Shown: positions 1 through 64,000 of the stretch, piece after piece
Numbering within the stretch: the stretch's first letter is position 1
Layout: the number at the start of each line of letters is the position of its first letter
Assembly (NCBI RefSeq): GCF_002727065.1
Contig: NZ_PDVP01000012.1
Location: 1 to 64,000, forward strand
Reading direction: 5' to 3'
DNA: 64,000 nucleotides
From: Zhengella mangrovi
GTDB taxonomy: Bacteria > Pseudomonadota > Alphaproteobacteria > Rhizobiales > Rhizobiaceae
Notes under the pieces: generated by a model
The model's database searches: none
Told to the model about the DNA's origin: nothing
The model's input: the letters and a program-made list of their open reading frames with translations, nothing else
Position numbers and translations under genes: made by a program

Positions 1-831
<831 letters not shown>

Positions 832-922
832 CGGCGAAAAACTCCGGGACCGCGACCCTTTCAATCCATGTTGCGGCGCACTAGATTAAGCGGGTTGCAA
901 CCTCTCCGGGGCATGAGCGGAC

Positions 923-1663
923 ATGAGTGAAATACCGCACAAGCGGTCAGGCATGATGCGGCTGCGGAACTATTTCCTGACCGGCTTCATCGTGCTTGCG
1001 CCGCTGGCAGTGACGGCCTGGCTGGCATGGACGTTCATCGGCTGGGTCGACAGCTGGGTGAAACCCTATATTCCGGCGCGCTACAATCCCGATTTCTACC
1101 TGCCGTTCCCGGTGCCGGGATTCGGGCTCATCGTCGCGCTCTTCCTGATCACGCTGATCGGCTTCCTGACCGCCAACTTCATCGGCCGGTCCATCGTCGG
1201 ATACGGCGAGCACCTGCTCGGGCAGATGCCGCTGGTGCGGTCGATCTACCGTGGTCTCAAGCAGATCATCGAGACGGTGCTGTCCGACAAGTCCAATACC
1301 TTCAAGCAGGTTGCGCTGGTGCAGTATCCCCGCAAGGGCCTGTGGGCGCTGGTTTTCATCGCGACGGAAGCGCAGGGCGAGGTCAAGCAGGTCATCGAGC
1401 GCGAGAGCGGCGATACCATCGCGGTCTTCCTGCCGACCACGCCCAACCCGACCTCCGGCTTTCTGCTCTTCGTGCCGCGCAGCGATGTGCACATCCTCGA
1501 CATGACCGTCGAGGACGCGGCCAAGCTGATCATTTCCGCCGGCCTCGTGTCGCCGGAATACCAAGCGAAAACCCAGGCGCTGGCCGAACAGGAAGGCCTG
1601 GAGACGCCGCCGGCCCTGCCGGGCGAGGCCAAGGACATGCGCAACAAGCCGGCCGCGGAATAG
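923..1663 (+). CDS. DUF502 family membrane protein
   Basis: A 246-residue inner-membrane protein of the DUF502 family; biochemical function unknown. Two hydrophobic segments are seen near residues 14-38 and 62-88, the second followed by FIGRSIVGYGEHLLGQMPLVRSIY, which resembles the family core. The soluble rest contains a segment ending in the family-like FLPTTPNPTSGFLLFVP. It sits between glmS and recG, an arrangement frequent in Hyphomicrobiales, but this says little about role. Its stop lies 3 bases from the convergent recG stop. A start at the later Met of MMRLRNYF (residue 11) is possible; the chosen ATG keeps a conserved-looking basic N-terminus. Confidence 0.85.
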   Translation: MSEIPHKRSGMMRLRNYFLTGFIVLAPLAVTAWLAWTFIGWVDSWVKPYIPARYNPDFYLPFPVPGFGLIVALFLITLIGFLTANFIGRSIVGYGEHLLGQMPLVRSIYRGLKQIIETVLSDKSNTFKQVALVQYPRKGLWALVFIATEAQGEVKQVIERESGDTIAVFLPTTPNPTSGFLLFVPRSDVHILDMTVEDAAKLIISAGLVSPEYQAKTQALAEQEGLETPPALPGEAKDMRNKPAAE

Positions 1664-1666
1664 CGT

Positions 1667-3769
1667 TCAGCCGGCCCTCAGCAGGCGGATCGCCTCGTCG
1701 CGGCCGAACAGGTAGAGCAGAACGCGCAACGCCGTTCCGCGCTTGCCTTCCAGGTCCGGGTCCGTGGCAAGCACGAGACGCGCGTCGTCGCGCGCCATCG
1801 CCAGCAGGTCGCCGTGAGCATCGATGCGAGCCACGCGGAAACCCGGCGTGCCCGACTGGCGGGTGCCCAGCAACTCGCCTTCGCCGCGCAGCTTGAGATC
1901 CTCTTCCGCGATGACGAACCCGTCCTCGGTCTCGCGCATCACTTCCAGCCGGCGATGCGCCGTCTCGCCGAGCGGCCCCTTGTAGAGCAGGACGCAGGAG
2001 GAATCCGCCGAGCCGCGTCCGACGCGCCCGCGCAGCTGGTGCAGTTGCGCCAGGCCGAAGCGTTCGGCGTGCTCGATCACCATGATCGTCGCGTCGGGCA
2101 CGTCGACACCGACCTCGATGACGGTGGTGCCGACCAGGAGGCGCGTGCGGCCCTCCTTGAAGGCAGCCATCGCGGCGTCCTTTTCCGTGCCCGACATGCG
2201 CCCGTGCACCAGGCCGACCTGCTCGCCGAAAAGCGGCTGCAACGACCGGAACCGGTCCTCTGCCGCCGTCAGTTCCACCTCTTCCGATTCCTCGACCAGC
2301 GGGCAGATCCAGTAGACTTTCTGGCCCTCGTTCACGGCTGCGCGCATCCGGGCCACGAGGTCGTCGAGGCGTTCCGCCGGCAATGTCACCGTGCGGATCG
2401 GCCGCCGCCCGGCCGGTTTCTCGTCGAGGCGCGAGACATCCATGTCGCCGAAGGCGGAGAGCACCAGCGTGCGGGGAATCGGCGTGGCCGTCATCACCAG
2501 CATGTCCGGCGCGTTGCCCTTCGCGGTCAGCGCGAGGCGCTGGTGAACGCCGAACCGGTGCTGCTCGTCGATGATCGCCAGCCCGAGGTCGTGAAACGTC
2601 ACCCCTTCCTGGAACAAGGCATGCGTGCCGACCGCGATATGGATCAATCCGTCGGCGAGACCGGCCAGCACGGCGGCGCGCTCGCGGCCCTTTTCGCGGC
2701 CGGTCAGGATCGCCGTTTTCAGCCCGATCGCCTCGGCCAGCGGGGCGATGGTGGCAAGGTGTTGCCGCGCCAGGATTTCCGTCGGGGCGAGCAGAGCCGA
2801 CTGGGCGCCCGATTCCGCCACCTGCACCATTGCCATGAGGCCAACCACGGTCTTGCCCGCGCCGACGTCGCCCTGCAGCAGGCGCAACATGCGTTCCGGC
2901 CGGGCCAGGTCGGCCGAAATCTCGGCGATGGACCGCTCCTGGGCCCCGGTCAGCGCATAGGGCAGGGCGGTCCTGAGCTTCGCCTGCGACGCACCGGTCC
3001 CGGGCAGCGGCCGCCCGGACAACCGCTTCATCTTCGCGCGCACAAGCGCGAGCGACAGTTGCCCCGCCAGGAACTCGTCGTAGGCCAGCCGCCGGCGCGC
3101 CACGGAATCGGTGCTGATGTCGAGCGCGTCGCGCGGATCGTGCAGCCGCTGCAGCGCATCGGCGAAGGTCGGGAACGACTGGCGCCGCATGAGTTCCGGG
3201 TCCAGCCACTCCGGCAGGTCCGGCACGCGTTCCAGCGCGCCCTGCACGGCCTTGCGCAGCACGCGGCCGGAAAGGCCGGCGGTCAACGGGTACACCGGTT
3301 CCACTTCCGGCAGGGTCTCGCCGGGCCGCGCGACATGGTCCGGATGCACCATGGAGGGCCGGCCGTTGAACCATTCCACCTTGCCCGACACGGTCACCGT
3401 CTCGCCTTCCGGCAAAAGCTTTTCCAACCATTGCGCCTTGGCATGGAAGAACGTCAGTGCGATCTCGCCCGTGTCGTCATGGGCAAAGACGCGGTAGGGC
3501 ATGTTGGAGCGGCCCCGCGGCGGCGGCTGGTGATGGTCGACACGAACGTCCAGCGTCACGATCGCGCCTTCCGGCGAATGGGCGATGCCCGGCCGGTTGC
3601 GCCGGTCGATGATCGAATGCGGCAGCGTGAAGACGAGATCGCCGATCCGCGCGTCCCGGTCCGTCACGCCGCCGGGAACGATCTTGGCGATCAGCGCGGC
3701 CACTTTCGGGCCGACGCCGTCAATCGACGTGACGGGGGCAAACAGCGGATCGAGGACGGAGGGTCTCAT
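1667..3769 (-). CDS. recG: ATP-dependent DNA helicase RecG
   Basis: Monomeric SF2 helicase that remodels stalled replication forks and Holliday junctions. 700 residues, normal for alphaproteobacterial RecG. The N-terminal wedge region begins RPSVLDPLFAPVTSIDGVGPK. Walker A is GDVGAGKT, the Walker B region reads AIIDEQHRFGVHQR, motif III is TATPIPRT, and motifs V/VI include GTTVIEVGVDVP and QLRGRVGRG. The start is set at the ATG at 3769 because MRPSVLDPLFAPV matches the usual RecG N-terminus; an upstream ATG at 3796 would add nine unconserved residues. Divergent from sdhE with about 100 bases between starts. Confidence 0.96.
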   Translation of the reverse strand: MRPSVLDPLFAPVTSIDGVGPKVAALIAKIVPGGVTDRDARIGDLVFTLPHSIIDRRNRPGIAHSPEGAIVTLDVRVDHHQPPPRGRSNMPYRVFAHDDTGEIALTFFHAKAQWLEKLLPEGETVTVSGKVEWFNGRPSMVHPDHVARPGETLPEVEPVYPLTAGLSGRVLRKAVQGALERVPDLPEWLDPELMRRQSFPTFADALQRLHDPRDALDISTDSVARRRLAYDEFLAGQLSLALVRAKMKRLSGRPLPGTGASQAKLRTALPYALTGAQERSIAEISADLARPERMLRLLQGDVGAGKTVVGLMAMVQVAESGAQSALLAPTEILARQHLATIAPLAEAIGLKTAILTGREKGRERAAVLAGLADGLIHIAVGTHALFQEGVTFHDLGLAIIDEQHRFGVHQRLALTAKGNAPDMLVMTATPIPRTLVLSAFGDMDVSRLDEKPAGRRPIRTVTLPAERLDDLVARMRAAVNEGQKVYWICPLVEESEEVELTAAEDRFRSLQPLFGEQVGLVHGRMSGTEKDAAMAAFKEGRTRLLVGTTVIEVGVDVPDATIMVIEHAERFGLAQLHQLRGRVGRGSADSSCVLLYKGPLGETAHRRLEVMRETEDGFVIAEEDLKLRGEGELLGTRQSGTPGFRVARIDAHGDLLAMARDDARLVLATDPDLEGKRGTALRVLLYLFGRDEAIRLLRAG

Positions 3770-3870
3770 GGCGGGCAGATTACGTGTCCGGACCACGGCG
3801 CGAAAGGCTGACAGGACGCCTTTTCACCTCTATATGCATCACTCGAGGAAGAAACGAGCATGGCAGCGCG

Positions 3871-4158
3871 ATGACCGGTACCACCCACACCTCCGCAGAT
3901 CTCGACACCCGCAGGCGCAGGATCATGTTTCGCGCCTGGCACCGCGGCATGCGCGAGATGGACCTGGTGTTCGGTGGTTTCTGTGACGCGATGATTCGCG
4001 ACCTGAACGACGTCGAGCTCGACGAACTCGAAACCCTGATGGCGGAAAACGACCAGGACCTGTTCAAGTGGATCATGGGCGAACGGCCCGTGCCGGCCGA
4101 GCATGACACCGCGATCTACCGCCGGATCCTGGCCCATCGCGACCAGATGACATTCTGA
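3871..4158 (+). CDS. sdhE: Succinate dehydrogenase flavinylation factor SdhE (DUF339)
   Basis: Small (95 residues) cytoplasmic protein that promotes covalent FAD attachment to the SdhA/FrdA flavoprotein subunit. The family RGxxE motif appears as HRGMREMD near residues 27-34, followed by the expected acidic helices (LNDVELDELETLMAENDQDL) and the FKWIMGERP segment. An upstream in-frame ATG at 3784 would add 29 unconserved basic residues, so the ATG at 3871 is preferred. It lies 20 bases before mfd, with which it probably shares a transcript, and is divergent from recG. Confidence 0.93.
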   Translation: MTGTTHTSADLDTRRRRIMFRAWHRGMREMDLVFGGFCDAMIRDLNDVELDELETLMAENDQDLFKWIMGERPVPAEHDTAIYRRILAHRDQMTF

Positions 4159-4178
4159 CTGACGCAGGCGGAAGCGAC

Positions 4179-7100
4179 ATGACCCTGCTTGCCCCGATCG
4201 GCGTGAGGCCGGACCTGCATCGTGCCGTCATCATCGATGGCGTTGCGGATGGCTACGAGGCTTTCGCCCTGGCCCGGCTCGCCCGGGAAACCGCGCCGCG
4301 CGGGCCGCTGGTCTTCGTCGCCCGCGACGGAGCCCGCATTCCGCAGCTGGCGCAGGCGCTCGCCTATGCCGCGCCGGGCATGCCGGTTCTCGACCTGCCA
4401 GCCTGGGACTGTTTGCCCTACGACCGCGTTTCGCCCGGATCCGACGCAGCGGCGCGCCGCCTCGACGCGCTGTCCGCGATGATCGCGCTGGCGGAAAAGC
4501 CGCACCAGGCCATCGTCCTTGTCTCGGCCAACGCGCTCCTGCAGCGCATCCCGCCTCGCGAGGTGATCGCCGCCCAGAGCCTGACGCTCAGGCCCGGCAA
4601 CCAGATCGCCATGGACGTGCTCGTCCGCCGCCTCGAGACGAGCGGCTTCGAACGCACCGGCACGGTGCGCGACGTCGGCGAATACGCGGTCCGTGGCGGC
4701 ATCCTCGACCTCTACGTGCCCGGTGCCGACGAACCGCTGCGGCTCGATTTCTTCGGCGACACGCTGGAATCGATCCGTGCCTTCGATCCGGCGACGCAGC
4801 GCACCACCGGCCAGCAGAAGCAGATGCGGCTTGAGGCGATGAGCGAAGTGGCACTGACGCCCGAGACCATCAGCCGTTTCCGCCGTGCCTATATCGAGGC
4901 CTTCGGCGCGCCGCAGCGCGACGATGCGCTCTACCAGTCGGTCACCGAGGGACGCCGCTTTGCCGGAATGGAGCACTGGCTGCCGCTCTTCTACGATCAC
5001 CTCGAAACCGTTTTCGACCTTCTGCCCGACGCCCCGGTCGTCTTCGATCACCTCGCCCATGATGCGCTGGAAGGCCGCGTCGCGCAGATCCGCGAGCACT
5101 ACGAGGCCCGCATCGGACAGGGCGACATTTCCGGCAGCGTGCCCTACCGGCCGGTGGCGCCCGAGAGCCTCTACCTGACCCGGGAAGAAGCCGAACGGCG
5201 CGCAGCCGAACGCCTCACCATCACCCTGACGCCCTTCGACCAGCCCTTCACCGAGGGCCGCGCCGTACTGCACGCCAAGGCCCACCAGGGCCGCAACTTC
5301 GCCGAGGAGAGGGCCGATCCGAAGGCCAATGTCTTCGATCATGTCGTGCGCCATATCGCCTCCCTGCGGAGTTCGGGCAGCCGCGTCATCGTCGCCGGGT
5401 GGACCGAGGGCTCGCTCGACCGGCTGACGCAGATCCTTTCCGAGCACGGGCTCGGCGACATGGTCGCCGCGCCGACGCTGGACGATGCGGCAAACCTGAA
5501 GGGCCAGGCGATCGCGCTTTCCGTCCTGCCCATCGAGCACGGCTTCACGGCGCCGGGCCTTGCGGTCATCGCCGAACAGGACATGCTGGGCGACAGACTG
5601 ATCCGGCGCTCGAAGCGCCGCGGCAAGGGCGCCGATTTCATCTCGGAGGTCTCGTCGCTGGCCGCAGGCGATGTTGTCGTCCACGCCGAGCACGGCATCG
5701 GGCGGTTCATGGGCCTGCGCACGATCGAGGCCGCCGGCGCGCCGCACGATTGTCTCGAACTGCACTATGCCAGCGACGGCAAGCTCTTCCTTCCGGTCGA
5801 GAACATCGATCTCCTGTCGCGCTACGGCTCCGATGCCTCCGACGCCGTGCTGGACCGGCTGGGCGGGGTCGCCTGGCAGGCCCGCAAGGCCAAGCTGAAG
5901 AAGAAGCTGCTGGAAATGGCCGGCCAGCTGATCCGCATCGCCGCCGAACGCGAGATGCGCGGTGCGCCGAAACTGGTCCCGCAGGAAGGCCTCTACGGCG
6001 AATTCTCGGCCCGTTTCCCCTACGAGGAGACCGAGGACCAGCAGGCCGCCATCGACGCGATCATCGACGATCTGGCCAGGGGCAAGCCGATGGACCGGCT
6101 GGTCTGCGGCGATGTCGGTTTCGGCAAGACGGAAGTGGCGTTGCGCGCGGCCTTTGTCGCCGCCATGGAAGGCCTGCAGGTGGCCGTCGTTGTGCCGACG
6201 ACGCTCCTGGCCCGCCAGCATTTCAAGACCTTTTCGCAGCGCTTTGCCGGCCTGCCGGTCACCGTGCGCCAGGCCTCGCGTTTCGTCGGCGCCAAGGAAC
6301 TGGCGGAGACCAAGAAAGGCATTGCCGCCGGCACGGTGGACATCGTCGTCGGTACCCACGCGCTGCTCGGGTCCAGCGTGCGTTTCGAGCGGCTCGGCCT
6401 GCTGATCATCGACGAGGAACAGCATTTCGGCGTCAAGCACAAGGAGCGGCTGAAGGAACTGAAGAGCGATGTCCACGTCCTCACGCTGTCGGCGACACCG
6501 ATCCCGCGGACGCTGCAGCTGTCGCTTTCGGGCGTGCGCGAACTGTCGCTGATCACGACGCCGCCGGTGGACCGCATGGCGGTGCGCACCTTCATCTCGC
6601 CCTTCGACCCGGTGGTGATCCGCGAAACGCTGCTGCGCGAGCGCTACCGCGGCGGCCAGAGCTTCTACGTCGTGCCGCGCATTTCCGATCTGGACGAGAT
6701 CCGCACCTTCCTCGCCGAACACGTGCCGGAACTGAAGGTCGCCGTCGCCCATGGCCAGATTGCCGCGGGCGAACTCGACGACATCATGAACGCCTTTTAC
6801 GACGGGCAGTACGACGTGCTGCTGTCGACGACGATCGTCGAATCGGGCCTCGACATTCCCACCGCCAACACCATGATCGTCCACCGCGCCGACATGTTCG
6901 GGCTGGCCCAGCTCTACCAGCTGCGCGGCCGCGTCGGCCGGTCGAAACTGCGCGCCTATGCGCTCTTCACCCTGCCGGCGCGCAAGACGCTGACCACCAC
7001 CGCCGACCGGCGGCTGAAGGTACTGCAATCGCTCGACACGCTCGGCGCCGGGTTCCAGCTGGCCAGCCACGACCTCGATATTCGCGGCGCCGGCAACCTG

Positions 7101-7667
7101 CTCGGCGAGGAACAGTCGGGCCACATCCGCGAGGTCGGCTACGAGCTTTACCAGCAGATGCTGGAAGAAGCCGTCCAGGAAATCCGCGGCGAGGAAATTG
7201 CCTCCGACGCCGGCTGGTCGCCGCAGATTTCGGTCGGCACCTCGGTCATGATCCCGGAACATTACGTGCCGGACCTGCAGTTGCGCATGGGGCTGTACCG
7301 CCGCCTGGCCGACCTCGCGTCGCCGCAGGAGATCGACGGCTTCGGCGCCGAGCTCATCGATCGCTTCGGCCCGCTGCCCGACGAAGTGCAGCACCTGCTC
7401 AAGATCGTCTACATCAAGGCGCTCTGCCGCAAGGCCAATGTCGAGAAGCTCGATGCGGGCCCCAAGGGTGTCGTCATCCAGTTCCGCGACAAGCAGTTCC
7501 CCAACCCCGCGGCCCTGGTGCAATACATCGCCGGGCAGGGCGTCCTGGCCAAGATCCGCCCCGACCAGAGCGTTTTCCTGATGCGCGACCTGCCCAATCA
7601 GGAAAAGCGCCTGGCCGGCGCGGCGGTCGTCATGGCGCAACTGGCCAAGCTCGCCGAGGCGGCCTGA
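4179..7667 (+). CDS. mfd: Transcription-repair coupling factor Mfd
   Basis: DNA translocase that releases RNA polymerase stalled at lesions and recruits UvrA. 1162 residues, full length. Order seen: UvrB-like N-terminal module (AWDCLPYDRVSPGSDAAARR, RGGILDLYVPG), the RNA-polymerase-interacting CarD-like domain near residues 490-560 (GDVVVHAEHGIGRFMGL), then a RecG-like motor with Walker A GDVGFGKTEVALRAAF, DEEQHFGVKHKE, TLSATPIPRTLQ, and QLRGRVGRSKLRAYA, and a C-terminal TRCF domain. Downstream of sdhE. A long antisense open frame across this gene is a codon-bias shadow. Confidence 0.97.
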   Translation: MTLLAPIGVRPDLHRAVIIDGVADGYEAFALARLARETAPRGPLVFVARDGARIPQLAQALAYAAPGMPVLDLPAWDCLPYDRVSPGSDAAARRLDALSAMIALAEKPHQAIVLVSANALLQRIPPREVIAAQSLTLRPGNQIAMDVLVRRLETSGFERTGTVRDVGEYAVRGGILDLYVPGADEPLRLDFFGDTLESIRAFDPATQRTTGQQKQMRLEAMSEVALTPETISRFRRAYIEAFGAPQRDDALYQSVTEGRRFAGMEHWLPLFYDHLETVFDLLPDAPVVFDHLAHDALEGRVAQIREHYEARIGQGDISGSVPYRPVAPESLYLTREEAERRAAERLTITLTPFDQPFTEGRAVLHAKAHQGRNFAEERADPKANVFDHVVRHIASLRSSGSRVIVAGWTEGSLDRLTQILSEHGLGDMVAAPTLDDAANLKGQAIALSVLPIEHGFTAPGLAVIAEQDMLGDRLIRRSKRRGKGADFISEVSSLAAGDVVVHAEHGIGRFMGLRTIEAAGAPHDCLELHYASDGKLFLPVENIDLLSRYGSDASDAVLDRLGGVAWQARKAKLKKKLLEMAGQLIRIAAEREMRGAPKLVPQEGLYGEFSARFPYEETEDQQAAIDAIIDDLARGKPMDRLVCGDVGFGKTEVALRAAFVAAMEGLQVAVVVPTTLLARQHFKTFSQRFAGLPVTVRQASRFVGAKELAETKKGIAAGTVDIVVGTHALLGSSVRFERLGLLIIDEEQHFGVKHKERLKELKSDVHVLTLSATPIPRTLQLSLSGVRELSLITTPPVDRMAVRTFISPFDPVVIRETLLRERYRGGQSFYVVPRISDLDEIRTFLAEHVPELKVAVAHGQIAAGELDDIMNAFYDGQYDVLLSTTIVESGLDIPTANTMIVHRADMFGLAQLYQLRGRVGRSKLRAYALFTLPARKTLTTTADRRLKVLQSLDTLGAGFQLASHDLDIRGAGNLLGEEQSGHIREVGYELYQQMLEEAVQEIRGEEIASDAGWSPQISVGTSVMIPEHYVPDLQLRMGLYRRLADLASPQEIDGFGAELIDRFGPLPDEVQHLLKIVYIKALCRKANVEKLDAGPKGVVIQFRDKQFPNPAALVQYIAGQGVLAKIRPDQSVFLMRDLPNQEKRLAGAAVVMAQLAKLAEAA

Positions 7668-7747
7668 CCCGCGCCGACTGGCGAAGCGAACGTGGCTGGC
7701 CTATGTAGGCCGGCATGACACCAGGAAAACGAGAAGCAGGAAATCCC

Positions 7748-8923
7748 ATGGCGCCCATCGACGAGATCGCCCGCAACGCGGCCCACCTGACCGAATGGCG
7801 CCGGGATATCCACGCGAACCCGGAACTCCTCTACGACGTGCATCGCACGGCCGGTCTCGTCGCCGATCGCCTGCGCGAATTCGGTTGCGATGAAGTTGTC
7901 ACCGGTATCGGGCGGACGGGTGTCGTCGGGGTGATCAGGGGCCGGACCGACAGCCAGGGCGCGGTCATCGGCCTTCGCGCCGACATGGACGCGCTGCCGA
8001 TCAGCGAAATCACGGGCAAGTCCTGGGCGTCGAAGACCGCCGGCAAGATGCATGCCTGCGGTCATGACGGCCACACGACCATGCTGCTGGGCGCTGCCGA
8101 ATGGCTGGCCAGGACGCGCCAGTTCGATGGCACGGTCGTCTTCATCTTCCAGCCGGCCGAGGAAGGCGGGGCCGGCGGCAAGGCAATGGTCGACGACGGC
8201 CTGATGGAGCGCTTCTCCATCCAGCGCGTGTTCGGCATGCACAATCTTCCGGGCCTGCCGGTTGGCCAGTTTGCCATGCGCAGCGGGCCGATCATGGCCG
8301 CGGCGGACCATTTTTCCGTGCAATTGGAAGGCAAGGGCGGCCACGCGGCCCTGCCGCATACGACCGTCGACACAACGCTCGTGGCAGCGCAACTGATCAG
8401 CAGCCTGCAATCCATCGTCTCGCGCACCGTCGATCCGGTGGAAAGCGCCGTTCTCTCGGTCACCTCCATGCGCACCGACACCGACGCCTACAACGTGATC
8501 CCGCAGAACGTGGCGCTCAAGGGAACGGTCCGCACGCTGTCGGAGAAGGTCCGCCAGGAGGTCGAGGCACGCATGGCGGCAATGATCGAGGCGGTGCCGG
8601 CGGCCTTTGGCGCAAGGGCAACGCTCTCCTACCGCCAGGGCTATCCGGTCACCGTCAACCACGTCGAGGAGACGCAACTGGCCCTCGAGGTCGCGCGCGA
8701 GATTGCCGGACACGACAAGGTCGTGCCTGACTGCGCACCGATGATGGGCGCGGAAGACTTCTCCTTCATGCTCAATGCCCGGCCCGGCGCCTTCATCTTT
8801 CTTGGCAACGGCGAAAGCGCATCGCTGCATCACCCGGCCTACGATTTCGACGATGCCGCGATTCCGCATGGCGTCAGCTACTGGGTGCGGCTGACGGAAC
8901 GGCTCCTGCCGCTGAAGAACTGA
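7748..8923 (+). CDS. M20D family amidohydrolase (hippurate hydrolase / N-acyl-amino-acid deacylase type)
   Basis: Metal-dependent amidohydrolase of 391 residues that would cleave an N-acyl or amide bond. Metal-ligand motifs are present: ACGHDGHT with Cys104 and His106, QPAEEGG with Glu138-Glu139, the GMHN His near 164, and the terminal MMGAEDFS and GNG segments. The dimerisation domain is typical (KGGHAALPHTTVD). The ATG at 7748 is preferred over 7715 because an AGGAAA ribosome site precedes it and the family usually begins with a short helix before WRRDIHANPEL. Substrate cannot be told. Convergent with the DUF423 gene, stops 6 bases apart. Confidence 0.9.
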   Translation: MAPIDEIARNAAHLTEWRRDIHANPELLYDVHRTAGLVADRLREFGCDEVVTGIGRTGVVGVIRGRTDSQGAVIGLRADMDALPISEITGKSWASKTAGKMHACGHDGHTTMLLGAAEWLARTRQFDGTVVFIFQPAEEGGAGGKAMVDDGLMERFSIQRVFGMHNLPGLPVGQFAMRSGPIMAAADHFSVQLEGKGGHAALPHTTVDTTLVAAQLISSLQSIVSRTVDPVESAVLSVTSMRTDTDAYNVIPQNVALKGTVRTLSEKVRQEVEARMAAMIEAVPAAFGARATLSYRQGYPVTVNHVEETQLALEVAREIAGHDKVVPDCAPMMGAEDFSFMLNARPGAFIFLGNGESASLHHPAYDFDDAAIPHGVSYWVRLTERLLPLKN

Positions 8924-8929
8924 ACCCGG

Positions 8930-9271
8930 TCAGGTGCGGCGGGTGACGATGCCGGCGATGGCCAGCAGCAGCCATCCGCCGATCATCGCCAGTCCGCCCG
9001 CCGGCGCGGCCATCGGGAACAGGCGGTGGCCGAGGATCTCTCGCGCCAGCAGATCACCGGAAAACAGCAGGACGCCGACAGCCAGCACGAGCAGCGCGGC
9101 GCCAAGCAGGCGCGAGCGCGGAACCGTGCCGAGAACCAGGAAAGCCGGTGCGTGGAAGAGCAGCATCTGCGCTGCCGTGGCGACGTTCGTTCCGCCGGCA
9201 TGGGCGGCATAGGCGGAAAGCGCGACGCCCGCGGCGCCGGCAAGGCCGCCGATCAGGAAGGCTGGACGCAT
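8930..9271 (-). CDS. DUF423 family small membrane protein
   Basis: A 113-residue integral membrane protein of the DUF423 (YgdD-like) family, function unknown. Four hydrophobic stretches are visible: LIGGLAGAAGVALSAYAAHA near residues 6-25, a second around 38-52, LLGAALLVLAVGVLLFSGDL near 55-73, and the C-terminal APAGGLAMIGGWLLLAIAGIV. The FSGDL region and the GG at the start of the last helix fit the family. The longer reading frame upstream is not supported; MRPAFLIGG is the natural start. Confidence 0.82.
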   Translation of the reverse strand: MRPAFLIGGLAGAAGVALSAYAAHAGGTNVATAAQMLLFHAPAFLVLGTVPRSRLLGAALLVLAVGVLLFSGDLLAREILGHRLFPMAAPAGGLAMIGGWLLLAIAGIVTRRT

Positions 9272-9450
9272 GGGCTTTGGCCTCTTGGCTTGGGTTGACG
9301 AACCGGATGCGCGTGACATGACAGATCGGGTGCCGCATGGCCAGCCGGGTCCGGCGGAAATGGCAGATTTGCCGCAGTTCCCGGCGCGCATGGCCATCCG
9401 CGGGCCGAGACCCGAACCGGCACTGACCTGAAACGCGCCAGGGCGCTGTC

Positions 9451-10131
9451 TCAGGAGCCTTCGCCACGTTCCGCCGCCGGACCGTCCGGCACGTCGATGC
9501 CGAACGCGCTCAGGAACCGGTCCACGGCCCGCGTGATCGCCCGGGTCGGATCGTCGGGGCAGGGGGTGCGGTAGATGTGCTGGCGGATGCCGATGTAGAC
9601 GATGCCGCCGTGCAGGTTCCAAATGTCCTCCATGTCGGGGGCGGTTCCGCCCCGGGCCGAATGGCGGATTTCATCGAGCAGCGGGCGCAGGATGAAATCG
9701 CTCATGTGCTTCAGGTAGCGGCGGTTGAGCTCCGTCCCGTAAAGCCCTGAAAACATGAAGATACGCATCCACTCGTACTGGAAGATCAACTGGCTGTACT
9801 CGGTGTAGAAGCCAAGCAGCCGGTCGCGCAGCGGCCTGTTTCGGTCCTTCAACTGGTCCGGCCAGTCCGGCGACAGCCGGTTGAGGTAGACCTGCTCGTA
9901 GACCGCTTCCAGAAGGTCGTCCTTGGTCGAGAAATAGTTGAACAGCAGCGATTGCGTCACGCCGAGCCGCCGCGCCAGGTCCCGCGTCTTTCCGTCAAGG
10001 CCAACCTCGGCGAAGAAGGCCACGGCGCCATCGACGATCTGCTGCCGCCGCTCCTCGGGAGGCAACCGCCGCCGGCTCGGCCGTTCGTCTTCGCTGTCGT
10101 CCCTGCGTTCGATTCTCGTGTCCACGTCCAT
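9451..10131 (-). CDS. TetR family transcriptional regulator
   Basis: A 226-residue one-component regulator. The N-terminal helix-turn-helix is clear: RRQQIVDGAVAFFAEVGLDG then TRDLARRLGVTQSLLFNYF, followed by a helical ligand domain of ordinary length. It begins with about 28 charged residues before the DNA-binding domain. GTG (10134) and ATG (10131) are adjacent candidate starts; ATG is taken. Divergent from the molybdenum hydroxylase/TRAP operon, which it most likely controls; the perfect dyad at 10204-10219 is the candidate operator. Effector unknown; probably the hydroxylase substrate or a product. Confidence 0.9.
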   Translation of the reverse strand: MDVDTRIERRDDSEDERPSRRRLPPEERRQQIVDGAVAFFAEVGLDGKTRDLARRLGVTQSLLFNYFSTKDDLLEAVYEQVYLNRLSPDWPDQLKDRNRPLRDRLLGFYTEYSQLIFQYEWMRIFMFSGLYGTELNRRYLKHMSDFILRPLLDEIRHSARGGTAPDMEDIWNLHGGIVYIGIRQHIYRTPCPDDPTRAITRAVDRFLSAFGIDVPDGPAAERGEGS

Positions 10132-10156
10132 CACCGTCTTTTTGCCCCGGGCAAGA

Positions 10157-10186
10157 TTGTACTTGCAATTGGAAAATTTTTATAGA
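10157..10186 (+). promoter_or_regulatory. Candidate sigma-70 promoter for the molybdenum hydroxylase operon
   Basis: TTGTAC at 10157-10162 and TATAGA at 10181-10186 are separated by 18 bases, in an AT-rich patch that stands out from its surroundings. It lies between the divergent TetR gene and the FAD-subunit gene and just upstream of the TTGAGC dyad, so a repressor bound there would sit at the transcription start. Visual match only. Confidence 0.45.
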
Positions 10187-10203
10187 TCATTCGATCAATA
10201 AGG

Positions 10204-10219
10204 TTGAGCGTCTGCTCAA
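10204..10219. promoter_or_regulatory. Perfect dyad, candidate TetR operator
   Basis: TTGAGC-GTCT-GCTCAA is a perfect 6-bp inverted repeat with a 4-base spacer. It is located 45 bases upstream of the FAD-subunit start codon and immediately downstream of a possible -10 box. Size and position fit a TetR-dimer operator. A weaker dyad with GATC half-sites lies next to it at 10185-10196. Binding by the adjacent regulator is inferred. Confidence 0.55.
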
Positions 10220-10263
10220 TAGCCGGCGGCGGGAGACGCTGGCGAGAACGAGGGAGGAACGCC

Positions 10264-11097
10264 ATGAAGGCATCGGCGGGTGGATATGCCCGGGCGGCCG
10301 ACGTGCGCCACGCGCTGGACCTGTTGTCCGCGTCCGGTGGCATGGGGCGCATTCTGGCCGGCGGCCAGAGCCTTGTCGCGGCCATGAACATGCGCCTGTC
10401 GGAAGGCGACATGCTGATCGACATTTCTCGCATCGCGGCCCTCGCCGGCGTGGAAGAGCAGGGCGACCGGTTGCGGATCGGCGCGCTGACGCGCCATGCC
10501 GCGATCGGCCGCGACCCGCTGGTCCGCCGCCATGCGCCGCTTCTGGCCGACGCGGTCGCGCACATCGCCCATTCGGCGATCCGCAACCGAGGCACGATTG
10601 GCGGCGCCCTGGCCCATGCCGACCCGGCCGCCGAGTTCCCCGCTTGCGTTCTGGCGCTCGATGCCACGATGCACCTGGAAAGCCTCGAGGGAAGCAGGGA
10701 CGTCGCGGCAGACGATTTCTTCCAGGACGTTTTCGAGACCGCCATCGCCGAGGGCGAGATCCTGACCGCGGTCTCGATGCCGAGGGCCTTGCCGGGCGAA
10801 CGCCAGGTCATCCGCGAGGTGGCGCGCCGCTCGGGCGATTACGCCCTTGCCGGTATCTGCCTCGTCCGGCGCGGTGACACCCACCGGGTTTCGGCCTTTT
10901 CGGTCGGTCCCCGGCCGATGCTTGCACCGGGCGCCATGGCAGCACTGGATGCCGGCGACATCGACGCGGCGGTTGAGGCCCTCCAGGGCGAGATCGATCC
11001 GGCGTCCGACACGCAGGCATCGGCGGATTATCGCGGGCACCTCGCCGGCGTCCTGTTGCGGCGGGCAGTGGCCGGACTTCAGGGAGAGGCGGAATGA
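10264..11097 (+). CDS. Molybdenum hydroxylase FAD-binding subunit (CoxM/CutM-like)
   Basis: FAD subunit (277 residues) of a xanthine-dehydrogenase-family heterotrimer; it passes electrons from the 2Fe-2S subunit to an acceptor. FAD-binding motifs are present: AGGQSLVAAMNMRL near residues 33-46 and RNRGTIGGALAHADPAAE near residues 108-125, where TIGG is the second flavin signature. The start at 10264 has GGGAGGA upstream; the longer frame from 10204 would overlap the operator. Overlaps the next gene by ATGA. First gene of a probable six-gene operon with the TRAP importer. Confidence 0.92.
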   Translation: MKASAGGYARAADVRHALDLLSASGGMGRILAGGQSLVAAMNMRLSEGDMLIDISRIAALAGVEEQGDRLRIGALTRHAAIGRDPLVRRHAPLLADAVAHIAHSAIRNRGTIGGALAHADPAAEFPACVLALDATMHLESLEGSRDVAADDFFQDVFETAIAEGEILTAVSMPRALPGERQVIREVARRSGDYALAGICLVRRGDTHRVSAFSVGPRPMLAPGAMAALDAGDIDAAVEALQGEIDPASDTQASADYRGHLAGVLLRRAVAGLQGEAE

Positions 11098-11594
11098 CCG
11101 ACGTGTTTCGTGACAGGATCGACATAGCCCTCACCGTCAACGGGGAACCGGTGGAGGCGCGCGTGCCCGCCGGCCAGCACCTGGTCGATTTCCTGCGGGG
11201 CGAACTGGGGCTGACGGGCGCCCATGCCAGTTGCGAGCATGGCGTCTGCGGCGCCTGCACCGTCCGTGTCGACGGGCAGGCCGTCCGCGGCTGCCTGATG
11301 CTGGCCGTCCAGGCCGACCGCACGGAGGTCTGGACCGTGGAGGGCCTGTCGGACAGCGCCGCCATCCGCGATTTGCAGGACGCTTTCGTAGCCCGCAACG
11401 CGTTGCAGTGCGGCTTCTGCACACCTGGAATGCTGGTCTCGGCGCAAGAACTGCTGGAAGCGGATGGTGTCCCGAGCCGGGAGGAAATCCGGGAGCATCT
11501 GTCGGGCAACTACTGCCGCTGCACCGGCTACGAGGCCATTGTCGATGCGGTGGAAACAGTGGCGCGGGCGCGCGCCGGTAAGGGGGCGGCATGA
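11094..11594 (+). CDS. Molybdenum hydroxylase 2Fe-2S subunit (CoxS/CutS-like)
   Basis: A 166-residue iron-sulfur subunit with two [2Fe-2S] clusters. The plant-ferredoxin-like cluster is ligated by cysteines in CEHGVCGACTVRVDGQAVRGC. The second, proximal to the molybdopterin, is in CGFCTPGM and NYCRCTGYE. All eight expected cysteines are present, so the subunit looks functional. Overlaps its neighbours on both sides by 4 bases, implying translational coupling in the FAD / 2Fe-2S / Mo order typical of CO-dehydrogenase-like hydroxylases. Confidence 0.95.
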   Translation: MTDVFRDRIDIALTVNGEPVEARVPAGQHLVDFLRGELGLTGAHASCEHGVCGACTVRVDGQAVRGCLMLAVQADRTEVWTVEGLSDSAAIRDLQDAFVARNALQCGFCTPGMLVSAQELLEADGVPSREEIREHLSGNYCRCTGYEAIVDAVETVARARAGKGAA

Positions 11595-13972
11595 CCATTC
11601 GCTTCGACAATCCGGACCGGCCGAATTCCTATATCGGCAAGACCGTTCCGCGGCCCAATGCCGCCCGCCTGGTGCAGGGCCGCGGCCAGTATGTCGATGA
11701 TGTCGTGCTGCCGCGCTTGGTCCATGTCGCCTTCGTGCGCTCGCCGTTGGCGCACGCCCGCATTGCCGCGATCGACACCGCCGAGGCGGCGCGCGTCAAG
11801 GGCGTCGTCCGTGTCTTCACCGGCGAAGAACTGGCGGCAGTCTGCACGCCCTGGGTCGCAGTCCTGGCGCACCTGAAGGGCCTGAAGTCGCCGCCGCAAT
11901 ATCCCTTGGCGGTCGGGCGTGCCACCTGGGTTGGCGAACCGGTGGTCGCCGTTGTCGCCACCAGCCGGCTCGCAGCCGAAGAAGGCGCAAACATGGTCGA
12001 TGTTGACTACGAGCCGCTTCCGGCCGTGACCGACATGATGACCGCGCTGGACGCCGGCACCCCCGTGCTGCACGAGGAAATGGGGGACAATCTTGCGTTT
12101 CGCCGCCTGCACGAGCAGGGCGACGTCGATGCCGCCTTCGCCGCGGCCCACACGGTCGTCGAGGCACATTTCACGACGGCCCGCCATACCGGTGTCACGC
12201 CCGAGCCGCGCTCCATTCTCGTCGACTGGAACCCGGCCGAAGGCCAGATGACCGCATGGCATGCGACCCAGGCGCCGCACATGATCCAGACGGTGCTGGC
12301 GCAGCATCTCGATATCCCGGAAGGCCGGGTCCGGGTGATCTGCGGCGATGTCGGCGGCTCCTACGGCATCAAGGTCCACGTCTACCCCGACGAGGTCGCG
12401 ACGGCCGCCATCGCGAAGATCCTCGGCCGGCCGGTGAAATTCATCGCCGACCGTCTCGAGAGCTTCAACACCGATATCCACGCGCGCGATCACGAGATCG
12501 TGGCACGTCTGGCCGTCGACGAAGAGGGCCGCATCCTGGCCATGGATGTCGATGACTGGACGGCCATCGGCTCCTACTCGGTCTATCCGCGCACCTCCGC
12601 CATCGAGGGCAACCAGGTCGTCAACCTGTGCGGCGGTCCCTACGATTTCGCCAACTACCGCGCGCGCACCAGCGTCGTTTTCCAGAACAAGGTGCCGACC
12701 TGCCAGTATCGCGCCGTCGGCCATCCGATTGCCGTCGCGGTCACGGAGGGGCTCGTCGACATGGCTGCCGCGCGGCTCGGCATGGACCCGGTGGAGATCC
12801 GCCGGCGCAACATGTACCGCGACAATGCCTACCCGGTCACCTCGCCGGCGATGATGCGCTTCGAGGGCCTGTCCCACCATGCCTCCATGAACAGGCTCAT
12901 GGAACTGATGGACTACGACGGCCTGCGGGCCGAGCAGGCAGCGCTGCGTGCAAAGGGCATCTATCGCGGCATCGGCATCGCGAGCTTCATCGAACTGACC
13001 AATCCTTCGCCCTTCATGTACGGCATCGGCGGGGCGCGCATTTCCGCCCAGGACGGCTGCACCGTGCGGATGGACCCGGACGGCTCCATCGTGGCGCTCT
13101 CCGGCGTGACGGAACAGGGGCAGGGCACCGAGGCCATGCTGAGCCAGGTCGTCGCCGAAGGCGTCGGGGTCTCTCCCGACCGGGTGAGGGTCATCACCGG
13201 CGATACCCAGGTGACGCCCTATGGCGGGGGAACCTGGGCATCGCGTGGCGCCGGCATCGGCGGCGAGGCCGCTTTGCAGTCGGCCCGCGCGCTGCGCCAT
13301 TCCATCCTCGAGGTTGCCGGTGCCATGCTGCAGGCCGATCCGTCGGGGCTGGATATCCGGGCCGGCCAGGTGGTCGACACGGCCTCGGGCGAAGCGCGCA
13401 TGCCGCTGGAAGAACTCGGCCGGATCGTCTACTTCCGGGGCGATACCCTGCCCAAGGGCCTGCCGCGCGAACTGGTCCAGACCCGGCATTTCATCACCTC
13501 CGACTATCCCTTCGCCTTCACCAACGGGGTTCAGGCCTCCTGGCTGGAGGTCGATACCGAAACGGGGGTCGTGAAGCTTCTCAAGCACTGGTGCGTGGAG
13601 GATTGCGGCCGGGTCATCAACCCGCTGCTGGTGGACGAGCAGATCCGCGGAGGCATCGTCCAGGGTCTCGGCGGCGCCCTTTACGAGGAAATCCACTACG
13701 ACGGCGAAGGCCAGCTGCTCAACGGCTCCATGGCCGATTACCTGGTGCCGATGGCGGCCGAGATGCCGGACATGGTCATTGGCCATGTCGAGACCCCCAC
13801 CATGGAGAGCATGCTCGGTGCCAAGGGTGCCGGCGAGGCCGGGACCGCCGGGTCGCCCGCAGCCGTCATGAACGCCATCAACGATGCATTGCGCCCGCTG
13901 GGCGCCGAGGTCACCGCAATGCCCTTCACGCCGGAGCGCATCCTTCGCGCCCTGCGCGTGATCGGAAACTGA
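11591..13972 (+). CDS. Molybdenum hydroxylase large (molybdopterin) subunit, not CO dehydrogenase
   Basis: Catalytic subunit, 793 residues, of an aerobic hydroxylase that inserts water-derived oxygen into an organic substrate using a Mo-cytosine-dinucleotide type cofactor. Cofactor-binding segments include GGSYGIKVHVYPDE (the usual GGGFGxK region) and RGAGIGGEAA. The C-terminal KGAGEAGTAG carries the universal active-site Glu. The loop equivalent to the form I CO dehydrogenase motif AYxCSFR, or the form II motif AYRGAGR, here reads CQYRAVGHP, so CO oxidation is not supported. Coupling to a TRAP importer suggests an imported carboxylate or heteroaromatic acid as substrate. Confidence 0.9.
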   Translation: MTIRFDNPDRPNSYIGKTVPRPNAARLVQGRGQYVDDVVLPRLVHVAFVRSPLAHARIAAIDTAEAARVKGVVRVFTGEELAAVCTPWVAVLAHLKGLKSPPQYPLAVGRATWVGEPVVAVVATSRLAAEEGANMVDVDYEPLPAVTDMMTALDAGTPVLHEEMGDNLAFRRLHEQGDVDAAFAAAHTVVEAHFTTARHTGVTPEPRSILVDWNPAEGQMTAWHATQAPHMIQTVLAQHLDIPEGRVRVICGDVGGSYGIKVHVYPDEVATAAIAKILGRPVKFIADRLESFNTDIHARDHEIVARLAVDEEGRILAMDVDDWTAIGSYSVYPRTSAIEGNQVVNLCGGPYDFANYRARTSVVFQNKVPTCQYRAVGHPIAVAVTEGLVDMAAARLGMDPVEIRRRNMYRDNAYPVTSPAMMRFEGLSHHASMNRLMELMDYDGLRAEQAALRAKGIYRGIGIASFIELTNPSPFMYGIGGARISAQDGCTVRMDPDGSIVALSGVTEQGQGTEAMLSQVVAEGVGVSPDRVRVITGDTQVTPYGGGTWASRGAGIGGEAALQSARALRHSILEVAGAMLQADPSGLDIRAGQVVDTASGEARMPLEELGRIVYFRGDTLPKGLPRELVQTRHFITSDYPFAFTNGVQASWLEVDTETGVVKLLKHWCVEDCGRVINPLLVDEQIRGGIVQGLGGALYEEIHYDGEGQLLNGSMADYLVPMAAEMPDMVIGHVETPTMESMLGAKGAGEAGTAGSPAAVMNAINDALRPLGAEVTAMPFTPERILRALRVIGN

Positions 13973-14021
13973 ACGAGAACCGGGGCGCTCTGGGAGGCGC
14001 CCCCATCCAGGGAGGAAGCGC

Positions 14022-15077
14022 ATGAAACTCAAGACACTTCTCATGGCCACGGCGCTCAGCGTGGCATCCACGGGCTGGGCCATGGCGCAGCAGAGCATCA
14101 CGGTCAACATCGGATCGTCGCATCCCGAGCAGAACATCTGGGTCTATGCGATGAAGAACACCTTCGAGCCGGAGGTGAACCGGATCCTCGCCGAGAAAGG
14201 CGAATACCAGGTCAACTGGGTCGAAGCCTATGCCGGGACGCTCTACAAGTTCACCGACACGCGGGAAGCCGTGATGGACGGCATCGTCGATGTCGGCATG
14301 GTCGGCACGGTCTGGGAAGGTGCGCACATGCCGCTCCAGAACGTGACCTATTTCACGCCCTTCGCGACCGAAGATCACAAGATGATCATCGAGATCTTCG
14401 ACGACCTGTCGCAGAACCTGCCGGAACTTCGCGACAGCTGGGCCGAGAACGGCATGGTGCACCTGTCCTCGCTGATCACCGACAGCTACGACATCTACGC
14501 CACCTTTCCGGTCAGCTCGATGGAAGACCTGAAAAACCGCAAGCTCAACGCGCCGGGCACGTCGGCCAACTGGCTGCAGGGCACCGGGGCGACGCCGGTC
14601 GATGGCGCGCTGACCACCTATTACACCAACATCCAGACCGGCGTGACCGAAGGGACGCTCTCGTTCGCGTCCGGCATCCTGCCGACCCGCGTCTACGAGG
14701 TCGCCCCCGAACTGACCCGCGTCGGCATCGGCTCGATGTACTTTGGCGGGATTGCCGCGAACAAGGCATTCTTTGACGGCCTCCCGGCACCGGTGCAGGA
14801 CGCCTTTCGCCAGGCCGCGAAGGCAACCTCCGCTGCCCACGGTCAATATGTCGAGGACCTTGCCAAGAAGGCCCTGACCGACATGCAGGCCGCCGGCCTG
14901 ACGATCCATGAACTCCCGGCCGACGAAAAGGCCAAGTGGGTCAACGGGCTTCCGAACATCGTCAAGCCCTGGCTGGAACAGACCGGCGATGCCGGCCGGG
15001 TCGTCCTCAAGGCCTATTTCGATGCCCTGCGCGCCCGCGGCGCGAAGCCGCTGCGTGCCTGGGATGAGGGGCTGTAA
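14022..15077 (+). CDS. TRAP transporter solute-binding protein (DctP family)
   Basis: Periplasmic receptor, 351 residues, for an anionic (usually carboxylate) solute. A Sec signal peptide spans residues 1-22 (MKLKTLLMATALSVASTGWAMA, cleavage before QQS). The mature domain has DctP features: NIWVYAMKNTFEPEVNRI, the DGIVDVGMVGT segment, and LKNRKLNAPGTSANW, whose Arg is at the usual carboxylate-binding position. RBS AGGGAGGAAG precedes the ATG. It lies 49 bases after the Mo subunit, so it is probably co-transcribed and supplies the hydroxylase substrate. Confidence 0.9.
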   Translation: MKLKTLLMATALSVASTGWAMAQQSITVNIGSSHPEQNIWVYAMKNTFEPEVNRILAEKGEYQVNWVEAYAGTLYKFTDTREAVMDGIVDVGMVGTVWEGAHMPLQNVTYFTPFATEDHKMIIEIFDDLSQNLPELRDSWAENGMVHLSSLITDSYDIYATFPVSSMEDLKNRKLNAPGTSANWLQGTGATPVDGALTTYYTNIQTGVTEGTLSFASGILPTRVYEVAPELTRVGIGSMYFGGIAANKAFFDGLPAPVQDAFRQAAKATSAAHGQYVEDLAKKALTDMQAAGLTIHELPADEKAKWVNGLPNIVKPWLEQTGDAGRVVLKAYFDALRARGAKPLRAWDEGL

Positions 15078-15102
15078 GCCGCCTCGAGCCATGCCAGACT
15101 GC

Positions 15103-15126
15103 CCGCCCGGCCTATGTGCCGGGCGG
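15103..15126 (+). promoter_or_regulatory. GC-rich stem-loop after the TRAP binding-protein gene
   Basis: CCGCCCGGC-CTATGT-GCCGGGCGG is a perfect 9-bp stem with a 6-base loop, 25 bases after the dctP stop and before the small permease gene. No U-tract follows, so it is more likely an mRNA-stabilising or attenuating element that raises binding-protein level over permease than a full terminator. Confidence 0.6.
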
Positions 15127-15152
15127 ATCACGTGACCGGGACGGACTGAACC

Positions 15153-15716
15153 ATGAGCGATGACAGCGCGGCCGAGGCCGATGACACCTTCATCCCGCCT
15201 TTTGCGGAAGCGCCGGTCGGCGCGATGCTGTCGGGCGTGGCCGCCGTCATGTCCTCGGTCGGGACGCTCGGAATCGGCGCCCTGATGGTGCTGATCGTGG
15301 CCGACGTCCTCGGCCGCAATTTCCTCAACGCCCCGATCACCGGCGTCGCCGAGATCGCTGCGCGGTCCGTCGTCGCCATCGTCTTTCTCCAGGTTGCCGC
15401 CGCCGTCCTGCAGAAGCGCCTGACCCGGGCCGACTTCCTCGTCCGGCGGCTGGAACGGCTGTCGCCGCGGCTGGTCTGCCTGATCGAGGCGTTCTTTGCC
15501 CTGACGGGAGCCATCGTTTTCCTTCTCATCCTCTGGGCATCCTGGCCCAAGTTCGTCGATGCCTGGTCGACCGCCGAGTTCTTCGGCGTCCAGGGCGTCT
15601 TCACCATCCCCACCTGGCCGTTTCGCGGCGTGACCGTGCTCGGATGCGCCGTCGCTGCCTGCGCATCGCTCTATCGCGCCCAGGACGAGATCCGCAGTCT
15701 CCGGAGGTCGGCATGA
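15153..15716 (+). CDS. TRAP transporter small permease (DctQ family)
   Basis: Four-helix small subunit of the TRAP permease, 187 residues. Hydrophobic segments near 24-50, 68-88, 106-132 and 150-170; the DctQ-like NAPITGVAEIAARSVVAIVFLQVAAAVLQ region is clear. It stabilises the large DctM subunit in the inner membrane. It overlaps dctM by ATGA (15713-15716), so the two are translationally coupled. Confidence 0.88.
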   Translation: MSDDSAAEADDTFIPPFAEAPVGAMLSGVAAVMSSVGTLGIGALMVLIVADVLGRNFLNAPITGVAEIAARSVVAIVFLQVAAAVLQKRLTRADFLVRRLERLSPRLVCLIEAFFALTGAIVFLLILWASWPKFVDAWSTAEFFGVQGVFTIPTWPFRGVTVLGCAVAACASLYRAQDEIRSLRRSA

Positions 15717-17041
15717 CGACCCTTGCCATCGGCTTTGTCCTGATCGGGACCCTGGTCGCGCTCGTCCTGCTCGGCATGCAGATCGCCTATGCACTGATCC
15801 TCGTCGCATTCGCCGGCATCTGGCTGATCCGCCACAACGTCGATCTGGCGTTTCGCATGCTCGAACTGACCGCCTACAGCGGGATCGCCGACTACCTGTT
15901 CGCCACCATTCCGCTCTTCGTGCTCATGGGCCTGCTCGTCAGTGTCTCCAACGTCGGGCGTGACACGTTCGAGGTGGCAGAGGAACTGCTCAGGCGAATG
16001 ATCTGCGGCCTCGGCGTCGCCACGGTTGCGGCCAACACCGTCTTTGCCGCGGTGACCGGCGTTTCCATCGCCTCCGCGGCCGTCTTCACGCGCGTCGCCG
16101 TGCCGGAAATGCGCCGCCACGGCTACCGCGCAGCCTTTTCCGCCGGTACCGTTGCCGGTTCTTCCGTGCTCGGCATGCTCATCCCGCCCAGCCTGCTGCT
16201 CATCATCTACGGGGTGCTGGCCGAGGTCTCGATCGGCGGCATGTTCATCGCCGGCATCGTGCCCGGACTGATGCTTGCCGGTGGCTTCGTCACCATGCTG
16301 ATCGCGATCACCGTGCTGTTCCCGTCCTTCGTGCTGACCGACCCCGACGCGGTTCGTGACCGGCGTCTCGACCGCGACGGTCCCGTCATGCCGCTGCGCA
16401 CCATGCTGGCCAAGCTGTTGCCCATCCTTCTGCTGGTTCTGCTGGTTCTTGGCGGGCTTTACACCGGCTTTTTCACGCCCACGGAGGCCGGCGGAATCGG
16501 CGCCTTTGGTGCGCTGCTCGTCGCGCTGTCGCGCCGTTCCCTCGATCGTCACAAGCTGTGGCAGGTCATGAAACAGACCGGGGTCATATCGGTCTCGATC
16601 CTGCTGCTGCTCTTCGCCGCGAGTTTCTATTCGCGCATGCTCTCCATTGCCGGCCTCCCAAACGCGATTGCCGGCATGGTGGGGCAGACCGGGCTTGGTC
16701 CGCTCGGCTTTCTGATCTTCTGCTCGGCCATCATCCTGCTGATGGGCATGATTCTCGACAGCACGTCGATTCTTCTGATCATGGTGCCGATCGCCGCTCC
16801 CATCGCCCAGGGCATGGGGATCGATCTCAGCCACTTCGGTATCGTCATCGTGATTGCAGTCGAGATCGGCCTTCTCACCCCGCCGTTCGGAATATCGGTC
16901 TTTACGGTGCACAATACGCTCAACGATCCGACTGTCTCCGTGGAACAGATATTCGCGGCGACCCTTCCGTTCATCGCGGTGATGTTGCTCGTCCTGCTGC
17001 TCGTCATCCTTTTCCCGCTTACTGCCACGGTATTCCTTTAG
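15713..17041 (+). CDS. TRAP transporter large permease (DctM family)
   Basis: Ion-coupled transport subunit, 442 residues, with about 12 hydrophobic segments. Family motifs include the ATIPLFVLMGLLVS stretch, FAAVTGVSIASAAVFTRVAVPEM, GMLIPPSLLLIIYGVLAEVSIG, and GMILDSTSILLIMVPIAAP. The ATG at 15713 gives the coupled start; the frame is open upstream inside dctQ. Last gene of the hydroxylase/TRAP operon. About 280 non-coding bases follow. Confidence 0.92.
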   Translation: MTTLAIGFVLIGTLVALVLLGMQIAYALILVAFAGIWLIRHNVDLAFRMLELTAYSGIADYLFATIPLFVLMGLLVSVSNVGRDTFEVAEELLRRMICGLGVATVAANTVFAAVTGVSIASAAVFTRVAVPEMRRHGYRAAFSAGTVAGSSVLGMLIPPSLLLIIYGVLAEVSIGGMFIAGIVPGLMLAGGFVTMLIAITVLFPSFVLTDPDAVRDRRLDRDGPVMPLRTMLAKLLPILLLVLLVLGGLYTGFFTPTEAGGIGAFGALLVALSRRSLDRHKLWQVMKQTGVISVSILLLLFAASFYSRMLSIAGLPNAIAGMVGQTGLGPLGFLIFCSAIILLMGMILDSTSILLIMVPIAAPIAQGMGIDLSHFGIVIVIAVEIGLLTPPFGISVFTVHNTLNDPTVSVEQIFAATLPFIAVMLLVLLLVILFPLTATVFL

Positions 17042-17193
17042 CTGTTTCGCGTTGATCGAGGCTTTGCCGGATTGACCGCAACAACGGGTTGTCCGTCGTC
17101 CCCACGTGGACGCCAGGTCTCCCACACCTTTTCTCCTGCGAAGCGCCCACCTCACCCGAACCGATAAACGATGCAGCCGTTCCTCGCGGTCGC

Positions 17194-17207
17194 TGATCGG
17201 TCGATCA
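17194..17207. promoter_or_regulatory. Perfect dyad upstream of the acyl-CoA operon
   Basis: TGATCG-GT-CGATCA, 6-bp arms with a 2-base spacer, about 57 bases upstream of the -35 box of the acyl-CoA dehydrogenase operon. It could be an upstream regulator site; no protein can be assigned. Confidence 0.3.
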
Positions 17208-17263
17208 TGGTTCGCATTCTCGGGCGAACTCACGCCCCGTGGATGAAATCCTCCGAAACATGA

Positions 17264-17305
17264 TTGACAAATGCATCGAAGTGAATAATGAATCACTAGT
17301 CAGTT
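17264..17305 (+). promoter_or_regulatory. Promoter with overlapping TetR-type operator for the acyl-CoA catabolic operon
   Basis: A perfect TTGACA -35 box lies at 17264-17269; a weak -10 (TAATGA, 17286-17291) follows after 16 bases. Overlapping the likely start is GAATCACTAGTCAGTT at 17290-17305, which agrees at 13 of 16 positions with the fully symmetric GACTGACTAGTCAGTC, a layout often seen for TetR repressors of acyl-CoA catabolism. The TetR gene at 26867-27508 in the same operon is the natural candidate. The remaining 17042-17260 region shows no gene. Confidence 0.55.
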
Positions 17306-17324
17306 TTGCTTTGGGAGGAGCGGC

Positions 17325-18509
17325 ATGGACGCTGGATGGTCCCCATCCGACATCGCGTTTCGTGAGGAGGTGAGGGCGTTCACCAGGGAAAGCCTTCCTG
17401 CCGATATTCGCGACAAGGTCATGAGTGGCCGGCCGCTGGCACGCACGGACCACATGCGTTGGCAGGACGTTCTGGCGGATCGTGGATGGATTGCCGGGTT
17501 CTGGCCGCAACGGTTTGGCGGCTGTGATTGGACGCCGGCACAGAGCTATATCTTCCAGGAAGAGACCACCTACGCGGGGGCGCCGTGGCTGTTGCCGTTC
17601 GGCGTGAATTACGTCGGCCCGGTCATCTACACCTACGGAACGGAAGAGCAGAAGGCACGGCATCTCCCCGGGATTGTTTCAAACGAGGTCTTCTGGTGCC
17701 AGGGCTATTCCGAGCCGAATGCCGGCTCTGATCTCGCCCGCCTGTCGACCCGGGCCGACCGGGACGGCGATAGCTATATCGTCAACGGATCGAAGATATG
17801 GACCTCCATGGCCCATTGGGCGGACTGGATTTTTGCCCTGGTGCGGACCGATGCCAGGTCAAAGCCGCAGGCCGGGATCTCCTTTCTGCTGATCGACCTG
17901 CGATCGCCGGGGGTCACCATCCGGCCGATCCGGTCGATTGAAGGGGCCCACCATCTCAACCAGGTCTTTTTCGACAATGTCCGCGTGCCCGTCGAAAACC
18001 GGGTCGGAGACGAGAACAGGGGTTGGACCTATGCCAAGTTCCTGCTTGGCCATGAGCGCGTGCTTTCGGCCGAAGTCGGGAAAGGGAAGCGCATGCTGGA
18101 CCGCCTCCGCACCATTGCGGATCGCTCCGGCATCGCCGACAGCCATCGCTACCGTGAACGCCTCAACCAGCTCGAAACGGATCTCCTGGCCCTTGAATGG
18201 ACCACGCTGCGGATGCTGGAAGCCGTGATGGACGGGTCCGCCCCGGGCTACGAGGCGTCGCTTCTCAAGCTTCGCGGCTCGACCCTTGTCCAGGCCATCG
18301 CCGAGGCGACCGCCGATGCACTGGGTCCCGAGGCGATTCCCTACGATCCCGCTTGCCTGGAAGAAGGTACCAACGATCCCGGCGACGAACTCGCGCGCCA
18401 CATGGGCATCGTGTCTGAATTCCTGTTCCAGCGGGCGCCCACGATCTGGGGCGGGAGCAACGAAATCCAGCGCAATATCATTTCCAAGCATGCGCTTGGT
18501 CTCGGGTAG
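17325..18509 (+). CDS. Acyl-CoA dehydrogenase, large-subunit type (PimC-like)
   Basis: FAD-dependent dehydrogenase, 394 residues, that would introduce the alpha-beta double bond of a CoA thioester. Seen: GYSEPNAGSDLARL and NGSKIWTSMAHWADW for flavin binding, and C-terminal GGSNEIQRNIISKHALGLG. In the family a catalytic Glu often precedes the C-terminal GG; here that position is Gly, and Glu244 in LGHERVLSAE sits where isovaleryl-CoA-type enzymes place their base. It is followed after 12 bases by a divergent second subunit, the pimeloyl-CoA dehydrogenase (PimCD) arrangement. RBS GGGAGGAG. Confidence 0.88.
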   Translation: MDAGWSPSDIAFREEVRAFTRESLPADIRDKVMSGRPLARTDHMRWQDVLADRGWIAGFWPQRFGGCDWTPAQSYIFQEETTYAGAPWLLPFGVNYVGPVIYTYGTEEQKARHLPGIVSNEVFWCQGYSEPNAGSDLARLSTRADRDGDSYIVNGSKIWTSMAHWADWIFALVRTDARSKPQAGISFLLIDLRSPGVTIRPIRSIEGAHHLNQVFFDNVRVPVENRVGDENRGWTYAKFLLGHERVLSAEVGKGKRMLDRLRTIADRSGIADSHRYRERLNQLETDLLALEWTTLRMLEAVMDGSAPGYEASLLKLRGSTLVQAIAEATADALGPEAIPYDPACLEEGTNDPGDELARHMGIVSEFLFQRAPTIWGGSNEIQRNIISKHALGLG

Positions 18510-18521
18510 AATGGTGGAGCC

Positions 18522-19577
18522 GTGAAGATTTCCCAGACCGAAGAGCAGACGCTCCTTTCACAGAGCATCAGCCGCTATCTGGCCGACCGGTACGATGACG
18601 CTGCACGCCGCCGGGCGGAGGCGCAGGCCTGCGGGTATGACCGGGATACCTGGACCGAGATCGCGGAGCTCGGCTGGCTCGGCGCGAGTGTCGGCGAAAG
18701 CGCCGGCGGTTTCGGTGGCCCGCGCGAAATGGCCATCGTGCTTGAAGGGGCAGGGCGGGCGATGATGGCAGAGCCGCTTGTCACGGCCTGTCTCGCCCTG
18801 TCCATCCTGGAAGCGGCCGATCCGTCCCACGGCTCACTGCCGGGGCTATTGTCCGGTAATTCGATGGCCTGCGGACTTGCAGCGCAAGCCGGCAGCGGAT
18901 TGTCGGTCACCGGCCGGAACGGCTCACGCGTCCTGTCAGGCCGTTTCCCGACGGTCCATGCGGGCGCCGCGGCCGACCTGCTCGTGCTCGCATTGCCGGA
19001 TATCGCCGTCGCCCTCGACCCTGCTGCGAGGGGTATCGACATGCGCGCATTCCGCGGGATGGACGGAAGGCGCTACGCCGACATCGTTTTCCGCGACGTC
19101 CCGCTGGATGACGGTTCGGTCCTGTGCGAGGGCGAAACCGCCCGACCGGTGGCCGACCGGGCGAGCCAGGTTTTCTCGGTCGCGACGGCGGCGGAAGCAT
19201 CCGGTATCGCCGCGCGGCTGTTCGAGGAGACGCTTGCCTACGTGGCGCAGCGCGAGCAGTTCGGTCAGCCGATCGGACGGTTCCAGGCGCTGCAGCATCG
19301 GCTGGCGGACATGTATGTCGCGGTGGAGGAAGCACGCTCACTGGCTCTGGCCGCCGCACGGTCGGCGGAAGACGATGAAGCGCCTGGCCGCGCGGTCTCC
19401 CAGGCCGTGGTCGGGACAGTGGACCGCGCCCTGCATGTCGCGAAGGAGGCGATCCAGCTTCACGGCGGTGTCGGCATGACCGAGGACCTGCCGCTCGGCG
19501 CCGGCCTGCGCCGCATCAAGGTCCTGCAATTGATGCCCGGCGGGGCCGAGGACCATCGGAAAAGACTCACCACCTGA
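18522..19577 (+). CDS. Acyl-CoA dehydrogenase, small-subunit type (PimD-like)
   Basis: A 351-residue acyl-CoA dehydrogenase-fold protein starting at GTG; KISQTEEQTLL is a normal family N-terminus. The middle domain lacks the usual flavin loop with T/S-E-P-x-A-GSD, while the C-terminal domain is conserved (YVAQREQFGQPIGRFQALQHRLADM, QLHGGVGMTEDLPL). This asymmetry with the preceding gene fits a heterotetramer in which each subunit contributes part of the FAD site. Substrate unknown; cyclic or dicarboxylic acyl-CoA are candidates from related clusters. Confidence 0.85.
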   Translation: MKISQTEEQTLLSQSISRYLADRYDDAARRRAEAQACGYDRDTWTEIAELGWLGASVGESAGGFGGPREMAIVLEGAGRAMMAEPLVTACLALSILEAADPSHGSLPGLLSGNSMACGLAAQAGSGLSVTGRNGSRVLSGRFPTVHAGAAADLLVLALPDIAVALDPAARGIDMRAFRGMDGRRYADIVFRDVPLDDGSVLCEGETARPVADRASQVFSVATAAEASGIAARLFEETLAYVAQREQFGQPIGRFQALQHRLADMYVAVEEARSLALAAARSAEDDEAPGRAVSQAVVGTVDRALHVAKEAIQLHGGVGMTEDLPLGAGLRRIKVLQLMPGGAEDHRKRLTT

Positions 19578-19611
19578 AGAATGACGCGCAGCCAGCCGGG
19601 AGGAAACGGGT

Positions 19612-20409
19612 ATGGATCGGTTTGCGAACTACAAGACGATGACGTTCAAGCGCGATGGCAGGGTCCTGACCGTGACGCTGAACCTGCCGGAAACGCTGAA
19701 CGCGGTGAATGCCGACCTGCATTCCGAGCTGTCGCGGCTTTTCATCGACCTCAATGACGACCCGGGCTCTGACGTGATCGTGCTGACAGGGGCCGGGCGC
19801 GCCTTCTGCGCCGGCGGCGACGTCGACTGGATGCAGGACGCGATTGACGACCCTGCCCAGTTCGAGGTGACCGGTTTCGAGGCCAAGAGGATCATCTTCA
19901 GCCAGTTGGACCTGGAAAAGCCTCTGATCTGCCGCATGAACGGCCACGCCATCGGACTTGGCGCCACGATTGCGCTGACCTGCGACATCGTGATCGCCGC
20001 CGACACCGCCAAGATCGGCGACCCGCATGTCTCGATCGGTCTCGTGGCCGGGGATGGCGGCGCGATCCTCTGGCCACAGATGATCGGTTACCTGCGCGCC
20101 AAGGAATACCTGCTGACGGGCGACCCGATACCGGCGCCGGAGGCCGCGCGCATGGGCCTGATCAACCGGGCGGTTCCGGCCGACAAGCTCGACGAGGACG
20201 TCTACGCGCTCGCCCATCGTATTGCCTCAGGAGCACGCAAGGCGATCCGCTGGACCAAGGTCACCGCCAATATCGGCCTCAAGCAGCTCGCCCACTCCAT
20301 CATGGATACCGGCGTTGCCTACGAATCCATGTCCAATGTGTCCAAGGATCATCGCGAGGCGGTCGCCGCCTTTCGCGAGAAGCGCAAGCCCGTATTCACG
20401 GGTGAGTAG
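19612..20409 (+). CDS. Enoyl-CoA hydratase/isomerase (crotonase) family protein
   Basis: A 265-residue cytoplasmic crotonase-fold enzyme acting after the acyl-CoA dehydrogenase. The oxyanion-hole segment is TGAGRAFCAGGDVDWM near residues 59-74, and the second is GLGATIALTCDIVIAADTAKIGDPHVSIGLVAGDGG. The residue following IGLVAGDGG is Asp-Gly rather than the Glu pair of classic hydratases, so hydration, isomerisation or ring cleavage cannot be separated. RBS GGGAGGAAA; same operon as flanking genes. Confidence 0.88.
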   Translation: MDRFANYKTMTFKRDGRVLTVTLNLPETLNAVNADLHSELSRLFIDLNDDPGSDVIVLTGAGRAFCAGGDVDWMQDAIDDPAQFEVTGFEAKRIIFSQLDLEKPLICRMNGHAIGLGATIALTCDIVIAADTAKIGDPHVSIGLVAGDGGAILWPQMIGYLRAKEYLLTGDPIPAPEAARMGLINRAVPADKLDEDVYALAHRIASGARKAIRWTKVTANIGLKQLAHSIMDTGVAYESMSNVSKDHREAVAAFREKRKPVFTGE

Positions 20410-20451
20410 GTTCGGCTCCACCGCCAAAGGTTTCAACCGGGAGGAAATGCA

Positions 20452-21717
20452 ATGACATACAGGATCAGCAGACGAAATCTCGTGAAAGGCGCCGCGGCAG
20501 CGGGCCTCGCCATGCCGTTCATCAACCTCCGCACGGCGGCAGCCCAGGATGGCCCGATCACCATCGGGATCGTGACGCCGCTCAGCGGCCCGGTGCAGCT
20601 GATAGGCAATTTCGTGCGCCAGGGCGCCGAAATCGGAGTGGCGCACATCAATGCCAACGGCGGGATCAACGGCCGCCAGCTCGCGCTGGAATTCCGTGAC
20701 TCCAAGGCCAACCCGAACGATGCGTCGGTGGCTGCCCGCGAGCTGATCGGCTCGGGCGTCAACTTGCAGCTTGGCACGATTTCCAGCGCCGTGGCGCTGG
20801 CGATGGGGCCCCTTCTCGAAAGCGAGGGCGGCGTCGTCCTGACATCGGGCGCCGGCACCGAAAAGCTCAATCACGAGAACTACAATGCCCACGTGTTCCG
20901 CGTCGGCGACAGCCCGGTCAGCCGCAATGCCGGCCTCGTCCGGCACATCGTCCAGAGCCGGCCCGAGATCCGCAAATGGGGCGGGATCATCCCCGACCAT
21001 GAATATGGCCGCACCACCTGGAAGATCTTCGACGCGGCCATGCGCAAGATCGTGCCCGAACTGACCGGCGAGGAAGCCCAGATTGCCGATCCGATCCTCG
21101 TTCCCTATGGCTCGGGCGACTATCGCAATTACATCACCCAGGCCATGCGCCTCGATGTGGAAGGCATCTACACCTCCGTCTACGGCGGCGATGCGGTGAC
21201 GCTCTATCAGCAGGCCAAGCCGTTCGGCCTGTTCGACAAGATCGACGTGCTTCTGGACTCCGCCAACGAGTTCCTTGTCGCGACCGCGATGAAGGACCAG
21301 ACACCGGCGCATTGGAGCGGCTTCCACTGGTACTACGAGGCCAACAAGGGCAATCCGCTCTCCGACGAGCTCTATGCGCAATATGTCGAGCGCACCGGCA
21401 ACAAGTACCCGATGGGCTGGGCCGCCGAAGCCCATGCCGGGATCATGGCCTACGCCGGCGCCATCGCCAAGGCGGGCAGCACGGAGACGGGCGATGTCAT
21501 TGCCGCGCTGAAAGGCCTCGAGTTCGACAGTGCCACCGGCAAGCGGCGCATTCGCGCCGAGGACAACCAGGCCGTCAAGAATGCCGAACTGGCCTTCATC
21601 GAGCCGTCCGCTTCTGCGCCAGATGGTTTCGCGGTCACGGACTACGTCTCGCTGGACGGCGAGAAGGTGATCGAGCCGGCCACGCCGGGCCAGCCGCTCG
21701 ATACCACGATCCTCTGA
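20452..21717 (+). CDS. Liv-type ABC transporter solute-binding protein
   Basis: Periplasmic type I binding protein (Peripla_BP_6), 421 residues, for branched-chain amino acids or, given the operon, more likely an organic acid. The signal has a twin-arginine look (SRRNLVKGAAAAGLAMPF, residues 5-22). The mature protein starts with ITIGIVTPLSGPVQLIG and has INANGGINGRQLALEFRDSKANP, both family hallmarks. RBS GGGAGGAAA. Followed by a strong stem-loop before the permease genes. Confidence 0.9.
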   Translation: MTYRISRRNLVKGAAAAGLAMPFINLRTAAAQDGPITIGIVTPLSGPVQLIGNFVRQGAEIGVAHINANGGINGRQLALEFRDSKANPNDASVAARELIGSGVNLQLGTISSAVALAMGPLLESEGGVVLTSGAGTEKLNHENYNAHVFRVGDSPVSRNAGLVRHIVQSRPEIRKWGGIIPDHEYGRTTWKIFDAAMRKIVPELTGEEAQIADPILVPYGSGDYRNYITQAMRLDVEGIYTSVYGGDAVTLYQQAKPFGLFDKIDVLLDSANEFLVATAMKDQTPAHWSGFHWYYEANKGNPLSDELYAQYVERTGNKYPMGWAAEAHAGIMAYAGAIAKAGSTETGDVIAALKGLEFDSATGKRRIRAEDNQAVKNAELAFIEPSASAPDGFAVTDYVSLDGEKVIEPATPGQPLDTTIL

Positions 21718-21733
21718 CAAGCCTCCCAGGGCT

Positions 21734-21759
21734 CCGGGCGGGAAATGGGTCCCGCCCGG
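21734..21759 (+). promoter_or_regulatory. GC-rich stem-loop after the Liv-type binding-protein gene
   Basis: CCGGGCGGGA-AATGGG-TCCCGCCCGG forms a perfect 10-bp stem with a 6-base loop, 16 bases after the binding-protein stop and 20 before the permease start. No U-tract follows. Likely an mRNA 3'-end stabiliser or attenuator within the operon. Confidence 0.65.
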
Positions 21760-21779
21760 TCAATTCCGGAGCATGGACC

Positions 21780-22664
21780 ATGGTCGATATCGGCTTGACC
21801 GTCTTCAACGGGCTAGCCTGGGGCATGGCGACATTCCTCGTCGCCGCCGGGCTGACGCTGATATTCGGGATCCTTCACATCCTGAATTTCGCGCATGGCG
21901 GCTTTTTCATGATCGGCGCCTATGTCGCCTACTCGGTCATGCTGGCGTTCGGCGGCACCATGCCGCTTTGGCTCTACCTCGTCGCGGCGATCGCCGCGGG
22001 CATTGCTGTCGGGGGGATGGGATGGGGCGTCGACAAGCTCATCCTGCGGCGTCTTCGCCACGTGGAGGACGCCTATTCGCTGATCGCCACCTATGCTCTG
22101 CTCCTGGTCTGCGTCGGCGCTGTCCAGCTCGTGTGGGGCCTGAACTATCTCAGCGTGATGCCGCCGCCGGCGCTGAACTCGGTCGTCTTTCTCGGTGACA
22201 TGTTCATGCCGACCTACACGATCTTCATCATCGCCTGCGGCATCCTGGCCTTCATCGGGCTGGAGATTTTCATATCGCACACGGAAATGGGACGCCTGAT
22301 CCGAGTCGTTGCCGCCGATCCCTGGATGGCGAAACTGCTCGGCCTGAACGTCCGGCGCATCTATCTCGTCACGGTCGTGTTCAGCTTCGCACTGGCCGGG
22401 CTTGCCGGCGGTCTTCTGATGGCCAACCAGAGCCTGTCTCCCGAACTCGGCGGGATCTTTCTGCTCCAGGCCTTCGGTGTCGTCATCGTGGGCGGCATGG
22501 GATCGATACGCGGTGCCTTCATCGCCGCCATCCTGCTGGGCATGATCGAAAGCTTTGGTACCTATTTCGTTCCGCAATATCCGGGGATCTTCTTTCTCGT
22601 CGCCCTGGCCGTCATCCTGCTGATCAAGCCGGAAGGCATCATGGGCAAGGAGCAGACCGCATGA
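21780..22664 (+). CDS. livH: Liv-type ABC transporter permease (LivH)
   Basis: Inner-membrane permease, 294 residues, with about eight hydrophobic segments. The LivH hallmark GLTLIFGILHILNFAHGGFFMIGAY is near residues 22-46 and RLIRVVAADPWMAKLLGLNVRRIY near 173-196 is the ATPase-coupling loop. The ATG at 21780 was chosen over upstream in-frame codons inside the binding-protein gene. Overlaps livM by ATGA. Confidence 0.92.
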   Translation: MVDIGLTVFNGLAWGMATFLVAAGLTLIFGILHILNFAHGGFFMIGAYVAYSVMLAFGGTMPLWLYLVAAIAAGIAVGGMGWGVDKLILRRLRHVEDAYSLIATYALLLVCVGAVQLVWGLNYLSVMPPPALNSVVFLGDMFMPTYTIFIIACGILAFIGLEIFISHTEMGRLIRVVAADPWMAKLLGLNVRRIYLVTVVFSFALAGLAGGLLMANQSLSPELGGIFLLQAFGVVIVGGMGSIRGAFIAAILLGMIESFGTYFVPQYPGIFFLVALAVILLIKPEGIMGKEQTA

Positions 22665-23680
22665 TTGACTACCGCCGCCGGATGCGTGCCAACCTGGCCA
22701 TAGCGGTCATCGGACTGGTCCTGTTTGCCGTCTTTCCCCTGGTTGCCAACAGCGGCCTGGTTTTCCTGGCCGGTCTCGTCGCGGTGAACATCGTGTTCGG
22801 CCTGTCCTGGAACCTGCTCTTCTCCGGGGTCGGACTGCTGAGTTTCGGCCACGCCATGTTCTTCGCCGGCGGTGCCTATGCCATGGCCGTCGTTTCGCTC
22901 CGGCTTCCCGATCTCCCCTTTGCGGGCGGGCTTCTGCTTGGCGCGATGACCGGCGGCATCATTGCGCTCGTGTTCGGTTACATCGCCCTGCGGCGGGCAA
23001 GCGGCGTCTATTTCGCGGTCCTGACGCTGGCATTCTCCGAACTGGTCCACATCGTCATCACCAAGACGACGTTTCTTGGCCGCAACGACGGGCTCGTCGG
23101 AATCCCGCGCCCCGTGATCAATCTCGGTGTCGCTTCGATCGACCTGACGAGCGCGCTGGCCTACTACTACTTCATCATCGTTGCCATGGCCGTTGTCGCC
23201 TTCGCCCTGTGGTCTTTCCAGAATTCGCCCGCCGGCCGCCTGATCCAGGCCATCCGGCAGGACCCGGTGCGAACCGCATTCCTAGGCACCGATGTCCGCA
23301 GCTGGCAGCTGACCGCCTTCGTCCTGTCGGGCACAATCGCCGCGTTCTGCGGGGCGGTCATGGTTCCCTTTGCCCAGATTGCATCGCCGGAAATCGCCTA
23401 CTGGACCGTGTCCACCGAACCCATCCTGTTCACGCTTCTGGGTGGGGCAGGCCATTTCTGGGGACCCGCGGTCGGCGCGATCCTCTTCGGCGCCATAGAC
23501 TATGCCACGCGTGCGCTTTACGGCCTGTCCGAAATCACCGTCGGCATGCTGCTGCTGGGCGTGGTGCTTCTCATGCCGGGAGGCTTGCTGGGCTTCCTTC
23601 TGTCCCGCCGTACGGCTGCCCGCCGCCTCACCGGATCCGGCAAGCGCGTTCCCATGGCCAACGCGGAGAAGGCGACATGA
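22661..23680 (+). CDS. livM: Liv-type ABC transporter permease (LivM)
   Basis: Second permease, 339 residues, pairing with LivH. Typical segments: GLSWNLLFSGVGLLSFGHAMFFAGGAYA, FLGRNDGLVGIPRP, and the coupling loop LIQAIRQDPVRTAFLGTDVRSWQL. It ends in a short basic cytoplasmic tail. Coupled by ATGA overlaps to livH upstream and livG downstream. Confidence 0.92.
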   Translation: MIDYRRRMRANLAIAVIGLVLFAVFPLVANSGLVFLAGLVAVNIVFGLSWNLLFSGVGLLSFGHAMFFAGGAYAMAVVSLRLPDLPFAGGLLLGAMTGGIIALVFGYIALRRASGVYFAVLTLAFSELVHIVITKTTFLGRNDGLVGIPRPVINLGVASIDLTSALAYYYFIIVAMAVVAFALWSFQNSPAGRLIQAIRQDPVRTAFLGTDVRSWQLTAFVLSGTIAAFCGAVMVPFAQIASPEIAYWTVSTEPILFTLLGGAGHFWGPAVGAILFGAIDYATRALYGLSEITVGMLLLGVVLLMPGGLLGFLLSRRTAARRLTGSGKRVPMANAEKAT

Positions 23681-24435
23681 CCCGGATGATGGAAGCAAGG
23701 GGCATCCACAAGTCCTATGGCCCGGTCCGCGTGCTCGAAGACGTCGATTTCGACCTGGAGGCGGGCGAGGCCCATGTTGTCATCGGCCCCAACGGTGCGG
23801 GCAAGACGACGCTGTTCCGGTGCCTGAGCGGCGAGTCCCGCATCGATGGCGGCACCATCACGCTGGCAGGAGAGGACATCACCGGCCTTGCCGGCTGGCA
23901 AAGGGTGAAACGGGGCATCGGCCGGTCGTTCCAGGTCGCCCGTATCTTTCCCGACATGTCGGCCTTCGAGAATCTTATCGTCGCCATCGAGACGCGCGAA
24001 CGGGTCGACAAGGGACTGAAGTCGACCTTCGGCCTCGTGGCGCCGCGGGCCGCCGTGCGCGGCGAAGCCGAGGACCTGGTCGTCGAACTGGGGCTGGAAG
24101 GCCGGCTCGATGAACCCGCCAGCACCCTGTCGCACGGCGACAAGAAGCGCCTTGAACTGGCCATGAGCCTGGCGCTGAAGCCGAAACTGCTCATGCTGGA
24201 CGAACCGACCGCCGGCATGTCGCAGTCCGACCGCGCCGAAGCGGTGCGCCTGATCGCGCAGGTGCGGGAAAAGTATGGCCTGACCCTTTTGCTGACCGAG
24301 CACGACATGGAAGTGGTCTTCGGCCTTGCAACGCGGCTGACCGTGCTTCACCACGGAGCCATTATCGCGTCCGGCGAACCGCACAAAGTCAGGGCCGATG
24401 CCCGCGTCCGGGAGGTTTACCTTGGCCAGCACTGA
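23677..24435 (+). CDS. livG: Liv-type ABC transporter ATP-binding protein (LivG)
   Basis: ATPase, 252 residues. Walker A is GPNGAGKTTLFRCL, Q-loop follows in GRSFQVARIFP, the signature reads TLSHGDKKRLELAM in place of LSGGQ (normal for LivG), Walker B is LLMLDEPTAGM, and the H-loop is TEHDMEVVFG. The start at 23677 overlaps the livM stop. It energises import with LivF. Confidence 0.93.
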   Translation: MTRMMEARGIHKSYGPVRVLEDVDFDLEAGEAHVVIGPNGAGKTTLFRCLSGESRIDGGTITLAGEDITGLAGWQRVKRGIGRSFQVARIFPDMSAFENLIVAIETRERVDKGLKSTFGLVAPRAAVRGEAEDLVVELGLEGRLDEPASTLSHGDKKRLELAMSLALKPKLLMLDEPTAGMSQSDRAEAVRLIAQVREKYGLTLLLTEHDMEVVFGLATRLTVLHHGAIIASGEPHKVRADARVREVYLGQH

Positions 24436-25141
24436 AACCCTGCTCGCGGTCCGCGACCTCAACGCCTTCTATGGCGGCAGCCATATCATCCGCAACGCGG
24501 CCTTCTCCGTCGGGCCGGGCGAAAGCGTCGCCCTGCTCGGGCGCAACGGCGCCGGCAAGACGACGTTGATGAAGAGCCTTCTCGACGCCGGCCCGCGCGT
24601 CGAGGGTGAGATCATGTTCGACGGTGCCGATATCGCAGGCGTGCCAACGGACGAGCGAAGCCGCCGCGGCCTGATGCTGGTCCCGGAGGACCGGCGCATC
24701 TATCCCAACATCTCGGTGGGCGAGAACATCGAACTCGGACGCCATGCCGCGCGCGCCGGCAAGGCGCTTTCGCTGAAGGACATCTTTACGCTGTTCCCGC
24801 TCATCGAGCCGCTGCGCGACCGCGCCGGCTACCAGTTGAGCGGTGGTCAGCAGCAACTTGTCGCCGTTGCGCGCGGGCTGCTAGGCGCGCCGCGCCTGCT
24901 GTTGCTCGACGAACCGGTCGAGGGCCTGGCGCCGGTTGTCGTCCAGGACATGGCCCGCCATATCGAGCGGATCCGCCAGACCCAGGACCTTGCACTGCTG
25001 ATCGCCGAACAGAACCTGTCCTTTGCCCGGGCCTGCACGGACCGGGTCGTGCTGATCGATACGGGACGGATCGTCTTTGATGGAACGTGGGAGGATTTCG
25101 ATGCCGATCCCGGGCTCAAGGAACGCTACCTTGCCGTCTGA
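24422..25141 (+). CDS. livF: Liv-type ABC transporter ATP-binding protein (LivF), TTG start
   Basis: ATPase, 239 residues. Walker A GRNGAGKTTLMKSL, signature YQLSGGQQQLVAVARGL, Walker B LLLLDEPVEGL, H-loop AEQNLSFARA. The start is placed at TTG 24422 because GGAGG at 24411-24415 is correctly spaced before it and the protein then begins MASTETLLAVRDLNAFYGG as LivF proteins do; the ATG at 24398 has no such site and would add eight unconserved residues. Overlaps livG by 14 bases and the next ligase gene by 41. Confidence 0.88.
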   Translation: MASTETLLAVRDLNAFYGGSHIIRNAAFSVGPGESVALLGRNGAGKTTLMKSLLDAGPRVEGEIMFDGADIAGVPTDERSRRGLMLVPEDRRIYPNISVGENIELGRHAARAGKALSLKDIFTLFPLIEPLRDRAGYQLSGGQQQLVAVARGLLGAPRLLLLDEPVEGLAPVVVQDMARHIERIRQTQDLALLIAEQNLSFARACTDRVVLIDTGRIVFDGTWEDFDADPGLKERYLAV

Positions 25142-26783
25142 TCCGGCAAATACGCAGGCCAGCGCCTGGCCGCTGCGCTTTGAACCGGGCGAACGCCAAT
25201 CGCGCGCGGGTGCTGGCGAATGGCTCGGAACGAACCTCTCCCACGCGGCACGCCAGATGGCGGCGGACCACCCGGACACGATCGCGATCGGCGATGACCG
25301 CGCCAACCTCGATTTTGCGACCATCCTGCGCCGCGCAACGGACCTTGCGCGCGGCATGCTCGATCTCGGCGTCGAACCGGGCGACACGGTCAGCTTCCAG
25401 CTTCCCAACTGGAGCGAGGCCGGGATTCTCAACCTGGCCTGCGCGCTGGCCGGCTTCGTCATCAACCCGGTGATCCCGATTTACCGGCAGGCCGAGCTCG
25501 GCTTCATTCTGAAGGACTGCAGGGCCCGCATCGCCTTCATCCCGGACAGCATCCGGTCGACCGACTACCGCGCGATGTACGCCGATCTGCGCGGCCGTCT
25601 TCCCGACCTGCGCCACGTCGCCACGGTGCGTGGCAGCGGCGACCTGACCTTCGAGGCGATCGAGGCGCGCGGGCGTCAGTCCACGTCCGCGCTGGAACCG
25701 GCCGCCCCTGACTCGGCAAAGCTCATCATCTACACCTCCGGCACGACGGGCCAGCCCAAGGGTGTGATTTACAGCCACAACCAGGCCCGCCGCCCGCTCT
25801 GGGCAAGCGTGGAGACCTGGGGGCTGAAACCCGGTGACAGCCTGCTCATGCCGAGCCCGGTAACCCACGTGACCGGCTATGCCTATGGCCTCGAGATGCC
25901 GTTTCACTTCGGCACCCGGACACGCCTCATGGAACGCTGGGACGGCGCCGGGGCCGTGCGCCTTGTCGATGCGCATGGCATCGGCTTCATGATCGGCGCA
26001 ACGCCCTTTCTCTCCGAACTGGTGGCAGAGTCGGAAAAGGCCGGCACGCGGCTCGAAACGCTGCGCATCTTCGCCTGTGGCGGCGCGGCGGTCCCGCCCG
26101 CGCTCATCGACCGGGCCAACCGGCATTTCGCCAATTGCCGCTCCTTTCGCGTCTTCGGCAGTTCAGAGTGCCCCATGGTCACGCAGGGATGCATGGAGGA
26201 CATGCACCTGGCCGCGCGCAGCGACGGCCGCGTCACCGACTGGGATGTCCGCGTCGTCGACGGCGAGGGCAGGGACGTCCTGGCTGGCAGCGAAGGAGAG
26301 ATCCTGGCCAAGGGTCCGTCGCTCTTCCGTGGATACACCGATCCGGCCGCCACGAAGGAGGCTTTCGATGCGGACGGTTATTTCCGCACCGGCGATCTGG
26401 GTACAGTCACCGCCGAGGGCATCCTGACGGTGACAGGCCGCAAGAAGGACATCATCATCCGCGGCGGCGAGAACCTGAGCGCCAAGGAGATCGAGGATGC
26501 CCTGCACGCCCATCCGGCCATCCGCGAGGCAGCGGTCGTGGCCATGCCGCATCCGCGCCTGGGCGAGGGGGTCTGTGCCTACCTGATCGCTGCTGGGGGA
26601 ACGGCCCGGCCGGATGCCGCGGCCCTGACTGAATACCTGCTTCAAGCGGGTCTGGCGCGCCAGAAATGTCCCGATCGGATTGAATATGTCGATGATCTTC
26701 CCCGCACCGCGTCCGGCAAGGTCCAGAAGCACATCCTGCGTGCGATGATCCGACAGGCGGTGGAAACGCGGGCGGGCACTTGA
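25101..26783 (+). CDS. AMP-forming acyl-CoA synthetase (first of two)
   Basis: ANL-superfamily ligase, 560 residues, that activates a carboxylic acid to its CoA thioester via an acyl-adenylate. P-loop-like motif IIYTSGTTGQPKGVIYSH; A5-type GSSECP; YFRTGDLG; hinge GRKKDIIIRGGENLSAKEIE; and catalytic Lys in PRTASGKVQKHIL. The ATG at 25101 has GGGAGGA upstream and overlaps livF by 41 bases. Located directly after the importer, so the imported acid is probably its substrate. General resemblance to cyclohexanecarboxylate-CoA ligases, not proven. Confidence 0.88.
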   Translation: MPIPGSRNATLPSDPANTQASAWPLRFEPGERQSRAGAGEWLGTNLSHAARQMAADHPDTIAIGDDRANLDFATILRRATDLARGMLDLGVEPGDTVSFQLPNWSEAGILNLACALAGFVINPVIPIYRQAELGFILKDCRARIAFIPDSIRSTDYRAMYADLRGRLPDLRHVATVRGSGDLTFEAIEARGRQSTSALEPAAPDSAKLIIYTSGTTGQPKGVIYSHNQARRPLWASVETWGLKPGDSLLMPSPVTHVTGYAYGLEMPFHFGTRTRLMERWDGAGAVRLVDAHGIGFMIGATPFLSELVAESEKAGTRLETLRIFACGGAAVPPALIDRANRHFANCRSFRVFGSSECPMVTQGCMEDMHLAARSDGRVTDWDVRVVDGEGRDVLAGSEGEILAKGPSLFRGYTDPAATKEAFDADGYFRTGDLGTVTAEGILTVTGRKKDIIIRGGENLSAKEIEDALHAHPAIREAAVVAMPHPRLGEGVCAYLIAAGGTARPDAAALTEYLLQAGLARQKCPDRIEYVDDLPRTASGKVQKHILRAMIRQAVETRAGT

Positions 26784-26866
26784 TCCCGGCGTCACAATGG
26801 CCGATGGCTGGACAATCCGCACACCGGGTGGGACACGTGCGGCGGGGCAGCGGCAGGAGGTGGACA

Positions 26867-27508
26867 ATGGCCAAGCGAGCGGAAAAGGCGCAGGCGAACC
26901 GGCAGGCGATTCTGGATGCGGCGGCGGTCGTCGTCGGCCGCCATGGATACGGCAAGGCGTCCATCGCGCGCATTGCCGAGGAGGCCGGCGTCGCGCACGG
27001 CCTGATCTACCTCTATTTCAAGAACCAGCAGGACCTGTTTGACCAGTTGCTGCCCCACGTGGGCGAGGCCATGCTGCGCTACATCGCGCAGGCGACCCTT
27101 GACGCGCAGACGCTGGCGGACCGGGAGCGCGAAGGCCTGGAAGCGAACTTCGCCTATCTGCGTGAGCATCCCGCGCTGCACCGCATCCTCAACGAGGCGG
27201 CGTTCTTCGCGCCGGAGGCCCACCAGCAATATCTCCGCCGCATGGCCGGCGGCTACACCCGCTCGTTGCAGCGCGGCTGGTCGGCCGGTGAAATCGACGG
27301 CTACGACGAGAGCGAACTTGAAGTGCTCGCCTACATGATCATCGGCGCCCGCGAATACCTTCTCGAACGCTACGCGGTCAGCGGCAGCCGGATCGAGGAT
27401 CTGCCCGCGCATGTCAAGACGACCTACCTGCGCGTCGTTGCCCGCAGTCTCGGTATTGATGAGGAAAAGATCATGTCCGGCACGCAGGATACGCGGCAGA
27501 CCGGCTGA
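26867..27508 (+). CDS. TetR family transcriptional regulator (operon-internal)
   Basis: A 213-residue regulator with N-terminal helix-turn-helix: QAILDAAAVVVGRHGYGKAS then IARIAEEAGVAHGLIYLYFKN. The C-terminal ligand domain is helical. The ATG at 26867 has CAGGAGG upstream; the in-frame ATG at 26780 lacks support. It is embedded between two acyl-CoA ligases and reads with them, suggesting autoregulated control of this operon through the dyad near 17290, probably with an acyl-CoA effector. Confidence 0.88.
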   Translation: MAKRAEKAQANRQAILDAAAVVVGRHGYGKASIARIAEEAGVAHGLIYLYFKNQQDLFDQLLPHVGEAMLRYIAQATLDAQTLADREREGLEANFAYLREHPALHRILNEAAFFAPEAHQQYLRRMAGGYTRSLQRGWSAGEIDGYDESELEVLAYMIIGAREYLLERYAVSGSRIEDLPAHVKTTYLRVVARSLGIDEEKIMSGTQDTRQTG

Positions 27509-27519
27509 CGGAGATGACG

Positions 27520-29106
27520 ATGCCACCACGCGGGACGTTCCCGGAAACCAGCGCGGCCGACCCCCGCCTCCCGCTACCGGATATCACCGTTCCCGGTCTC
27601 CTTCGCCAACAGGCGGAAAGCCGTGGCGGCGCGCTGGCCCTTTCGGCTGTGTCCGGCGGCCAGAAGCGGCAGCGGTTGTCCTATGCCGCGCTCGTCTCCC
27701 GCATGGATGCCGCGGCGGCCCGCCTGCGCAACGAGGGCCTTGGTCCGGACGACCGGCTTGGCATCTACCTGACCAACGACTGGGCATTGGAATGCTTTGT
27801 CGCGGCTCTCGGCACCCTCGCGCTCGGCGCGACCGTCGTCCCGCTGAACACGCGCAGTTCGGCCGGGGAGATAGGCCATGCTGTTTCGCTTGCCGAGCCG
27901 CGTTTTATCCTCTGTGATGCGGAGGGCCGCGAAAGGCTGGGCGCTGCGCTGGGCCCGGCATTGCCGCCGCTGCTGGAAGCCGAAGCCGTTTCGGACCCTG
28001 GGCAGGCGCCCCCGAGAAGCCAGCCGCTGTCGTTTTCGCCCGGCCGCCTCGGCTGCCTGCTGTTCACCTCCGGCACCACGGCGCGGTCGAAGGCCGTCAT
28101 GCACAGCCACGCGACCATGATCGCCACCGGTCATTGCACAGGCAGTGCGCTCGGCCTGCGCGCCGGCGACATCTACCAGGGCGCGTTTCCCTTTTTCACC
28201 AGTTCAGCCCTCAATCTTGCGGGCATGTCGTGCTGGGTCGCCGGAGCAGGCCTGGTGATCGAAGGGCAGATCGGCAACGAGGAACGGCTGGACCTGATCC
28301 GCTCCGAGGCAACGACCTTCTATCACGGTGTGCCGTCAATCCTCAATTTCATGACGCAGGCCTTCGATCCCGCGCGTCATGACCTGACCGGCCTCCGGCG
28401 TGTCGCCAACGGTGGCGCGGCCATGCCGCTGGAACTTCTGGCGGCGATCCAGCGCCTCTGGCCGTGGGTCGACCAGGTGCAGATCTACGGCATGACGGAA
28501 AGCGGACCCGCGGGAACCGTTCTGCCGCCGGACATGAAGGCCGCAAAGGCCGGCTCGGTCGGCCGCGCCATGCCGCACATGCGCGTCGAGATCGTCGACG
28601 AACACGGCCAGGCGTTGCCGGCAGGCGAGGAAGGCGAGATTGCGCTGAGCGGTCCGCCCGTGGCGCTGGGATATTTTCGCAATCCGGGAGCCACTGCAAA
28701 GGCCTTTTCCGGCCGCCGGATTCTCACCGGCGACGTCGGCCAGCTCGACGGGGACGGTTACCTGTTCTTCGGCGACCGGAAGAAGGATATCATCAACCGT
28801 GGCGGGCTGAAGATCTCGTCTGTCGCGGTCGAAAGCGCGCTTTATCGCCACGGAGCCGTGCGGGAGGCAGCCGTTTTCGCGATCGCGCACCCGCAACTCG
28901 GCGAAGATGTGGCCGCCTGCGTGGTCGCAAAACCCGGCGCAGGGCTGACCGCCGCGGACCTGGCCGACCATTGCCGCGGCTTCCTTGCCGACTACGAGGT
29001 GCCACGCCACATCGCCTTTGTCGACGAACTGCCGAAGAACCCGATGGGCAAGGTTCTGAAGAACCGTCTGCGGGATGATCCGCCCCCGATGGATCGCGCG
29101 GTCTGA
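27520..29106 (+). CDS. AMP-forming acyl-CoA synthetase (second of two)
   Basis: ANL-superfamily ligase, 528 residues. LLFTSGTTARSKAVMHSH is the P-loop-like motif (Arg-Ser where Pro or Gln-Pro is usual), then YGMTESGP, RILTGDVGQLDGDGYLFF, hinge GDRKKDIINRGGLKISSVAVE, and catalytic Lys in PKNPMGKVLKNRL. An ATG at 27514 abuts the GGAG at 27510-27513 and is too close, so 27520 is chosen with a 6-base spacing. Only about a quarter of visible positions match the first ligase, so this is not a recent duplicate and may act on another acid. Last gene of the operon. Confidence 0.87.
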   Translation: MPPRGTFPETSAADPRLPLPDITVPGLLRQQAESRGGALALSAVSGGQKRQRLSYAALVSRMDAAAARLRNEGLGPDDRLGIYLTNDWALECFVAALGTLALGATVVPLNTRSSAGEIGHAVSLAEPRFILCDAEGRERLGAALGPALPPLLEAEAVSDPGQAPPRSQPLSFSPGRLGCLLFTSGTTARSKAVMHSHATMIATGHCTGSALGLRAGDIYQGAFPFFTSSALNLAGMSCWVAGAGLVIEGQIGNEERLDLIRSEATTFYHGVPSILNFMTQAFDPARHDLTGLRRVANGGAAMPLELLAAIQRLWPWVDQVQIYGMTESGPAGTVLPPDMKAAKAGSVGRAMPHMRVEIVDEHGQALPAGEEGEIALSGPPVALGYFRNPGATAKAFSGRRILTGDVGQLDGDGYLFFGDRKKDIINRGGLKISSVAVESALYRHGAVREAAVFAIAHPQLGEDVAACVVAKPGAGLTAADLADHCRGFLADYEVPRHIAFVDELPKNPMGKVLKNRLRDDPPPMDRAV

Positions 29107-29137
29107 AGGAAGCGGCTGCGGCAGGGCCGGGGTAGGC

Positions 29138-30064
29138 CTAGCCTCGTCCGCGCGTCCAGGGTTCCGCGCCCTTCACGTCAACGAAGACGCGATAGACCGC
29201 CGTGGTGGCAGTGATGAACATCCGCTGCCCGTCGCGCCCCCCGAAGCAGATGTTGGAGACCACCTGCGGAACCCGGATCTTGCCGAGGAGCGTGCCGCTG
29301 GCATCGAAGCAATGCACGCCGTCTGCCGCAGAGGACCACAGGTTGCCGAGGATGTCGCAGCGGATGCCGTCCGGCAGGCCCGTATCGATCTCGGCGAACA
29401 CGCCGAGATCCCGAAGCGTGGCCCCGTCGACGGCAAACCTGCGGATGACCGAGGGCACGGAATCGTCGTGGCTGGAACCGCTTTCGGCCACGTAGAGAAT
29501 TGCCTCGTCGGGTGAGAAGCACAGGCCGTTGGGCTGGGTGAAATCGGTGATGACGGCGCTCAGTTCGCCGTCCGGCGAAAGCCGGTAGACATTGCGCGCG
29601 GCCTGTTCCGGTTCGCTCCGGTAGCCTTCGAAATTCGAGATGATGCCGTAGGTCGGGTCGGTGAACCAGACCGAACCGTCGGAACTGACGACCACGTCGT
29701 TCGGCGAGTTCAGGCGCTTGCCTTCGAACAGGCCGGCGAGCACCGTCAGCGAACCGTCGTGTTCGGTCCGGACCACATCCCTCATCCCGTGGCGGCAGCC
29801 GATGAGCCGGCCCTGACGGTCCCGCGTGTTGCCGTTGTTGAACCCGGACCCGGCACGGTAGACGGACAGGCCTTCCGTCTCCGACCAGCGCAGGATGCGC
29901 TGGCTCGGGATGTCCGAGAAGAGCAGGCAATCCCGATCGCCGAACCACACCGGGCCTTCGGTCCAGGTGAACCCTTCGGCGATGACGTCCAGGGTCGACA
30001 TGGGATGGACCAGCGAAGCGAAGCGGTCGTCGTGGATTTCCAGATGCGGCGGGACGGTAATCAC
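29138..30064 (-). CDS. SMP-30/gluconolactonase/LRE family lactonase
   Basis: Six-bladed propeller hydrolase, 308 residues, that opens a sugar lactone in a metal-dependent way. Metal-site segments: EGFTWTEGPVWF (Glu near residue 28), LNSPNDVVVSSDGSVWFTDPTYG (Asn), and GLPDGIRCDILGNLW (Asp). It begins at GTG 30064, with AAGGAGGG seven bases upstream, and overlaps the preceding permease stop (GTGA). Last gene of the Rbs-type ABC operon, so the substrate is probably a sugar-derived lactone or its oxidised sugar. Confidence 0.88.
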   Translation of the reverse strand: MITVPPHLEIHDDRFASLVHPMSTLDVIAEGFTWTEGPVWFGDRDCLLFSDIPSQRILRWSETEGLSVYRAGSGFNNGNTRDRQGRLIGCRHGMRDVVRTEHDGSLTVLAGLFEGKRLNSPNDVVVSSDGSVWFTDPTYGIISNFEGYRSEPEQAARNVYRLSPDGELSAVITDFTQPNGLCFSPDEAILYVAESGSSHDDSVPSVIRRFAVDGATLRDLGVFAEIDTGLPDGIRCDILGNLWSSAADGVHCFDASGTLLGKIRVPQVVSNICFGGRDGQRMFITATTAVYRVFVDVKGAEPWTRGRG

Positions 30065-30996
30065 GCGCGGACCCTCCTTGTACTGGCGGCAATGACAATG
30101 GCGATGATGATCGTCCCGGTCAGCACGCTGCGCACACCGGCGCCCGCGCCATAGCTGTTGAGCATCGAGACGACGAGGAACATGAACAGCGCGGCACCCC
30201 AGACGCCCGGGACGTTGGAATTGCCACCGGCAATGGAGCTGCCGCCGATGACGACGACGGCGATGGACATCAGCAGGTATTCCGTTCCCATGTTGAGCGC
30301 CGCGCCTCCGGAGAAACTCGCCAGCAGGTAGCCTGCAAGGGACGCGAACACGGCAACCGACAGGTAGGTCGCCGCCCGGATCATCTCGACGGGAATGCCG
30401 GCGAGCCGCGCCGCATGCGTGTTCTGCCCCGTGGCGAGCAGCCAGCGCCCCCAGACCGAGCGTTCCAGGACCACCCACACGACCGCCGCCAGCAGCAGGC
30501 CGGCCCAGGCGACATTCGGGATGCCCATCACCTGGCCCGTGGCAAAGTCGGCGAGTTCGCGGGGCGGCTTGATGCGCAGGCCGCGGTTCGACCAGATGGC
30601 CAGCGACTGGTAGATCAGCGAGGCCGCCAGCGTCGCGATGATCGGCGGCAGGCGCAGGAGCAGGATCAGCATGTAATTGGCAAATCCCGCGGCAAGCCCG
30701 ACACCCAGGGCCACCGCGAGGCCCACGAAGGCCGTGCCTTCCACGGTGCCCATGGTCTTGAGCGCCAGGGTCGCGGCCAGCGTCATCGTGGCGGGGATCG
30801 ACAGGTCGACGTTGCCGGGCCCGAGCGTGATCACCAGCATCTGCCCGAGACCGACGATCGCGGCGAAGGCACCAAACGACAAGGCGGCATAACCCAGTTC
30901 CCCGGCGCCGCGGCCCGACGTCAGCCCGAGCGTCAGCGCGAAGGCACCGGCGGCGGCCAGCCACGACCAGATCCAGGGTTTCGAGAGCGGGTTCAT
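30061..30996 (-). CDS. Rbs-type sugar ABC transporter permease (1)
   Basis: Permease, 311 residues, BPD_transp_2 family, with about 9 hydrophobic segments. Family landmarks: GLGQMLVITLGPGNVDLSIPATMTLAAT near residues 49-76 and VVVIGGSSIAGGNSNVPGVWGAALFMFL near 245-272. Pairs with the next permease to form a heterodimer. Coupled by overlapping stop and start to both neighbours. Confidence 0.9.
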   Translation of the reverse strand: MNPLSKPWIWSWLAAAGAFALTLGLTSGRGAGELGYAALSFGAFAAIVGLGQMLVITLGPGNVDLSIPATMTLAATLALKTMGTVEGTAFVGLAVALGVGLAAGFANYMLILLLRLPPIIATLAASLIYQSLAIWSNRGLRIKPPRELADFATGQVMGIPNVAWAGLLLAAVVWVVLERSVWGRWLLATGQNTHAARLAGIPVEMIRAATYLSVAVFASLAGYLLASFSGGAALNMGTEYLLMSIAVVVIGGSSIAGGNSNVPGVWGAALFMFLVVSMLNSYGAGAGVRSVLTGTIIIAIVIAASTRRVRA

Positions 30997-31919
30997 GCCT
31001 CACCCCTTCGGCTGAAGATCAGGCGCGCGGTCAGCACGAGGATCAGGATGGCGCCCTGGGCGCCGATCTGCCAGTCGGGTGACAGGCGCATGAAGGACAG
31101 GAAGGAGGCGGCCAGCGTCAGCGTCAGCGCGCCGATCACCGCGCCTGTCGGGCTGACCTTTCCGCCAATGAACTCACCGCCGCCCAGGATCACTCCGGCG
31201 ATGGAGAGGAGCGTGTAGCGCAGGGCGATATTGGCATCGGCCGAGGTTGTCAGGCCGACGAGCGTCATCCCGGCCAGGACGCCGAACAGGCCGGCCAGTC
31301 CGTAGGCAAAGGCCTTGAGCCGGATGACCGGCCATCCGGCCCGCGCCACCGAGGTCGCATTGCCGCCGACGCCGCGCAGCACCGTGCCGATGCCGGACCG
31401 GATGATGAGGAGATGCGTGACCGCGGCGATGATGACCGAGGCGACCACGGCCATCGGCACGATGGGCGGCTTCACGGTCATCAGCGTGCGAAGCCAGTCC
31501 GGACTCGCGCCGCCGGGCGAGGGCAGGATGAACAGCGCAAGGCCGCCCCACACGAAGGACATGCCGAGCGTTACCACGATGGCCGGCAGGTCCAGCGCAT
31601 GGATCAACGCGCCGAGCAGCGCGTAGCTCAGGATGAGCGCCAGCAGGATCAGCAGTCCGAGCATCGGCGTGTCGTTCAGAAACGTTGCCGTGACGCAGGC
31701 GACCAGCGAGACGAAGGCCCCGAGCGACAGGTCGATGTCGTTGACCATGATGATCATCATCTGCGCGATCGTCGCCAGCGCGATCGGCACCGCCAGGTTG
31801 AACAACAGGTTCAGCCCGAAATAGCTCATCGCGCGGGGCTGCATGTAGAAGGTCGCCGCCAGAAGCACGGCCAGGGAGACCACCGGCAGGATGATCCGGT
31901 GGCGGGCGAGGAAACTCAT
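30993..31919 (-). CDS. Rbs-type sugar ABC transporter permease (2)
   Basis: Permease, 308 residues. Contains [29 protein letters not shown] near 45-73 and [26 protein letters not shown] near 242-267, the usual paired landmarks of RbsC-like proteins. Overlaps the ATPase stop and the following permease start by 4 bases each. It probably forms the transmembrane dimer with the neighbouring permease. Confidence 0.9.
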
Positions 31920-33340
31920 GACGCCTCCTGCATTTCAAAGGACGCTTCGAGGATCTTCTCCTCGCTGATGTCGGCTCCGGTCAGTTCGGCGCTGATCTCG
32001 TGGTTGCGGAAGACGAAGACGCGGTCGCACTGGCAGACCTCTTCCGTTTCCGTCGAGTACCAGAGGAAGGTCCGTCCCTTGGCGGCCTCCGCGCGGATCA
32101 TCGCGTAGACATCCTGCTTCGTGCCGACGTCCACGCCGCGCATGGGGTCGTCCATGATGACAACCGGGGCCGGGGACGCCAGCGCACGGGCGAACAGTAC
32201 CTTCTGCTGGTTGCCGCCGGAAAGCGACAGGATCGGGTTCTCGACATTGTCGGTGCGAATGCCGATGCGGCTCTTCCATTCCGCGGCGATCCTGGCCTCG
32301 GCGCCGCCGTTCACGAGGCCCCAACGGGCGCCCTGCTGCAGGACCGAGACGGAAATGTTGCGCAGGATCGACCACAGCGGAAGAATCCCGTCACGGGCAC
32401 GGTCGCCGGCGACGAAGACCACGTCCGGATCCTTGCGCGAATGCCAGGACGACGACCGCGACAGGTAGAGCTTTGCCAGCGCCGCTGCCTGGCCATGCCC
32501 GGCAAGGCCAGAAAGCCCGACGATCTCGCCCTTGCGTGCCCGAAGCCCCTGCGCGGTGCTGACGACCTCCGGGCCGAAAGCCCGCTCGGCGACCGCGCTT
32601 TCGACCGCTTCGGCGGCGACATGGCCCATCGCATCGACCAGTTCGGCGCGGGTGAATTTTGCGGTCTGCCGCTCCGCGACGATCCTGCCGTCCTTCAGAA
32701 CGACGATGCGGCTGGCGACCTCGAAAACCTCGCCCAGCATGTGGGAGATGAAGATGACGGCCCCGCCCGCGGCGCAGAACCGCTTCACGTGCGCCATGAG
32801 CTGATCGGCGATGCCCGCGTCGAGCGACGAGGTCGGCTCGTCCAGGATCACCAGTCGCGCCTCGGTGCCGCGCGGGGCGAAGCCGATGGCGATTTCGACC
32901 ATTTGCCGTTCGGCGATGGAAAGCGTATCCACCACGGCGTCGGCGTCGATGCCGTGGTTCGGAAAGATCGTGTCGAGGCTGGCGCCGATCTCGGCCCGCG
33001 CCCGGCGTCTCCAGCCGGGACCGGTCAATGCCGTGTGCGAGATGCGCAGGTTCTCGGCGACCGTCAGGTTCGGGCAGAGCGACAGTTCCTGGAACACCGA
33101 GCGCACACCCGCCTGTAGCGCGGTTTCGCCGCGGGTGAAGGCAATGCTGCCGGACGACGGCGACAGTCCGCCGTTGACGAGATTGACCAGCGTCGACTTG
33201 CCGGCCCCGTTGTGGCCGACAAGCCCGATGCAGTCGCCCGGTGCGACGGACAGGCTCACCCCGTCGAGCGCGCGGACGGGACCGAAATGCCGGGCCGCGT
33301 CCGTCAGCGTCACGATCGGGGCTCTCTCATGATCGGTCAT
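31916..33340 (-). CDS. Rbs-type sugar ABC transporter ATP-binding protein (double ATPase)
   Basis: RbsA-like protein of 474 residues with two ATPase domains. Domain 1: Walker [17 protein letters not shown], signature [14 protein letters not shown], Walker [13 protein letters not shown]. Domain 2: its Walker A region is shortened ([19 protein letters not shown]), the beta-hairpin around it is missing, but [15 protein letters not shown] and [11 protein letters not shown] are intact. The protein is about 25-30 residues shorter than RbsA because of this second-domain trimming; a degenerate second site is common in the family. Confidence 0.9.
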
Positions 33341-33365
33341 GAGGGCTCCATGAAGTGATGAAGAT

Positions 33366-33391
33366 GCGGGCCGCCCCGGAGAGCGACCCGC
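33366..33391 (-). promoter_or_regulatory. GC-rich stem-loop after the Rbs-type binding-protein gene
   Basis: In the reverse-strand transcript GCGGGTCGC pairs with GCGGCCCGC (nine pairs, one U-G wobble) around an 8-base loop, 10 bases after the binding-protein stop and before the ATPase start. No U-tract. It matches the stem-loops after the other three binding-protein genes in the window. Confidence 0.5.
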
Positions 33392-33400
33392 CCGGGAGGA

Positions 33401-34417
33401 TCACTTGGCGTCCGCGATGACCTTCTTGGCGTCATCCAGCGAATAGGTCACGTTCGCGACGGAGCCTTCCGGCGTGTTGGCCAGGGATTCGTCGAGCGTG
33501 TCCTGCGTGATCTTCAGGAAGGGCACGGTCAGGTCCTTCGGCACTTCTTCGCCGGCCAGCACCTGCTGCGCGACCCAGAAGGCAAGCGAGGCGACGCCCG
33601 GTGCGATCGACAGCGACAGCGTTTCGTAGCCGTTGGCATCGCGCTGCTCGGCCCACCACTTCATCTCGTCCTGTCGGTTGCCGAGCACGATCAGGGGCGT
33701 CGGGCGTCCGGCGGCCTTGAAGGCCTGCGCTGCGCCGTAGCCATCCCCGCCCTGGGTCACGACACCGACGACCTCCGGCAGCGAAGGCAGGATGCCGGCC
33801 ACGGCCTTCTGCGCCACGTCCTGGGCCCAGTCGCCGTGCACCGAACCGACGATCTTGAACTTGTCATGCTCGGCCACGCCCTGGTGGATGCCCTTGGAGA
33901 TCTCGTCATCCACGAAAACGCCCGCAAGGCCGCGGATTTCGAGCAGGTTGCCGCCGTCTGGCAGGCGCGTGGCAAGATAGTCGACCTCTTCCTTGCCCAT
34001 GGCCGCGAAATCGACCGCAATCCGCCAGGCGCAGGGCTCGGTCACGATACCGTCGAAGCTGACGACGGTGATGCCCGCATCACAGGCTTCCTTGACGGCG
34101 CCGTTCAGCGCGGTCGGCGATGCGGCATTGAGCACGATCGCGTCGTAGCCCTGAAGGATCATGTTCTGGATCTGGGCGGCCTGCTCGGTCGCCTGGTTTT
34201 CCGACGTGGTATAAGCGTCGGCGGCGGCCACGACACCGTCGGCGACGGCCTTCTTGCCGATTTCCTCGTAGGTCTGCAGCATCGCCTGCCGCCAGGAATT
34301 GCCGGCATAGTTGTTGGACAGAGCAATCCGCTTGTCGGCCGTGCCGGACTCGGCGTGCGCCATGCCGGCGATGAGCGCAAGGCTTGCTGCACCGAGCAGC
34401 ATTCTCGAAATCGTCAT
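33401..34417 (-). CDS. Rbs-type sugar ABC transporter solute-binding protein
   Basis: Periplasmic type I binding protein (Peripla_BP_4), 338 residues. Signal peptide MTISRMLLGAASLALIAGMAHA, then KRIALSNNYAGNSWRQAMLQTYEE. The LQGYDAIVLNAASPTALNGAVKEACDAGI segment is the family ligand-cleft hinge. The start is set at 34417 by the strong GGGAGGAAAA site and the signal peptide; the reading frame continues upstream with no support. First gene of the reverse operon. Confidence 0.9.
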   Translation of the reverse strand: MTISRMLLGAASLALIAGMAHAESGTADKRIALSNNYAGNSWRQAMLQTYEEIGKKAVADGVVAAADAYTTSENQATEQAAQIQNMILQGYDAIVLNAASPTALNGAVKEACDAGITVVSFDGIVTEPCAWRIAVDFAAMGKEEVDYLATRLPDGGNLLEIRGLAGVFVDDEISKGIHQGVAEHDKFKIVGSVHGDWAQDVAQKAVAGILPSLPEVVGVVTQGGDGYGAAQAFKAAGRPTPLIVLGNRQDEMKWWAEQRDANGYETLSLSIAPGVASLAFWVAQQVLAGEEVPKDLTVPFLKITQDTLDESLANTPEGSVANVTYSLDDAKKVIADAK

Positions 34418-34533
34418 GTTTTCCTCCCTATCGCGCAATGACAGTGCGCTGCATCCCGTCCCGGAAAGGGCACGGATACACGGATGATGAGCGGCGATTG
34501 GGAGGCTGTAAAGGCAACCGCCCGCAGACATGA

Positions 34534-34547
34534 TGCGGGTTCCCGCA
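34534..34547. promoter_or_regulatory. Perfect dyad in the divergent ABC / two-component intergenic region
   Basis: TGCGGG-TT-CCCGCA, 6-bp arms with a 2-base spacer, midway in the 214-base gap between the reverse ABC operon and the forward kinase gene. A further CCCGCA half-site is at 34521-34526. It could be the response-regulator site controlling one or both units. Otherwise this gap shows no gene. Confidence 0.35.
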
Positions 34548-34631
34548 ACGACTTTGCGGCTTCGGGTGTTCCTTTTCGCCTGATCTCTTGCGAGAATTGC
34601 GGGGACGCGCACTGCGCGACGGGAGGAAATG

Positions 34632-35810
34632 ATGACGCAAGCCTTGCAGGCCCCGACCAGCGGGGATGTCTTCCTGCGCATATCCGCGCATCTGGCCGAG
34701 CGGACCGACATCGCCTCGGCGCTGGAGGCCGTCGCGGACGAGATTGCCGAGGTCATCCCCTTCACCCATGCCGACCTGTGCCTGAACGACCGGCCCGGCT
34801 GGCTGTCGAGCTACGAGGTCGGCATCCAGACCCGGTGGTCACGGGCGCATACCCGCGTCGATGCCTCGCCCATCCGCGACCTCATCACGGGGAACTGCGA
34901 CTACATGCTGTGCGAGGACGCGATGCAGGACCCGCGCCAGACCTTCGAGGGCGCCTGTTCCGAGCCGATCTTCAACCACAAGCTCCGGTCGCGCGTCCAC
35001 GTGCTGATGAAGGTCATGGGACAGTCCATCGGGACACTGAACATCTCCCATTCGACCCCGGGCCTTTACACCGAGGACACCGTTCAGCAGGCCCAGCACG
35101 TGGCCGATGTCCTGTCCCCCTATTTCCACGCCCTGCACACCGCCGAACAGGCCCAGCGTGCCGCGCAGGTGGGGCAGGAGGCCCAGGCCCGAGAAGAGGG
35201 CCTGCGCCGTGGCGCGCTTGAACTGACCCAGGCCCTGGAGCAGGAACGCCAGCGCATCGGCATGGATCTTCACGATCAGACCCTGGCCGACCTGACGAGG
35301 CTCCTCCGCGAGGTCACCGGCGACACGCCGCCCAGCCCGGATGACCTTGCACGGCGGATTTCCGAAACCATCGGCGATCTCCGGCGCATCATCGACACGG
35401 CCGTGCCCACGCTGCTGGAACTGTTCGGCTTCGTCCACGCCGTGCGGGTTCACCTGGAGCGGGCCGTCGGCATGGAACCCGTTGAAATCGATGTCGTGGA
35501 TGAAACCGGCGGGGCGCCGGACCGGCTGGATCCGAACGTGCGGACGGCCCTGTTCCGCATTTCGCAGGAGGCGATCAACAATGCCGCCCGCCATTCCGGG
35601 GCCCGCCGCATCGAGGTCCGGGTGGAGCCCCTGGGCCGGTCCGGCCTGGTCATGACGGTGCGCGACGACGGACGCGGCATCCCGTCCCAGCTGCAGCGCA
35701 AGTCCGGCCTTGCGCACATGCGTACCCGGGCGCGCCTGATCTCGGCCGAACTCGACATCCTGCAGGAACGCGGCTGCACGCTCCGCGTGGTGCTGAAGGG
35801 CCGGCCATGA
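34632..35810 (+). CDS. GAF-domain sensor histidine kinase (HisKA_3 / NarX-DesK type)
   Basis: Soluble-looking sensor kinase, 392 residues, no membrane segment. A GAF-like sensing domain occupies about residues 15-165, a short helix follows, then the HisKA_3 H-box ERQRIGMDLHDQ with phosphoacceptor His214, then HATPase_c with N-box ISQEAINNAARHSGA and G-box DDGRGIP. ATG 34632 has correct spacing from GGGAGG; the adjacent ATG at 34629 is too close. Overlaps its response regulator by 4 bases. It probably senses a cytoplasmic signal linked to the divergent sugar importer. Confidence 0.9.
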   Translation: MTQALQAPTSGDVFLRISAHLAERTDIASALEAVADEIAEVIPFTHADLCLNDRPGWLSSYEVGIQTRWSRAHTRVDASPIRDLITGNCDYMLCEDAMQDPRQTFEGACSEPIFNHKLRSRVHVLMKVMGQSIGTLNISHSTPGLYTEDTVQQAQHVADVLSPYFHALHTAEQAQRAAQVGQEAQAREEGLRRGALELTQALEQERQRIGMDLHDQTLADLTRLLREVTGDTPPSPDDLARRISETIGDLRRIIDTAVPTLLELFGFVHAVRVHLERAVGMEPVEIDVVDETGGAPDRLDPNVRTALFRISQEAINNAARHSGARRIEVRVEPLGRSGLVMTVRDDGRGIPSQLQRKSGLAHMRTRARLISAELDILQERGCTLRVVLKGRP

Positions 35811-36523
35811 GAGTGCTCATCGTCGAGGACGACCAGTTCCATGCCAGCTATCTCCAGGATGCGCTGGCCGAGGCGCTGCCGGAGGTGACCGAGATCTTCC
35901 ACGCCACCGACGGCGTCGCCGGCGAGGAAGAAGCCCGAAAGGACGAGATCGAGGCGATCATCATGGATCTTCAGATGGATCGCCGCAATGGAATCGAGGC
36001 GGCCCGCGCGATCTGGGCCCGGCGGCCGCAAAGCCGCATCCTGTTCTGGTCGAACTATGCCGACGAGGCCTATCTGCGCGGCATCGCCCAGATCGTGCCC
36101 GAGGACAGCGCCTATGGCTATATCCTGAAGACGGCATCGCGGGAACGGTTGAAGCTGGCCCTTCGCGCCGTACTGGTCGAGGGGCAGATCATGGTCGACC
36201 GGGAAATCCACCGGCTCCAGAAACGCAGTGCCTCGCCCCGCAACCGGCTCGACGACAGCGAGTTCGCCGTCCTGCTGGACCTCGCGCTTGGGCTTCAGGA
36301 CAAGCTGATCGCCGAGCGGCGGGGCATGTCGCTGCGAACGGTGCAAAACCGGCTGCTGTCGCTCTACGAGAAGCTCGGCGTGCTGTCGGACCTCGACGCC
36401 GAACTGACCCTGAACAAACGGGTGAGGGCGCTGAACCGCGCCCTGGTGACGCGGATGATCAACACCGAAACACTCGAGGCGGCACAGCGCGACCTGGAAA
36501 CATGGCTGGCGGGCCGCGGCTGA
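35807..36523 (+). CDS. LuxR/NarL-family response regulator
   Basis: A 238-residue regulator. Receiver domain residues 1-120: acidic pocket VEDD (Glu7-Asp9), phosphoacceptor Asp54 in IIMDLQMD, conserved Lys in GYILKTAS. A C-terminal helix-turn-helix is at about 150-190: ALGLQDKLIAERRGMSLRTVQNRL LSLYEKLGV. It is longer than NarL at the C-terminus (a helical tail of about 45 residues). Partner of the upstream kinase. Stop is about 95 bases from the convergent IclR stop. Confidence 0.9.
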   Translation: MRVLIVEDDQFHASYLQDALAEALPEVTEIFHATDGVAGEEEARKDEIEAIIMDLQMDRRNGIEAARAIWARRPQSRILFWSNYADEAYLRGIAQIVPEDSAYGYILKTASRERLKLALRAVLVEGQIMVDREIHRLQKRSASPRNRLDDSEFAVLLDLALGLQDKLIAERRGMSLRTVQNRLLSLYEKLGVLSDLDAELTLNKRVRALNRALVTRMINTETLEAAQRDLETWLAGRG

Positions 36524-36618
36524 TCCGCCTTCGGCTGGTTAAGTGCGAAGGACTGAACGCAGGCGTTCGGGAGAGGGAGCCGGTAGCCTGCATCCCATGA
36601 ACAGGCGACGTGACAGCC

Positions 36619-37392
36619 TCAGCCCAGATCTGCGCCCATCCTGATCGACAGGCTGGAGGCGATGCGCTTGATGTTCGCAATGATCCGCTCGCGGTCTTCG
36701 TCGTCAATGTCCTCGGCCAGGACGCTGACCGCCACGCCGGCAATCGGCATGTTGCGGGAATCGAGGACAGACGCGCCGAAGCAGACGATGCCCTCGGCCA
36801 CCTGCTGGTTGTCGACCGAATAGCCCCGCTTCCGGGTCTCGGCGAGTTCCTTCAGCAATTCGTCGATCGACTGCACGCTGTGCGGTGTTCGCGCCTCGGG
36901 CAGGCCGTTCGCGTACAGCTTCTTGACCTCGAAATCGCTCATGTAGCTGAGGAATGACTTTCCGGTCGCGGTGAACGCGGCCGGAAGACGCATCCCGGCG
37001 CGGAAGTCGACCAGCGAATGGCTGACCGCGGAATTGCGCGCCGCGATGTAGACGACCTCGGACCCTTCCAGCACCGTCAGCGTGATCGTCGCGCCGGGCA
37101 GTTCCGTCTCCTTGTCCCAGATCGATGCGAACTCCGTTGCCACGTCGGACTGGCGATTGAAGGCATTGGACCAGCGCATAAGGTGCGGGCCGAGCTGGTA
37201 GGTCTGGTCGGATCGTCGAATGAGAAGGTTGAGTTCGACCAGCGTCTGGCAGAGCGTATGGGTCGTGCTCTTGGCAAGCTCGAGTTCTCTCGCCAGGTCG
37301 GACAGGGTCGGGTGAACCCGGCAGCGGCTGACATGATCGAGAATGCGGGTGGCGCGTTCGACCGCAGGTACAAGTTTCGTCGCCTGAGCCAT
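36619..37392 (-). CDS. IclR family transcriptional regulator (BlcR-like context)
   Basis: A 257-residue regulator. The winged helix is near residues 6-70 (VPAVERATRILDHVSRCRVHPTLSDLARELELAKSTTHTL), followed by the IclR ligand domain (AARNSAVSHSLVDFRAGMRLP, FTATGKSFLSYMSD, KRGYSVDNQQVAEGIVCFGASVLDS). The start at 37392 has GGGAGGG upstream. Divergent from the lactonase/ABC/opsin operon. An IclR regulator (BlcR/AttJ) also controls the Agrobacterium gamma-butyrolactone operon. The twin GTTC-N7-TGAA sites between the genes are its probable operators. Confidence 0.9.
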   Translation of the reverse strand: MAQATKLVPAVERATRILDHVSRCRVHPTLSDLARELELAKSTTHTLCQTLVELNLLIRRSDQTYQLGPHLMRWSNAFNRQSDVATEFASIWDKETELPGATITLTVLEGSEVVYIAARNSAVSHSLVDFRAGMRLPAAFTATGKSFLSYMSDFEVKKLYANGLPEARTPHSVQSIDELLKELAETRKRGYSVDNQQVAEGIVCFGASVLDSRNMPIAGVAVSVLAEDIDDEDRERIIANIKRIASSLSIRMGADLG

Positions 37393-37431
37393 GGTCCCTC
37401 CCGAAAAGACCCATTGCCAACCGAATGTTCC

Positions 37432-37459
37432 TTGACAGTCAGAAAGATCGGTGGATAGT
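37432..37459 (+). promoter_or_regulatory. Candidate promoter of the lactonase/ABC/opsin operon
   Basis: TTGACA at 37432-37437 is a perfect -35; GATAGT at 37454-37459 after 16 bases is an acceptable -10 (4 of 6). The first GTTC-N7-TGAA operator begins at the next base, so a bound IclR protein would block the start site. Confidence 0.5.
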
Positions 37460-37494
37460 GTTCTTATCATTGAATTGTGTTCAGTATGTTGAAC
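37460..37494 (+). promoter_or_regulatory. Two tandem 16-bp IclR-type operator sites
   Basis: GTTC-N7-TGAAT at 37460-37475 and GTTC-N7-TGAAC at 37479-37494 are two copies of one dyad with starts 19 bases apart, close to two helical turns. The second has perfect GTTCA/TGAAC arms. BlcR is known to bind as a pair of dimers to adjacent inverted repeats, so two sites in this position fit an IclR repressor of similar type. Confidence 0.6.
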
Positions 37495-37582
37495 GATAGC
37501 CAGAAAGCAAGATCCTTTGCAAGTCTGACAAACGCATCGAACATCTTTTCTTTGTAGCTCAAGTGCTGTTTGGGAGGAGAGC

Positions 37583-37972
37583 ATGGCTATGAGCGTGAGG
37601 GACTGGGCTGCCCGGTTCAGCGAAGCCTCGGATCGTGATCCCGCGATCGCGGCAATGGCACGCCATTTTACCTGCGTTTATCTTTGGGACATGGGCGCCG
37701 TGCAGGTCATCGTCCGCATGGTCGATGGCCTGGTCCACGAGATCAACATTGCTCCGGGTCCGCTTGACTCCTACGATTTTGCCCTGCGTGCCAGCCCCGA
37801 GACCTGGCGCGAGTTCGCCCGGCGCGTTCCAGCGCCCATGTATCATGGCATCTGGTCCGCGAGCTTCCGCCGCGACCTGAAGCTCGAGGGCAATCTGCTC
37901 GTTCTCATGCAGAACCTCAGGAACTTCACCATCCAGTTCGAACTGTTGCGCAAGGTGGGTGTACCGGTGTGA
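37583..37972 (+). CDS. SCP2 sterol-carrier-like small protein
   Basis: A 129-residue soluble protein, first gene of the operon, RBS GGGAGGAGA. The C-terminal half (ASPETWREFARRVPAPMYHGIWSA then DLKLEGNLLVLMQNLRNFTIQF) resembles the SCP2 lipid-binding fold, in which a G-D/N-L-L-x-L-M helix closes a hydrophobic tunnel. The N-terminal half has VQVIVRMVDGLVHEINIAPGP, compatible with the SCP2 beta sheet. A role in binding a hydrophobic small molecule is inferred only from this resemblance. Confidence 0.6.
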   Translation: MAMSVRDWAARFSEASDRDPAIAAMARHFTCVYLWDMGAVQVIVRMVDGLVHEINIAPGPLDSYDFALRASPETWREFARRVPAPMYHGIWSASFRRDLKLEGNLLVLMQNLRNFTIQFELLRKVGVPV

Positions 37973-38033
37973 TCCGGAGTTAAAGCCGCCTCCCGCCGGA
38001 CGGGCCGCGTTTATTCAATTCACGGAGTCATCC

Positions 38034-38882
38034 ATGGCCAAGCATTCCCCGGTCATCGGCCGTTACGTCACCATCGAGGTCGATGGCTGCGAATACAAGG
38101 TGTTCTACCTGCGCAACGGGTCCGGAACGCCGCTGGTCTGCCAGCACACCGCGGGCTGTCACAATCACCAGTGGCGCGACCTGCTGGAAGATCCGGAGAT
38201 TACCGCGAATTACGACGTGATCGCCTATGACCTTGCGCGTCACGGAAAGTCCGATCCGCCGCTCAACAAGGAGTGGTGGAAGGAGGAGTACCGGCTGACC
38301 GCCGAGCACTACATGAATTTCATCTTGGCCTTCTGCGATGCGCTGGACCTCGAAGACCCCATCTTCATGGGGTCGTCCTTCGGTGGCAACGTCGCGCTTC
38401 AGCTGGCGCTCCACCATCCCGACCGGTTTCGTGCTGTCATCCCGGTCGAGGCAGCCGAGCATGCGCCCGGGTTCTTCCTGGAATGGTGGCGTCACCCCCA
38501 TGCCAACGCGGCGCAGGTATGCGCCTCGGGTGTTTGGGACCTGATGGCGCCGCAAAGCCCGGACCGGGATCGCTGGCTGACCTGGCACTACTACACCCAA
38601 GGATCGGAGGTCTTCCAGGGCGACCTCTATTTCTATTCCGTCGACCATGATCTGCGCGGGCGCCTCGGCGACATCGACACCGGGCGCTGTCCGGTGATCA
38701 TGATGACGGGCACCTACGACTACCTGACTCCGCCGGAGGCAACCGAGAACACGGCCCGCCAGATCCCGGGGGGAATCTACATCGAGATGGAAGACATCGG
38801 GCATTTTCCAATGTCGGAGAACTACCCGGTCTTTTCGGTTTATCTGAAGGAAGCCCTTCGCCTCATCGAAGAGCGGCGCTGA
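38034..38882 (+). CDS. Alpha/beta hydrolase
   Basis: A 282-residue cytoplasmic hydrolase. The catalytic triad is visible: Ser115 in the nucleophile elbow GSSFGG, Asp229 in TGTYDY, and His257 in EDIGHFPMSE. The oxyanion region is QHTAGCHNHQWRDL. No signal peptide. The ATG at 38034 is chosen because the N-terminal beta strands start at VTIEVDGCEYKVFYL; the frame continues upstream without support. It may hydrolyse an ester or lactone feeding the downstream dehydrogenases. Confidence 0.87.
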   Translation: MAKHSPVIGRYVTIEVDGCEYKVFYLRNGSGTPLVCQHTAGCHNHQWRDLLEDPEITANYDVIAYDLARHGKSDPPLNKEWWKEEYRLTAEHYMNFILAFCDALDLEDPIFMGSSFGGNVALQLALHHPDRFRAVIPVEAAEHAPGFFLEWWRHPHANAAQVCASGVWDLMAPQSPDRDRWLTWHYYTQGSEVFQGDLYFYSVDHDLRGRLGDIDTGRCPVIMMTGTYDYLTPPEATENTARQIPGGIYIEMEDIGHFPMSENYPVFSVYLKEALRLIEERR

Positions 38883-38928
38883 CCGTCATGCTCGTCAGAA
38901 AGACACAGGACACCCCGGGGACATCCAG

Positions 38929-39867
38929 ATGAAGATTATCGAATTCGATGAGAAAGGGCAGCGCGTCACGACCGAGGCGGGATCGTTCCGCTCGACGCTG
39001 GGTGCTGACAGTCTCGCCCCGCGTCCAAGTTTCAAGACGCCCGAACCGGAAGCCGCCGCGCGCAAGCGCGGCAACTCCTCGGGCATCGAGCTTCACATGT
39101 TCCAGACAGGCACGCTCCGGACCAAGGTGAAGTACATCAAGATGAACCAGGGCGAGGAAGACTTCGAGATTCCCGTGCCATGGTTCCTGATCAAGCATCC
39201 GGCCGGCAACGTGGTCATCGACGGCGGCAATGCCGTCGAGGCGGCCATCGACAAGCGCGGGCACTGGGGCGACGTGGTGGACGCCTATGACCCGATCATG
39301 GATGTTGCCGACAATTGCGCTGACCAGTGCCGCTCGGTCGGCGTCGATCCCCAATCCGTGCGTTATGTTCTCCAGTCCCACCTGCACCTCGATCACACCG
39401 GTGCCATCGGGCATTTTCCCAAGGCGCAGATCATCTGCCAGCGGGCAGAATACGAATACGCCTTCAACCCGCACTGGTTTTCGGCCGGCGCCTACATCCG
39501 CGCCGATTTCGACCGGCCCGGGCTGAACTGGAAATTCCTCGGCGGGGAATACACCGACAACTACGACCTGTTCGGTGACGGAACGATCCGCATGATCTTC
39601 ACTCCGGGCCATGCACCGGGGCACCAGTCATTCCTGGTCACGCTGCCGCGGACGGGTCCGGTCCTGCTGACGATCGATGCGGCCTACACGCTTGATCACT
39701 GGGAGGACAAGGCGCTGCCGGGCCTGGTCGTGTCGTCGGCCGACGCCGCCAACTCGGTGGCCAAGCTGCGGCGCATTGCCAGCGACACCAACGCCATGAT
39801 CGTCACGGGCCATGATCCGGAAAACTGGAAGACGTTCCGAAAGGCGCCGAAGGACTTTTACGACTGA
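38929..39867 (+). CDS. Metallo-beta-lactamase-fold lactonase (AttM/BlcC or AHL-lactonase type)
   Basis: A 312-residue dinuclear zinc hydrolase. Metal ligands: HLHLDH (His151, His153, Asp155, His156), His228 in TPGHAPGH, Asp250 in LLTIDAA, and His295 in VTGHDPENW. The GHDPENWKTFRKAP end is characteristic of AttM-type lactonases, which open gamma-butyrolactone and N-acyl-homoserine lactones. It is about 50 residues longer than AttM because of an N-terminal extension (residues 1-50). With the alcohol and aldehyde dehydrogenases at the operon's end, it could give hydroxy acid, semialdehyde, then diacid. Confidence 0.87.
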   Translation: MKIIEFDEKGQRVTTEAGSFRSTLGADSLAPRPSFKTPEPEAAARKRGNSSGIELHMFQTGTLRTKVKYIKMNQGEEDFEIPVPWFLIKHPAGNVVIDGGNAVEAAIDKRGHWGDVVDAYDPIMDVADNCADQCRSVGVDPQSVRYVLQSHLHLDHTGAIGHFPKAQIICQRAEYEYAFNPHWFSAGAYIRADFDRPGLNWKFLGGEYTDNYDLFGDGTIRMIFTPGHAPGHQSFLVTLPRTGPVLLTIDAAYTLDHWEDKALPGLVVSSADAANSVAKLRRIASDTNAMIVTGHDPENWKTFRKAPKDFYD

Positions 39868-39987
39868 CGGCCGGACCTTGGCGCAAGGCGCGGACAAGGG
39901 CGGCTGTGGGCAGGTGACTGCCTGGACAGTGTGTCCCGCTCCGGGTGACCGGACGGGACGGGAGTTTGCAACAAGGAGGAGACGTCA

Positions 39988-41157
39988 ATGAAATTCTTGA
40001 AAGAACTGGCATTGGCCGTGGGCATTCTCGCCATCGGCTCCTCGGCCGTGCTGGCCGAGGGCGTGGACGAGATCAACCCGGAGGTCGCCAAGCGCCTCTA
40101 CAACCCCGACATGCTCGACCCCATGCAGCCGGTCGGGCCGAGCACGCTGCGTGACTTCAAGGCGAAGAACCCGCCGCCGTGGAAGATCGGCTACGCCTCG
40201 TCCTACGCCGGCAACACCTGGCGCGCCAACGCCATGGACGCGCTGCAGAACGAGATCATTCCCAAGTGGAAGGAACTCGGCCTGATCAGCGAAGTCGTTG
40301 TGACCCAGTCGAACCTCAACGACTCCACCCAGATCCAGCAGATGCGCCAGCTGGTCGACCAGGGCGTTGACGCCATTTTCGTCTGCTGCTCCAACCCGAC
40401 GGCCCTGAACCAGACCGTCCAGTACGCGATCGACAAGGGCGTTCCGGTCTTCTCCATGACCGGTTACCTGACGGCGCCCAGCGCCGTGAACTCTTCGGTC
40501 AATTACCAGGTTGCCGGTTTCGAGATCGGCAAGCGCATGGCCGATGAACTCGGCGGTGAGGGCAATGTCCTCGTCGTGGAAGGCATCCCCGGCACCTCCG
40601 GTTCCGACAGCCAGGACCGCGGCGTCAAGGCCGGCCTCGCCACCGCGCCTGGCATCAAGGTGGTCGGCTCCATCGCCGGCATGTGGACCGACCAGGTCGC
40701 CCAGGGCGAAGTGCAGAAGTGGCTCGCCACCCATCCGGGCAAGCTCGACGGCATCGTGGTGCAGTCCGCCGCCGAGATGGGCGTGCTGCGCGCCCTACAG
40801 CAATCCGGCCGGACGGGCGTCAAGGTCGCCATCGGTGGTGAACTCGGGGCGCTCTGCACCTGGCGCAAGAACCCCGACCTGATCTCGGTCGCCGTTCAGA
40901 CCTGGCCGCCGGCCGATGACGTGAACCTCATCTGGCGCATCATGATGCGCACGTTGCAGGGCCAGGGTCCGAAGGTTCAGTCGGTTCTCGTCGATCCGGT
41001 CACCATCACCCACGACGACGTGATGAAGCTGCTGCCGGAGAATTGCGACGAGAATGCGCAGAACTGGCTCAACGTCGGCGCCGAGAAGTGGGGTTCCGAG
41101 GAATACCTCGACCAGTTCTTCGTCAATCCTGCCGACCCGACCAAGTACAAGCCCTGA
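39988..41157 (+). CDS. Sugar-type ABC transporter solute-binding protein (second importer)
   Basis: Periplasmic Peripla_BP_4 protein, 389 residues, longer than usual (about 310-340). Signal peptide residues 1-23 (MKFLKELALAVGILAIGSSAVLA). A 40-residue N-terminal segment (GVDEINPEVAKRLYNPDML...) precedes the fold, which begins at WKIGYASSYAGNTWRANAM. Cleft hinge LVDQGVDAIFVCCSNPTALNQTV. RBS AAGGAGGAG is the strongest in the operon. Followed by a 26-base stem-loop. Confidence 0.88.
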   Translation: MKFLKELALAVGILAIGSSAVLAEGVDEINPEVAKRLYNPDMLDPMQPVGPSTLRDFKAKNPPPWKIGYASSYAGNTWRANAMDALQNEIIPKWKELGLISEVVVTQSNLNDSTQIQQMRQLVDQGVDAIFVCCSNPTALNQTVQYAIDKGVPVFSMTGYLTAPSAVNSSVNYQVAGFEIGKRMADELGGEGNVLVVEGIPGTSGSDSQDRGVKAGLATAPGIKVVGSIAGMWTDQVAQGEVQKWLATHPGKLDGIVVQSAAEMGVLRALQQSGRTGVKVAIGGELGALCTWRKNPDLISVAVQTWPPADDVNLIWRIMMRTLQGQGPKVQSVLVDPVTITHDDVMKLLPENCDENAQNWLNVGAEKWGSEEYLDQFFVNPADPTKYKP

Positions 41158-41172
41158 CAGGCATCCCGACAC

Positions 41173-41198
41173 GGACCGTCGCCGCGCGGCGGCGGTCC
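41173..41198 (+). promoter_or_regulatory. GC-rich stem-loop after the second sugar-type binding-protein gene
   Basis: GGACCGTCGCCGC pairs with GCGGCGGCGGTCC, up to 13 pairs with one U-G wobble (the four central bases would form the loop). It begins 16 bases after the binding-protein stop. A short CTCTTT follows, too weak for a clear intrinsic terminator, so attenuation or mRNA protection is likelier. Confidence 0.65.
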
Positions 41199-41232
41199 CT
41201 CTTTCCCGGGCAGCAACGAAGTTCGATCACCC

Positions 41233-42981
41233 ATGACCGCAACCGAGCACGACATCACACAGACGGCAGCGAGGCGAGAGACCATCGCTGTCCGGAATGT
41301 GAAGAAGTTTTTCGGGCCGACCCGTGCGCTCGATGGCGTCAGCTTTTCGGCCTGCGCCGGGGAAATCCATGCCATCGTCGGCGGGAACGGTTGCGGCAAG
41401 TCCACCATGGCCAAGGTGGTCTCGGGAGTTCTGCCGATCGATTCCGGATCCGTGTCGATCCTGGGTGAGACGCCCTCGACCCCGGCCGAAAGCAAGGCGC
41501 TCGGTATTTCCACCGTCTACCAGGAAGTGTTGGTAGCCGATGAAAGTACCGTCGCGGACAACATCTTCATGGGCGCCGACGCGCTTTTCTCGAAAAACCT
41601 TTCGCACGAACGAAAGGTGCAGCGCGCCGCGCAGTTGATGAAGGACCTGGCCGGCGAGCCTGTCGATCCCCATGCGATCGCCGGTACTTTGCCGCTCGGC
41701 CTCAAGCAGTGGATCACGATTGCGCGTGCGCTCGTCAGCGAACCGAAGATCCTCATTCTCGACGAAAGTTCCGCGGCGCTCGATTTCGACAGCACCGAAC
41801 GGCTGTTCGCCAAGATGAGGGAACTGCGCGACAGCGGAACGACGATCCTGATCGTCACGCATCGCATTGCCGAACTGATCCGCATTTCCGATCGGGCAAC
41901 GGTCCTGCGCGACGGGCGCGATGTCGGTGTGCTCGAAAAGGAAGAAATCACCGAGAAGAACCTGCTCGCCCTGATGACGGGAGACGAGAGCGCGGATCAT
42001 GGCCATGGACACGCCGCCCCGCAGCCCGTCGACGATACACCGGCCATGGTTGGCGAGGGTATCGGCGTCTGGGCCGGAACGAAGCCGTTTGATTTCCGCC
42101 TGCGGCGTGGCGAGATCGTCGGGGTGGCCGGCCTCGACGGACAGGGCCAGGATGCGTTCGTCAGGGCCATCGCCGGCGTCGAGCCCGTGCTGACGGGAAC
42201 GGTCCGCGTACTGGACCGCAACGGCGACCGGCATTTCGTCCGCTCCCTTGCCGATGCGGTGAAAAACCGGATCGCCTATGTCTCCGGAGATCGCAAGCGG
42301 GAAGGCATTTTCGCCTCGCTGTCGATCTTCGAGAACATGGTGATGCCGCTCTACCGCGAGAAGAAGCGTGGCGGCATCCTCGGTCTGATCGACTGGGGAA
42401 CGCTGGGCGCGATCTTCAAGCGCGAAGCCGGGAATCTCCTGATCAAGTTCGGCCTGCGCGAGGATCGCATCACGTCACTGTCCGGTGGCAACCAGCAGAA
42501 GGTCTTGATCGGGCGCGGCTTCGCGATGCGTCCCGACGTGATCGTGCTCAACGATCCGGCTCGCGGTATCGACGTGGGAGCCAAGAGCGAACTCTACAAG
42601 CACCTGCGGACGTTTGCGGGTGAGGGGAAGTCCGTCGTTTACCTATCGTCCGAACTGGAGGAGTTCATCGGCTTCGCCACGCGCGTCATCGTGTTTCGCG
42701 ACGGCAAGCCCTTCGATGCTTTCGACGGGCGGACACTGGATCCCAAGAAGGTCCTCGAGGCGATGTTCGGCCAGACGGACGGTTCCGGTCTGGCCGCATC
42801 GCTGGATATCGCGCCGCGTCATGCTCCCGTGGCACCTCTTGATCGGGACAACACGCGAGATGCCATACCCGCTCAAAGGGCGGCGAAGCGCGATGGCCTG
42901 CCCAGGTCCATCCGGATCGTGGAGTTCGAGGGCGGTGTCCGCAAGGCGCGGGATGTCAACCCGGAAGGGCCGCGCCCATGA
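41233..42981 (+). CDS. Sugar-type ABC transporter double ATPase with C-terminal extension
   Basis: RbsA-like, 582 residues against about 500 usual. Domain 1: Walker A GGNGCGKSTMAKVVSG, signature degenerate as LPLGLKQWITIARAL, Walker B ILILDESSAALD. Domain 2: GVAGLDGQGQDAFVRAI replaces Walker A (normal degeneration), [15 protein letters not shown] and VIVLNDPARGID intact. The extra residues are a His/Asp-rich linker near 256-266 and a polar tail of about 70 residues after MFGQTDGSG. The tail has no recognisable domain. Overlaps the permease by 4 bases. Confidence 0.88.
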   Translation: MTATEHDITQTAARRETIAVRNVKKFFGPTRALDGVSFSACAGEIHAIVGGNGCGKSTMAKVVSGVLPIDSGSVSILGETPSTPAESKALGISTVYQEVLVADESTVADNIFMGADALFSKNLSHERKVQRAAQLMKDLAGEPVDPHAIAGTLPLGLKQWITIARALVSEPKILILDESSAALDFDSTERLFAKMRELRDSGTTILIVTHRIAELIRISDRATVLRDGRDVGVLEKEEITEKNLLALMTGDESADHGHGHAAPQPVDDTPAMVGEGIGVWAGTKPFDFRLRRGEIVGVAGLDGQGQDAFVRAIAGVEPVLTGTVRVLDRNGDRHFVRSLADAVKNRIAYVSGDRKREGIFASLSIFENMVMPLYREKKRGGILGLIDWGTLGAIFKREAGNLLIKFGLREDRITSLSGGNQQKVLIGRGFAMRPDVIVLNDPARGIDVGAKSELYKHLRTFAGEGKSVVYLSSELEEFIGFATRVIVFRDGKPFDAFDGRTLDPKKVLEAMFGQTDGSGLAASLDIAPRHAPVAPLDRDNTRDAIPAQRAAKRDGLPRSIRIVEFEGGVRKARDVNPEGPRP

Positions 42982-44441
42982 GCCAGGCCGGCATGACACT
43001 GGACGGAAATGGCGAGGCAGTGCCGGAGACCGAGGCGGCCGCAATGGTCCGCGGCGGCCGCGCCAATCCCTTCCTGCTGGTCCCCATCACGCTGTTTTTC
43101 CTGCTGCTCGGTCTTGCCGTTCTCCGCTCGCCGAGCCTCATGACCTCCTATGGCCTCGGCAGCGCCGTGATCGTCGCGACGCCGCTGATCCTGGCAACCT
43201 ATGCGCTGATGGCATCCGTCATCTCCGGCCGTGGCACGGTCGACCTGTCCATCGGCCCGCTCATTGGCTTCATCAACGTCACGCTGATCCAGCTCTACGC
43301 GGCGGAAATCCTCCAGAACCCGATTGCGATCTTCGCCTATGCGATCGCGCTCGGGGCCCTTTACCAGTTCGTTTTTGCGCTGATCGTCATCTACGTTCGC
43401 GTGCAGCCCATCATCGTGTCGCTGTCGGGCTACCTGGCGCTGTCCGGCATCAACCTCGTGATCCTGCCCCGGCCAGGCGGCATGGCCCCCCAGTTCATGG
43501 CGGACTGGGGCCTCGGCACCTCGATTTTCTCTCCGGTCTTCGTCATCCTGGTGCTGGCGACGCTGGCATGGCTCCTGTTCACGCGGACGGCCTTCTACAC
43601 CCACCTCCGCCTCATGGGATCAGACGAGCGCGCGGCCTACACCTCGGGCGTGCCGATCTTCATCGTGCGCATCGGTGCCCACATCATCTCCGGGGGTTTT
43701 GCAGGCCTTGCCGCGATCGCCTTCACGGCGCTGATCTCGTCCGGCGATCCCTCACAGGGAACCACATACACGCTGATCGCCGTAACCGCACTGGTGCTCG
43801 GCGGCGCCTCCCTTGGCGGCGGACGGGCCGGCGTCTTCGGGTCCTTCCTTGGCGCGGTGAACCTCTATCTGATCACATACGTGCTGGCGACGTTCAACTT
43901 CGGCGCGGTCCAGAGTTTCGTCACCAACCTGGCCTACGGGTCGATCCTGGTGATCTCCCTGCTGCTGACCCTCATCATCCCCTTCATCCAGCGCCACATC
44001 CACAATTTCTCGCCGGTTCTCTATTTCGTCGTCCTTGGCGTGGTCGCGCTCGGGGTCATTCTTCACGCGACCAACGACCACGATCCCCGGGCGCGCCGCG
44101 CGCCGGCGGAAACGGCCGTCGTGACGATGCAGGTGCTCGAACCGATCCCTGCGGACCAGCTTTACGTCGGCCCTCTCGAAGTCGCGCGGCCCGATGCCAG
44201 GACGGACGAATTGCGCCGCGATGCCGTTCCGATGATCCTGTCGGCCATCCTCCTGGTGGTGATCGCGGTCTTCCTGCGCCTTGCGGTCAGCCGTTCGAAC
44301 CGCAGGACCGTTGCGCCCGCGGTGGCCGTGGTGGTGGCCTCGCTGGTGCTTCTTGCAGCCTATCTCGTGCGGGAGCAGGCGGATGACGGTGCGGGCACAC
44401 CGCCGCAGGCACCGGCCGGAAATACGGAGCGCGTCCAATGA
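42978..44441 (+). CDS. Sugar-type ABC transporter permease, enlarged (1)
   Basis: BPD_transp_2 permease, 487 residues against about 320 usual. The core spans about residues 25-340 (SVISGRGTVDLSIGPLIGFINVT; VTALVLGGASLGGGRAGVFGSFLGA). It is followed by an extra hydrophobic segment, a cytoplasmic or periplasmic linker with YVGPLEVARPDARTDELR, and two more hydrophobic segments (about 410-435 and 447-470). The C-terminal extension is unusual for the family and has no homologue I recognise. Coupled by 4-base overlaps to both neighbours. Confidence 0.87.
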   Translation: MSQAGMTLDGNGEAVPETEAAAMVRGGRANPFLLVPITLFFLLLGLAVLRSPSLMTSYGLGSAVIVATPLILATYALMASVISGRGTVDLSIGPLIGFINVTLIQLYAAEILQNPIAIFAYAIALGALYQFVFALIVIYVRVQPIIVSLSGYLALSGINLVILPRPGGMAPQFMADWGLGTSIFSPVFVILVLATLAWLLFTRTAFYTHLRLMGSDERAAYTSGVPIFIVRIGAHIISGGFAGLAAIAFTALISSGDPSQGTTYTLIAVTALVLGGASLGGGRAGVFGSFLGAVNLYLITYVLATFNFGAVQSFVTNLAYGSILVISLLLTLIIPFIQRHIHNFSPVLYFVVLGVVALGVILHATNDHDPRARRAPAETAVVTMQVLEPIPADQLYVGPLEVARPDARTDELRRDAVPMILSAILLVVIAVFLRLAVSRSNRRTVAPAVAVVVASLVLLAAYLVREQADDGAGTPPQAPAGNTERVQ

Positions 44442-45814
44442 CCGTTTCGGCCAATCCTCCGTCCCTCGGACTGCCGGCGACCATCATCGGCCTCGTCGCC
44501 GGTGTCATCCTGACCGCGATCGGCGTCGTCTACGGTTTCATCCAGGGGCTGTCCGTCCAGATCATCATCCTGTCGGCCATCGCCACGCTCGGCGCCTTCG
44601 TCTGGGCCTGGCGGTTCGTGCTCGGACAGTTCATGAACCAGGATGCCGAACCGCTGGGCGAGGGGCAGATCAGCGAGGGACGGCGCGTCTGGCTCCAGTT
44701 CCGTCCGGCCATCTACGGCCTTCTGGTCCTGCTGGCCCTTTTCATCATCCTGTCGCTCACCATCGACGGCTTCTTCAATGTCTGGAACGTCGTCTCGTTC
44801 CTGATCATCCTGACCATCATCGTGCTGACACGGACTCTTGGGCGCCATTTCCAGGAAAACCGCTCGGCCTTCATCGGCATCATGGTCCTGTGCGGACTGT
44901 TTTCGATCGGGTCGATGAACATCGAGGGGTTCGCCTCCGCCAACAACATCAAGTCGATGCTGTTGTTTGCATCGTTTCTCGGAATCGCATCGGTCGGCCA
45001 GACGCTGGTGGCGCTTCTCGGCGGTCTCGACCTGTCCATTCCCTTCATCATCGGCGCCGCAAACGTCGGCCTGCTCTACCTCATCGGACTCGGCGTCCCG
45101 CCCTGGCTGGCCGCCATCATCGTGCTGGCCATTGGCACGCTGCTGGGCGTGATCAACGGCCTGTTGAGCTACCGCCTGCAGGGGCAGGCGCTGATCGTGA
45201 CGCTCGGCACCGGCTTTGCCATCTCCGGCGGCGTCCAGATCATCACCTCGATCGGTTCGGCCTATTCCGGCAACGTCTTCGGCCAGGTGCCGCCCTGGTT
45301 GTCCAATCTCGCCGCAATGAACGGCTCGACCTTCGGCCTGCCGTTTCCGCCGGTGATTGCCATCTGGGGCCTGGTGCTGATCGTCCTGATCGCCGGCATG
45401 CGGCTGACGGTCTATGGCCGCTACCTCTACGCGCTCGGCGTGAACAGGACATCGGCCAAGCGGGTGATGATTTCGGAACTGGGATACTGGGTGACCATGT
45501 ATGCCATCTCCGGCTTTTTCGCCGCGCTGACCGGCGGGCTTCTGCTCGGCTGGTCGGGTGGCGGGTTCATCGGCGTTGGCGACCAGTATCTCTTCCTGAC
45601 GCTTGCCGCTGTGGTCGTGGGCGGAACGTCGCTGCTCGGCGGGCAGGGCGGATACGGCTTCACCGTCATCGGCGTGCTGGTTCTCCAGGTTCTCTCGTCA
45701 TTCCTGATCGGCATCGGCCTGGATTTCGAATGGCAGCAATTCATTTTCGGTCTTCTGATCCTGCCGATGGTCGCGCTTTACGCGCGCTCCCCGCACATCA
45801 GAACCCAAATCTAG
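44438..45814 (+). CDS. Sugar-type ABC transporter permease, enlarged (2)
   Basis: BPD_transp_2 permease, 458 residues. An N-terminal addition of about 100 residues contains two hydrophobic segments (residues 10-34 and 38-58) and a charged linker before the core. The core shows SVGQTLVALLGGLDLSIPFIIGAANVG and VVVGGTSLLGGQGGYGFTVIGVLVLQVL. With the other permease it would give a complex that carries additional helices at both the N- and C-termini, which is atypical. Stop at 45814. Confidence 0.87.
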   Translation: MTVSANPPSLGLPATIIGLVAGVILTAIGVVYGFIQGLSVQIIILSAIATLGAFVWAWRFVLGQFMNQDAEPLGEGQISEGRRVWLQFRPAIYGLLVLLALFIILSLTIDGFFNVWNVVSFLIILTIIVLTRTLGRHFQENRSAFIGIMVLCGLFSIGSMNIEGFASANNIKSMLLFASFLGIASVGQTLVALLGGLDLSIPFIIGAANVGLLYLIGLGVPPWLAAIIVLAIGTLLGVINGLLSYRLQGQALIVTLGTGFAISGGVQIITSIGSAYSGNVFGQVPPWLSNLAAMNGSTFGLPFPPVIAIWGLVLIVLIAGMRLTVYGRYLYALGVNRTSAKRVMISELGYWVTMYAISGFFAALTGGLLLGWSGGGFIGVGDQYLFLTLAAVVVGGTSLLGGQGGYGFTVIGVLVLQVLSSFLIGIGLDFEWQQFIFGLLILPMVALYARSPHIRTQI

Positions 45815-45825
45815 GAAGACATGCC

Positions 45826-45864
45826 ATGAAGTCGGACATGATACGCAAGGGGAGTGCAAGGTGA
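45826..45864 (+). CDS. Possible 12-codon leader peptide coupled to the opsin-like gene
   Basis: ATG at 45826 opens MKSDMIRKGSAR and stops at TGA 45862-45864. AGGAAG lies 7-8 bases upstream of the ATG, and the stop overlaps the opsin start as TGATG. This would couple opsin translation to the leader. Only the sequence geometry supports it; chance cannot be excluded. Confidence 0.3.
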   Translation: MKSDMIRKGSAR

Positions 45865-46571
45865 TGGCGGTGTTCGAGACAGCCGACCTGACGGCGGCGA
45901 GTTATTCGACGGCCTTTCTGGGACTGGTCGCGACGAGTGTCCTGCTGCTCATCGGCACGGGTTGGGTCGGCCGCGCCTGGAAACTCCCCGTGACGCTCTG
46001 CGCGCTGGCCGCTCTCGTTGGCGTGGTGGCGATGTACGAGGCCCGCACCGCCTGGGCGGCCGCGAAGAGCGTGCCGGTGGTGTACCACTACGTCGGCTGG
46101 GCGATATCGATGCCGCTGCAGGTGCTGGCGCTCTATTTCCTGGCGCTGACCAGCGGCCGGCTCGGAATAGGGCTGTTCTGGCGGCTGAGCGTCGTGTCGG
46201 TCCTGATGGTCTTCGTCCGCTACCTCGGCGAGGCCGGCTTCATGCATGCCACGCTCGCCTTCCTCATCGGCCTCGTCTTCTGGCTGTACATCCTCGGAGA
46301 ACTGTTCTTCGGCAGGATGGACGAAGTCATCCGCAAGTCGCCGAGCGAGACGCTGCGCCGAGGCTATTTCTGGCTTCGGCTGATCGTCACGGTGGGCTGG
46401 GCCATCTACCCGCTGGGCAATTTCATCACGTCCTTTGCCGGCTATGCCGACGACGGGGCGCTGTCGGTTGCCTACAACATCGCCGATTTCCTGAACCGGA
46501 TGGCCTTTGGGGCCGCCGTGCTGGCAACCGCCATGCTCCAGGGCGAGGAGGCGCGTCATGACCGGAACTGA
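45864..46571 (+). CDS. Microbial-opsin-like seven-helix protein lacking the retinal lysine
   Basis: A 235-residue membrane protein with seven hydrophobic segments near 13-33, 39-60, 74-95, 103-124, 127-149, 168-191 and 200-225, the size and layout of type 1 rhodopsins. Helix C reads HYVGWAISMPLQVLAL, helix F GWAIYPLGN, helix G YNIADFLNRMAFG. Conserved: Trp79, Pro84, Trp179, Tyr182, Pro183, Asp208. Changed against proteorhodopsin: Schiff-base Lys is Arg212 (codon CGG at 46497-46499), proton acceptor Asp is Gly78, donor Glu is Ala89, and helix-C Arg is His75. It cannot bind retinal by the usual Schiff base and is unlikely to pump protons. A GTG at 45861 is an alternative start. In the operon between ABC permeases and a flotillin; role unknown. 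Confidence 0.82.
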   Translation: MAVFETADLTAASYSTAFLGLVATSVLLLIGTGWVGRAWKLPVTLCALAALVGVVAMYEARTAWAAAKSVPVVYHYVGWAISMPLQVLALYFLALTSGRLGIGLFWRLSVVSVLMVFVRYLGEAGFMHATLAFLIGLVFWLYILGELFFGRMDEVIRKSPSETLRRGYFWLRLIVTVGWAIYPLGNFITSFAGYADDGALSVAYNIADFLNRMAFGAAVLATAMLQGEEARHDRN

Positions 46572-46622
46572 GCGACCGAACGTCAACCAGAAACGTCCGT
46601 ACAATTGTGAAGGAACAAATCA

Positions 46623-48329
46623 ATGAAGGGTGCAGATTTCATTGCAATCATCATCCTTGCAGCGATAGTCATCGCGGTCTGCGCCTATCTCCTGCATTGG
46701 CTGTACCGCCGCTCGACAAAGGATATTTCCTTCGTACGAACCGGCTTCGGCGGCGAGAAGGTCGTGATGGGGGGCGGCGCCTTCGTGCTCCCGATCCTTC
46801 ACGACATCACCGAGGTCAACATGAACACGCTGCGCCTGGAAATCCTCCGGGCGCGGGAGAAGTCGCTGATCACGAAGGACCGGATGCGTGTCGAGCTGAC
46901 GGTCGAATTCTACGTCCGTGTCCAGCCGGAGGTCGATGCGGTGGCCACCGCCGCCCGGTCGCTCGGCAATCGCACCATGCACGCCGAGCAGCTCAAGGAT
47001 CTCATCCAGGGCCGGTTCGTGGATGCCATGGGCGGGGCGGCCGCCAAGATGACGCTGGAGCAGATCCACGAGCATCGCTCGGACTTCGTCAAGGAGGTCC
47101 GCACCGAGGTCGCGGAGAGCCTGGCGCTGGACGGTCTGGAGCTTGAATCGGTCTCGCTGACATCGCTCGACCAGACCGACATTTCCCTCTTCGACCCGTC
47201 GAACACCTTCGACGCCGAGGGTCTGACGATCCTGACCGAGCAGATCGAGAGCCGGAAGAAGAAGCGCAACGACATCGAGAAGGACACGATGATCGCCATG
47301 CGCGCCAAGAACCTGGAAGCGGAAAAGAGATCTCTCGAGATCCAGCGCGACAGCGAATATGCGCGCCTGGCCCACGAGGCGGAAGTCGCGATCCAGCGCG
47401 CCGAGCGCAAGGCGGAAATCTCCAACGAGAACGCACGCCGCGAGCGCGAGATCGAGGAGATCAAGCTCTCCGAGCGCAGGGCTGTCGAGAGCGCCCGCAT
47501 TTCGATGGAGCAGGAAGTCGAGCGCATCGAGGTCAAGCGCCGGGAAGCGCTCCAGCTTGAGGAGCAGGCCCGCGAGATCGCCGTTTCGATGAAGTCGAAG
47601 GAGCGTTCGGAAGCGCAGGCGCTCGCGGAGGCTGCCCGCGCCAAGATGATCGAGGCGCAGGAAAAGGTGCAGACCATCCGCGACACCGAGATCGCCAACC
47701 GTCAGAAGGCAATCGAACTGCTGGAAGCGCAGAAGGTCGCCGAGTCGGAAGCCGCGCGCCAGAAGATCCTCGCCGAAGCAGAAAAGGCGGCGGCAAAGGA
47801 CCGTGCCGATGCCGACAAGATCGCCGTTGCGGCACTCGCCGAGCGTCTCGCGGTCGAGGCCGAAGGCAAGCGCAAGCTCAACGAGGCGGAAAACCTGCGT
47901 TCCGATGCGTCCCGCCGCTCGGGCCTGCACAAGGCGCTGGTGGAAAACCTGCCGGCAATCATTCGCGAAAGCGTCAAGCCTATGGAGAAGATCGAGGGTA
48001 TCAAGATCCTCCACGTCGACGGCATGCCGGGCTTCTCCGGCACTGCTGGCGGTGCTGGCGGTGGCACGGGAGGCGCGGGCGGCGAGGGCACCGGTCCCAG
48101 CGATCCGAACCTGGCCGACCAGGTGGTGTCCTCGGCGTTGCGCTACCGGTCGCAGGCGCCCTTCGTGGACCAGTTGCTGAACGAGATCGGGCTGAGCGCC
48201 GACACCGTTCACCGGCCGCATACCCTGCAGGACCTGTCGAAAATCGTCTACACGGATCCCTCTTCGGTCGAAGGAAAGGCGAAAAAGACGCCGGCTTCCG
48301 GAAGCGCCGGCAAGCCGCCCGCGAAGTGA
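46623..48329 (+). CDS. Flotillin-family (SPFH, YqiK-like) membrane scaffold protein
   Basis: A 568-residue protein anchored by one N-terminal segment (residues 7-28). The SPFH/band-7 domain covers about 30-190 (RTGFGGEKVVMGGGAFVLPILHDI; MRVELTVEFYVRVQPE). A long Glu/Ala/Lys/Arg coiled coil runs from about 205 to 430, typical of flotillins that oligomerise into membrane microdomain scaffolds. A Gly-rich linker (about 473-490) and a C-terminal segment near 497-545 follow. It lies 51 bases after the opsin-like gene and may organise the membrane proteins of this operon; that is inference. Confidence 0.88.
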   Translation: MKGADFIAIIILAAIVIAVCAYLLHWLYRRSTKDISFVRTGFGGEKVVMGGGAFVLPILHDITEVNMNTLRLEILRAREKSLITKDRMRVELTVEFYVRVQPEVDAVATAARSLGNRTMHAEQLKDLIQGRFVDAMGGAAAKMTLEQIHEHRSDFVKEVRTEVAESLALDGLELESVSLTSLDQTDISLFDPSNTFDAEGLTILTEQIESRKKKRNDIEKDTMIAMRAKNLEAEKRSLEIQRDSEYARLAHEAEVAIQRAERKAEISNENARREREIEEIKLSERRAVESARISMEQEVERIEVKRREALQLEEQAREIAVSMKSKERSEAQALAEAARAKMIEAQEKVQTIRDTEIANRQKAIELLEAQKVAESEAARQKILAEAEKAAAKDRADADKIAVAALAERLAVEAEGKRKLNEAENLRSDASRRSGLHKALVENLPAIIRESVKPMEKIEGIKILHVDGMPGFSGTAGGAGGGTGGAGGEGTGPSDPNLADQVVSSALRYRSQAPFVDQLLNEIGLSADTVHRPHTLQDLSKIVYTDPSSVEGKAKKTPASGSAGKPPAK

Positions 48330-48353
48330 ACCCGTTGCGATGATGTCTTCTGC

Positions 48354-48377
48354 GCGGCAGGGCCCCTGTCCTGCCGC
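48354..48377 (+). promoter_or_regulatory. Stem-loop after the flotillin gene
   Basis: GCGGCAGG and CCTGCCGC form an 8-bp stem around an 8-base loop, 25 bases after the flotillin stop. No U-tract follows, so it may mark an RNA-processing or attenuation point inside the operon. Confidence 0.45.
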
Positions 48378-48397
48378 CGACAGACTGGAGCCGAGCC

Positions 48398-48823
48398 ATG
48401 TCCAAGCCTGCCAGGGTTGAGCGTGATCTTTTGGTCTTTTCGATCTGGGCCGTGCTCGGAAGCGGCGGGCTGTGTTTCCTGCTCGAAGGCTTCTCCCGTG
48501 ACTCCTATCTTCTTTCCCTGATCGGGATTGCCGCAATCGTCGCCAGTTTCGTGGCCCACTTCATCGTCAACGGCATTTTCGGCGTCGGCTTCGGCCCGGG
48601 CGAGGCTGCCCTCGGCATCGGCGTCTTCGGGGTGATCCTGATGGTCTTCATTGGAGGATGGGCAATCGGTGCCCTGTCGGAAAGCGACTACTGGTCGGGC
48701 CTGACCCTTTTCGCCGTGCTCGCCCTCGGGCTGCCCGTCTACCTGTCGACCCGCTACGGGCTGCGCGGCGCATTCTCGCATTTCCACGTCCGGCACGCCG
48801 ATTTCGAGGATTCCGATCAATGA
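48398..48823 (+). CDS. Small membrane protein preceding a sodium:solute symporter
   Basis: A 141-residue protein with four hydrophobic segments near 10-30, 37-60, 67-90 and 101-116, and an acidic C-terminus (HVRHADFEDSDQ). No family recognised. Its stop overlaps the symporter start by ATGA, so the two are made together; small membrane subunits are known beside some SSS-family transporters, and this one may play such a part. RBS GGAG eight bases before the ATG. Confidence 0.7.
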   Translation: MSKPARVERDLLVFSIWAVLGSGGLCFLLEGFSRDSYLLSLIGIAAIVASFVAHFIVNGIFGVGFGPGEAALGIGVFGVILMVFIGGWAIGALSESDYWSGLTLFAVLALGLPVYLSTRYGLRGAFSHFHVRHADFEDSDQ

Positions 48824-50769
48824 CCGGTCTTCACCACGCGATCTGGCTGCCGCTGTCGGTCTTCTTCTATGCGATGGTGATGCTGTACTGGGTGCGGGTG
48901 TCCATCGCCGGCAACAGGGGCGCGGACGGCTTCTTCTCCGCCAGCCACGGCCTGCCGCCATGGCTCGGCGCGCTGGTCACTGCCGGGGTCAGCCTGACGG
49001 GCTGGTTCGTGCTCGGCGGAACGCAACTGGTCGCCCGGGACGGCTTTACGCTGCCGGTACTCGTTTCAGCCGGGGTTCTGCTGGCGCTTCCCGGTGTGAT
49101 CTTCTTCAAGCGGCTCTGGTTCGCAGCCGAGCGCCTGCATGTTTCGTCGCTGGCCGACGTCTTCCGTCTCTACTACGGCAGCCCGTTCCTCGTCGTCGTC
49201 ACGACTGCCATCGCGGTCCTTTTCGCGCTGGGCTTTTCCGGACTGCAGGTGCGCATGCTGTCCGGCCTCGTCGAGGCCATGACGGGGGGCGCCGTCTCCG
49301 AACTGGCCGCGACGACCATTTTCGGGTTCATCCTGTTTGCCGGCGTCGGGATCGGCGGGATGCGGTCGATCGGCTATTTCGGCGTGATCCAGACGGTGCT
49401 GGTCCTGTCGGCCATCGTCTTCGTGGCCGGGTTCGCCGTCGTTTCGGCCGGCGGCTTTGAACCCGTCAATGCCCGTTTGCTGGCGCTCAGTCTTCAACCG
49501 GAGACCGCCCGGCTTTTCTCGGTCGGCAAGGTCATCGAGTTCACCGCCGGTCTTGGCCGCGGCGGTGACTATGCGACATCGCATACCGCGCTCGCCAATC
49601 TCAGCCTTGCGTTCGCCCTGATGGGCTTCCAGGCAAGCCCGCTCGTTTTCAAGATCCTGTTCTCGACCCGGAGGCCCAGTGGCGTGGCGGCAGGGCAGAT
49701 CTGGGTTACGGCCGGCTTCCTCGGCGCCTTGATCGCCGGCGGGATCATGCTGACCGGCGCCGTCGGGCTCGTCGACGACGGTTTCTCGATCGTCACCCTG
49801 TTCCAGGGCCTCCATGACCGTTCGCCGTGGTTCGCGGCCTGGATGTTCATCGGCGTGGCGGCCGGGGTGCAATTGCTCGCCGGTCTCTCGCTCTTTGCCG
49901 CGGCTGAAGGCCTGGTGCGCCACGTCTACAGGCCGTACTTCCATTCGGCCCTGTCCAAGGCGGCGACCGTGACCATCACCCGCATCGCCATTGCCATCCT
50001 GGCCGTCCTCGCGATGATCCTCCAGACCATCGCGCCGGTCACGCTTTCCGCCCTGGCGGCATTGGCGCTGCCGCTGGCCTTCCAGTTGTGGACCCCGCTC
50101 CTCGGCGTTTCATGGCTGGGGTGGATCACCCGGCAGGCCGCGGCCACCGGCGTCGGTTTCGGGATTGCCGGGGTCCTCCTGACCGAGCCGCTCGGCTACC
50201 AGGTCCTGTCCTTCTTCGGCCTGGAACTGCCGTGGGGCCGCTGGCCCTGGACGATCCATTCCGCTCTTTGGGGAATGGCGGCCAATCTTGCCGCCGTGCT
50301 GATCATTTCCGCGATCACCAACAGGACGGTCGTGCGGCAGGAGGCGGCCGAGATCCGCGCGCTCTTCTCGGGCCTGCTCGCCATTTCTCCCAAAGCCCGG
50401 GACTGGCGGTCATTCGCCTGGTCGATCGTGATCGCTTGGTTTTTCCTCGCGGCCGGACCGGGCCTGATCTTCGGGAATACCGCCTTCGTGTCAGGCGAGG
50501 GCGAGACGACCGCCTGGCTTCTCGGCATGCCGTCGCTCTGGGCCTGGGGCATTGCAGGCTGGGTCAGCGGCCTGGGGATGATCTGGTTCCTGGCCTACCG
50601 GATGGAGATGGCGAACCCGTCGCAGGCCGTGATCCCCGCCTACACGCCGCCATTGAAGCTTCGCCGCAACAATACCGAGATCGAACAGGAGCGGCTGCGG
50701 ATCCTGTTCATGGCCGGCGCGATCGTCTTCGTCCTGGCGGTTCTCGCCGCATTCATATTCAGCCGGTGA
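48820..50769 (+). CDS. Sodium:solute symporter (SSS) family transporter
   Basis: A 649-residue inner-membrane protein with 13-15 hydrophobic segments, longer than the usual 500-residue SSS. SSS-like features: GADGFFSASHGLPPWLGALVTAGVSLTGWFVLGGTQ at residues 32-67, the RLHVSSLADVFRLYYGS segment, and FSGLQVRMLSGLVEAMTGG. The C-terminus adds about 120 residues with three more helices. The substrate cannot be deduced; the operon suggests a monocarboxylate or lactone-derived acid. The frame opens earlier inside the preceding gene, but MTGLHHAIW at 48820 is the coupled start. Confidence 0.82.
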   Translation: MTGLHHAIWLPLSVFFYAMVMLYWVRVSIAGNRGADGFFSASHGLPPWLGALVTAGVSLTGWFVLGGTQLVARDGFTLPVLVSAGVLLALPGVIFFKRLWFAAERLHVSSLADVFRLYYGSPFLVVVTTAIAVLFALGFSGLQVRMLSGLVEAMTGGAVSELAATTIFGFILFAGVGIGGMRSIGYFGVIQTVLVLSAIVFVAGFAVVSAGGFEPVNARLLALSLQPETARLFSVGKVIEFTAGLGRGGDYATSHTALANLSLAFALMGFQASPLVFKILFSTRRPSGVAAGQIWVTAGFLGALIAGGIMLTGAVGLVDDGFSIVTLFQGLHDRSPWFAAWMFIGVAAGVQLLAGLSLFAAAEGLVRHVYRPYFHSALSKAATVTITRIAIAILAVLAMILQTIAPVTLSALAALALPLAFQLWTPLLGVSWLGWITRQAAATGVGFGIAGVLLTEPLGYQVLSFFGLELPWGRWPWTIHSALWGMAANLAAVLIISAITNRTVVRQEAAEIRALFSGLLAISPKARDWRSFAWSIVIAWFFLAAGPGLIFGNTAFVSGEGETTAWLLGMPSLWAWGIAGWVSGLGMIWFLAYRMEMANPSQAVIPAYTPPLKLRRNNTEIEQERLRILFMAGAIVFVLAVLAAFIFSR

Positions 50770-50797
50770 TCCGGCGTTTCGAACCCAGGAGAGCCCG

Positions 50798-51955
50798 ATG
50801 ACCCCGTTCACGTTCAACACGTCGAAGTCGATCCGCTTCGGAGCCGGTGCGATCGGGCAGTTGGGCGACATCGTTTCGTCGGAAATCGGCAGCCGGGTCC
50901 TGCTCGTCACCGATCCTGGCATGATTGCCACCGGCCTTGTCGAACGGGCGCTGGATGCCCTGCGCAAGGCAGATATCACGGTGGAGATGTTTTCCGATGT
51001 CGAGGCCGATCCGCCGGAAGCCGTTGTCCTTGAGGCTGCAAGGCGCGCCATGGAGGCCGGCATCGATGGTGTCGTCGGCTTCGGCGGCGGCTCCTCGCTT
51101 GACGTCGCCAAGCTGGCGGCCCTGCTTGCCCATGGCAAGGAGACGCTAGCCGATGTCTACGGTGTCGGTAACGCCAAGGGCCCCAGGCTGCCGCTGGTTC
51201 TCGTGCCAACGACCGCCGGGACCGGCTCCGAGGTGACGCCGATATCGATCGTGACCACCGGTACCAATGAGAAGATGGGCGTCGTATCGCCGGTTATCCT
51301 GCCCGATATCGCGCTGCTCGACCCGGAACTCACCTATGGCCTGCCGCCGCATATCACGGCAGCAACCGGGATCGATGCCATGGTGCATGCGATCGAAGCC
51401 TATGCGTCGGCCAGCGCCAACAACAATCCGGTGTCGCGCATGCTGGCGACCCAGGCGCTCACGCTGATGGGCGGTTCCGTCCTGAAGGCAGTGCGCAACG
51501 GCGCCGACACCGAAGCCCGGTCCAACATGCTGCTGGGTTCCATGCTGGCCGGCCAGGCCTTCGCGAATTCGCCCGTCGCCGCCGTCCACGCGCTGGCCTA
51601 TCCGCTCGGGGGCCATTTCCACATCCCGCACGGCCTCTCCAATGCCCTGGTGCTGCCCCACGTCCTCCGGTTCAACATCGTCACGTCGCCGTCGCCCTAC
51701 GCGGAACTGGCCCCGTTCGCATTTCCCGACCTGGCGGATCTCGAAGGCCAGGCGCGCGCAGCGGCCTTCTGCGACCGGCTGGCCGACCTTTCCGTGGCCT
51801 GCGGCCTCCAGCCCAATCTCCGCGCGATGAACATCCCGGAAGACGTATTGCCGAAACTGGCCTCGGACGCGATGAACCAGACGCGTCTGCTCGTCAACAA
51901 TCCGCGCCCGCTGACCGAGGCGGATGCGCTCGCCATCTATACTGCGGCCTACTGA
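50798..51955 (+). CDS. Iron-containing alcohol dehydrogenase (BlcB/GHB-dehydrogenase type context)
   Basis: A 385-residue type III NAD(P)-dependent dehydrogenase. NAD-binding GGGSSLDVAK near residues 93-102 and VPTTAGTGSEVTP near 139-151. The metal site is GIDAMVHAIEAY (Asp and His) plus AVHALAYPLGGHFHIPHGLSNA (His residues). All expected ligands are seen. It would oxidise an omega-hydroxy acid to the semialdehyde for the next gene's product, as BlcB does with 4-hydroxybutyrate. RBS AGGAGA; 28 bases after the symporter. Confidence 0.9.
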   Translation: MTPFTFNTSKSIRFGAGAIGQLGDIVSSEIGSRVLLVTDPGMIATGLVERALDALRKADITVEMFSDVEADPPEAVVLEAARRAMEAGIDGVVGFGGGSSLDVAKLAALLAHGKETLADVYGVGNAKGPRLPLVLVPTTAGTGSEVTPISIVTTGTNEKMGVVSPVILPDIALLDPELTYGLPPHITAATGIDAMVHAIEAYASASANNNPVSRMLATQALTLMGGSVLKAVRNGADTEARSNMLLGSMLAGQAFANSPVAAVHALAYPLGGHFHIPHGLSNALVLPHVLRFNIVTSPSPYAELAPFAFPDLADLEGQARAAAFCDRLADLSVACGLQPNLRAMNIPEDVLPKLASDAMNQTRLLVNNPRPLTEADALAIYTAAY

Positions 51956-51975
51956 CACCGAAGAGAGGAACTGCC

Positions 51976-53427
51976 ATGACGCTTGAGCTCAAAGACCCGA
52001 CGCTTCTGCAGAGCCATGCCTTTCTGGGCGGAGAATGGGTCGCGGGAAGCAGGACTTTTCCGGTTCTCAATCCGGCCACTGGCGAAAAGATCGCCGATGT
52101 GGCCGATCTGACGCCGCAGGATGTGGCCACCGCGATCGACCTGGCCTACGACGCGCAAAGGGAATGGCGCAACCGCACCGCCAAGGAGCGTTGCGCCGTT
52201 CTGCTGAAGTGGAACGACCTGCTGATGGAAAACCAGGATGACCTCGGTGCCATCCTGACCGCGGAAATGGGAAAGCCCCTGGCCGAGGCAAAGGGCGAGA
52301 TCGCCTATGGCGCGTCCTTCATCCAGTGGTTCGCGGAAGAGGCACGCCGGGTCTATGGCGACGTCATCCCGGGCCACCAGGCCGACAAGCGTATCGTCGT
52401 CATCAAGCAGCCCATCGGGGTCGTCGGATCGATCACGCCGTGGAATTTCCCCAACGCCATGATCGCCAGGAAGGTCGGTCCGGCGCTGGCTTCGGGGTGC
52501 TCCTTTGTCGGCAGGCCCGCCGAGAAGACGCCGCTGTCGGCGCTCGCCATGGCCGTGCTTGCCGAGCGGGCAGGGGTGCCGAAGGGCGTTCTGTCCATCA
52601 TCACCAGTTCCGATTCCAAGGGGGTCGGCCTTGAACTCTGTACGAACCCGAAGGTGCGCAAGCTGACCTTCACCGGATCGACGGAAGTGGGCCGCATCCT
52701 GATGAAACAGTGCTCGCACGATATCAAGAAACTGTCGCTTGAACTCGGCGGCAATGCGCCGTTCCTGGTCTTCAACGATGCCGACCTGGATGCGGCTGTC
52801 GAAGGCGCGATGATCGCCAAGTACCGCAACTCCGGCCAGACATGCGTCTGCGCCAACCGGATCTATGTCCAGAGCGGGGTCGCGGCGGCATTCGCCGAAA
52901 AACTGGCGGCGGCCACCGCGGGCCTGACGGTCGGAAACGGAATGGACCAGGGCGTCAACATCGGGCCGCTGATCGATACGGCCGGCCTGCAGAAGGTCGA
53001 GGACCACGTTTCCGATGCCGTGTCGAAAGGGGCCCGGGTGCTGACCGGCGGCAAGCGGTCCGACCTTGGTGGCACCTTCTTCCAGCCGACGGTGCTGATG
53101 GACGTGGCGAGGGGAATGAAGATCCTCTCGGAGGAAACCTTCGGCCCGGTCGCGCCGATCATTACCTTCGAGACGGTCGAGGACGGGATCGCGCTTGCCA
53201 ATGACACCGAGTTCGGCCTGGCCGCCTATTTTTACGCGCGCGATATCTCGACGATCTGGAAGGTGGCCGAGGAACTGGAAAGCGGCATGGTCGGGATCAA
53301 CACCGGTCTCGTGTCGACGGCCGAAGCGCCGTTCGGCGGCATCAAGTCGTCCGGCCTCGGGCGCGAAGGCTCGAAATACGGCATGGATGAATTCCTGGAG
53401 ATCAAGTACCTGTGCATGGCGGTCTAG
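51976..53427 (+). CDS. NAD(P)-dependent succinate-semialdehyde-type aldehyde dehydrogenase
   Basis: A 483-residue aldehyde dehydrogenase. Cofactor-site PWNFPNAMIARKVGPAL near residues 156-172, TGSTEVGR near 233-240, catalytic Glu in ELGGNAPF and catalytic Cys in SGQTCVCANR near residue 289. The tandem C-x-C and overall length match GabD-type enzymes. It would complete oxidation to the dicarboxylate (succinate if the substrate is succinate semialdehyde). Last gene of the operon. No clear terminator before the convergent LysR gene. Confidence 0.92.
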   Translation: MTLELKDPTLLQSHAFLGGEWVAGSRTFPVLNPATGEKIADVADLTPQDVATAIDLAYDAQREWRNRTAKERCAVLLKWNDLLMENQDDLGAILTAEMGKPLAEAKGEIAYGASFIQWFAEEARRVYGDVIPGHQADKRIVVIKQPIGVVGSITPWNFPNAMIARKVGPALASGCSFVGRPAEKTPLSALAMAVLAERAGVPKGVLSIITSSDSKGVGLELCTNPKVRKLTFTGSTEVGRILMKQCSHDIKKLSLELGGNAPFLVFNDADLDAAVEGAMIAKYRNSGQTCVCANRIYVQSGVAAAFAEKLAAATAGLTVGNGMDQGVNIGPLIDTAGLQKVEDHVSDAVSKGARVLTGGKRSDLGGTFFQPTVLMDVARGMKILSEETFGPVAPIITFETVEDGIALANDTEFGLAAYFYARDISTIWKVAEELESGMVGINTGLVSTAEAPFGGIKSSGLGREGSKYGMDEFLEIKYLCMAV

Positions 53428-53489
53428 GCGGTGCCACCAGAAGATAGTGGGTCAGGTCATTGAAACGCCGGGCGAACGGTTGAAGCGCC

Positions 53490-54401
53490 CTAGCTGCCGG
53501 AACCGGTCTCTTCCGGGGCCGGCAGGTATTGCTGCAGATACGTCACGAAGGCCGAAACGCGCCCGTCCATGCCCAGATGGGATGGCGTCACCGCGTAGAT
53601 TTGGCGTTCGGGCAGGGACCAGCCGGGCAGGATGCGGACCAGGCGCCGGTCGCATTCAAGCGGAGCGGACAGGAAATCCGGAAGCGCGCCGATGCCGCGG
53701 CCGTTCGCCAGGAGGTCGCGCAGCAGGAGACTGCTGCCAAGGAAAGCCCTGGGCGTGACCGGCACCGTTTCCTCCCCGGCCGGACCCGTCATGGAAAAGT
53801 CCTGGGGCTGGTCCGCAAGGAGATAGCCGAGGATATCATGCCCCTGCAATTGCGTTGGTGACCGGGGTGCTCCGTGGCTGGTGACGTAGTCCGGTGAAGC
53901 GAACAGGGCTTGCCGGACCGTTCCGATCCGGCGCGCCACGAGAACGGAATCGGGCAGCCCGGCCCGGATCCGGATCGAGAGGTCATACCCGCCTTCGATC
54001 ATGTCGATGACATGATCGTCGAGGTGGAGTGTCAGTTGCACGTCCGGGTAGGCATCCATGAACCCGGGCAGCATGGCCGACAGCACTGTCAAACCGAAAG
54101 AGGATGGTGCATTCACCCGGAGCGATCCGGCGACGCGGCCGGCACCACGCCTGGCGCGCGCCTCGACCTCGTCGATCTCCTGCAGGATCCGCCGGCAGTC
54201 CTCGTAATACAGGCGGCCATGATCGGTCACCGCCATGCGGCGGGTCGTTCGCGACAGGAGCTGGACCGACAGGGCCTGTTCGAGCAGCTTGATATCCCGG
54301 CTCAGAAGCGCCGGCGATATGCCGAGGTCTTCCGCTGCCCGCGCGAAGCTGCCGCGCTCGACGACGCGGCAGAAGGCTTTCATGACGCTCAACCTGTCCA
54401 A
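53490..54401 (-). CDS. LysR family transcriptional regulator, TTG start
   Basis: A 303-residue LTTR. The N-terminal helix-turn-helix is FCRVVERGSFARAAEDLGISPALLSRDIKLLEQAL, followed by the substrate-binding domain. The start is set at TTG 54401: GGAGGG is correctly placed upstream and the protein then begins (M)DRLSVMKAF, standard for this family. Upstream in-frame ATGs (54461, 54431) lack such a site and would add unusual residues. Downstream of the EamA gene on the same strand; likely controls the wrbA promoter dyad at 56851. Confidence 0.87.
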   Translation of the reverse strand: MDRLSVMKAFCRVVERGSFARAAEDLGISPALLSRDIKLLEQALSVQLLSRTTRRMAVTDHGRLYYEDCRRILQEIDEVEARARRGAGRVAGSLRVNAPSSFGLTVLSAMLPGFMDAYPDVQLTLHLDDHVIDMIEGGYDLSIRIRAGLPDSVLVARRIGTVRQALFASPDYVTSHGAPRSPTQLQGHDILGYLLADQPQDFSMTGPAGEETVPVTPRAFLGSSLLLRDLLANGRGIGALPDFLSAPLECDRRLVRILPGWSLPERQIYAVTPSHLGMDGRVSAFVTYLQQYLPAPEETGSGS

Positions 54402-54473
54402 GGCAACCCTCCCGGCAGACGCGACGACCATAGACAGGCGCGGCGGCGAACTGAAGTGCAAACGCGAACGAGT

Positions 54474-55370
54474 TCAGGTCGTTGCGCGACGATCCTGCGA
54501 ACGGGCCATGGCCGGTGACCTGGGAGGCAGGCTGGAACGTTGGCTGACCCAGACCGGACCGAGAACGAGGCCGGCCGCCGCCTGTTGCAGGGGCGAAAAC
54601 TGCTCACCGACTATGGCCCAGCCGAGAACCACGGCGCTGACCGGGCTCATCATGCCGAGCATGGCAACCGACGGCGTGTCCAGACGGGCCACACCGCGGA
54701 ACCAGAGCAGGTAGGAGAGGGCGGCGCCGACGAGGCCAAGATAGGTCATGGCAATCACGGCCGGGAAACCCAGCGCCGGCGGCACCGGTTCGTACATCCA
54801 TGCGGCAGGAGCCAGCAGGAAGCCGCCGGCGGTCAGTTGCCAGGCCGTGAAGGTCAGTGCTGGCACCGGCGGTTGCCACCTTCGCGAAAGCACGGTTCCG
54901 ATCGCCATCGACAGGGCCCCGCCAAGCCCGGCCATGAGCCCGATGGAGTCCAGCCGGGCGTCCGGACCAAGCACCAGGACCGCCACGCCGAAAACCCCGG
55001 CAACGCCTGCCACCACGGCGGCGAGACGAACCGGTGTGCCCAACCAGGCGCGGGCGAGGCCGATCACGATCAGCGGCTGCGTTGCACCGAGCGTGGCGGT
55101 AACGCCGCCCGGCAGGCGATGGGCCGCGATGAACAGCAACGTCCAGAACACCGCGAAGTTGGCGGCGCCGAGGATGACGAGACGCGGCAGCCAGGCGACC
55201 GGCGGCCATGTTCGCACCAGGAGCAGCAGAAGGAGGCCGGCCGGAAGGGCCCGCATTGCGGCGAGCGTGACCGGGTGGCCCTCCGGCAACCACTGGGTCG
55301 TCACGATGTAGGTGCTTCCCCAGATCGTCGGGGCAAGAGCGGTGAGCAGGAGGTCGAGGGTGCGGGTCAT
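54474..55370 (-). CDS. EamA/DMT superfamily transporter (RhaT/YedA-like)
   Basis: A 298-residue inner-membrane protein with ten hydrophobic segments in two EamA repeats (GSTYIVTTQWLPEGHPVTLAAMRALPAG in the first; WQLTAGGFLLAPAAWMYEP, and LVGAALSYLLWFRGVARLDTPSVAMLGMMSPVSAVVLGWAIVGEQ in the second). The family often exports amino acids or metabolites. The ATG at 55370 gives the standard N-terminus; the longer frame is an artefact. Follows the DsbA-like gene after about 120 bases. Confidence 0.88.
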   Translation of the reverse strand: MTRTLDLLLTALAPTIWGSTYIVTTQWLPEGHPVTLAAMRALPAGLLLLLLVRTWPPVAWLPRLVILGAANFAVFWTLLFIAAHRLPGGVTATLGATQPLIVIGLARAWLGTPVRLAAVVAGVAGVFGVAVLVLGPDARLDSIGLMAGLGGALSMAIGTVLSRRWQPPVPALTFTAWQLTAGGFLLAPAAWMYEPVPPALGFPAVIAMTYLGLVGAALSYLLWFRGVARLDTPSVAMLGMMSPVSAVVLGWAIVGEQFSPLQQAAAGLVLGPVWVSQRSSLPPRSPAMARSQDRRATT

Positions 55371-55490
55371 GGCAATACCGATGTCGCGGCGCAGATGCCC
55401 GCTGTCCGGCGGTTTGCCGGGGCGGCGTCGTCGAAGCGGGCGCCCCGCAAGCAGGAAACGAGAAAAACAGCGCTTGCACATCATGCTGCC

Positions 55491-56144
55491 TCACGCCACG
55501 AGACGCATGTTGGCAAGCAATTGCGCCCGGAGGTCTTCGACCGGGCCATTCGCCAGCCGCATCCCGGTCTCCGCCACGATGAGCGCAGGAACCGAAGAAA
55601 CCTGGAGGCGCCGTGCCAGGCGGCGGTCCGCTTCCACCGCGCTCGCCGTGGCCGGACTGTCCAGCGCCAGCCGGAAGGCAGCGACGTCAAGACCGGCTCC
55701 GGCCGCGATATCCAGCAGCACGTCGCGGTCCGCGATGTTGCGGGCCTGGCCCATGTGCGCGGCCTGGATCGCATCGAACATGTTCCAATGCCCGGCTTGC
55801 CCGGCAAGGGCTTGCGCGGCCTTGCAGGCCAGGGCGGCAGGCAGGCCGTGGGGATAGTCGAAGCCGGCGGACCGCATGGCGGCGATGTCGATCCTCTCCG
55901 GTGCGCCGCTGGCCGCGCGGCAGGCCGCCCAGTGGCCGAGGATCGTCTCCTTGGCTGCAGCAAGGGAACCGAACACCTCGGCCATGCGCTGCGGGCTGTC
56001 CTGCAGCACGAAGCTGCGATGCCTGACGGCGATATCGAGGTCATTCGCCAGGTGGCGCAGGCGCGGCGACATGTTGAAACACCAGCCGCAAACCGCATCG
56101 TGAAAGAAGTCGATTGTCAGGGTCGGGGACCGGGTCATCGTCAT
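55491..56144 (-). CDS. DsbA-family thioredoxin-fold oxidoreductase (FrnE-like)
   Basis: A 217-residue cytoplasmic DsbA-fold protein, no signal peptide. Redox motif CGWC at residues 19-22 (FFHDAVCGWCFNMSP), and a cis-Pro loop QVSSVPALIVAETG near 181-194. Residues between are helical (DYPHGLPAALACKAAQAL). It resembles FrnE-type polyketide-isomerase-like proteins associated with redox stress. RBS AGGAGGAGG. Overlaps wrbA by 4 bases. Confidence 0.85.
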   Translation of the reverse strand: MTMTRSPTLTIDFFHDAVCGWCFNMSPRLRHLANDLDIAVRHRSFVLQDSPQRMAEVFGSLAAAKETILGHWAACRAASGAPERIDIAAMRSAGFDYPHGLPAALACKAAQALAGQAGHWNMFDAIQAAHMGQARNIADRDVLLDIAAGAGLDVAAFRLALDSPATASAVEADRRLARRLQVSSVPALIVAETGMRLANGPVEDLRAQLLANMRLVA

Positions 56145-56773
56145 GCCGCCTCCTCCTGGATGGTCTCCATCGGAGCCAGGGCGAGACGCCGTGCGATCCG
56201 CGCCACGTGGCGGCCCTGATGGCGTGCACCGGCAAGATCGGTTTCGCTCGGTCGGCGCGACCCGTCGGGACCGGCGATCGTGCCGGCGCCATAGGGCGCA
56301 CCGCCGACGATTTCGTCGGACCTCGTCTGTCCTGCAAAGCTGTAGGGCATCCCGGCGAGGATCATGCCGAAATGCTGCAAGGGGATCTGGCTGGTCAGCA
56401 GCGTGGCCTCGTGGCCGCCGTGCTGCGACCCTGTCGAGGCAAAGACCGCGCCGACCTTTCCTTCCAGCGCATTGCGCGCCCACAGGCTCCCTGCCTGGTC
56501 GAGAAAGGATTTCATCTGCCCGGCCATGGTGCCGAACAGCGTTGGCGTCCCGATGATGATGGCGTCGTAACCGGCAAGATCGGCAATGGCCGCGACCGGC
56601 GTGGTGTCCGGCGCGAAACCGGCCCGTTGCCGGATGTCGGCCGGCAGTGTTTCCGGCACGCGCCGGATATCGGCGGATACACCCGGCACGCTCCGCGCGC
56701 CTTCGGCTTCGGCCTCGGCCATGGCGCGAACGTGGCCATAGCTGGAATAGTAGAGAATGAGTATGCGTGTCAT
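56141..56773 (-). CDS. WrbA-type flavodoxin-like NAD(P)H:quinone oxidoreductase
   Basis: A 210-residue flavoprotein that would reduce quinones by two electrons and limit redox cycling. FMN phosphate loop LYYSSYGHVRAM (residues 7-18), the TPTLFGTMAGQMKSFLDQ segment, and the STGSQHGGHEATLL loop are the WrbA signatures. The frame is open far upstream but MTRILILYYSS is the natural start. First gene of the reverse unit wrbA-dsbA-like-eamA-lysR, consistent with quinone or oxidative stress defence. Confidence 0.9.
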   Translation of the reverse strand: MTRILILYYSSYGHVRAMAEAEAEGARSVPGVSADIRRVPETLPADIRQRAGFAPDTTPVAAIADLAGYDAIIIGTPTLFGTMAGQMKSFLDQAGSLWARNALEGKVGAVFASTGSQHGGHEATLLTSQIPLQHFGMILAGMPYSFAGQTRSDEIVGGAPYGAGTIAGPDGSRRPSETDLAGARHQGRHVARIARRLALAPMETIQEEAA

Positions 56774-56850
56774 GTCTGGTATCCTCGGGCTGTTGACCCG
56801 CGGACCATCGACCGGTTTGCCGGTTCGCCGTGAGAGGCCGGCGGTAAAGA

Positions 56851-56875
56851 CACTCTTCAACCAGCGTGAAGAGTG
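56851..56875. promoter_or_regulatory. 8-bp-arm dyad, candidate LysR-type box upstream of wrbA
   Basis: CACTCTTC-AACCAGCGT-GAAGAGTG is a perfect inverted repeat containing TC-N9-GA, i.e. T-N11-A, the LysR consensus. Its centre is 90 bases upstream of the wrbA start, suiting an LTTR box near -60. The whole 56774-57093 gap (320 bases) shows no gene apart from this dyad and short AT-poor stretches. Confidence 0.5.
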
Positions 56876-57093
56876 ACGCATCGAACGGACAATCGGCAGC
56901 GCAGATTGCCTCGAACCATGTCGCTGGCGCCCATTGCCCTGGACCCGATGCAGGTCCGGAACCGCGAATTGTAACGGCGGGAAGTTTGCAGAGTATCGTA
57001 AAGCGTTCCACAATCCGGCGGCCGATCTATCCGGTTCGTGGCAAGGACGCTTAGGCCGGATCGAAAGGTCACGGGAAAACGGGAGGCAATGTC

Positions 57094-57807
57094 ATGGCGG
57101 ACGAGTTGAAAGACGGGCGCGCGGCCGGCGGCTATTCCTCTCCGCCCTGCTACGCGGCCGAGGTCGCACCCGGTTACTTCGACCCGATGGCCGTTGATCC
57201 CGAACAGGCCCGCGACGTTGCACGCTGGCGAAAGGCGGAGCGAACCCGTTTGCGCGCCCGGCGAATGGCACTGTCGGTTGCGGAACGAAGGCAGGCCGGT
57301 GAAATCCTTGCCGGGCATCTGCGAGAGATCGTGTTGACACGACTTGAAGGTGCGCCGGGACAGGTCTTTTCGGCTTACTGGCCGATCAAGGGGGAACCGG
57401 ATCTTCGCCCCCTGATGGCGGAACTGCACCGGGCGGGCGTCATCGTCGCCTTGCCTCTGGTGGAAACCAGGGCCGCGCCGCTTGTGTTTCGCCGCTGGAC
57501 GCCGGAAACGAAAATGGTGAAGGGGGATTGGGGCATTCCCGTCCCGCCACCGGATGCACAGGAAGTCGCTCCTGCGATCGCGCTGGCGCCCGTCGTCGGG
57601 TGGACCGGCGATGGCTATCGTCTCGGCTATGGCGGCGGCTATTTCGACCGCACGCTGGCGGCCCTGAAACCCAAACCATTCACGATCGGCATCGGGTATG
57701 ATGGCGCAAGGCTCGAAACGATCTTTCCACAACCCCACGACATTCCGCTCGATCTCATCCTGACCGAGGCCGGAACGCGGGTCGAACGCCCGGAAGCACG
57801 ACGGTGA
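57094..57807 (+). CDS. 5-formyltetrahydrofolate cyclo-ligase family protein with N-terminal extension
   Basis: A 237-residue protein. The C-terminal 190 residues carry cyclo-ligase motifs: WRKAERTRLRARRMALS (phosphate-binding basic N-terminus, here at about 45), FSAYWPIKGEPDLRPL, WGIPVPP, and the conserved GYRLGYGGGYFDRTL. It would convert 5-formyl-THF to methenyl-THF with ATP. About 45 extra N-terminal residues contain SSPPCYAAEVAPGYFDP, a separate motif of unknown function. RBS GGGAGG. Divergent from wrbA. Confidence 0.82.
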   Translation: MADELKDGRAAGGYSSPPCYAAEVAPGYFDPMAVDPEQARDVARWRKAERTRLRARRMALSVAERRQAGEILAGHLREIVLTRLEGAPGQVFSAYWPIKGEPDLRPLMAELHRAGVIVALPLVETRAAPLVFRRWTPETKMVKGDWGIPVPPPDAQEVAPAIALAPVVGWTGDGYRLGYGGGYFDRTLAALKPKPFTIGIGYDGARLETIFPQPHDIPLDLILTEAGTRVERPEARR

Positions 57808-57871
57808 GGTTCCCGGGTCCGCGCCGCACGGACATGCGCGCGACTCCGCGTCGCGATCGTGTCAGCCGGCA

Positions 57872-58786
57872 CTACTTGTCATGGCGCAGGATCGGTTCGA
57901 GCTGGATGAGGTTTGTCATCACGGTTCCCAGGTGGTGCCGCATCGCGACCGAAGCCTCGGCGTTGAGACCGCGGCTGATGAGATTGACGATCTCGAGATG
58001 CTCGGCCGCCTGCTTGTAGTAGCGTTCGCGATTGATCATCGACCGGTAGGCCAGCAGGCGGCGGATGCGATTGACGCGCTGCAGCGCATCGAAAATGTAG
58101 GGATTGCCGCTGGCTCGGGCGAGGGTCTCGTGAAACACCACGCCGCGTGAATAGAGCGCATCGCTGGATGCGGTCTCGATCTCCCCGTCCAGCAGGCGCT
58201 GTTCCGTTTCGCCGAGCCTTGCCAGCGTCCGCATGTCGATGTGGAATGTCGGCTCCAGCAGGGCGGCGGGCTCGAGGGCCGCGCGCATCCGGTAGGTCTG
58301 GACCAGCGCGTCCGGAGTGGTCAGCATGTCGTGAAACCGCCAGCCATACCCCTGCCGGCGTTCGATCCAGCCTTCGCTGAGCATGCGGTTCAGGAGCGAC
58401 TTGAGGTTCGCCTGGCTGAGGTCGTATCGCTCCCGCATCAGCTTTTCCGAAACCGACTGCGGAAGCTTTCCGCTCAGCCGGTCCTCGCCGATCCGGAAGT
58501 AGATTTCCGAAAGCGGATCGGCCGTTGCCGTCTCATCCGTCGCGGTTCCATGGGCGCCCGGTTCGGCAACGAAATAGCCCCGCCGCGGCTCGTGGGTGAC
58601 GACCCCCTTCTCGGTGAGAATCTTGAGTGCCTTCTGGATCGGGAAACGGGAGACGTGGAACCGGTCGGCCAGCGCCTGGGCCGAGATGTGGTTCCCCGAG
58701 GGAACGGCGGCATCATGCAGGTAATGCTCGATCTGATCCGCCAGCTGGTCGCTCAATCCGGCCTGGCCGGTCCATCCGTCACTCAT
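57872..58786 (-). CDS. GntR family regulator with two winged helices and FCD domain
   Basis: A 304-residue regulator. Winged helix 1, about residues 11-75: HISAQALADRFHVSRFPIQKALKILTEKGVV then RRGYFV. Winged helix 2, about 91-151: SVSEKLMRERYDLSQANLKSLLNRMLSEGW with wing GYGWRF. FCD-type ligand domain from about 158, with metal-ligand-like His219 (VVFHETL), His263 and His284-285. Most FCD regulators have one winged helix, so the tandem is unusual. The ATG at 58786 has AAGGCAAG upstream. Divergent from the aconitase/TRAP operon. Confidence 0.85.
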   Translation of the reverse strand: MSDGWTGQAGLSDQLADQIEHYLHDAAVPSGNHISAQALADRFHVSRFPIQKALKILTEKGVVTHEPRRGYFVAEPGAHGTATDETATADPLSEIYFRIGEDRLSGKLPQSVSEKLMRERYDLSQANLKSLLNRMLSEGWIERRQGYGWRFHDMLTTPDALVQTYRMRAALEPAALLEPTFHIDMRTLARLGETEQRLLDGEIETASSDALYSRGVVFHETLARASGNPYIFDALQRVNRIRRLLAYRSMINRERYYKQAAEHLEIVNLISRGLNAEASVAMRHHLGTVMTNLIQLEPILRHDK

Positions 58787-58901
58787 CTTGCCTTCAGTAT
58801 CCGTCTTTCCTGTCCCGCGCGATCGCACGGGATGACCCTAGCGCGAACACGATCTGGAATCCATTCATGCATCAATCGCATAAAGAAGCACTTAAAATCC
58901 A

Positions 58902-58916
58902 TATTGCAGTGCAATA
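58902..58916. promoter_or_regulatory. 15-bp perfect palindrome, candidate GntR operator
   Basis: TATTGCA-G-TGCAATA has 7-bp arms and a 1-base centre. It lies in the 226-base region between the divergent GntR and aconitase-family genes. Length and symmetry resemble FCD-type GntR operators such as ATTGTATACAAT-like sites. Confidence 0.6.
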
Positions 58917-58921
58917 GGCCA

Positions 58922-58957
58922 GTATTTTGCATTTTGGCATTTTAAAATACAAAATAC
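58922..58957. promoter_or_regulatory. AT-rich array of five GYATTTT heptamers
   Basis: GTATTTT (58922), GCATTTT (58929), GCATTTT (58937) run forward, then AAAATAC (58944) and AAAATAC (58951) run as their reverse complement. The centre is a perfect ATTTTAAAAT palindrome and the outer 8-bp arms GTATTTTG/CAAAATAC pair exactly. It is an extreme AT-rich patch within GC-rich DNA, 56 bases upstream of the aconitase-family start. Possible cooperative binding array or promoter UP-like element. Confidence 0.5.
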
Positions 58958-59012
58958 GCTTGAGGCTGGCAGACTGATCTGGTACCTCCTTGATCAAGGG
59001 AGGACAGATAGG

Positions 59013-61613
59013 ATGGCTCAGGGGCCGATCTGGACAAACAGCAGCGTGGGGTCCTGCATCGATGTGCGGGCCTTTGCCGGCGCCCGGCTCGACCTGTTGC
59101 CTTACAGTTTCCGCGTCCTGCTTGCCTGCGCGCTGGCCGACGGCCGCCAGGACGATGCACGTGCCATCCTCGACTGGCTGGAGGCGCGCCGGTCGGATGC
59201 CGAAGTTGCCTTCGTTCCGCGCCGTTTGCTCATGCACGACACGACGGCCATGCCCGCTCTTGTCGATCTCGCCACCCTGCGCGATGTGGTTGCGGAAGCC
59301 GGTGGCGATCCGTCCCGGGTCAACCCGATCTGTCCCGTGGCCGTTTCCGTCGACCATTCCCTGTCCGTGGTGCGGCATGCCACCCCGGAAGCCATGGCTT
59401 ACAACACCACAAGGGAAGTGGAGCTCAACGCCGAACGCTACAGCTTCCTGAAATGGGCGGACCGAGCTTTCGGATCGCTTGAGGTCTTCCCGCCGGGATA
59501 CGGCATTCTTCACACCATCAACCTGGAACACCTGGCCAGCGTCGCCGATGGCGTGGAAGGTCCGGACGGATCGGTTCGCATCGTTCCGGACACGATGATC
59601 GGCACGGACAGCCACACCCCGATGATCAATGCCATCGGGGTCCTGGGCTGGGGTGTCGGCGGCCTGGAGGCTGAAAGCGCCATGTTGGGAGAGGCCATGC
59701 CGCTGGCCCTGCCGGACGTCGTCGGTGTCCGCCTCTCAGGCCGGTTGCGGCACGGCGTTCTTGCAACGGACCTGGCCCTGCATGTCACGCAGCGGCTGCG
59801 CCAGCTTGGCGTTGTCGGGCAGTTCGTCGAGTTCTTCGGTCCGGGTCTGGATGGCCTGAGCGTCGGCGAGCGGGCGGCCGTGGCCAACATGGCGCCCGAA
59901 TATGGAGCGACAGTCGGTTTCTTCCCGGTGGACGACGCCGTGCTTCGATATCTGGAAGCGACCGGCCGCCCGTCCCGCCATGTCGACCGCGTCGGCTTCT
60001 ATGCACGCACCATCGGGCTCTGGCGGAATCCCGATGACCGTCCGGCCTACAGCCGCGCGATCGAAATCGACCTCGACGCGATCGACCCCTCGGCCGCCGG
60101 TCCGCGCCGGCCGCAGGATCGTCATCCCTTGCATGCCATCGCGCTTGATCCGGTCGAGACGCAAGCGGGTGCCGTGCCGGATGGGGCGGTCGCCATCGCG
60201 GCGATCACCAGTTGCACCAACACGGCGGATCTCGGGATGCTGGTCACCGCGGCGCTGGTGGCACGGGCCGCGAAACGGGCAGGGCTGACGGTTCCAGCCT
60301 GGGTGAAAACGTCGTTCGCGCCGGGATCCCGGGCCATGCTGAATGCGCTGGAACGGGCCGGCCTTCTGGCGGATCTCGAAGCGGCCGGCTTCAATGCCGT
60401 CGGGATCGGTTGCACGACCTGCATCGGCAATTCGGGTCCCCTGGCACCGGCGATGGACGGGGCACTCGCCGGCCGGCCGGAGATGGCGCGGGTCGCGGTG
60501 CTCTCGGGCAACCGCAATTTTCCCGGCCGCATCCACCCTGCGGTCATGGACGCCTACCTCGTCTCGCCGCCGCTCGTCGTGGCCTATGCCTTTGCCGGGC
60601 GCCTCGGCGACATCGAGCGCGAAATCGGCCGCTCGGCCGACGGGCGGGCCGTGGCCCTGGCCGATATCTGGCCCTCGGCGAGCGCAATCGATGCTGCGGT
60701 CCGGCAGGCAGGAAATCCCGAGAATACGCTTTCGGCCTATGGGGACCGGACCGGTCCGGCCCCCTGGGCGGACATTCCCGTCAGGACCGGCGAACGGTTC
60801 GACTGGGACCCCGCATCGGCCTACATCCGCCGGCCCCCCTTCGTCAGGCGCTCCTCACCCGCCTGGCCGCGCGGCACGCAGGGATTGGCGGTGATTGGCG
60901 CCTATGGCGACGACGTGACCACCGACGCCATTTCGCCCGCCGGCGCAGTGCCTCCGGCCTCGCAGGCGGGCCACTATTTGCGCGACCTCGGCGTCTCGGA
61001 GCGCGACCTGAACGTTTACGCCGCATTTCGTGGCAATTTCGAAGTCATGCGCCGCGGCGCTTTCACCGCGCCCGCCTTGAAGAACCTCCTCGCGCCAGAT
61101 GCCATGCCCGGCATGACGAGGCTTTCCACGGAAGAGGCGCCGGTCACGCTGGAAGAAGCGGCCAGCCGTTCGGCCGGGCAGGGGCGCATGCCGGTGCTTC
61201 TGGCCGGCGACCGGTACGGGCAGGGCTCGTCGCGCGACTGGGCGGCCAAGGCGCCGGCCCTCATCGGCATCCGCGCTATTCTCGCGACCGGGTTCGAACG
61301 CATTCACCGCTCCAACCTCATCGGCATGGGGATCGTCCCCATCGAACTGCCGGAGGACTGGCATCCGCAACGACGCCGGATGCAGCCAGGCGATACGATA
61401 GCGGCGACGTTTCCCGACAGGCCGGGCGTCCACGCTCCGGTTTCGCTCAAGCACATGCGCGCCGGCGAATGCCTGGCGACAGGCACCGGCCGGCTGGCCT
61501 GCCACACATCACTGGAAGCCGAACTCCTGGCTTCGGGCGGGGTTTTCCCGCGCACCATCAACAGGCTGCTGGGCGAGAGTGCCGGCACGACTTCACAGAG
61601 GGCAACTGCATGA
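59013..61613 (+). CDS. Aconitase-family hydratase
   Basis: An 866-residue 4Fe-4S hydro-lyase that would isomerise a tri- or dicarboxylic hydroxy acid through an unsaturated intermediate. Cluster cysteines: Cys401 in SCTNT and Cys467 and Cys470 in GCTTCIGN, with AcnA spacing. Substrate loops DSHTPM, GVGGLEAES and YGQGSSRDWAAK with the swivel domain are intact. It is AcnA-like but in a catabolic-looking operon with its own regulator, so it is probably a paralogue acting on a citrate analogue. RBS GGGAGGA. Confidence 0.87.
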   Translation: MAQGPIWTNSSVGSCIDVRAFAGARLDLLPYSFRVLLACALADGRQDDARAILDWLEARRSDAEVAFVPRRLLMHDTTAMPALVDLATLRDVVAEAGGDPSRVNPICPVAVSVDHSLSVVRHATPEAMAYNTTREVELNAERYSFLKWADRAFGSLEVFPPGYGILHTINLEHLASVADGVEGPDGSVRIVPDTMIGTDSHTPMINAIGVLGWGVGGLEAESAMLGEAMPLALPDVVGVRLSGRLRHGVLATDLALHVTQRLRQLGVVGQFVEFFGPGLDGLSVGERAAVANMAPEYGATVGFFPVDDAVLRYLEATGRPSRHVDRVGFYARTIGLWRNPDDRPAYSRAIEIDLDAIDPSAAGPRRPQDRHPLHAIALDPVETQAGAVPDGAVAIAAITSCTNTADLGMLVTAALVARAAKRAGLTVPAWVKTSFAPGSRAMLNALERAGLLADLEAAGFNAVGIGCTTCIGNSGPLAPAMDGALAGRPEMARVAVLSGNRNFPGRIHPAVMDAYLVSPPLVVAYAFAGRLGDIEREIGRSADGRAVALADIWPSASAIDAAVRQAGNPENTLSAYGDRTGPAPWADIPVRTGERFDWDPASAYIRRPPFVRRSSPAWPRGTQGLAVIGAYGDDVTTDAISPAGAVPPASQAGHYLRDLGVSERDLNVYAAFRGNFEVMRRGAFTAPALKNLLAPDAMPGMTRLSTEEAPVTLEEAASRSAGQGRMPVLLAGDRYGQGSSRDWAAKAPALIGIRAILATGFERIHRSNLIGMGIVPIELPEDWHPQRRRMQPGDTIAATFPDRPGVHAPVSLKHMRAGECLATGTGRLACHTSLEAELLASGGVFPRTINRLLGESAGTTSQRATA

Positions 61614-62713
61614 GCGAGACGCTGGAACTGGCCGTCCTGCCGGGTGACGGGATCGGGCCGGAAATTGCCGAGGCGACACGCCTTGTCCTGGAGGCGGCCG
61701 ACCACGCGTTCGGCCTTCAACTGTCCTTCAGGACGATCGAGATCGGCTTCAAGGCGCTCGAACAGTCGGGTAGCACGTTGCCCGACGCGGCCTTCGAGGC
61801 TGCCGCGGCCTGTGACGGGATTGTCCTCGGACCGGTCTCGCACAACGACTATCCGTCGCGGGAAAAGGGCGGGCTGAACCCGTCCGGCGAATTGCGGCGC
61901 AGGCTCGATCTCTATGCGAACATCAGGCCCGCGATCACCCGCGCCGGCATCGCGCCCCGGGCCGGCCATCCCCTCAACATGGTCATCGTGCGCGAAAACA
62001 CCGAGGGCTTCTACGCCGATCGCTGCCTCTACCAGGGCCCCGGCGAGATCATGCCGACACCTGATCTTGCCATGTCGTTCCGCAAGATCACCCGCCACGC
62101 CTCGCTGCGCATCGCGCGGGCCGCCTTCGAGGAAGCACGCCGCCGCAAGGCGGAAGGCACCGCGCCGGGACGCGTCACGGCCGTGCACAAGGCCAACGTC
62201 TTGCGCGTCAGCGACGGCCTGTTCCTGGAATGCACCCGCCAGGTGGCCGCCGAGAACCCGGATATCGACTACAACGAGCGCATCGTCGATGCCATGTGCG
62301 CGCATCTCGTCAGCCGGCCGGACCAGTATGACGTCATCTGTACCACCAACATGTTCGGAGACATCCTCTCCGACCTGGCATCAGAACTGTCCGGAAGCCT
62401 CGGTCTGGCCGCCTCCATCAACGCCGGCGACACCTATGCAATGGCACAGGCACAGCACGGGTCGGCCCCGGACATCGCCGGGCGCGACGTGGCCAACCCG
62501 TCCTCGCTGATCGGCTCGGCTGCCATGCTGCTCAACTGGATTGCCACGCGGCGCGGCAATCCGGCGCTCGCCCGGGCCGCCAGCGCCATCGATGCCGCGC
62601 TCGAAACCGTCCTGTCCGATCCGGGCCAGCGCACGCCCGACCTTGGCGGCAGCAACGGCACCGCCGCCTTTGCCCGCGCCGTCGCTGCACAGGTCAGGGG
62701 AGGGGCGTCATGA
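61610..62713 (+). CDS. Isocitrate/isopropylmalate-family beta-decarboxylating dehydrogenase
   Basis: A 367-residue NAD(P)- and metal-dependent oxidative decarboxylase of a 2-hydroxy acid. Motifs: LPGDGIGPEIAEATRLVLEAA; the substrate helix EKGGLNPSGELRRRLDLYANIRPA; RENTEGFYADR; KANVLRVSDGLFLE (catalytic Lys); metal Asp in CTTNMFGDILSDLASELSGSLG. The R-x4-R substrate residues are present. Which acid (isopropylmalate, tartrate, malate, homoisocitrate) is not clear. Coupled to the hydratase by an ATGA overlap, giving an aconitase-then-dehydrogenase step pair. Confidence 0.87.
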   Translation: MSETLELAVLPGDGIGPEIAEATRLVLEAADHAFGLQLSFRTIEIGFKALEQSGSTLPDAAFEAAAACDGIVLGPVSHNDYPSREKGGLNPSGELRRRLDLYANIRPAITRAGIAPRAGHPLNMVIVRENTEGFYADRCLYQGPGEIMPTPDLAMSFRKITRHASLRIARAAFEEARRRKAEGTAPGRVTAVHKANVLRVSDGLFLECTRQVAAENPDIDYNERIVDAMCAHLVSRPDQYDVICTTNMFGDILSDLASELSGSLGLAASINAGDTYAMAQAQHGSAPDIAGRDVANPSSLIGSAAMLLNWIATRRGNPALARAASAIDAALETVLSDPGQRTPDLGGSNGTAAFARAVAAQVRGGAS

Positions 62714-63258
62714 GCCTCGGCGATACCGTCGCTCGCAGGACCGACATCGTTCTCTGGTGGATCGAGCAGGTGTTCATCGCGGTCTTTGCCTTCGCCGCGC
62801 TCGCCCTCGGCACGATGCAGGTCGTCCTGCGCTATGTCTTCAACACGGGCTTCGAGTGGAACGAGGCCGTCTTCATCCTGTGCACCGTGACGGGAATGCT
62901 TTTGGCCGGAAGCCGCGCGGTGCGCGAGAACGTCCACGTGCGGGTCGATGTCCTCCACATGGTGGCCCCGAGGGCCGTGGCGAAATGGCTGGACGTCCTG
63001 GCCTATCTCTCCGCCCTGGCCCTCTGCGCCTTCTATGTCTGGTGCGGCTATCTCTTCGTGGGTTTCGCGAAGATGATGGACACGGCATCCCCGGATACCG
63101 GCATCAAGGACTGGATCGTCTATTCGATCATGCCGCTGGCCCTGCTGATGTTCTGCATCCGCTACCTGCTGAAGATCCGGGAGGCGCTCGCCGGCTCCGG
63201 CGACCATGCCCCTGACGGCAACGACGGTGCGGCCACCGGTGCGGAGGGCTGGCAATGA
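62710..63258 (+). CDS. TRAP transporter small permease (DctQ family, second system)
   Basis: A 182-residue four-helix protein (segments near 18-43, 54-77, 96-120, 135-157). Typical DctQ helix 1/2 region LGTMQVVLRYVFNTGFEWNEAVFILCTVTGMLLAGSRAVRENVHVRVD. It ends in a polar tail rich in Gly and Ala. Overlaps both neighbours by 4 bases. The matching binding protein is not in this window and presumably lies downstream. Confidence 0.88.
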   Translation: MSLGDTVARRTDIVLWWIEQVFIAVFAFAALALGTMQVVLRYVFNTGFEWNEAVFILCTVTGMLLAGSRAVRENVHVRVDVLHMVAPRAVAKWLDVLAYLSALALCAFYVWCGYLFVGFAKMMDTASPDTGIKDWIVYSIMPLALLMFCIRYLLKIREALAGSGDHAPDGNDGAATGAEGWQ

Positions 63259-64000
63259 CGGTCGCGCTGCTGATTGCCCTCTTCTTCCTTCTGATCGCCA
63301 TTGGCGCACCGGTCGCCGTGGCGCTGGGCGGCGCGGTTGTCGTCACCTCGATGATCCTGGATCCGGTCCCGCTGGCTGTGATCGGCCAGAAGATCTTTTC
63401 CAATCTCGACCACTACGCGCTGATGGCCGTGCCGTTCTTTTTCTTCGCCTCCGCGCTGATGGAGACGGGCGGCCTGGTGCGTCGCCTCATCAACCTGGCC
63501 AATGCCCTGGTCGGGCACTGGACCGGCGGCCTCGGCGTCACGACGGTGCTGAGTTGCGTCTTCTTCGCTGCCATTTCCGGGTCCAGTCCGGCCACGGTCG
63601 CCGGCATCGGACGGATCATGTACCCGGCGCTGGTCCGCGACGGCTATTCGTCGCGCTATGCGCTGGGCGCGCTGGTGACGGCCGGGTCCATCGGCATCCT
63701 GATCCCGCCCTCGATTCCGCTGATCATCTATGGCTTCGTGACCGAGACCTCGGTGACCCGGCTCTTCCTGGCCGGCGTGCTTCCGGGACTGGTCTACGCC
63801 GGCGGCATGATGCTCATGGCCTGGTATCTCGCCAGTCGCGAAGGCGTTCCGCGCCAGGTCCGCAAGTCGTGGGCCGAGCGGCGCGCACCGGTCGTGTCGG
63901 CCCTTCCGGCCCTGGCGCTGCCGGTGATGATCCTGATCGGGATCTACGGCATCCCGTCCTTCTCGCTGTTCGGGTTCGAACACGACGGCGGTGCGATCTT
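63255..64000 (+). CDS. TRAP transporter large permease (DctM family), 3' truncated by window
   Basis: The first 248 codons of a DctM-like protein are present. The frame is open from ATG 63255 to the window edge. Features: ALMAVPFFFFASALMETGGLVRRL, CVFFAAISGSSPATVAGIGRIMYPAL, and GSIGILIPPSIPLIIYGFVTETSVTRLFLAGVLPGL. Together with the DctQ subunit it would import the acid metabolised by the preceding hydratase and dehydrogenase. Confidence 0.9.
   Translation, partial: MTVALLIALFFLLIAIGAPVAVALGGAVVVTSMILDPVPLAVIGQKIFSNLDHYALMAVPFFFFASALMETGGLVRRLINLANALVGHWTGGLGVTTVLSCVFFAAISGSSPATVAGIGRIMYPALVRDGYSSRYALGALVTAGSIGILIPPSIPLIIYGFVTETSVTRLFLAGVLPGLVYAGGMMLMAWYLASREGVPRQVRKSWAERRAPVVSALPALALPVMILIGIYGIPSFSLFGFEHDGGAI

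Follow-up and report, generated by a model that had tools for sequence, protein, structure and literature searches.

Zhengella mangrovi encodes, in a catabolic operon within the window analysed here (a 64,000-nucleotide stretch of contig NZ_PDVP01000012.1), an opsin that, judging from its tree position, predicted fold and gene order, is a lysine-less flotillin-associated rhodopsin (FArhodopsin). Because this opsin, whose pigment-holding parts have been lost in dozens of bacteria from soil and sea, has been strictly kept beside a flotillin and an importer whose permeases carry extra membrane segments, its function probably lies with the importer and not in light sensing, and we lean somewhat towards the view that it acts as a retinal-free seven-transmembrane (TM) accessory subunit of the upstream ABC importer in a flotillin-organised membrane patch.

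Identification of an opsin with a dismantled retinal site

The 235-aa product, numbered from the Met encoded at 45864, matches the Pfam family Bac_rhodopsin (E=2.3e-20, 73.5 bits; cut-off 24.6), in agreement with the earlier note, which had called it opsin-like from its sequence. Its closest solved structures by sequence are the flotillin-associated rhodopsins 9r21 and 9r23 (E about 1e-42), followed by proteorhodopsins. An AlphaFold2 model built from 20 family members is a seven-helix membrane protein (pLDDT 87, pTM 0.85), which Foldseek aligned to PsFAR, the protein of 9r21 and 9r23, with a TM-score of 0.93 and to the best proteorhodopsins with 0.86-0.88. When phmmer and MAFFT were used to align the protein with solved structures and with proteorhodopsins, Arg212 aligned with the retinal Schiff-base Lys of helix G, Gly78 with the acceptor Asp, Ala89 with the donor Glu and His75 with the helix-C Arg, exactly the replacements that the earlier note had named, and W79, W179, Y182, P183 and D208 were found to be retained. 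Two observations that the note had said would speak against it, namely a Lys elsewhere in helix G and a fold other than that of an opsin, were not made: no other Lys was detected in helix G of the alignment, and the fold is as described above. The seven-helix fold of retinal-binding type-1 rhodopsins is therefore present and their Schiff-base Lys absent, and neither the acceptor Asp nor the donor Glu of proton-pumping proteorhodopsins is found in helix C. A salt bridge may link D208 to R212 across one helix turn and take the place of the Schiff base and its counterion. NCBI annotation is misleading for such proteins, in that it names them bacteriorhodopsin and gives them an ion-transport term.

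Relationship to FArhodopsins and other lysine-less opsins

A 2023 study of marine genomes described the FArhodopsins (PMC10308929). They are abundant in the sea, and the leading proposal is that they aid proteorhodopsin in dim light. Adjacency to flotillin is their signature (PMC10308929; structures 9r21 and 9r23), a point that the earlier note had missed. Members from freshwater metagenomes that lack the Lys have Gln, Thr, Leu or Arg instead (PMC10308929), so that lysine loss, including replacement by Arg, is not new. The marine proteins have a DTT, DTL or DNI motif in helix C, from which the lysine-less freshwater ones diverge (PMC10308929); the corresponding residues of the Zhengella opsin are G78, S82 and A89. 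In helix D, R119 replaces a Gly found in every aligned proteorhodopsin. PsFAR carries Glu120 at this position, and PDB entry 9r23 is its double mutant H84V/E120G, presumably designed to open the pocket.

In a sister clade (L115, L116, L117, L119 and L137, the last on a Shinella replicon), the Lys is replaced by Leu. This clade likewise has R119 and G78 and occurs in the same kind of operon, as do Lys-bearing (K-type) FArhodopsins (L075-L079, L118 and L120). L120 lies on a 4-kb contig end, with one TAG within the match. In an opsin tree computed after removal of the trait columns, the Arg and Leu clades were joined at 100/100, and both, together with the K-type sequences and 9r21, formed one group (100/95) nested in the proteorhodopsin family. 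According to alignment and tree, the acceptor Asp had become Gly and the helix-D Gly had become Arg before the Arg and Leu clades separated. The Leu that replaces the Lys could have evolved from Arg or independently from Lys, and the tree is compatible with either.

The opsin shares with FArhodopsins their branch, the best solved match in both sequence and fold, a flotillin directly downstream, a blocked retinal pocket, and an alpha/beta hydrolase, an iron-containing alcohol dehydrogenase (Fe-ADH) and a sodium-symporter-like gene in the operon. However, marine members have the Lys and a true proteorhodopsin beside them in streamlined genomes, whereas in the Arg clade Arg is fixed, the Asp-to-Gly and Gly-to-Arg119 changes have occurred, and the protein is the sole opsin of larger Rhizobiales and Rhodobacterales genomes. 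The FArhodopsin paper (PMC10308929) mentions neither an ABC importer nor a permease extension. Rh-noK of betaproteobacteria (Yamauchi 2019), as summarised in PMC10308929, is also a lineage-conserved type-1 opsin without the retinal Lys; according to that summary it is related to xanthorhodopsin, forms a tandem with a functional rhodopsin and pumps again once the Lys is restored, whereas the Arg-clade opsin has no such partner and has lost the pump residues and the pocket Gly as well. Haloarchaeal opsin-related proteins (PMC4915679) are type-1 opsins without a canonical retinal site for which a non-light function, namely taxis to non-light stimuli, was proposed, whereas the Arg-clade opsin is bacterial and tied to an importer and a flotillin.

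Organization of the opsin operon

Table 1. Genes of the opsin operon and the divergent regulator gene upstream of it in the window
Feature	Coordinates	Strand	Evidence or remark
IclR-family regulator	36619..37584	-	divergent, upstream of operon
Alpha/beta hydrolase	38034..38882	+	
AttM-family lactonase	38929..39867	+	NCBIfam NF045700, 429 bits (cut-off 390)
Periplasmic substrate-binding protein	39988..41157	+	Peripla_BP_4, E=1.9e-37
ABC importer ATPase, two ABC domains, CUT2 type	41233..42981	+	ABC_tran, two stretches
ABC permease PermA	42978..44441	+	extra C-terminal membrane segment (about residues 335-487)
ABC permease PermB, CUT2 type	44438..45814	+	BPD_transp_2; extra N-terminal four-helix segment, residues 1-140 (44438-44857)
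Opsin, lysine-less, FArhodopsin type, 235 aa	45864..46571	+	ORF (ATG at 45864, stop ends at 46571), Pfam, alignment, AlphaFold2, Foldseek
Flotillin, SPFH/Band_7 and Flot, 568 aa	46623..48329	+	Pfam Flot, E=1.3e-35; Band_7, E=1.2e-15
Small protein, about four predicted TM segments	48398..48823	+	no Pfam match
Large membrane protein, weakly SSF-like (sodium:solute symporter)	48820..50769	+	E=0.02, below cut-off
Iron-containing alcohol dehydrogenase (Fe-ADH)	50798..51955	+	
Succinate-semialdehyde dehydrogenase (SSADH)-type ALDH	51976..53427	+	TIGR01780, 703 bits (cut-off 646)

Pfam and NCBIfam matches bear out the earlier description of a catabolic operon that includes genes for an ABC importer and for a flotillin (Table 1). 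The gene order, from the alpha/beta hydrolase to the SSADH as tabulated, is the same in nearly all relatives, and the place of the opsin is fixed across at least two orders. The flotillin gene starts 52 bases downstream of the opsin on the same strand (46571 to 46623) and directly follows it in all opsin loci that extend far enough. The alpha/beta hydrolase is 79-93% identical in most opsin operons and about 45% identical in Leu-type operons, and the binding protein is similar to sugar-type proteins of the CUT2 group without matching a specific one. The enzyme families suggest hydrolysis of an ester or lactone followed by oxidation of the hydroxy acid to succinate. The blcABC/attKLM lactone catabolism system shares the AttM lactonase, the alcohol dehydrogenase and the succinate-semialdehyde dehydrogenase with this operon, which adds a dedicated CUT2-type importer, the opsin, the flotillin and the alpha/beta hydrolase.

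Several further features of these loci were observed. The small four-TM and SSF-like ORFs (48398-50769) overlap at their ends, and both diverge faster than the opsin. Histidine-kinase-like and response-regulator-like genes (34629-36523) lie just upstream of the divergent IclR gene, and the minus strand at 29138-34765 encodes another set of genes for a sugar-type ABC importer, along with a lactonase-like (SMP-30-like) gene. In Hoeflea sp. IMCC20628 (L136), the operon resides on a 123-kb plasmid, again with an IclR gene upstream, and the opsin is annotated as 'bacteriorhodopsin' with an ion-transport term. Two cold-seep plasmids, CP070278.1 ('Dysgonomonadaceae', 246,192 bp) and NZ_CP066788.1 (Martelella lutilitoris, 246,197 bp), carry the operon at equal identity and are likely one replicon, one of the two entries being filed under a wrong taxon. 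A phage origin was rejected, as a PHROGs search returned zero matches.

Association of the opsin with modified permeases

Importer, opsin and flotillin co-occur in Arg-, Leu- and K-type operons, with the importer core present in all such loci that are long enough; the Zhengella operon has PermA, PermB, flotillin and the alpha/beta hydrolase in common with the K-type loci L075-L079 and L118. In these importers, four predicted TM helices precede the core of PermB, and extra TM segments follow that of PermA. Among 397 genomes of the order, an extended PermB was found in 14, all of which have a FArhodopsin-type opsin (14/14), and a core-only relative of PermB in seven, none of which has the opsin (0/7; Fisher p 8.6e-6, a value that ignores kinship). 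The N-terminal extra of PermB measures about 135-155 aa in opsin operons versus 11-21 aa in opsin-less loci with clear starts, and the C-terminal extra of PermA 130-162 aa (418-481 aa in the K-type) versus 9-26 aa. Automatic start calls were off in five loci (L013, L042, L076, L126 and L131), in which the open frame continues further or its first Met comes late. Direct reading of six of the seven opsin-less importer loci, from which the short lengths above were taken, revealed neither opsin nor flotillin. The PermA extensions vary much among clades; those of the K-type loci L078 and L118 (418-433 aa, with many hydrophobic segments) are far longer than those of the Arg and Leu clades. The structure model of PermB has low confidence (pLDDT 67.5), and searches of its extension in PDB and Pfam gave zero matches.

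Opsin-bearing PermB sequences form one clade in the tree (99/100), which points to one association kept through long divergence instead of many independent ones; the opsin-permease association may thus be a single evolutionary event preserved by the operon. Since the permeases are modified wherever the opsin is present, the link to the importer is stronger than the earlier note saw. A role as accessory subunit of the importer is the best-supported explanation of these data; under it the opsin, which co-occurs with the permease extensions, would be in physical contact with the permeases. However, flotillin arrives together with the opsin, so that the extensions could dock flotillin alone. It is also conceivable, although we regard it as unlikely, that the opsin serves flotillin alone as scaffold or anchor, nucleating its assembly, and that the importer is merely one client in the operon. 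Opsin-flotillin adjacency is the sole constant in marine FArhodopsins (PMC10308929), and the position of flotillin directly after the opsin in all long loci agrees with such a function, but the importer core is also present in all Arg-, Leu- and K-type loci of sufficient length, and the structure of its permeases changes along with the presence of the opsin.

Ligand sensing and retinal use

The earlier note had suggested that the protein may bind another hydrophobic ligand or act as a structural or sensory subunit. The structural role stands as a possibility, but the sensory one is weaker, because no transducer, kinase or cyclase gene was found in the operon (37959 to 53427). For the ligand our analysis yielded no positive evidence; retinal-free proteoopsin can hold decanoate in its retinal pocket (8cnk; PMC11322631), which keeps a ligand-binding role open. 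A seven-TM sensor for a fatty acid, lactone or acyl-homoserine lactone in the emptied pocket would also fit the AttM-type lactonase in the operon and the non-light sensors proposed among haloarchaeal opsin-related proteins (PMC4915679). Because signalling genes are missing and the invariant Arg119 on the floor of the pocket is a poor fit for a hydrophobic chain, we consider this reading improbable.

A Bac_rhodopsin search detected no second opsin in the Z. mangrovi genome or in the 42 relatives, so the true proteorhodopsin paralogue seen beside marine FArhodopsins is absent, and the role proposed for the marine proteins, that of complementing a proton pump alongside them in the cell, was rejected for the Arg clade. 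The retinal-forming BCD (Blh/BCD) family was found in 0 of these 43 genomes and was also absent from three genomes with K-type FArhodopsins (G227, G321 and G399); as a positive control, the same search matched 9 of 15 other genomes, all with proteorhodopsin-type opsins. Three of the 42 close relatives encode RPE65-type oxygenases, which have many roles; the Z. mangrovi genome itself encodes none. That the opsin is retinal-free is well supported, and the absence of covalent retinal use is close to certain. Retinal or another carotenoid product could in principle be acquired from outside and bound without a Schiff base, with light modulating the importer: some proteorhodopsin bacteria without retinal synthesis may scavenge retinal (PMC11322631), W79, W179, Y182 and D208 are kept, and a few hosts have carotenoid-oxygenase-type genes. 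This is very unlikely, however, for a protein with no Lys, an Arg at the helix-D Gly and no counterion Asp in helix C, in genomes that lack BCD and, in the case of Z. mangrovi and 39 of its 42 close relatives, also an RPE65-type gene.

Conservation and selection

Close relatives were collected, one genome per species, with peptide patterns that left out residues 78, 89 and 212, so that the scan was not selective for the states at these sites. It found 42 relatives, 55-86% identical to the opsin and almost all from Rhizobiales and Rhodobacterales; a phylum-wide sample added few more. Arg occupies position 212 in all 42 close-relative sequences that reach it. G78 and A89 are each conserved in 43/43 and H75 in 42/43 (exceptions in the alignment are Gln in L042 and Pro in L127), and R119 is invariant (42/42). 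Four Arg codons are used at R212 and six at R119, the median pairwise dN/dS is 0.17, and the opsin is under strong purifying selection. Conservation, synonymous variation and dN/dS together show that R212 reflects neither chance nor decay. The earlier view that it is not a single recent error is thus upheld by its conservation, but not by the codon: a change from AAR to CGG indeed needs at least two base changes, yet the path AAG>AGG>CGG runs via Arg with a synonymous second step, so that the codon proves nothing about age. A decayed or mis-sequenced gene was ruled out by the conservation of R212, G78 and A89 with the low dN/dS. The idea of a functionless, decaying proteorhodopsin relic, to which the loss of every pump residue might point, has practically no chance against this selection, the many invariant residues and the fixed operon place.

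Proposed role and implications

Under the importer-subunit reading, a proteorhodopsin-type opsin with its Lys still in place would first have become part of an operon that encoded an importer, a flotillin and hydrolytic catabolic enzymes, as supported by the K-type relatives. The retinal site was then dismantled, as alignment and tree show, by the change of the acceptor Asp to Gly and of the helix-D Gly at the pocket floor to Arg, and by that of the Lys to Arg or Leu. The extra permease helices, present only where opsin and flotillin occur, would provide a docking site for the opsin, the flotillin or both. The complex may import an ester- or lactone-like solute, as the enzymes and the blc/attKLM route suggest, which would be converted towards succinate via the alpha/beta hydrolase, the AttM-type lactonase, the Fe-ADH and the SSADH. 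More tentatively, and with rather less confidence than in the accessory role itself, we propose that the opsin is an obligate, light-independent subunit that docks on the permease helices in a flotillin assembly, and that FArhodopsins as a whole, those of the sea among them, would share this function from their common origin.

The existence of an Arg clade without another opsin, a retinal synthase or the retinal Lys speaks against a light-related function being what FArhodopsins have in common. New here are the cultured Rhizobiales and Rhodobacterales hosts, the Leu-bearing sister clade and the link to an ABC importer, which is now named as a candidate partner of a FArhodopsin-type opsin. With the system found in cultured bacteria, e.g., relatives of Hoeflea, Ciceribacter, Ensifer and Roseovarius, deletion tests become possible.

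Follow-up and report, generated by a model that had tools for sequence, protein, structure and literature searches.

A lysine-less, flotillin-associated opsin of Zhengella mangrovi as a possible light-independent subunit of a lactone or lactam importer

Introduction

The pairing of an opsin gene with a flotillin gene is already known from the flotillin-associated rhodopsins, or FArhodopsins (Haro-Moreno 2023; PsFAR 9R21, 2025), which occur in abundant ocean bacteria. FArhodopsins from single-cell genomes of SAR11, HIMB59 and Pseudothioglobus keep the retinal lysine; in those from freshwater metagenomes it is replaced by Gln, Thr, Leu or Arg (PMC10308929). Marine FArhodopsin genomes always contain a proteorhodopsin as well, and it has been proposed that the FArhodopsin acts as a helper of the proteorhodopsin pump (PMC10308929). 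Another lysine-less rhodopsin, Rh-noK, has been described in betaproteobacteria, where its gene stands in tandem with that of a working rhodopsin (PMC10308929).

Part of the locus described here resembles a second system, the blcRABC (attJKLM) genes of Agrobacterium. BlcR (AttJ), a member of the IclR family, is the divergent regulator of blcABC, and blcA and blcB encode alcohol and succinate-semialdehyde dehydrogenases. Through this pathway, gamma-butyrolactone is degraded via 4-hydroxybutyrate and succinic semialdehyde (PMC5924552, PMC4231840).

The locus lies in a window of 64,000 nucleotides from Zhengella mangrovi (contig NZ_PDVP01000012.1, positions 1 to 64,000). What is new here is the Arg/Gly/Arg variant of the opsin and its operon setting. 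Among the papers searched, none dealt with PsFAR or with a link between opsin, flotillin and lactonase.

The opsin–flotillin locus

About 14 genes make up a conserved neighbourhood with the opsin–flotillin pair at its heart. In the window they are the following:

36619..37584, minus strand: IclR-family regulator, divergent (PF01614, E 8e-27; PF09339, E 1e-11)
37583..37969, plus strand: conserved protein of 129 aa (no Pfam match)
37959..38882, plus strand: alpha/beta hydrolase (PF00561, E 3e-22)
38929..39867, plus strand: AttM/BlcC-type lactonase (NCBIfam NF045700, 429 bits, cut-off 390)
39988..41157, plus strand: substrate-binding protein of an ABC importer, RbsB-like (PF13407, E 2e-37)
41233..42981, plus strand: ATPase of the ABC importer (PF00005, E 1e-38, two stretches)
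42978..44441, plus strand: ABC permease 1, with a C-terminal extension (PF02653)
44438..45814, plus strand: ABC permease 2, with an N-terminal extension (PF02653)
45864..46571, plus strand: opsin, lysine-less (Arg212), flotillin-associated (PF01036; best PDB match PsFAR)
46623..48329, plus strand: flotillin with one N-terminal TM anchor (PF15975, PF01145)
48398..48823, plus strand: four-helix membrane protein of 141 aa, no known family (structure model)
48820..50769, plus strand: SSS-like sodium/solute symporter, divergent (profile A1)
50798..51955, plus strand: Fe-containing alcohol dehydrogenase (PF00465, E 1.5e-50)
51976..53427, plus strand: succinate-semialdehyde dehydrogenase family enzyme (TIGR01780, 703 bits, cut-off 646)

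The first-pass annotation had placed an opsin-like gene 51 bases from a flotillin of 568 residues, and both the spacing (46572-46622, 51 bp) and the size and coordinates of the flotillin are right. The opsin frame, stop included, encodes a microbial rhodopsin family protein of 235 aa (PF01036, E 2.3e-20, 73.5 bits, cut-off 24.6). The flotillin matches PF15975 (E 1.3e-35) and PF01145 (E 1.2e-15), and scores 71.8 bits against the NCBIfam FloT equivalog NF058507, below the cut-off of 700. The single anchor claimed for it corresponds to one hydrophobic helix at residues 6-24, and the coiled coil of about 225 residues agrees with a charged, proline-free and almost glycine-free stretch at residues ~205-430, as read from the sequence and not from a coil predictor.

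Conservation of the pair and distribution of its hosts

Homologues of the opsin were gathered in 397 genomes of the order, 385 of the class, 359 of the phylum and 42 named genome contigs. They include 57 flotillin-type (FAR) loci; in two of these, L092 and L049, a short contig breaks off next to the opsin. The flotillin follows the opsin on its 3' side and on the same strand in 56 of the 56 testable loci (median gap 55 bp). On the 5' side of the opsin, an ABC permease gene is just as constant (56/56 testable; median gap 48 bp). The earlier annotation had proposed conservation of the pair across genomes as its check, with rare adjacency as the refuting outcome; the two genes are adjacent in every testable locus, which rules out a chance pairing. 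The pair is thus a real, conserved unit, but the annotation overlooked that it belongs to a known family and does not stand alone. With an ABC importer, an SSS-like symporter and lactone catabolism around it, a mere scaffold cargo is too restricted a view of the opsin.

The association was also read in reverse, from the flotillin. Nine of ten full-length orthologues that are at least 66% identical sit in opsin genomes; the tenth (G282) is uninformative, its contig ending 82 bp past the flotillin start. The remaining flotillins listed are at most 58% identical, and include those of the lysine and Leu groups (see below) and paralogues elsewhere.

A maximum-likelihood tree, built without any published FAR sequence (PsFAR is the best PDB match), places all flotillin-linked opsins and no others in one clade of the proteorhodopsin-like family (100/98, with a long-branch warning). 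Within it, lysine-bearing members, from HIMB59-like and other genomes, stand beside a single lysine-less clade (100/100), which divides into an Arg group, including the opsin of the window, and a Leu group. Opsins of the Arg type were found in Hyphomicrobiales and Rhodobacterales; the named hosts include Hoeflea, Ensifer, Gellertiella, Metarhizobium, Ciceribacter, Stappia and Roseovarius, which are not streamlined ocean plankton.

RefSeq holds the same gene order, annotated with attM, "bacteriorhodopsin" and "flotillin domain-containing protein", on two plasmids. The plasmid copies of the operon are those of Hoeflea sp. IMCC20628 (L148) and of Pararhizobium gei plasmid p2 (L149), the latter typed as conjugative and carried by a plant-associated strain. 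Because the operon is found on plasmids, one of them typed conjugative, the whole operon can probably spread horizontally.

Accessory and catabolic genes

The IclR regulator is present in 41 of the 57 FAR loci, several of the remainder being incomplete, and the 129-aa gene in 50; the latter may correspond to the gene called "sterol-carrier-like" in the FAR clusters published so far. The 141-aa protein has no Pfam or NCBIfam match. Its structure model consists of four helices (pLDDT 84) and yields no significant PDB fold match, and its profile finds no credible match in PDB sequences. Profile A1 of the symporter matches SLC5A7 (E 3.5e-12) and NIS/SGLT1; PF00474 is matched by 11 of 15 members of the symporter family, and weakly by the one in the window (E 0.019).

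The alpha/beta hydrolase is the most conserved gene of the module, with 79-93% identity except in the Leu group. In the HIMB59-like locus L129 the hydrolase is 79% identical, versus 31% for the opsin, and its substrate may hold the key to the whole module. The Fe-containing alcohol dehydrogenase (35/57 loci) and the succinate-semialdehyde dehydrogenase (23/57) are the most variable genes, counted with some loci incomplete. The alcohol dehydrogenase is possibly a 4-hydroxybutyrate dehydrogenase; it falls under every NCBIfam equivalog cut-off (NF058672, 247 bits against 500).

Lysine-bearing FAR clusters carry other catabolic genes. The neighbours in L048 are caprolactamase alpha and beta, both above cut-off, and L129 encodes a PxpA-type 5-oxoprolinase subunit, above a subfamily cut-off, together with a biotin carboxylase and a dimethylformamidase-like protein. 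With an AttM lactonase here, caprolactamase in L048 and PxpA in L129, the opening of cyclic esters or amides would appear to be a theme common to FAR clusters. As the catabolic genes vary between loci, the substrate may differ between lineages.

Residues of the opsin

The AlphaFold model of the opsin has the seven-helix fold (pLDDT 90). In sequence, its closest PDB entries are the PsFAR cryo-EM structures 9r21 and 9r23 (E ~1e-42), which also lead the fold matches (for 9r21, Z 31.3, rmsd 2.1 Å, 233 aligned residues, 33% identity). In bacteriorhodopsin numbering, the position of the Schiff-base lysine in helix G, Lys216, is occupied by Arg212, that of the Asp85 counterion by Gly78 and that of Asp96 by Ala89. 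The positions of PsFAR E120 and H84 correspond to Arg119 and Met83. Arg212, Gly78 and Arg119 are kept across 45 distinct sequences of the Arg group. Arg119 and Gly78 recur in the Leu group, so a single loss of the photochemical machinery probably accounts for both groups.

The dN/dS of the opsin is about 0.05-0.17 in six genome pairs, and the neighbouring genes give similar values. Judged by these ratios, the lysine-less opsin is under purifying selection and hence kept for some function. A decaying pseudogene is ruled out by the same values, together with the conserved arginine.

Within the former retinal pocket, W79, P84, W179, Y182, P183 and Arg212 are invariant or nearly so in the 45 sequences, and the aromatic cage itself (W79, W179, Y182) is still invariant. 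Such a cage would also suit a ligand-binding role, and the opsin might then be a chemosensor, with the former retinal pocket binding a lactone or a breakdown product and signalling through the flotillin or the transporter; a substrate theme of small cyclic molecules would fit. This is unlikely, however: no transducer, kinase or cyclase is found among the conserved genes of the cluster, the pocket positions mutated in PsFAR are bulky here (Met83, Arg119), and the IclR regulator already provides sensing.

The same residue changes bear on whether the opsin could itself be a facilitator, its seven helices letting the substrate, or its acid, across the membrane alongside the ABC importer. Its fold is that of an ion-pump family, the loss of the Asp85 counterion (to Gly) and of the lysine could open a path, and transport genes always accompany it. 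This is a very improbable role nonetheless, as the operon already has two transporters dedicated to the task, such a path would probably run into Arg119 and Arg212, and no precedent was found in the rhodopsin family.

Retinal supply and other rhodopsins

The opsin is the sole PF01036 match in its own genome by profile search, and the other FAR-carrying Hyphomicrobiales genomes have one match each. Neither a Blh/BCD oxygenase (PF15461) nor an RPE65-type oxygenase (PF03055) was found in the genome, which, with no second PF01036 gene, rules out a hidden proteorhodopsin or retinal pathway there. Of the 15 FAR-carrying Hyphomicrobiales genomes tested (two of which are 61% and 84% complete), none has BCD, and all five proteorhodopsin-carrying control genomes do. 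PF03055 matches are present in G092, G750, G580 and G673, where retinal might be formed.

With lysine replaced by Arg, Asp85 by Gly, an Arg at the PsFAR E120 position and no retinal-forming oxygenase found, the opsin very probably cannot bind retinal. These features uphold the first-pass annotation, which had called the opsin retinal-less and not a pump. Some part in light responses, as a proteorhodopsin helper or with a non-covalent chromophore, would be in line with the role proposed for marine FArhodopsins from their constant proteorhodopsin (PMC10308929). Yet the lysine, Asp85 and the acid of D96 are all lost, and neither a second PF01036 gene in this or the other FAR-carrying Hyphomicrobiales genomes nor a BCD or RPE65 gene in its own genome was found, which leaves a light role scarcely credible. 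The helper role in particular cannot apply in this genome, where the opsin is the only rhodopsin and the search for retinal-forming enzymes came back empty.

Among relatives, the FAR genes of L126, L127, L128 (g207) and L049 keep both the lysine and Asp85 in genomes with neither BCD nor a second opsin match; RPE65-family genes are present in g207, which might therefore have a supply of retinal.

A separate PF01036 group was observed in f18/g66 genomes of the same order (L019, L020, L021, L028 and L029). Its open frames give proteins of ~370-390 residues with a C-terminal extension that ends in a TM-like helix. The lysine position is Arg, Phe or Ser in the copies inspected, and neither a flotillin neighbour nor a BCD gene was found.

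Permease extensions

Both ABC permeases carry additional membrane segments. The C-terminal extension of permease 1 covers about residues 335-487 (~150 residues, about three predicted TM helices), and the N-terminal extension of permease 2 about residues 1-137, with four predicted TM helices. Matches of permease 1 to opsin-less relatives end at residues 323-334, and the relative in L133 is 324 aa long.

In the 397 genomes of the order, the extended form of permease 2 occurs 14 times, each time in a genome and a locus that also have the opsin and the flotillin. Its five closest short relatives, 58-64% identical over the region they share with it, come from genomes with no PF01036 match. Four of these five loci were read, and have neither a flotillin nor the 129-aa gene; their permease 1 is short. 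The co-occurrence of the extension with the opsin, and likewise with the flotillin and the 129-aa gene (14/14 against 0/5), gives a Fisher p of 9e-5. This value overstates independence, because the five opsin-less importer relatives represent no more than about three lineages and common descent links every sample. Being present or absent together with the opsin and the flotillin, the extensions are where a contact with the opsin would most likely be made.

The behaviour of the permeases also bears on another reading, in which the opsin would only help the flotillin to order the membrane in general and the transport genes would be its neighbours by co-regulation. The flotillin pairing is universal (56/56), and the published view of FAR clusters emphasises microdomains (PMC10308929). 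However, permease 2 is an equally constant neighbour and its extension, like that of permease 1, comes and goes with opsin and flotillin. The genome has two more flotillin paralogues (G000:C66:129180-130334, 50% identical; G000:C11:249924-251459, 38%), both away from any opsin, which further makes a general membrane role distinctly unlikely.

Proposed mechanism

The reading preferred here, to which an even chance is given, is that the opsin works, independently of light, as a subunit of a lactone or lactam importer organised by the flotillin. We infer a physical complex, a substrate class, a structural or gating role for the opsin and a mode of regulation, which would combine as follows. The opsin would be a former light pump that now serves, without light, as an accessory membrane component of the uptake machinery. 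Oligomers of the flotillin would gather the ABC importer with its extended permeases, the opsin, the four-helix protein and the SSS-like symporter into one membrane patch, which would import a cyclic ester or amide (a lactone or lactam, gamma-butyrolactone-like). The ring would be opened by the AttM lactonase, and possibly also by the alpha/beta hydrolase, and the product oxidised via a 4-hydroxy acid and a semialdehyde (Fe-containing alcohol dehydrogenase, succinate-semialdehyde dehydrogenase) to succinate. The operon would be turned on through the IclR protein, acting as a repressor that responds to an intermediate.

The constancy of permease 2, which adjoins the opsin as invariably as the flotillin does, suggests a transporter subunit; gene order could also reflect shared regulation only. 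A bolder version is put forward tentatively, and may well be wrong: the opsin, needing neither light nor retinal, would dock on the additional helices of both permeases (N-terminal in permease 2, C-terminal in permease 1) as a core structural or gating subunit, held in the flotillin patch, and FArhodopsins would be lactone or lactam transporter subunits and not photoproteins.

If the transporter-subunit reading is true, an opsin fold would serve nutrient import and not light. For FArhodopsins, whose published role is the guess of proteorhodopsin help, the operon content gives a guess at the substrate (lactones, lactams) and at likely partners (the extended ABC permeases). Cultured relatives (Hoeflea, Gellertiella, Metarhizobium, Ensifer, Roseovarius) make the function testable by gene deletion.

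Comparison with known systems

The operon shares with blcRABC an AttM-type lactonase, alcohol and succinate-semialdehyde dehydrogenases and a divergent regulator. However, blcABC lacks the opsin, flotillin, ABC and SSS genes, the gene order differs, and the Fe-containing alcohol dehydrogenase of the window is not an equivalog by cut-off. As in Rh-noK, an opsin gene has been retained despite the loss of the retinal lysine, but the partner there is a tandem working rhodopsin, whereas the genome of the window has no partner rhodopsin. PsFAR keeps the lysine and the aspartate and has H84 and E120, the two residues altered in its double mutant; the opsin described here has Arg212, Met83 and Arg119.

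The closest likeness is to the FArhodopsins, with the opsin immediately 5' of the flotillin on the same strand (PMC10308929). Published FAR clusters and the window both contain a membrane translocator, a sodium symporter, an alpha/beta hydrolase and an Fe-containing alcohol dehydrogenase, to which the window operon adds the AttM lactonase and the succinate-semialdehyde dehydrogenase. Marine FArhodopsins keep the lysine and co-occur with proteorhodopsin, whereas the opsin of the window has Arg in its place, Gly for Asp85 and no other rhodopsin beside it in the genome; a proteorhodopsin elsewhere in the genome is not established for the freshwater FArhodopsins, and thus is not a defining feature. 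Compared with published FArhodopsins, the Arg-type opsins reside in non-streamlined, often cultured Hyphomicrobiales and Rhodobacterales.
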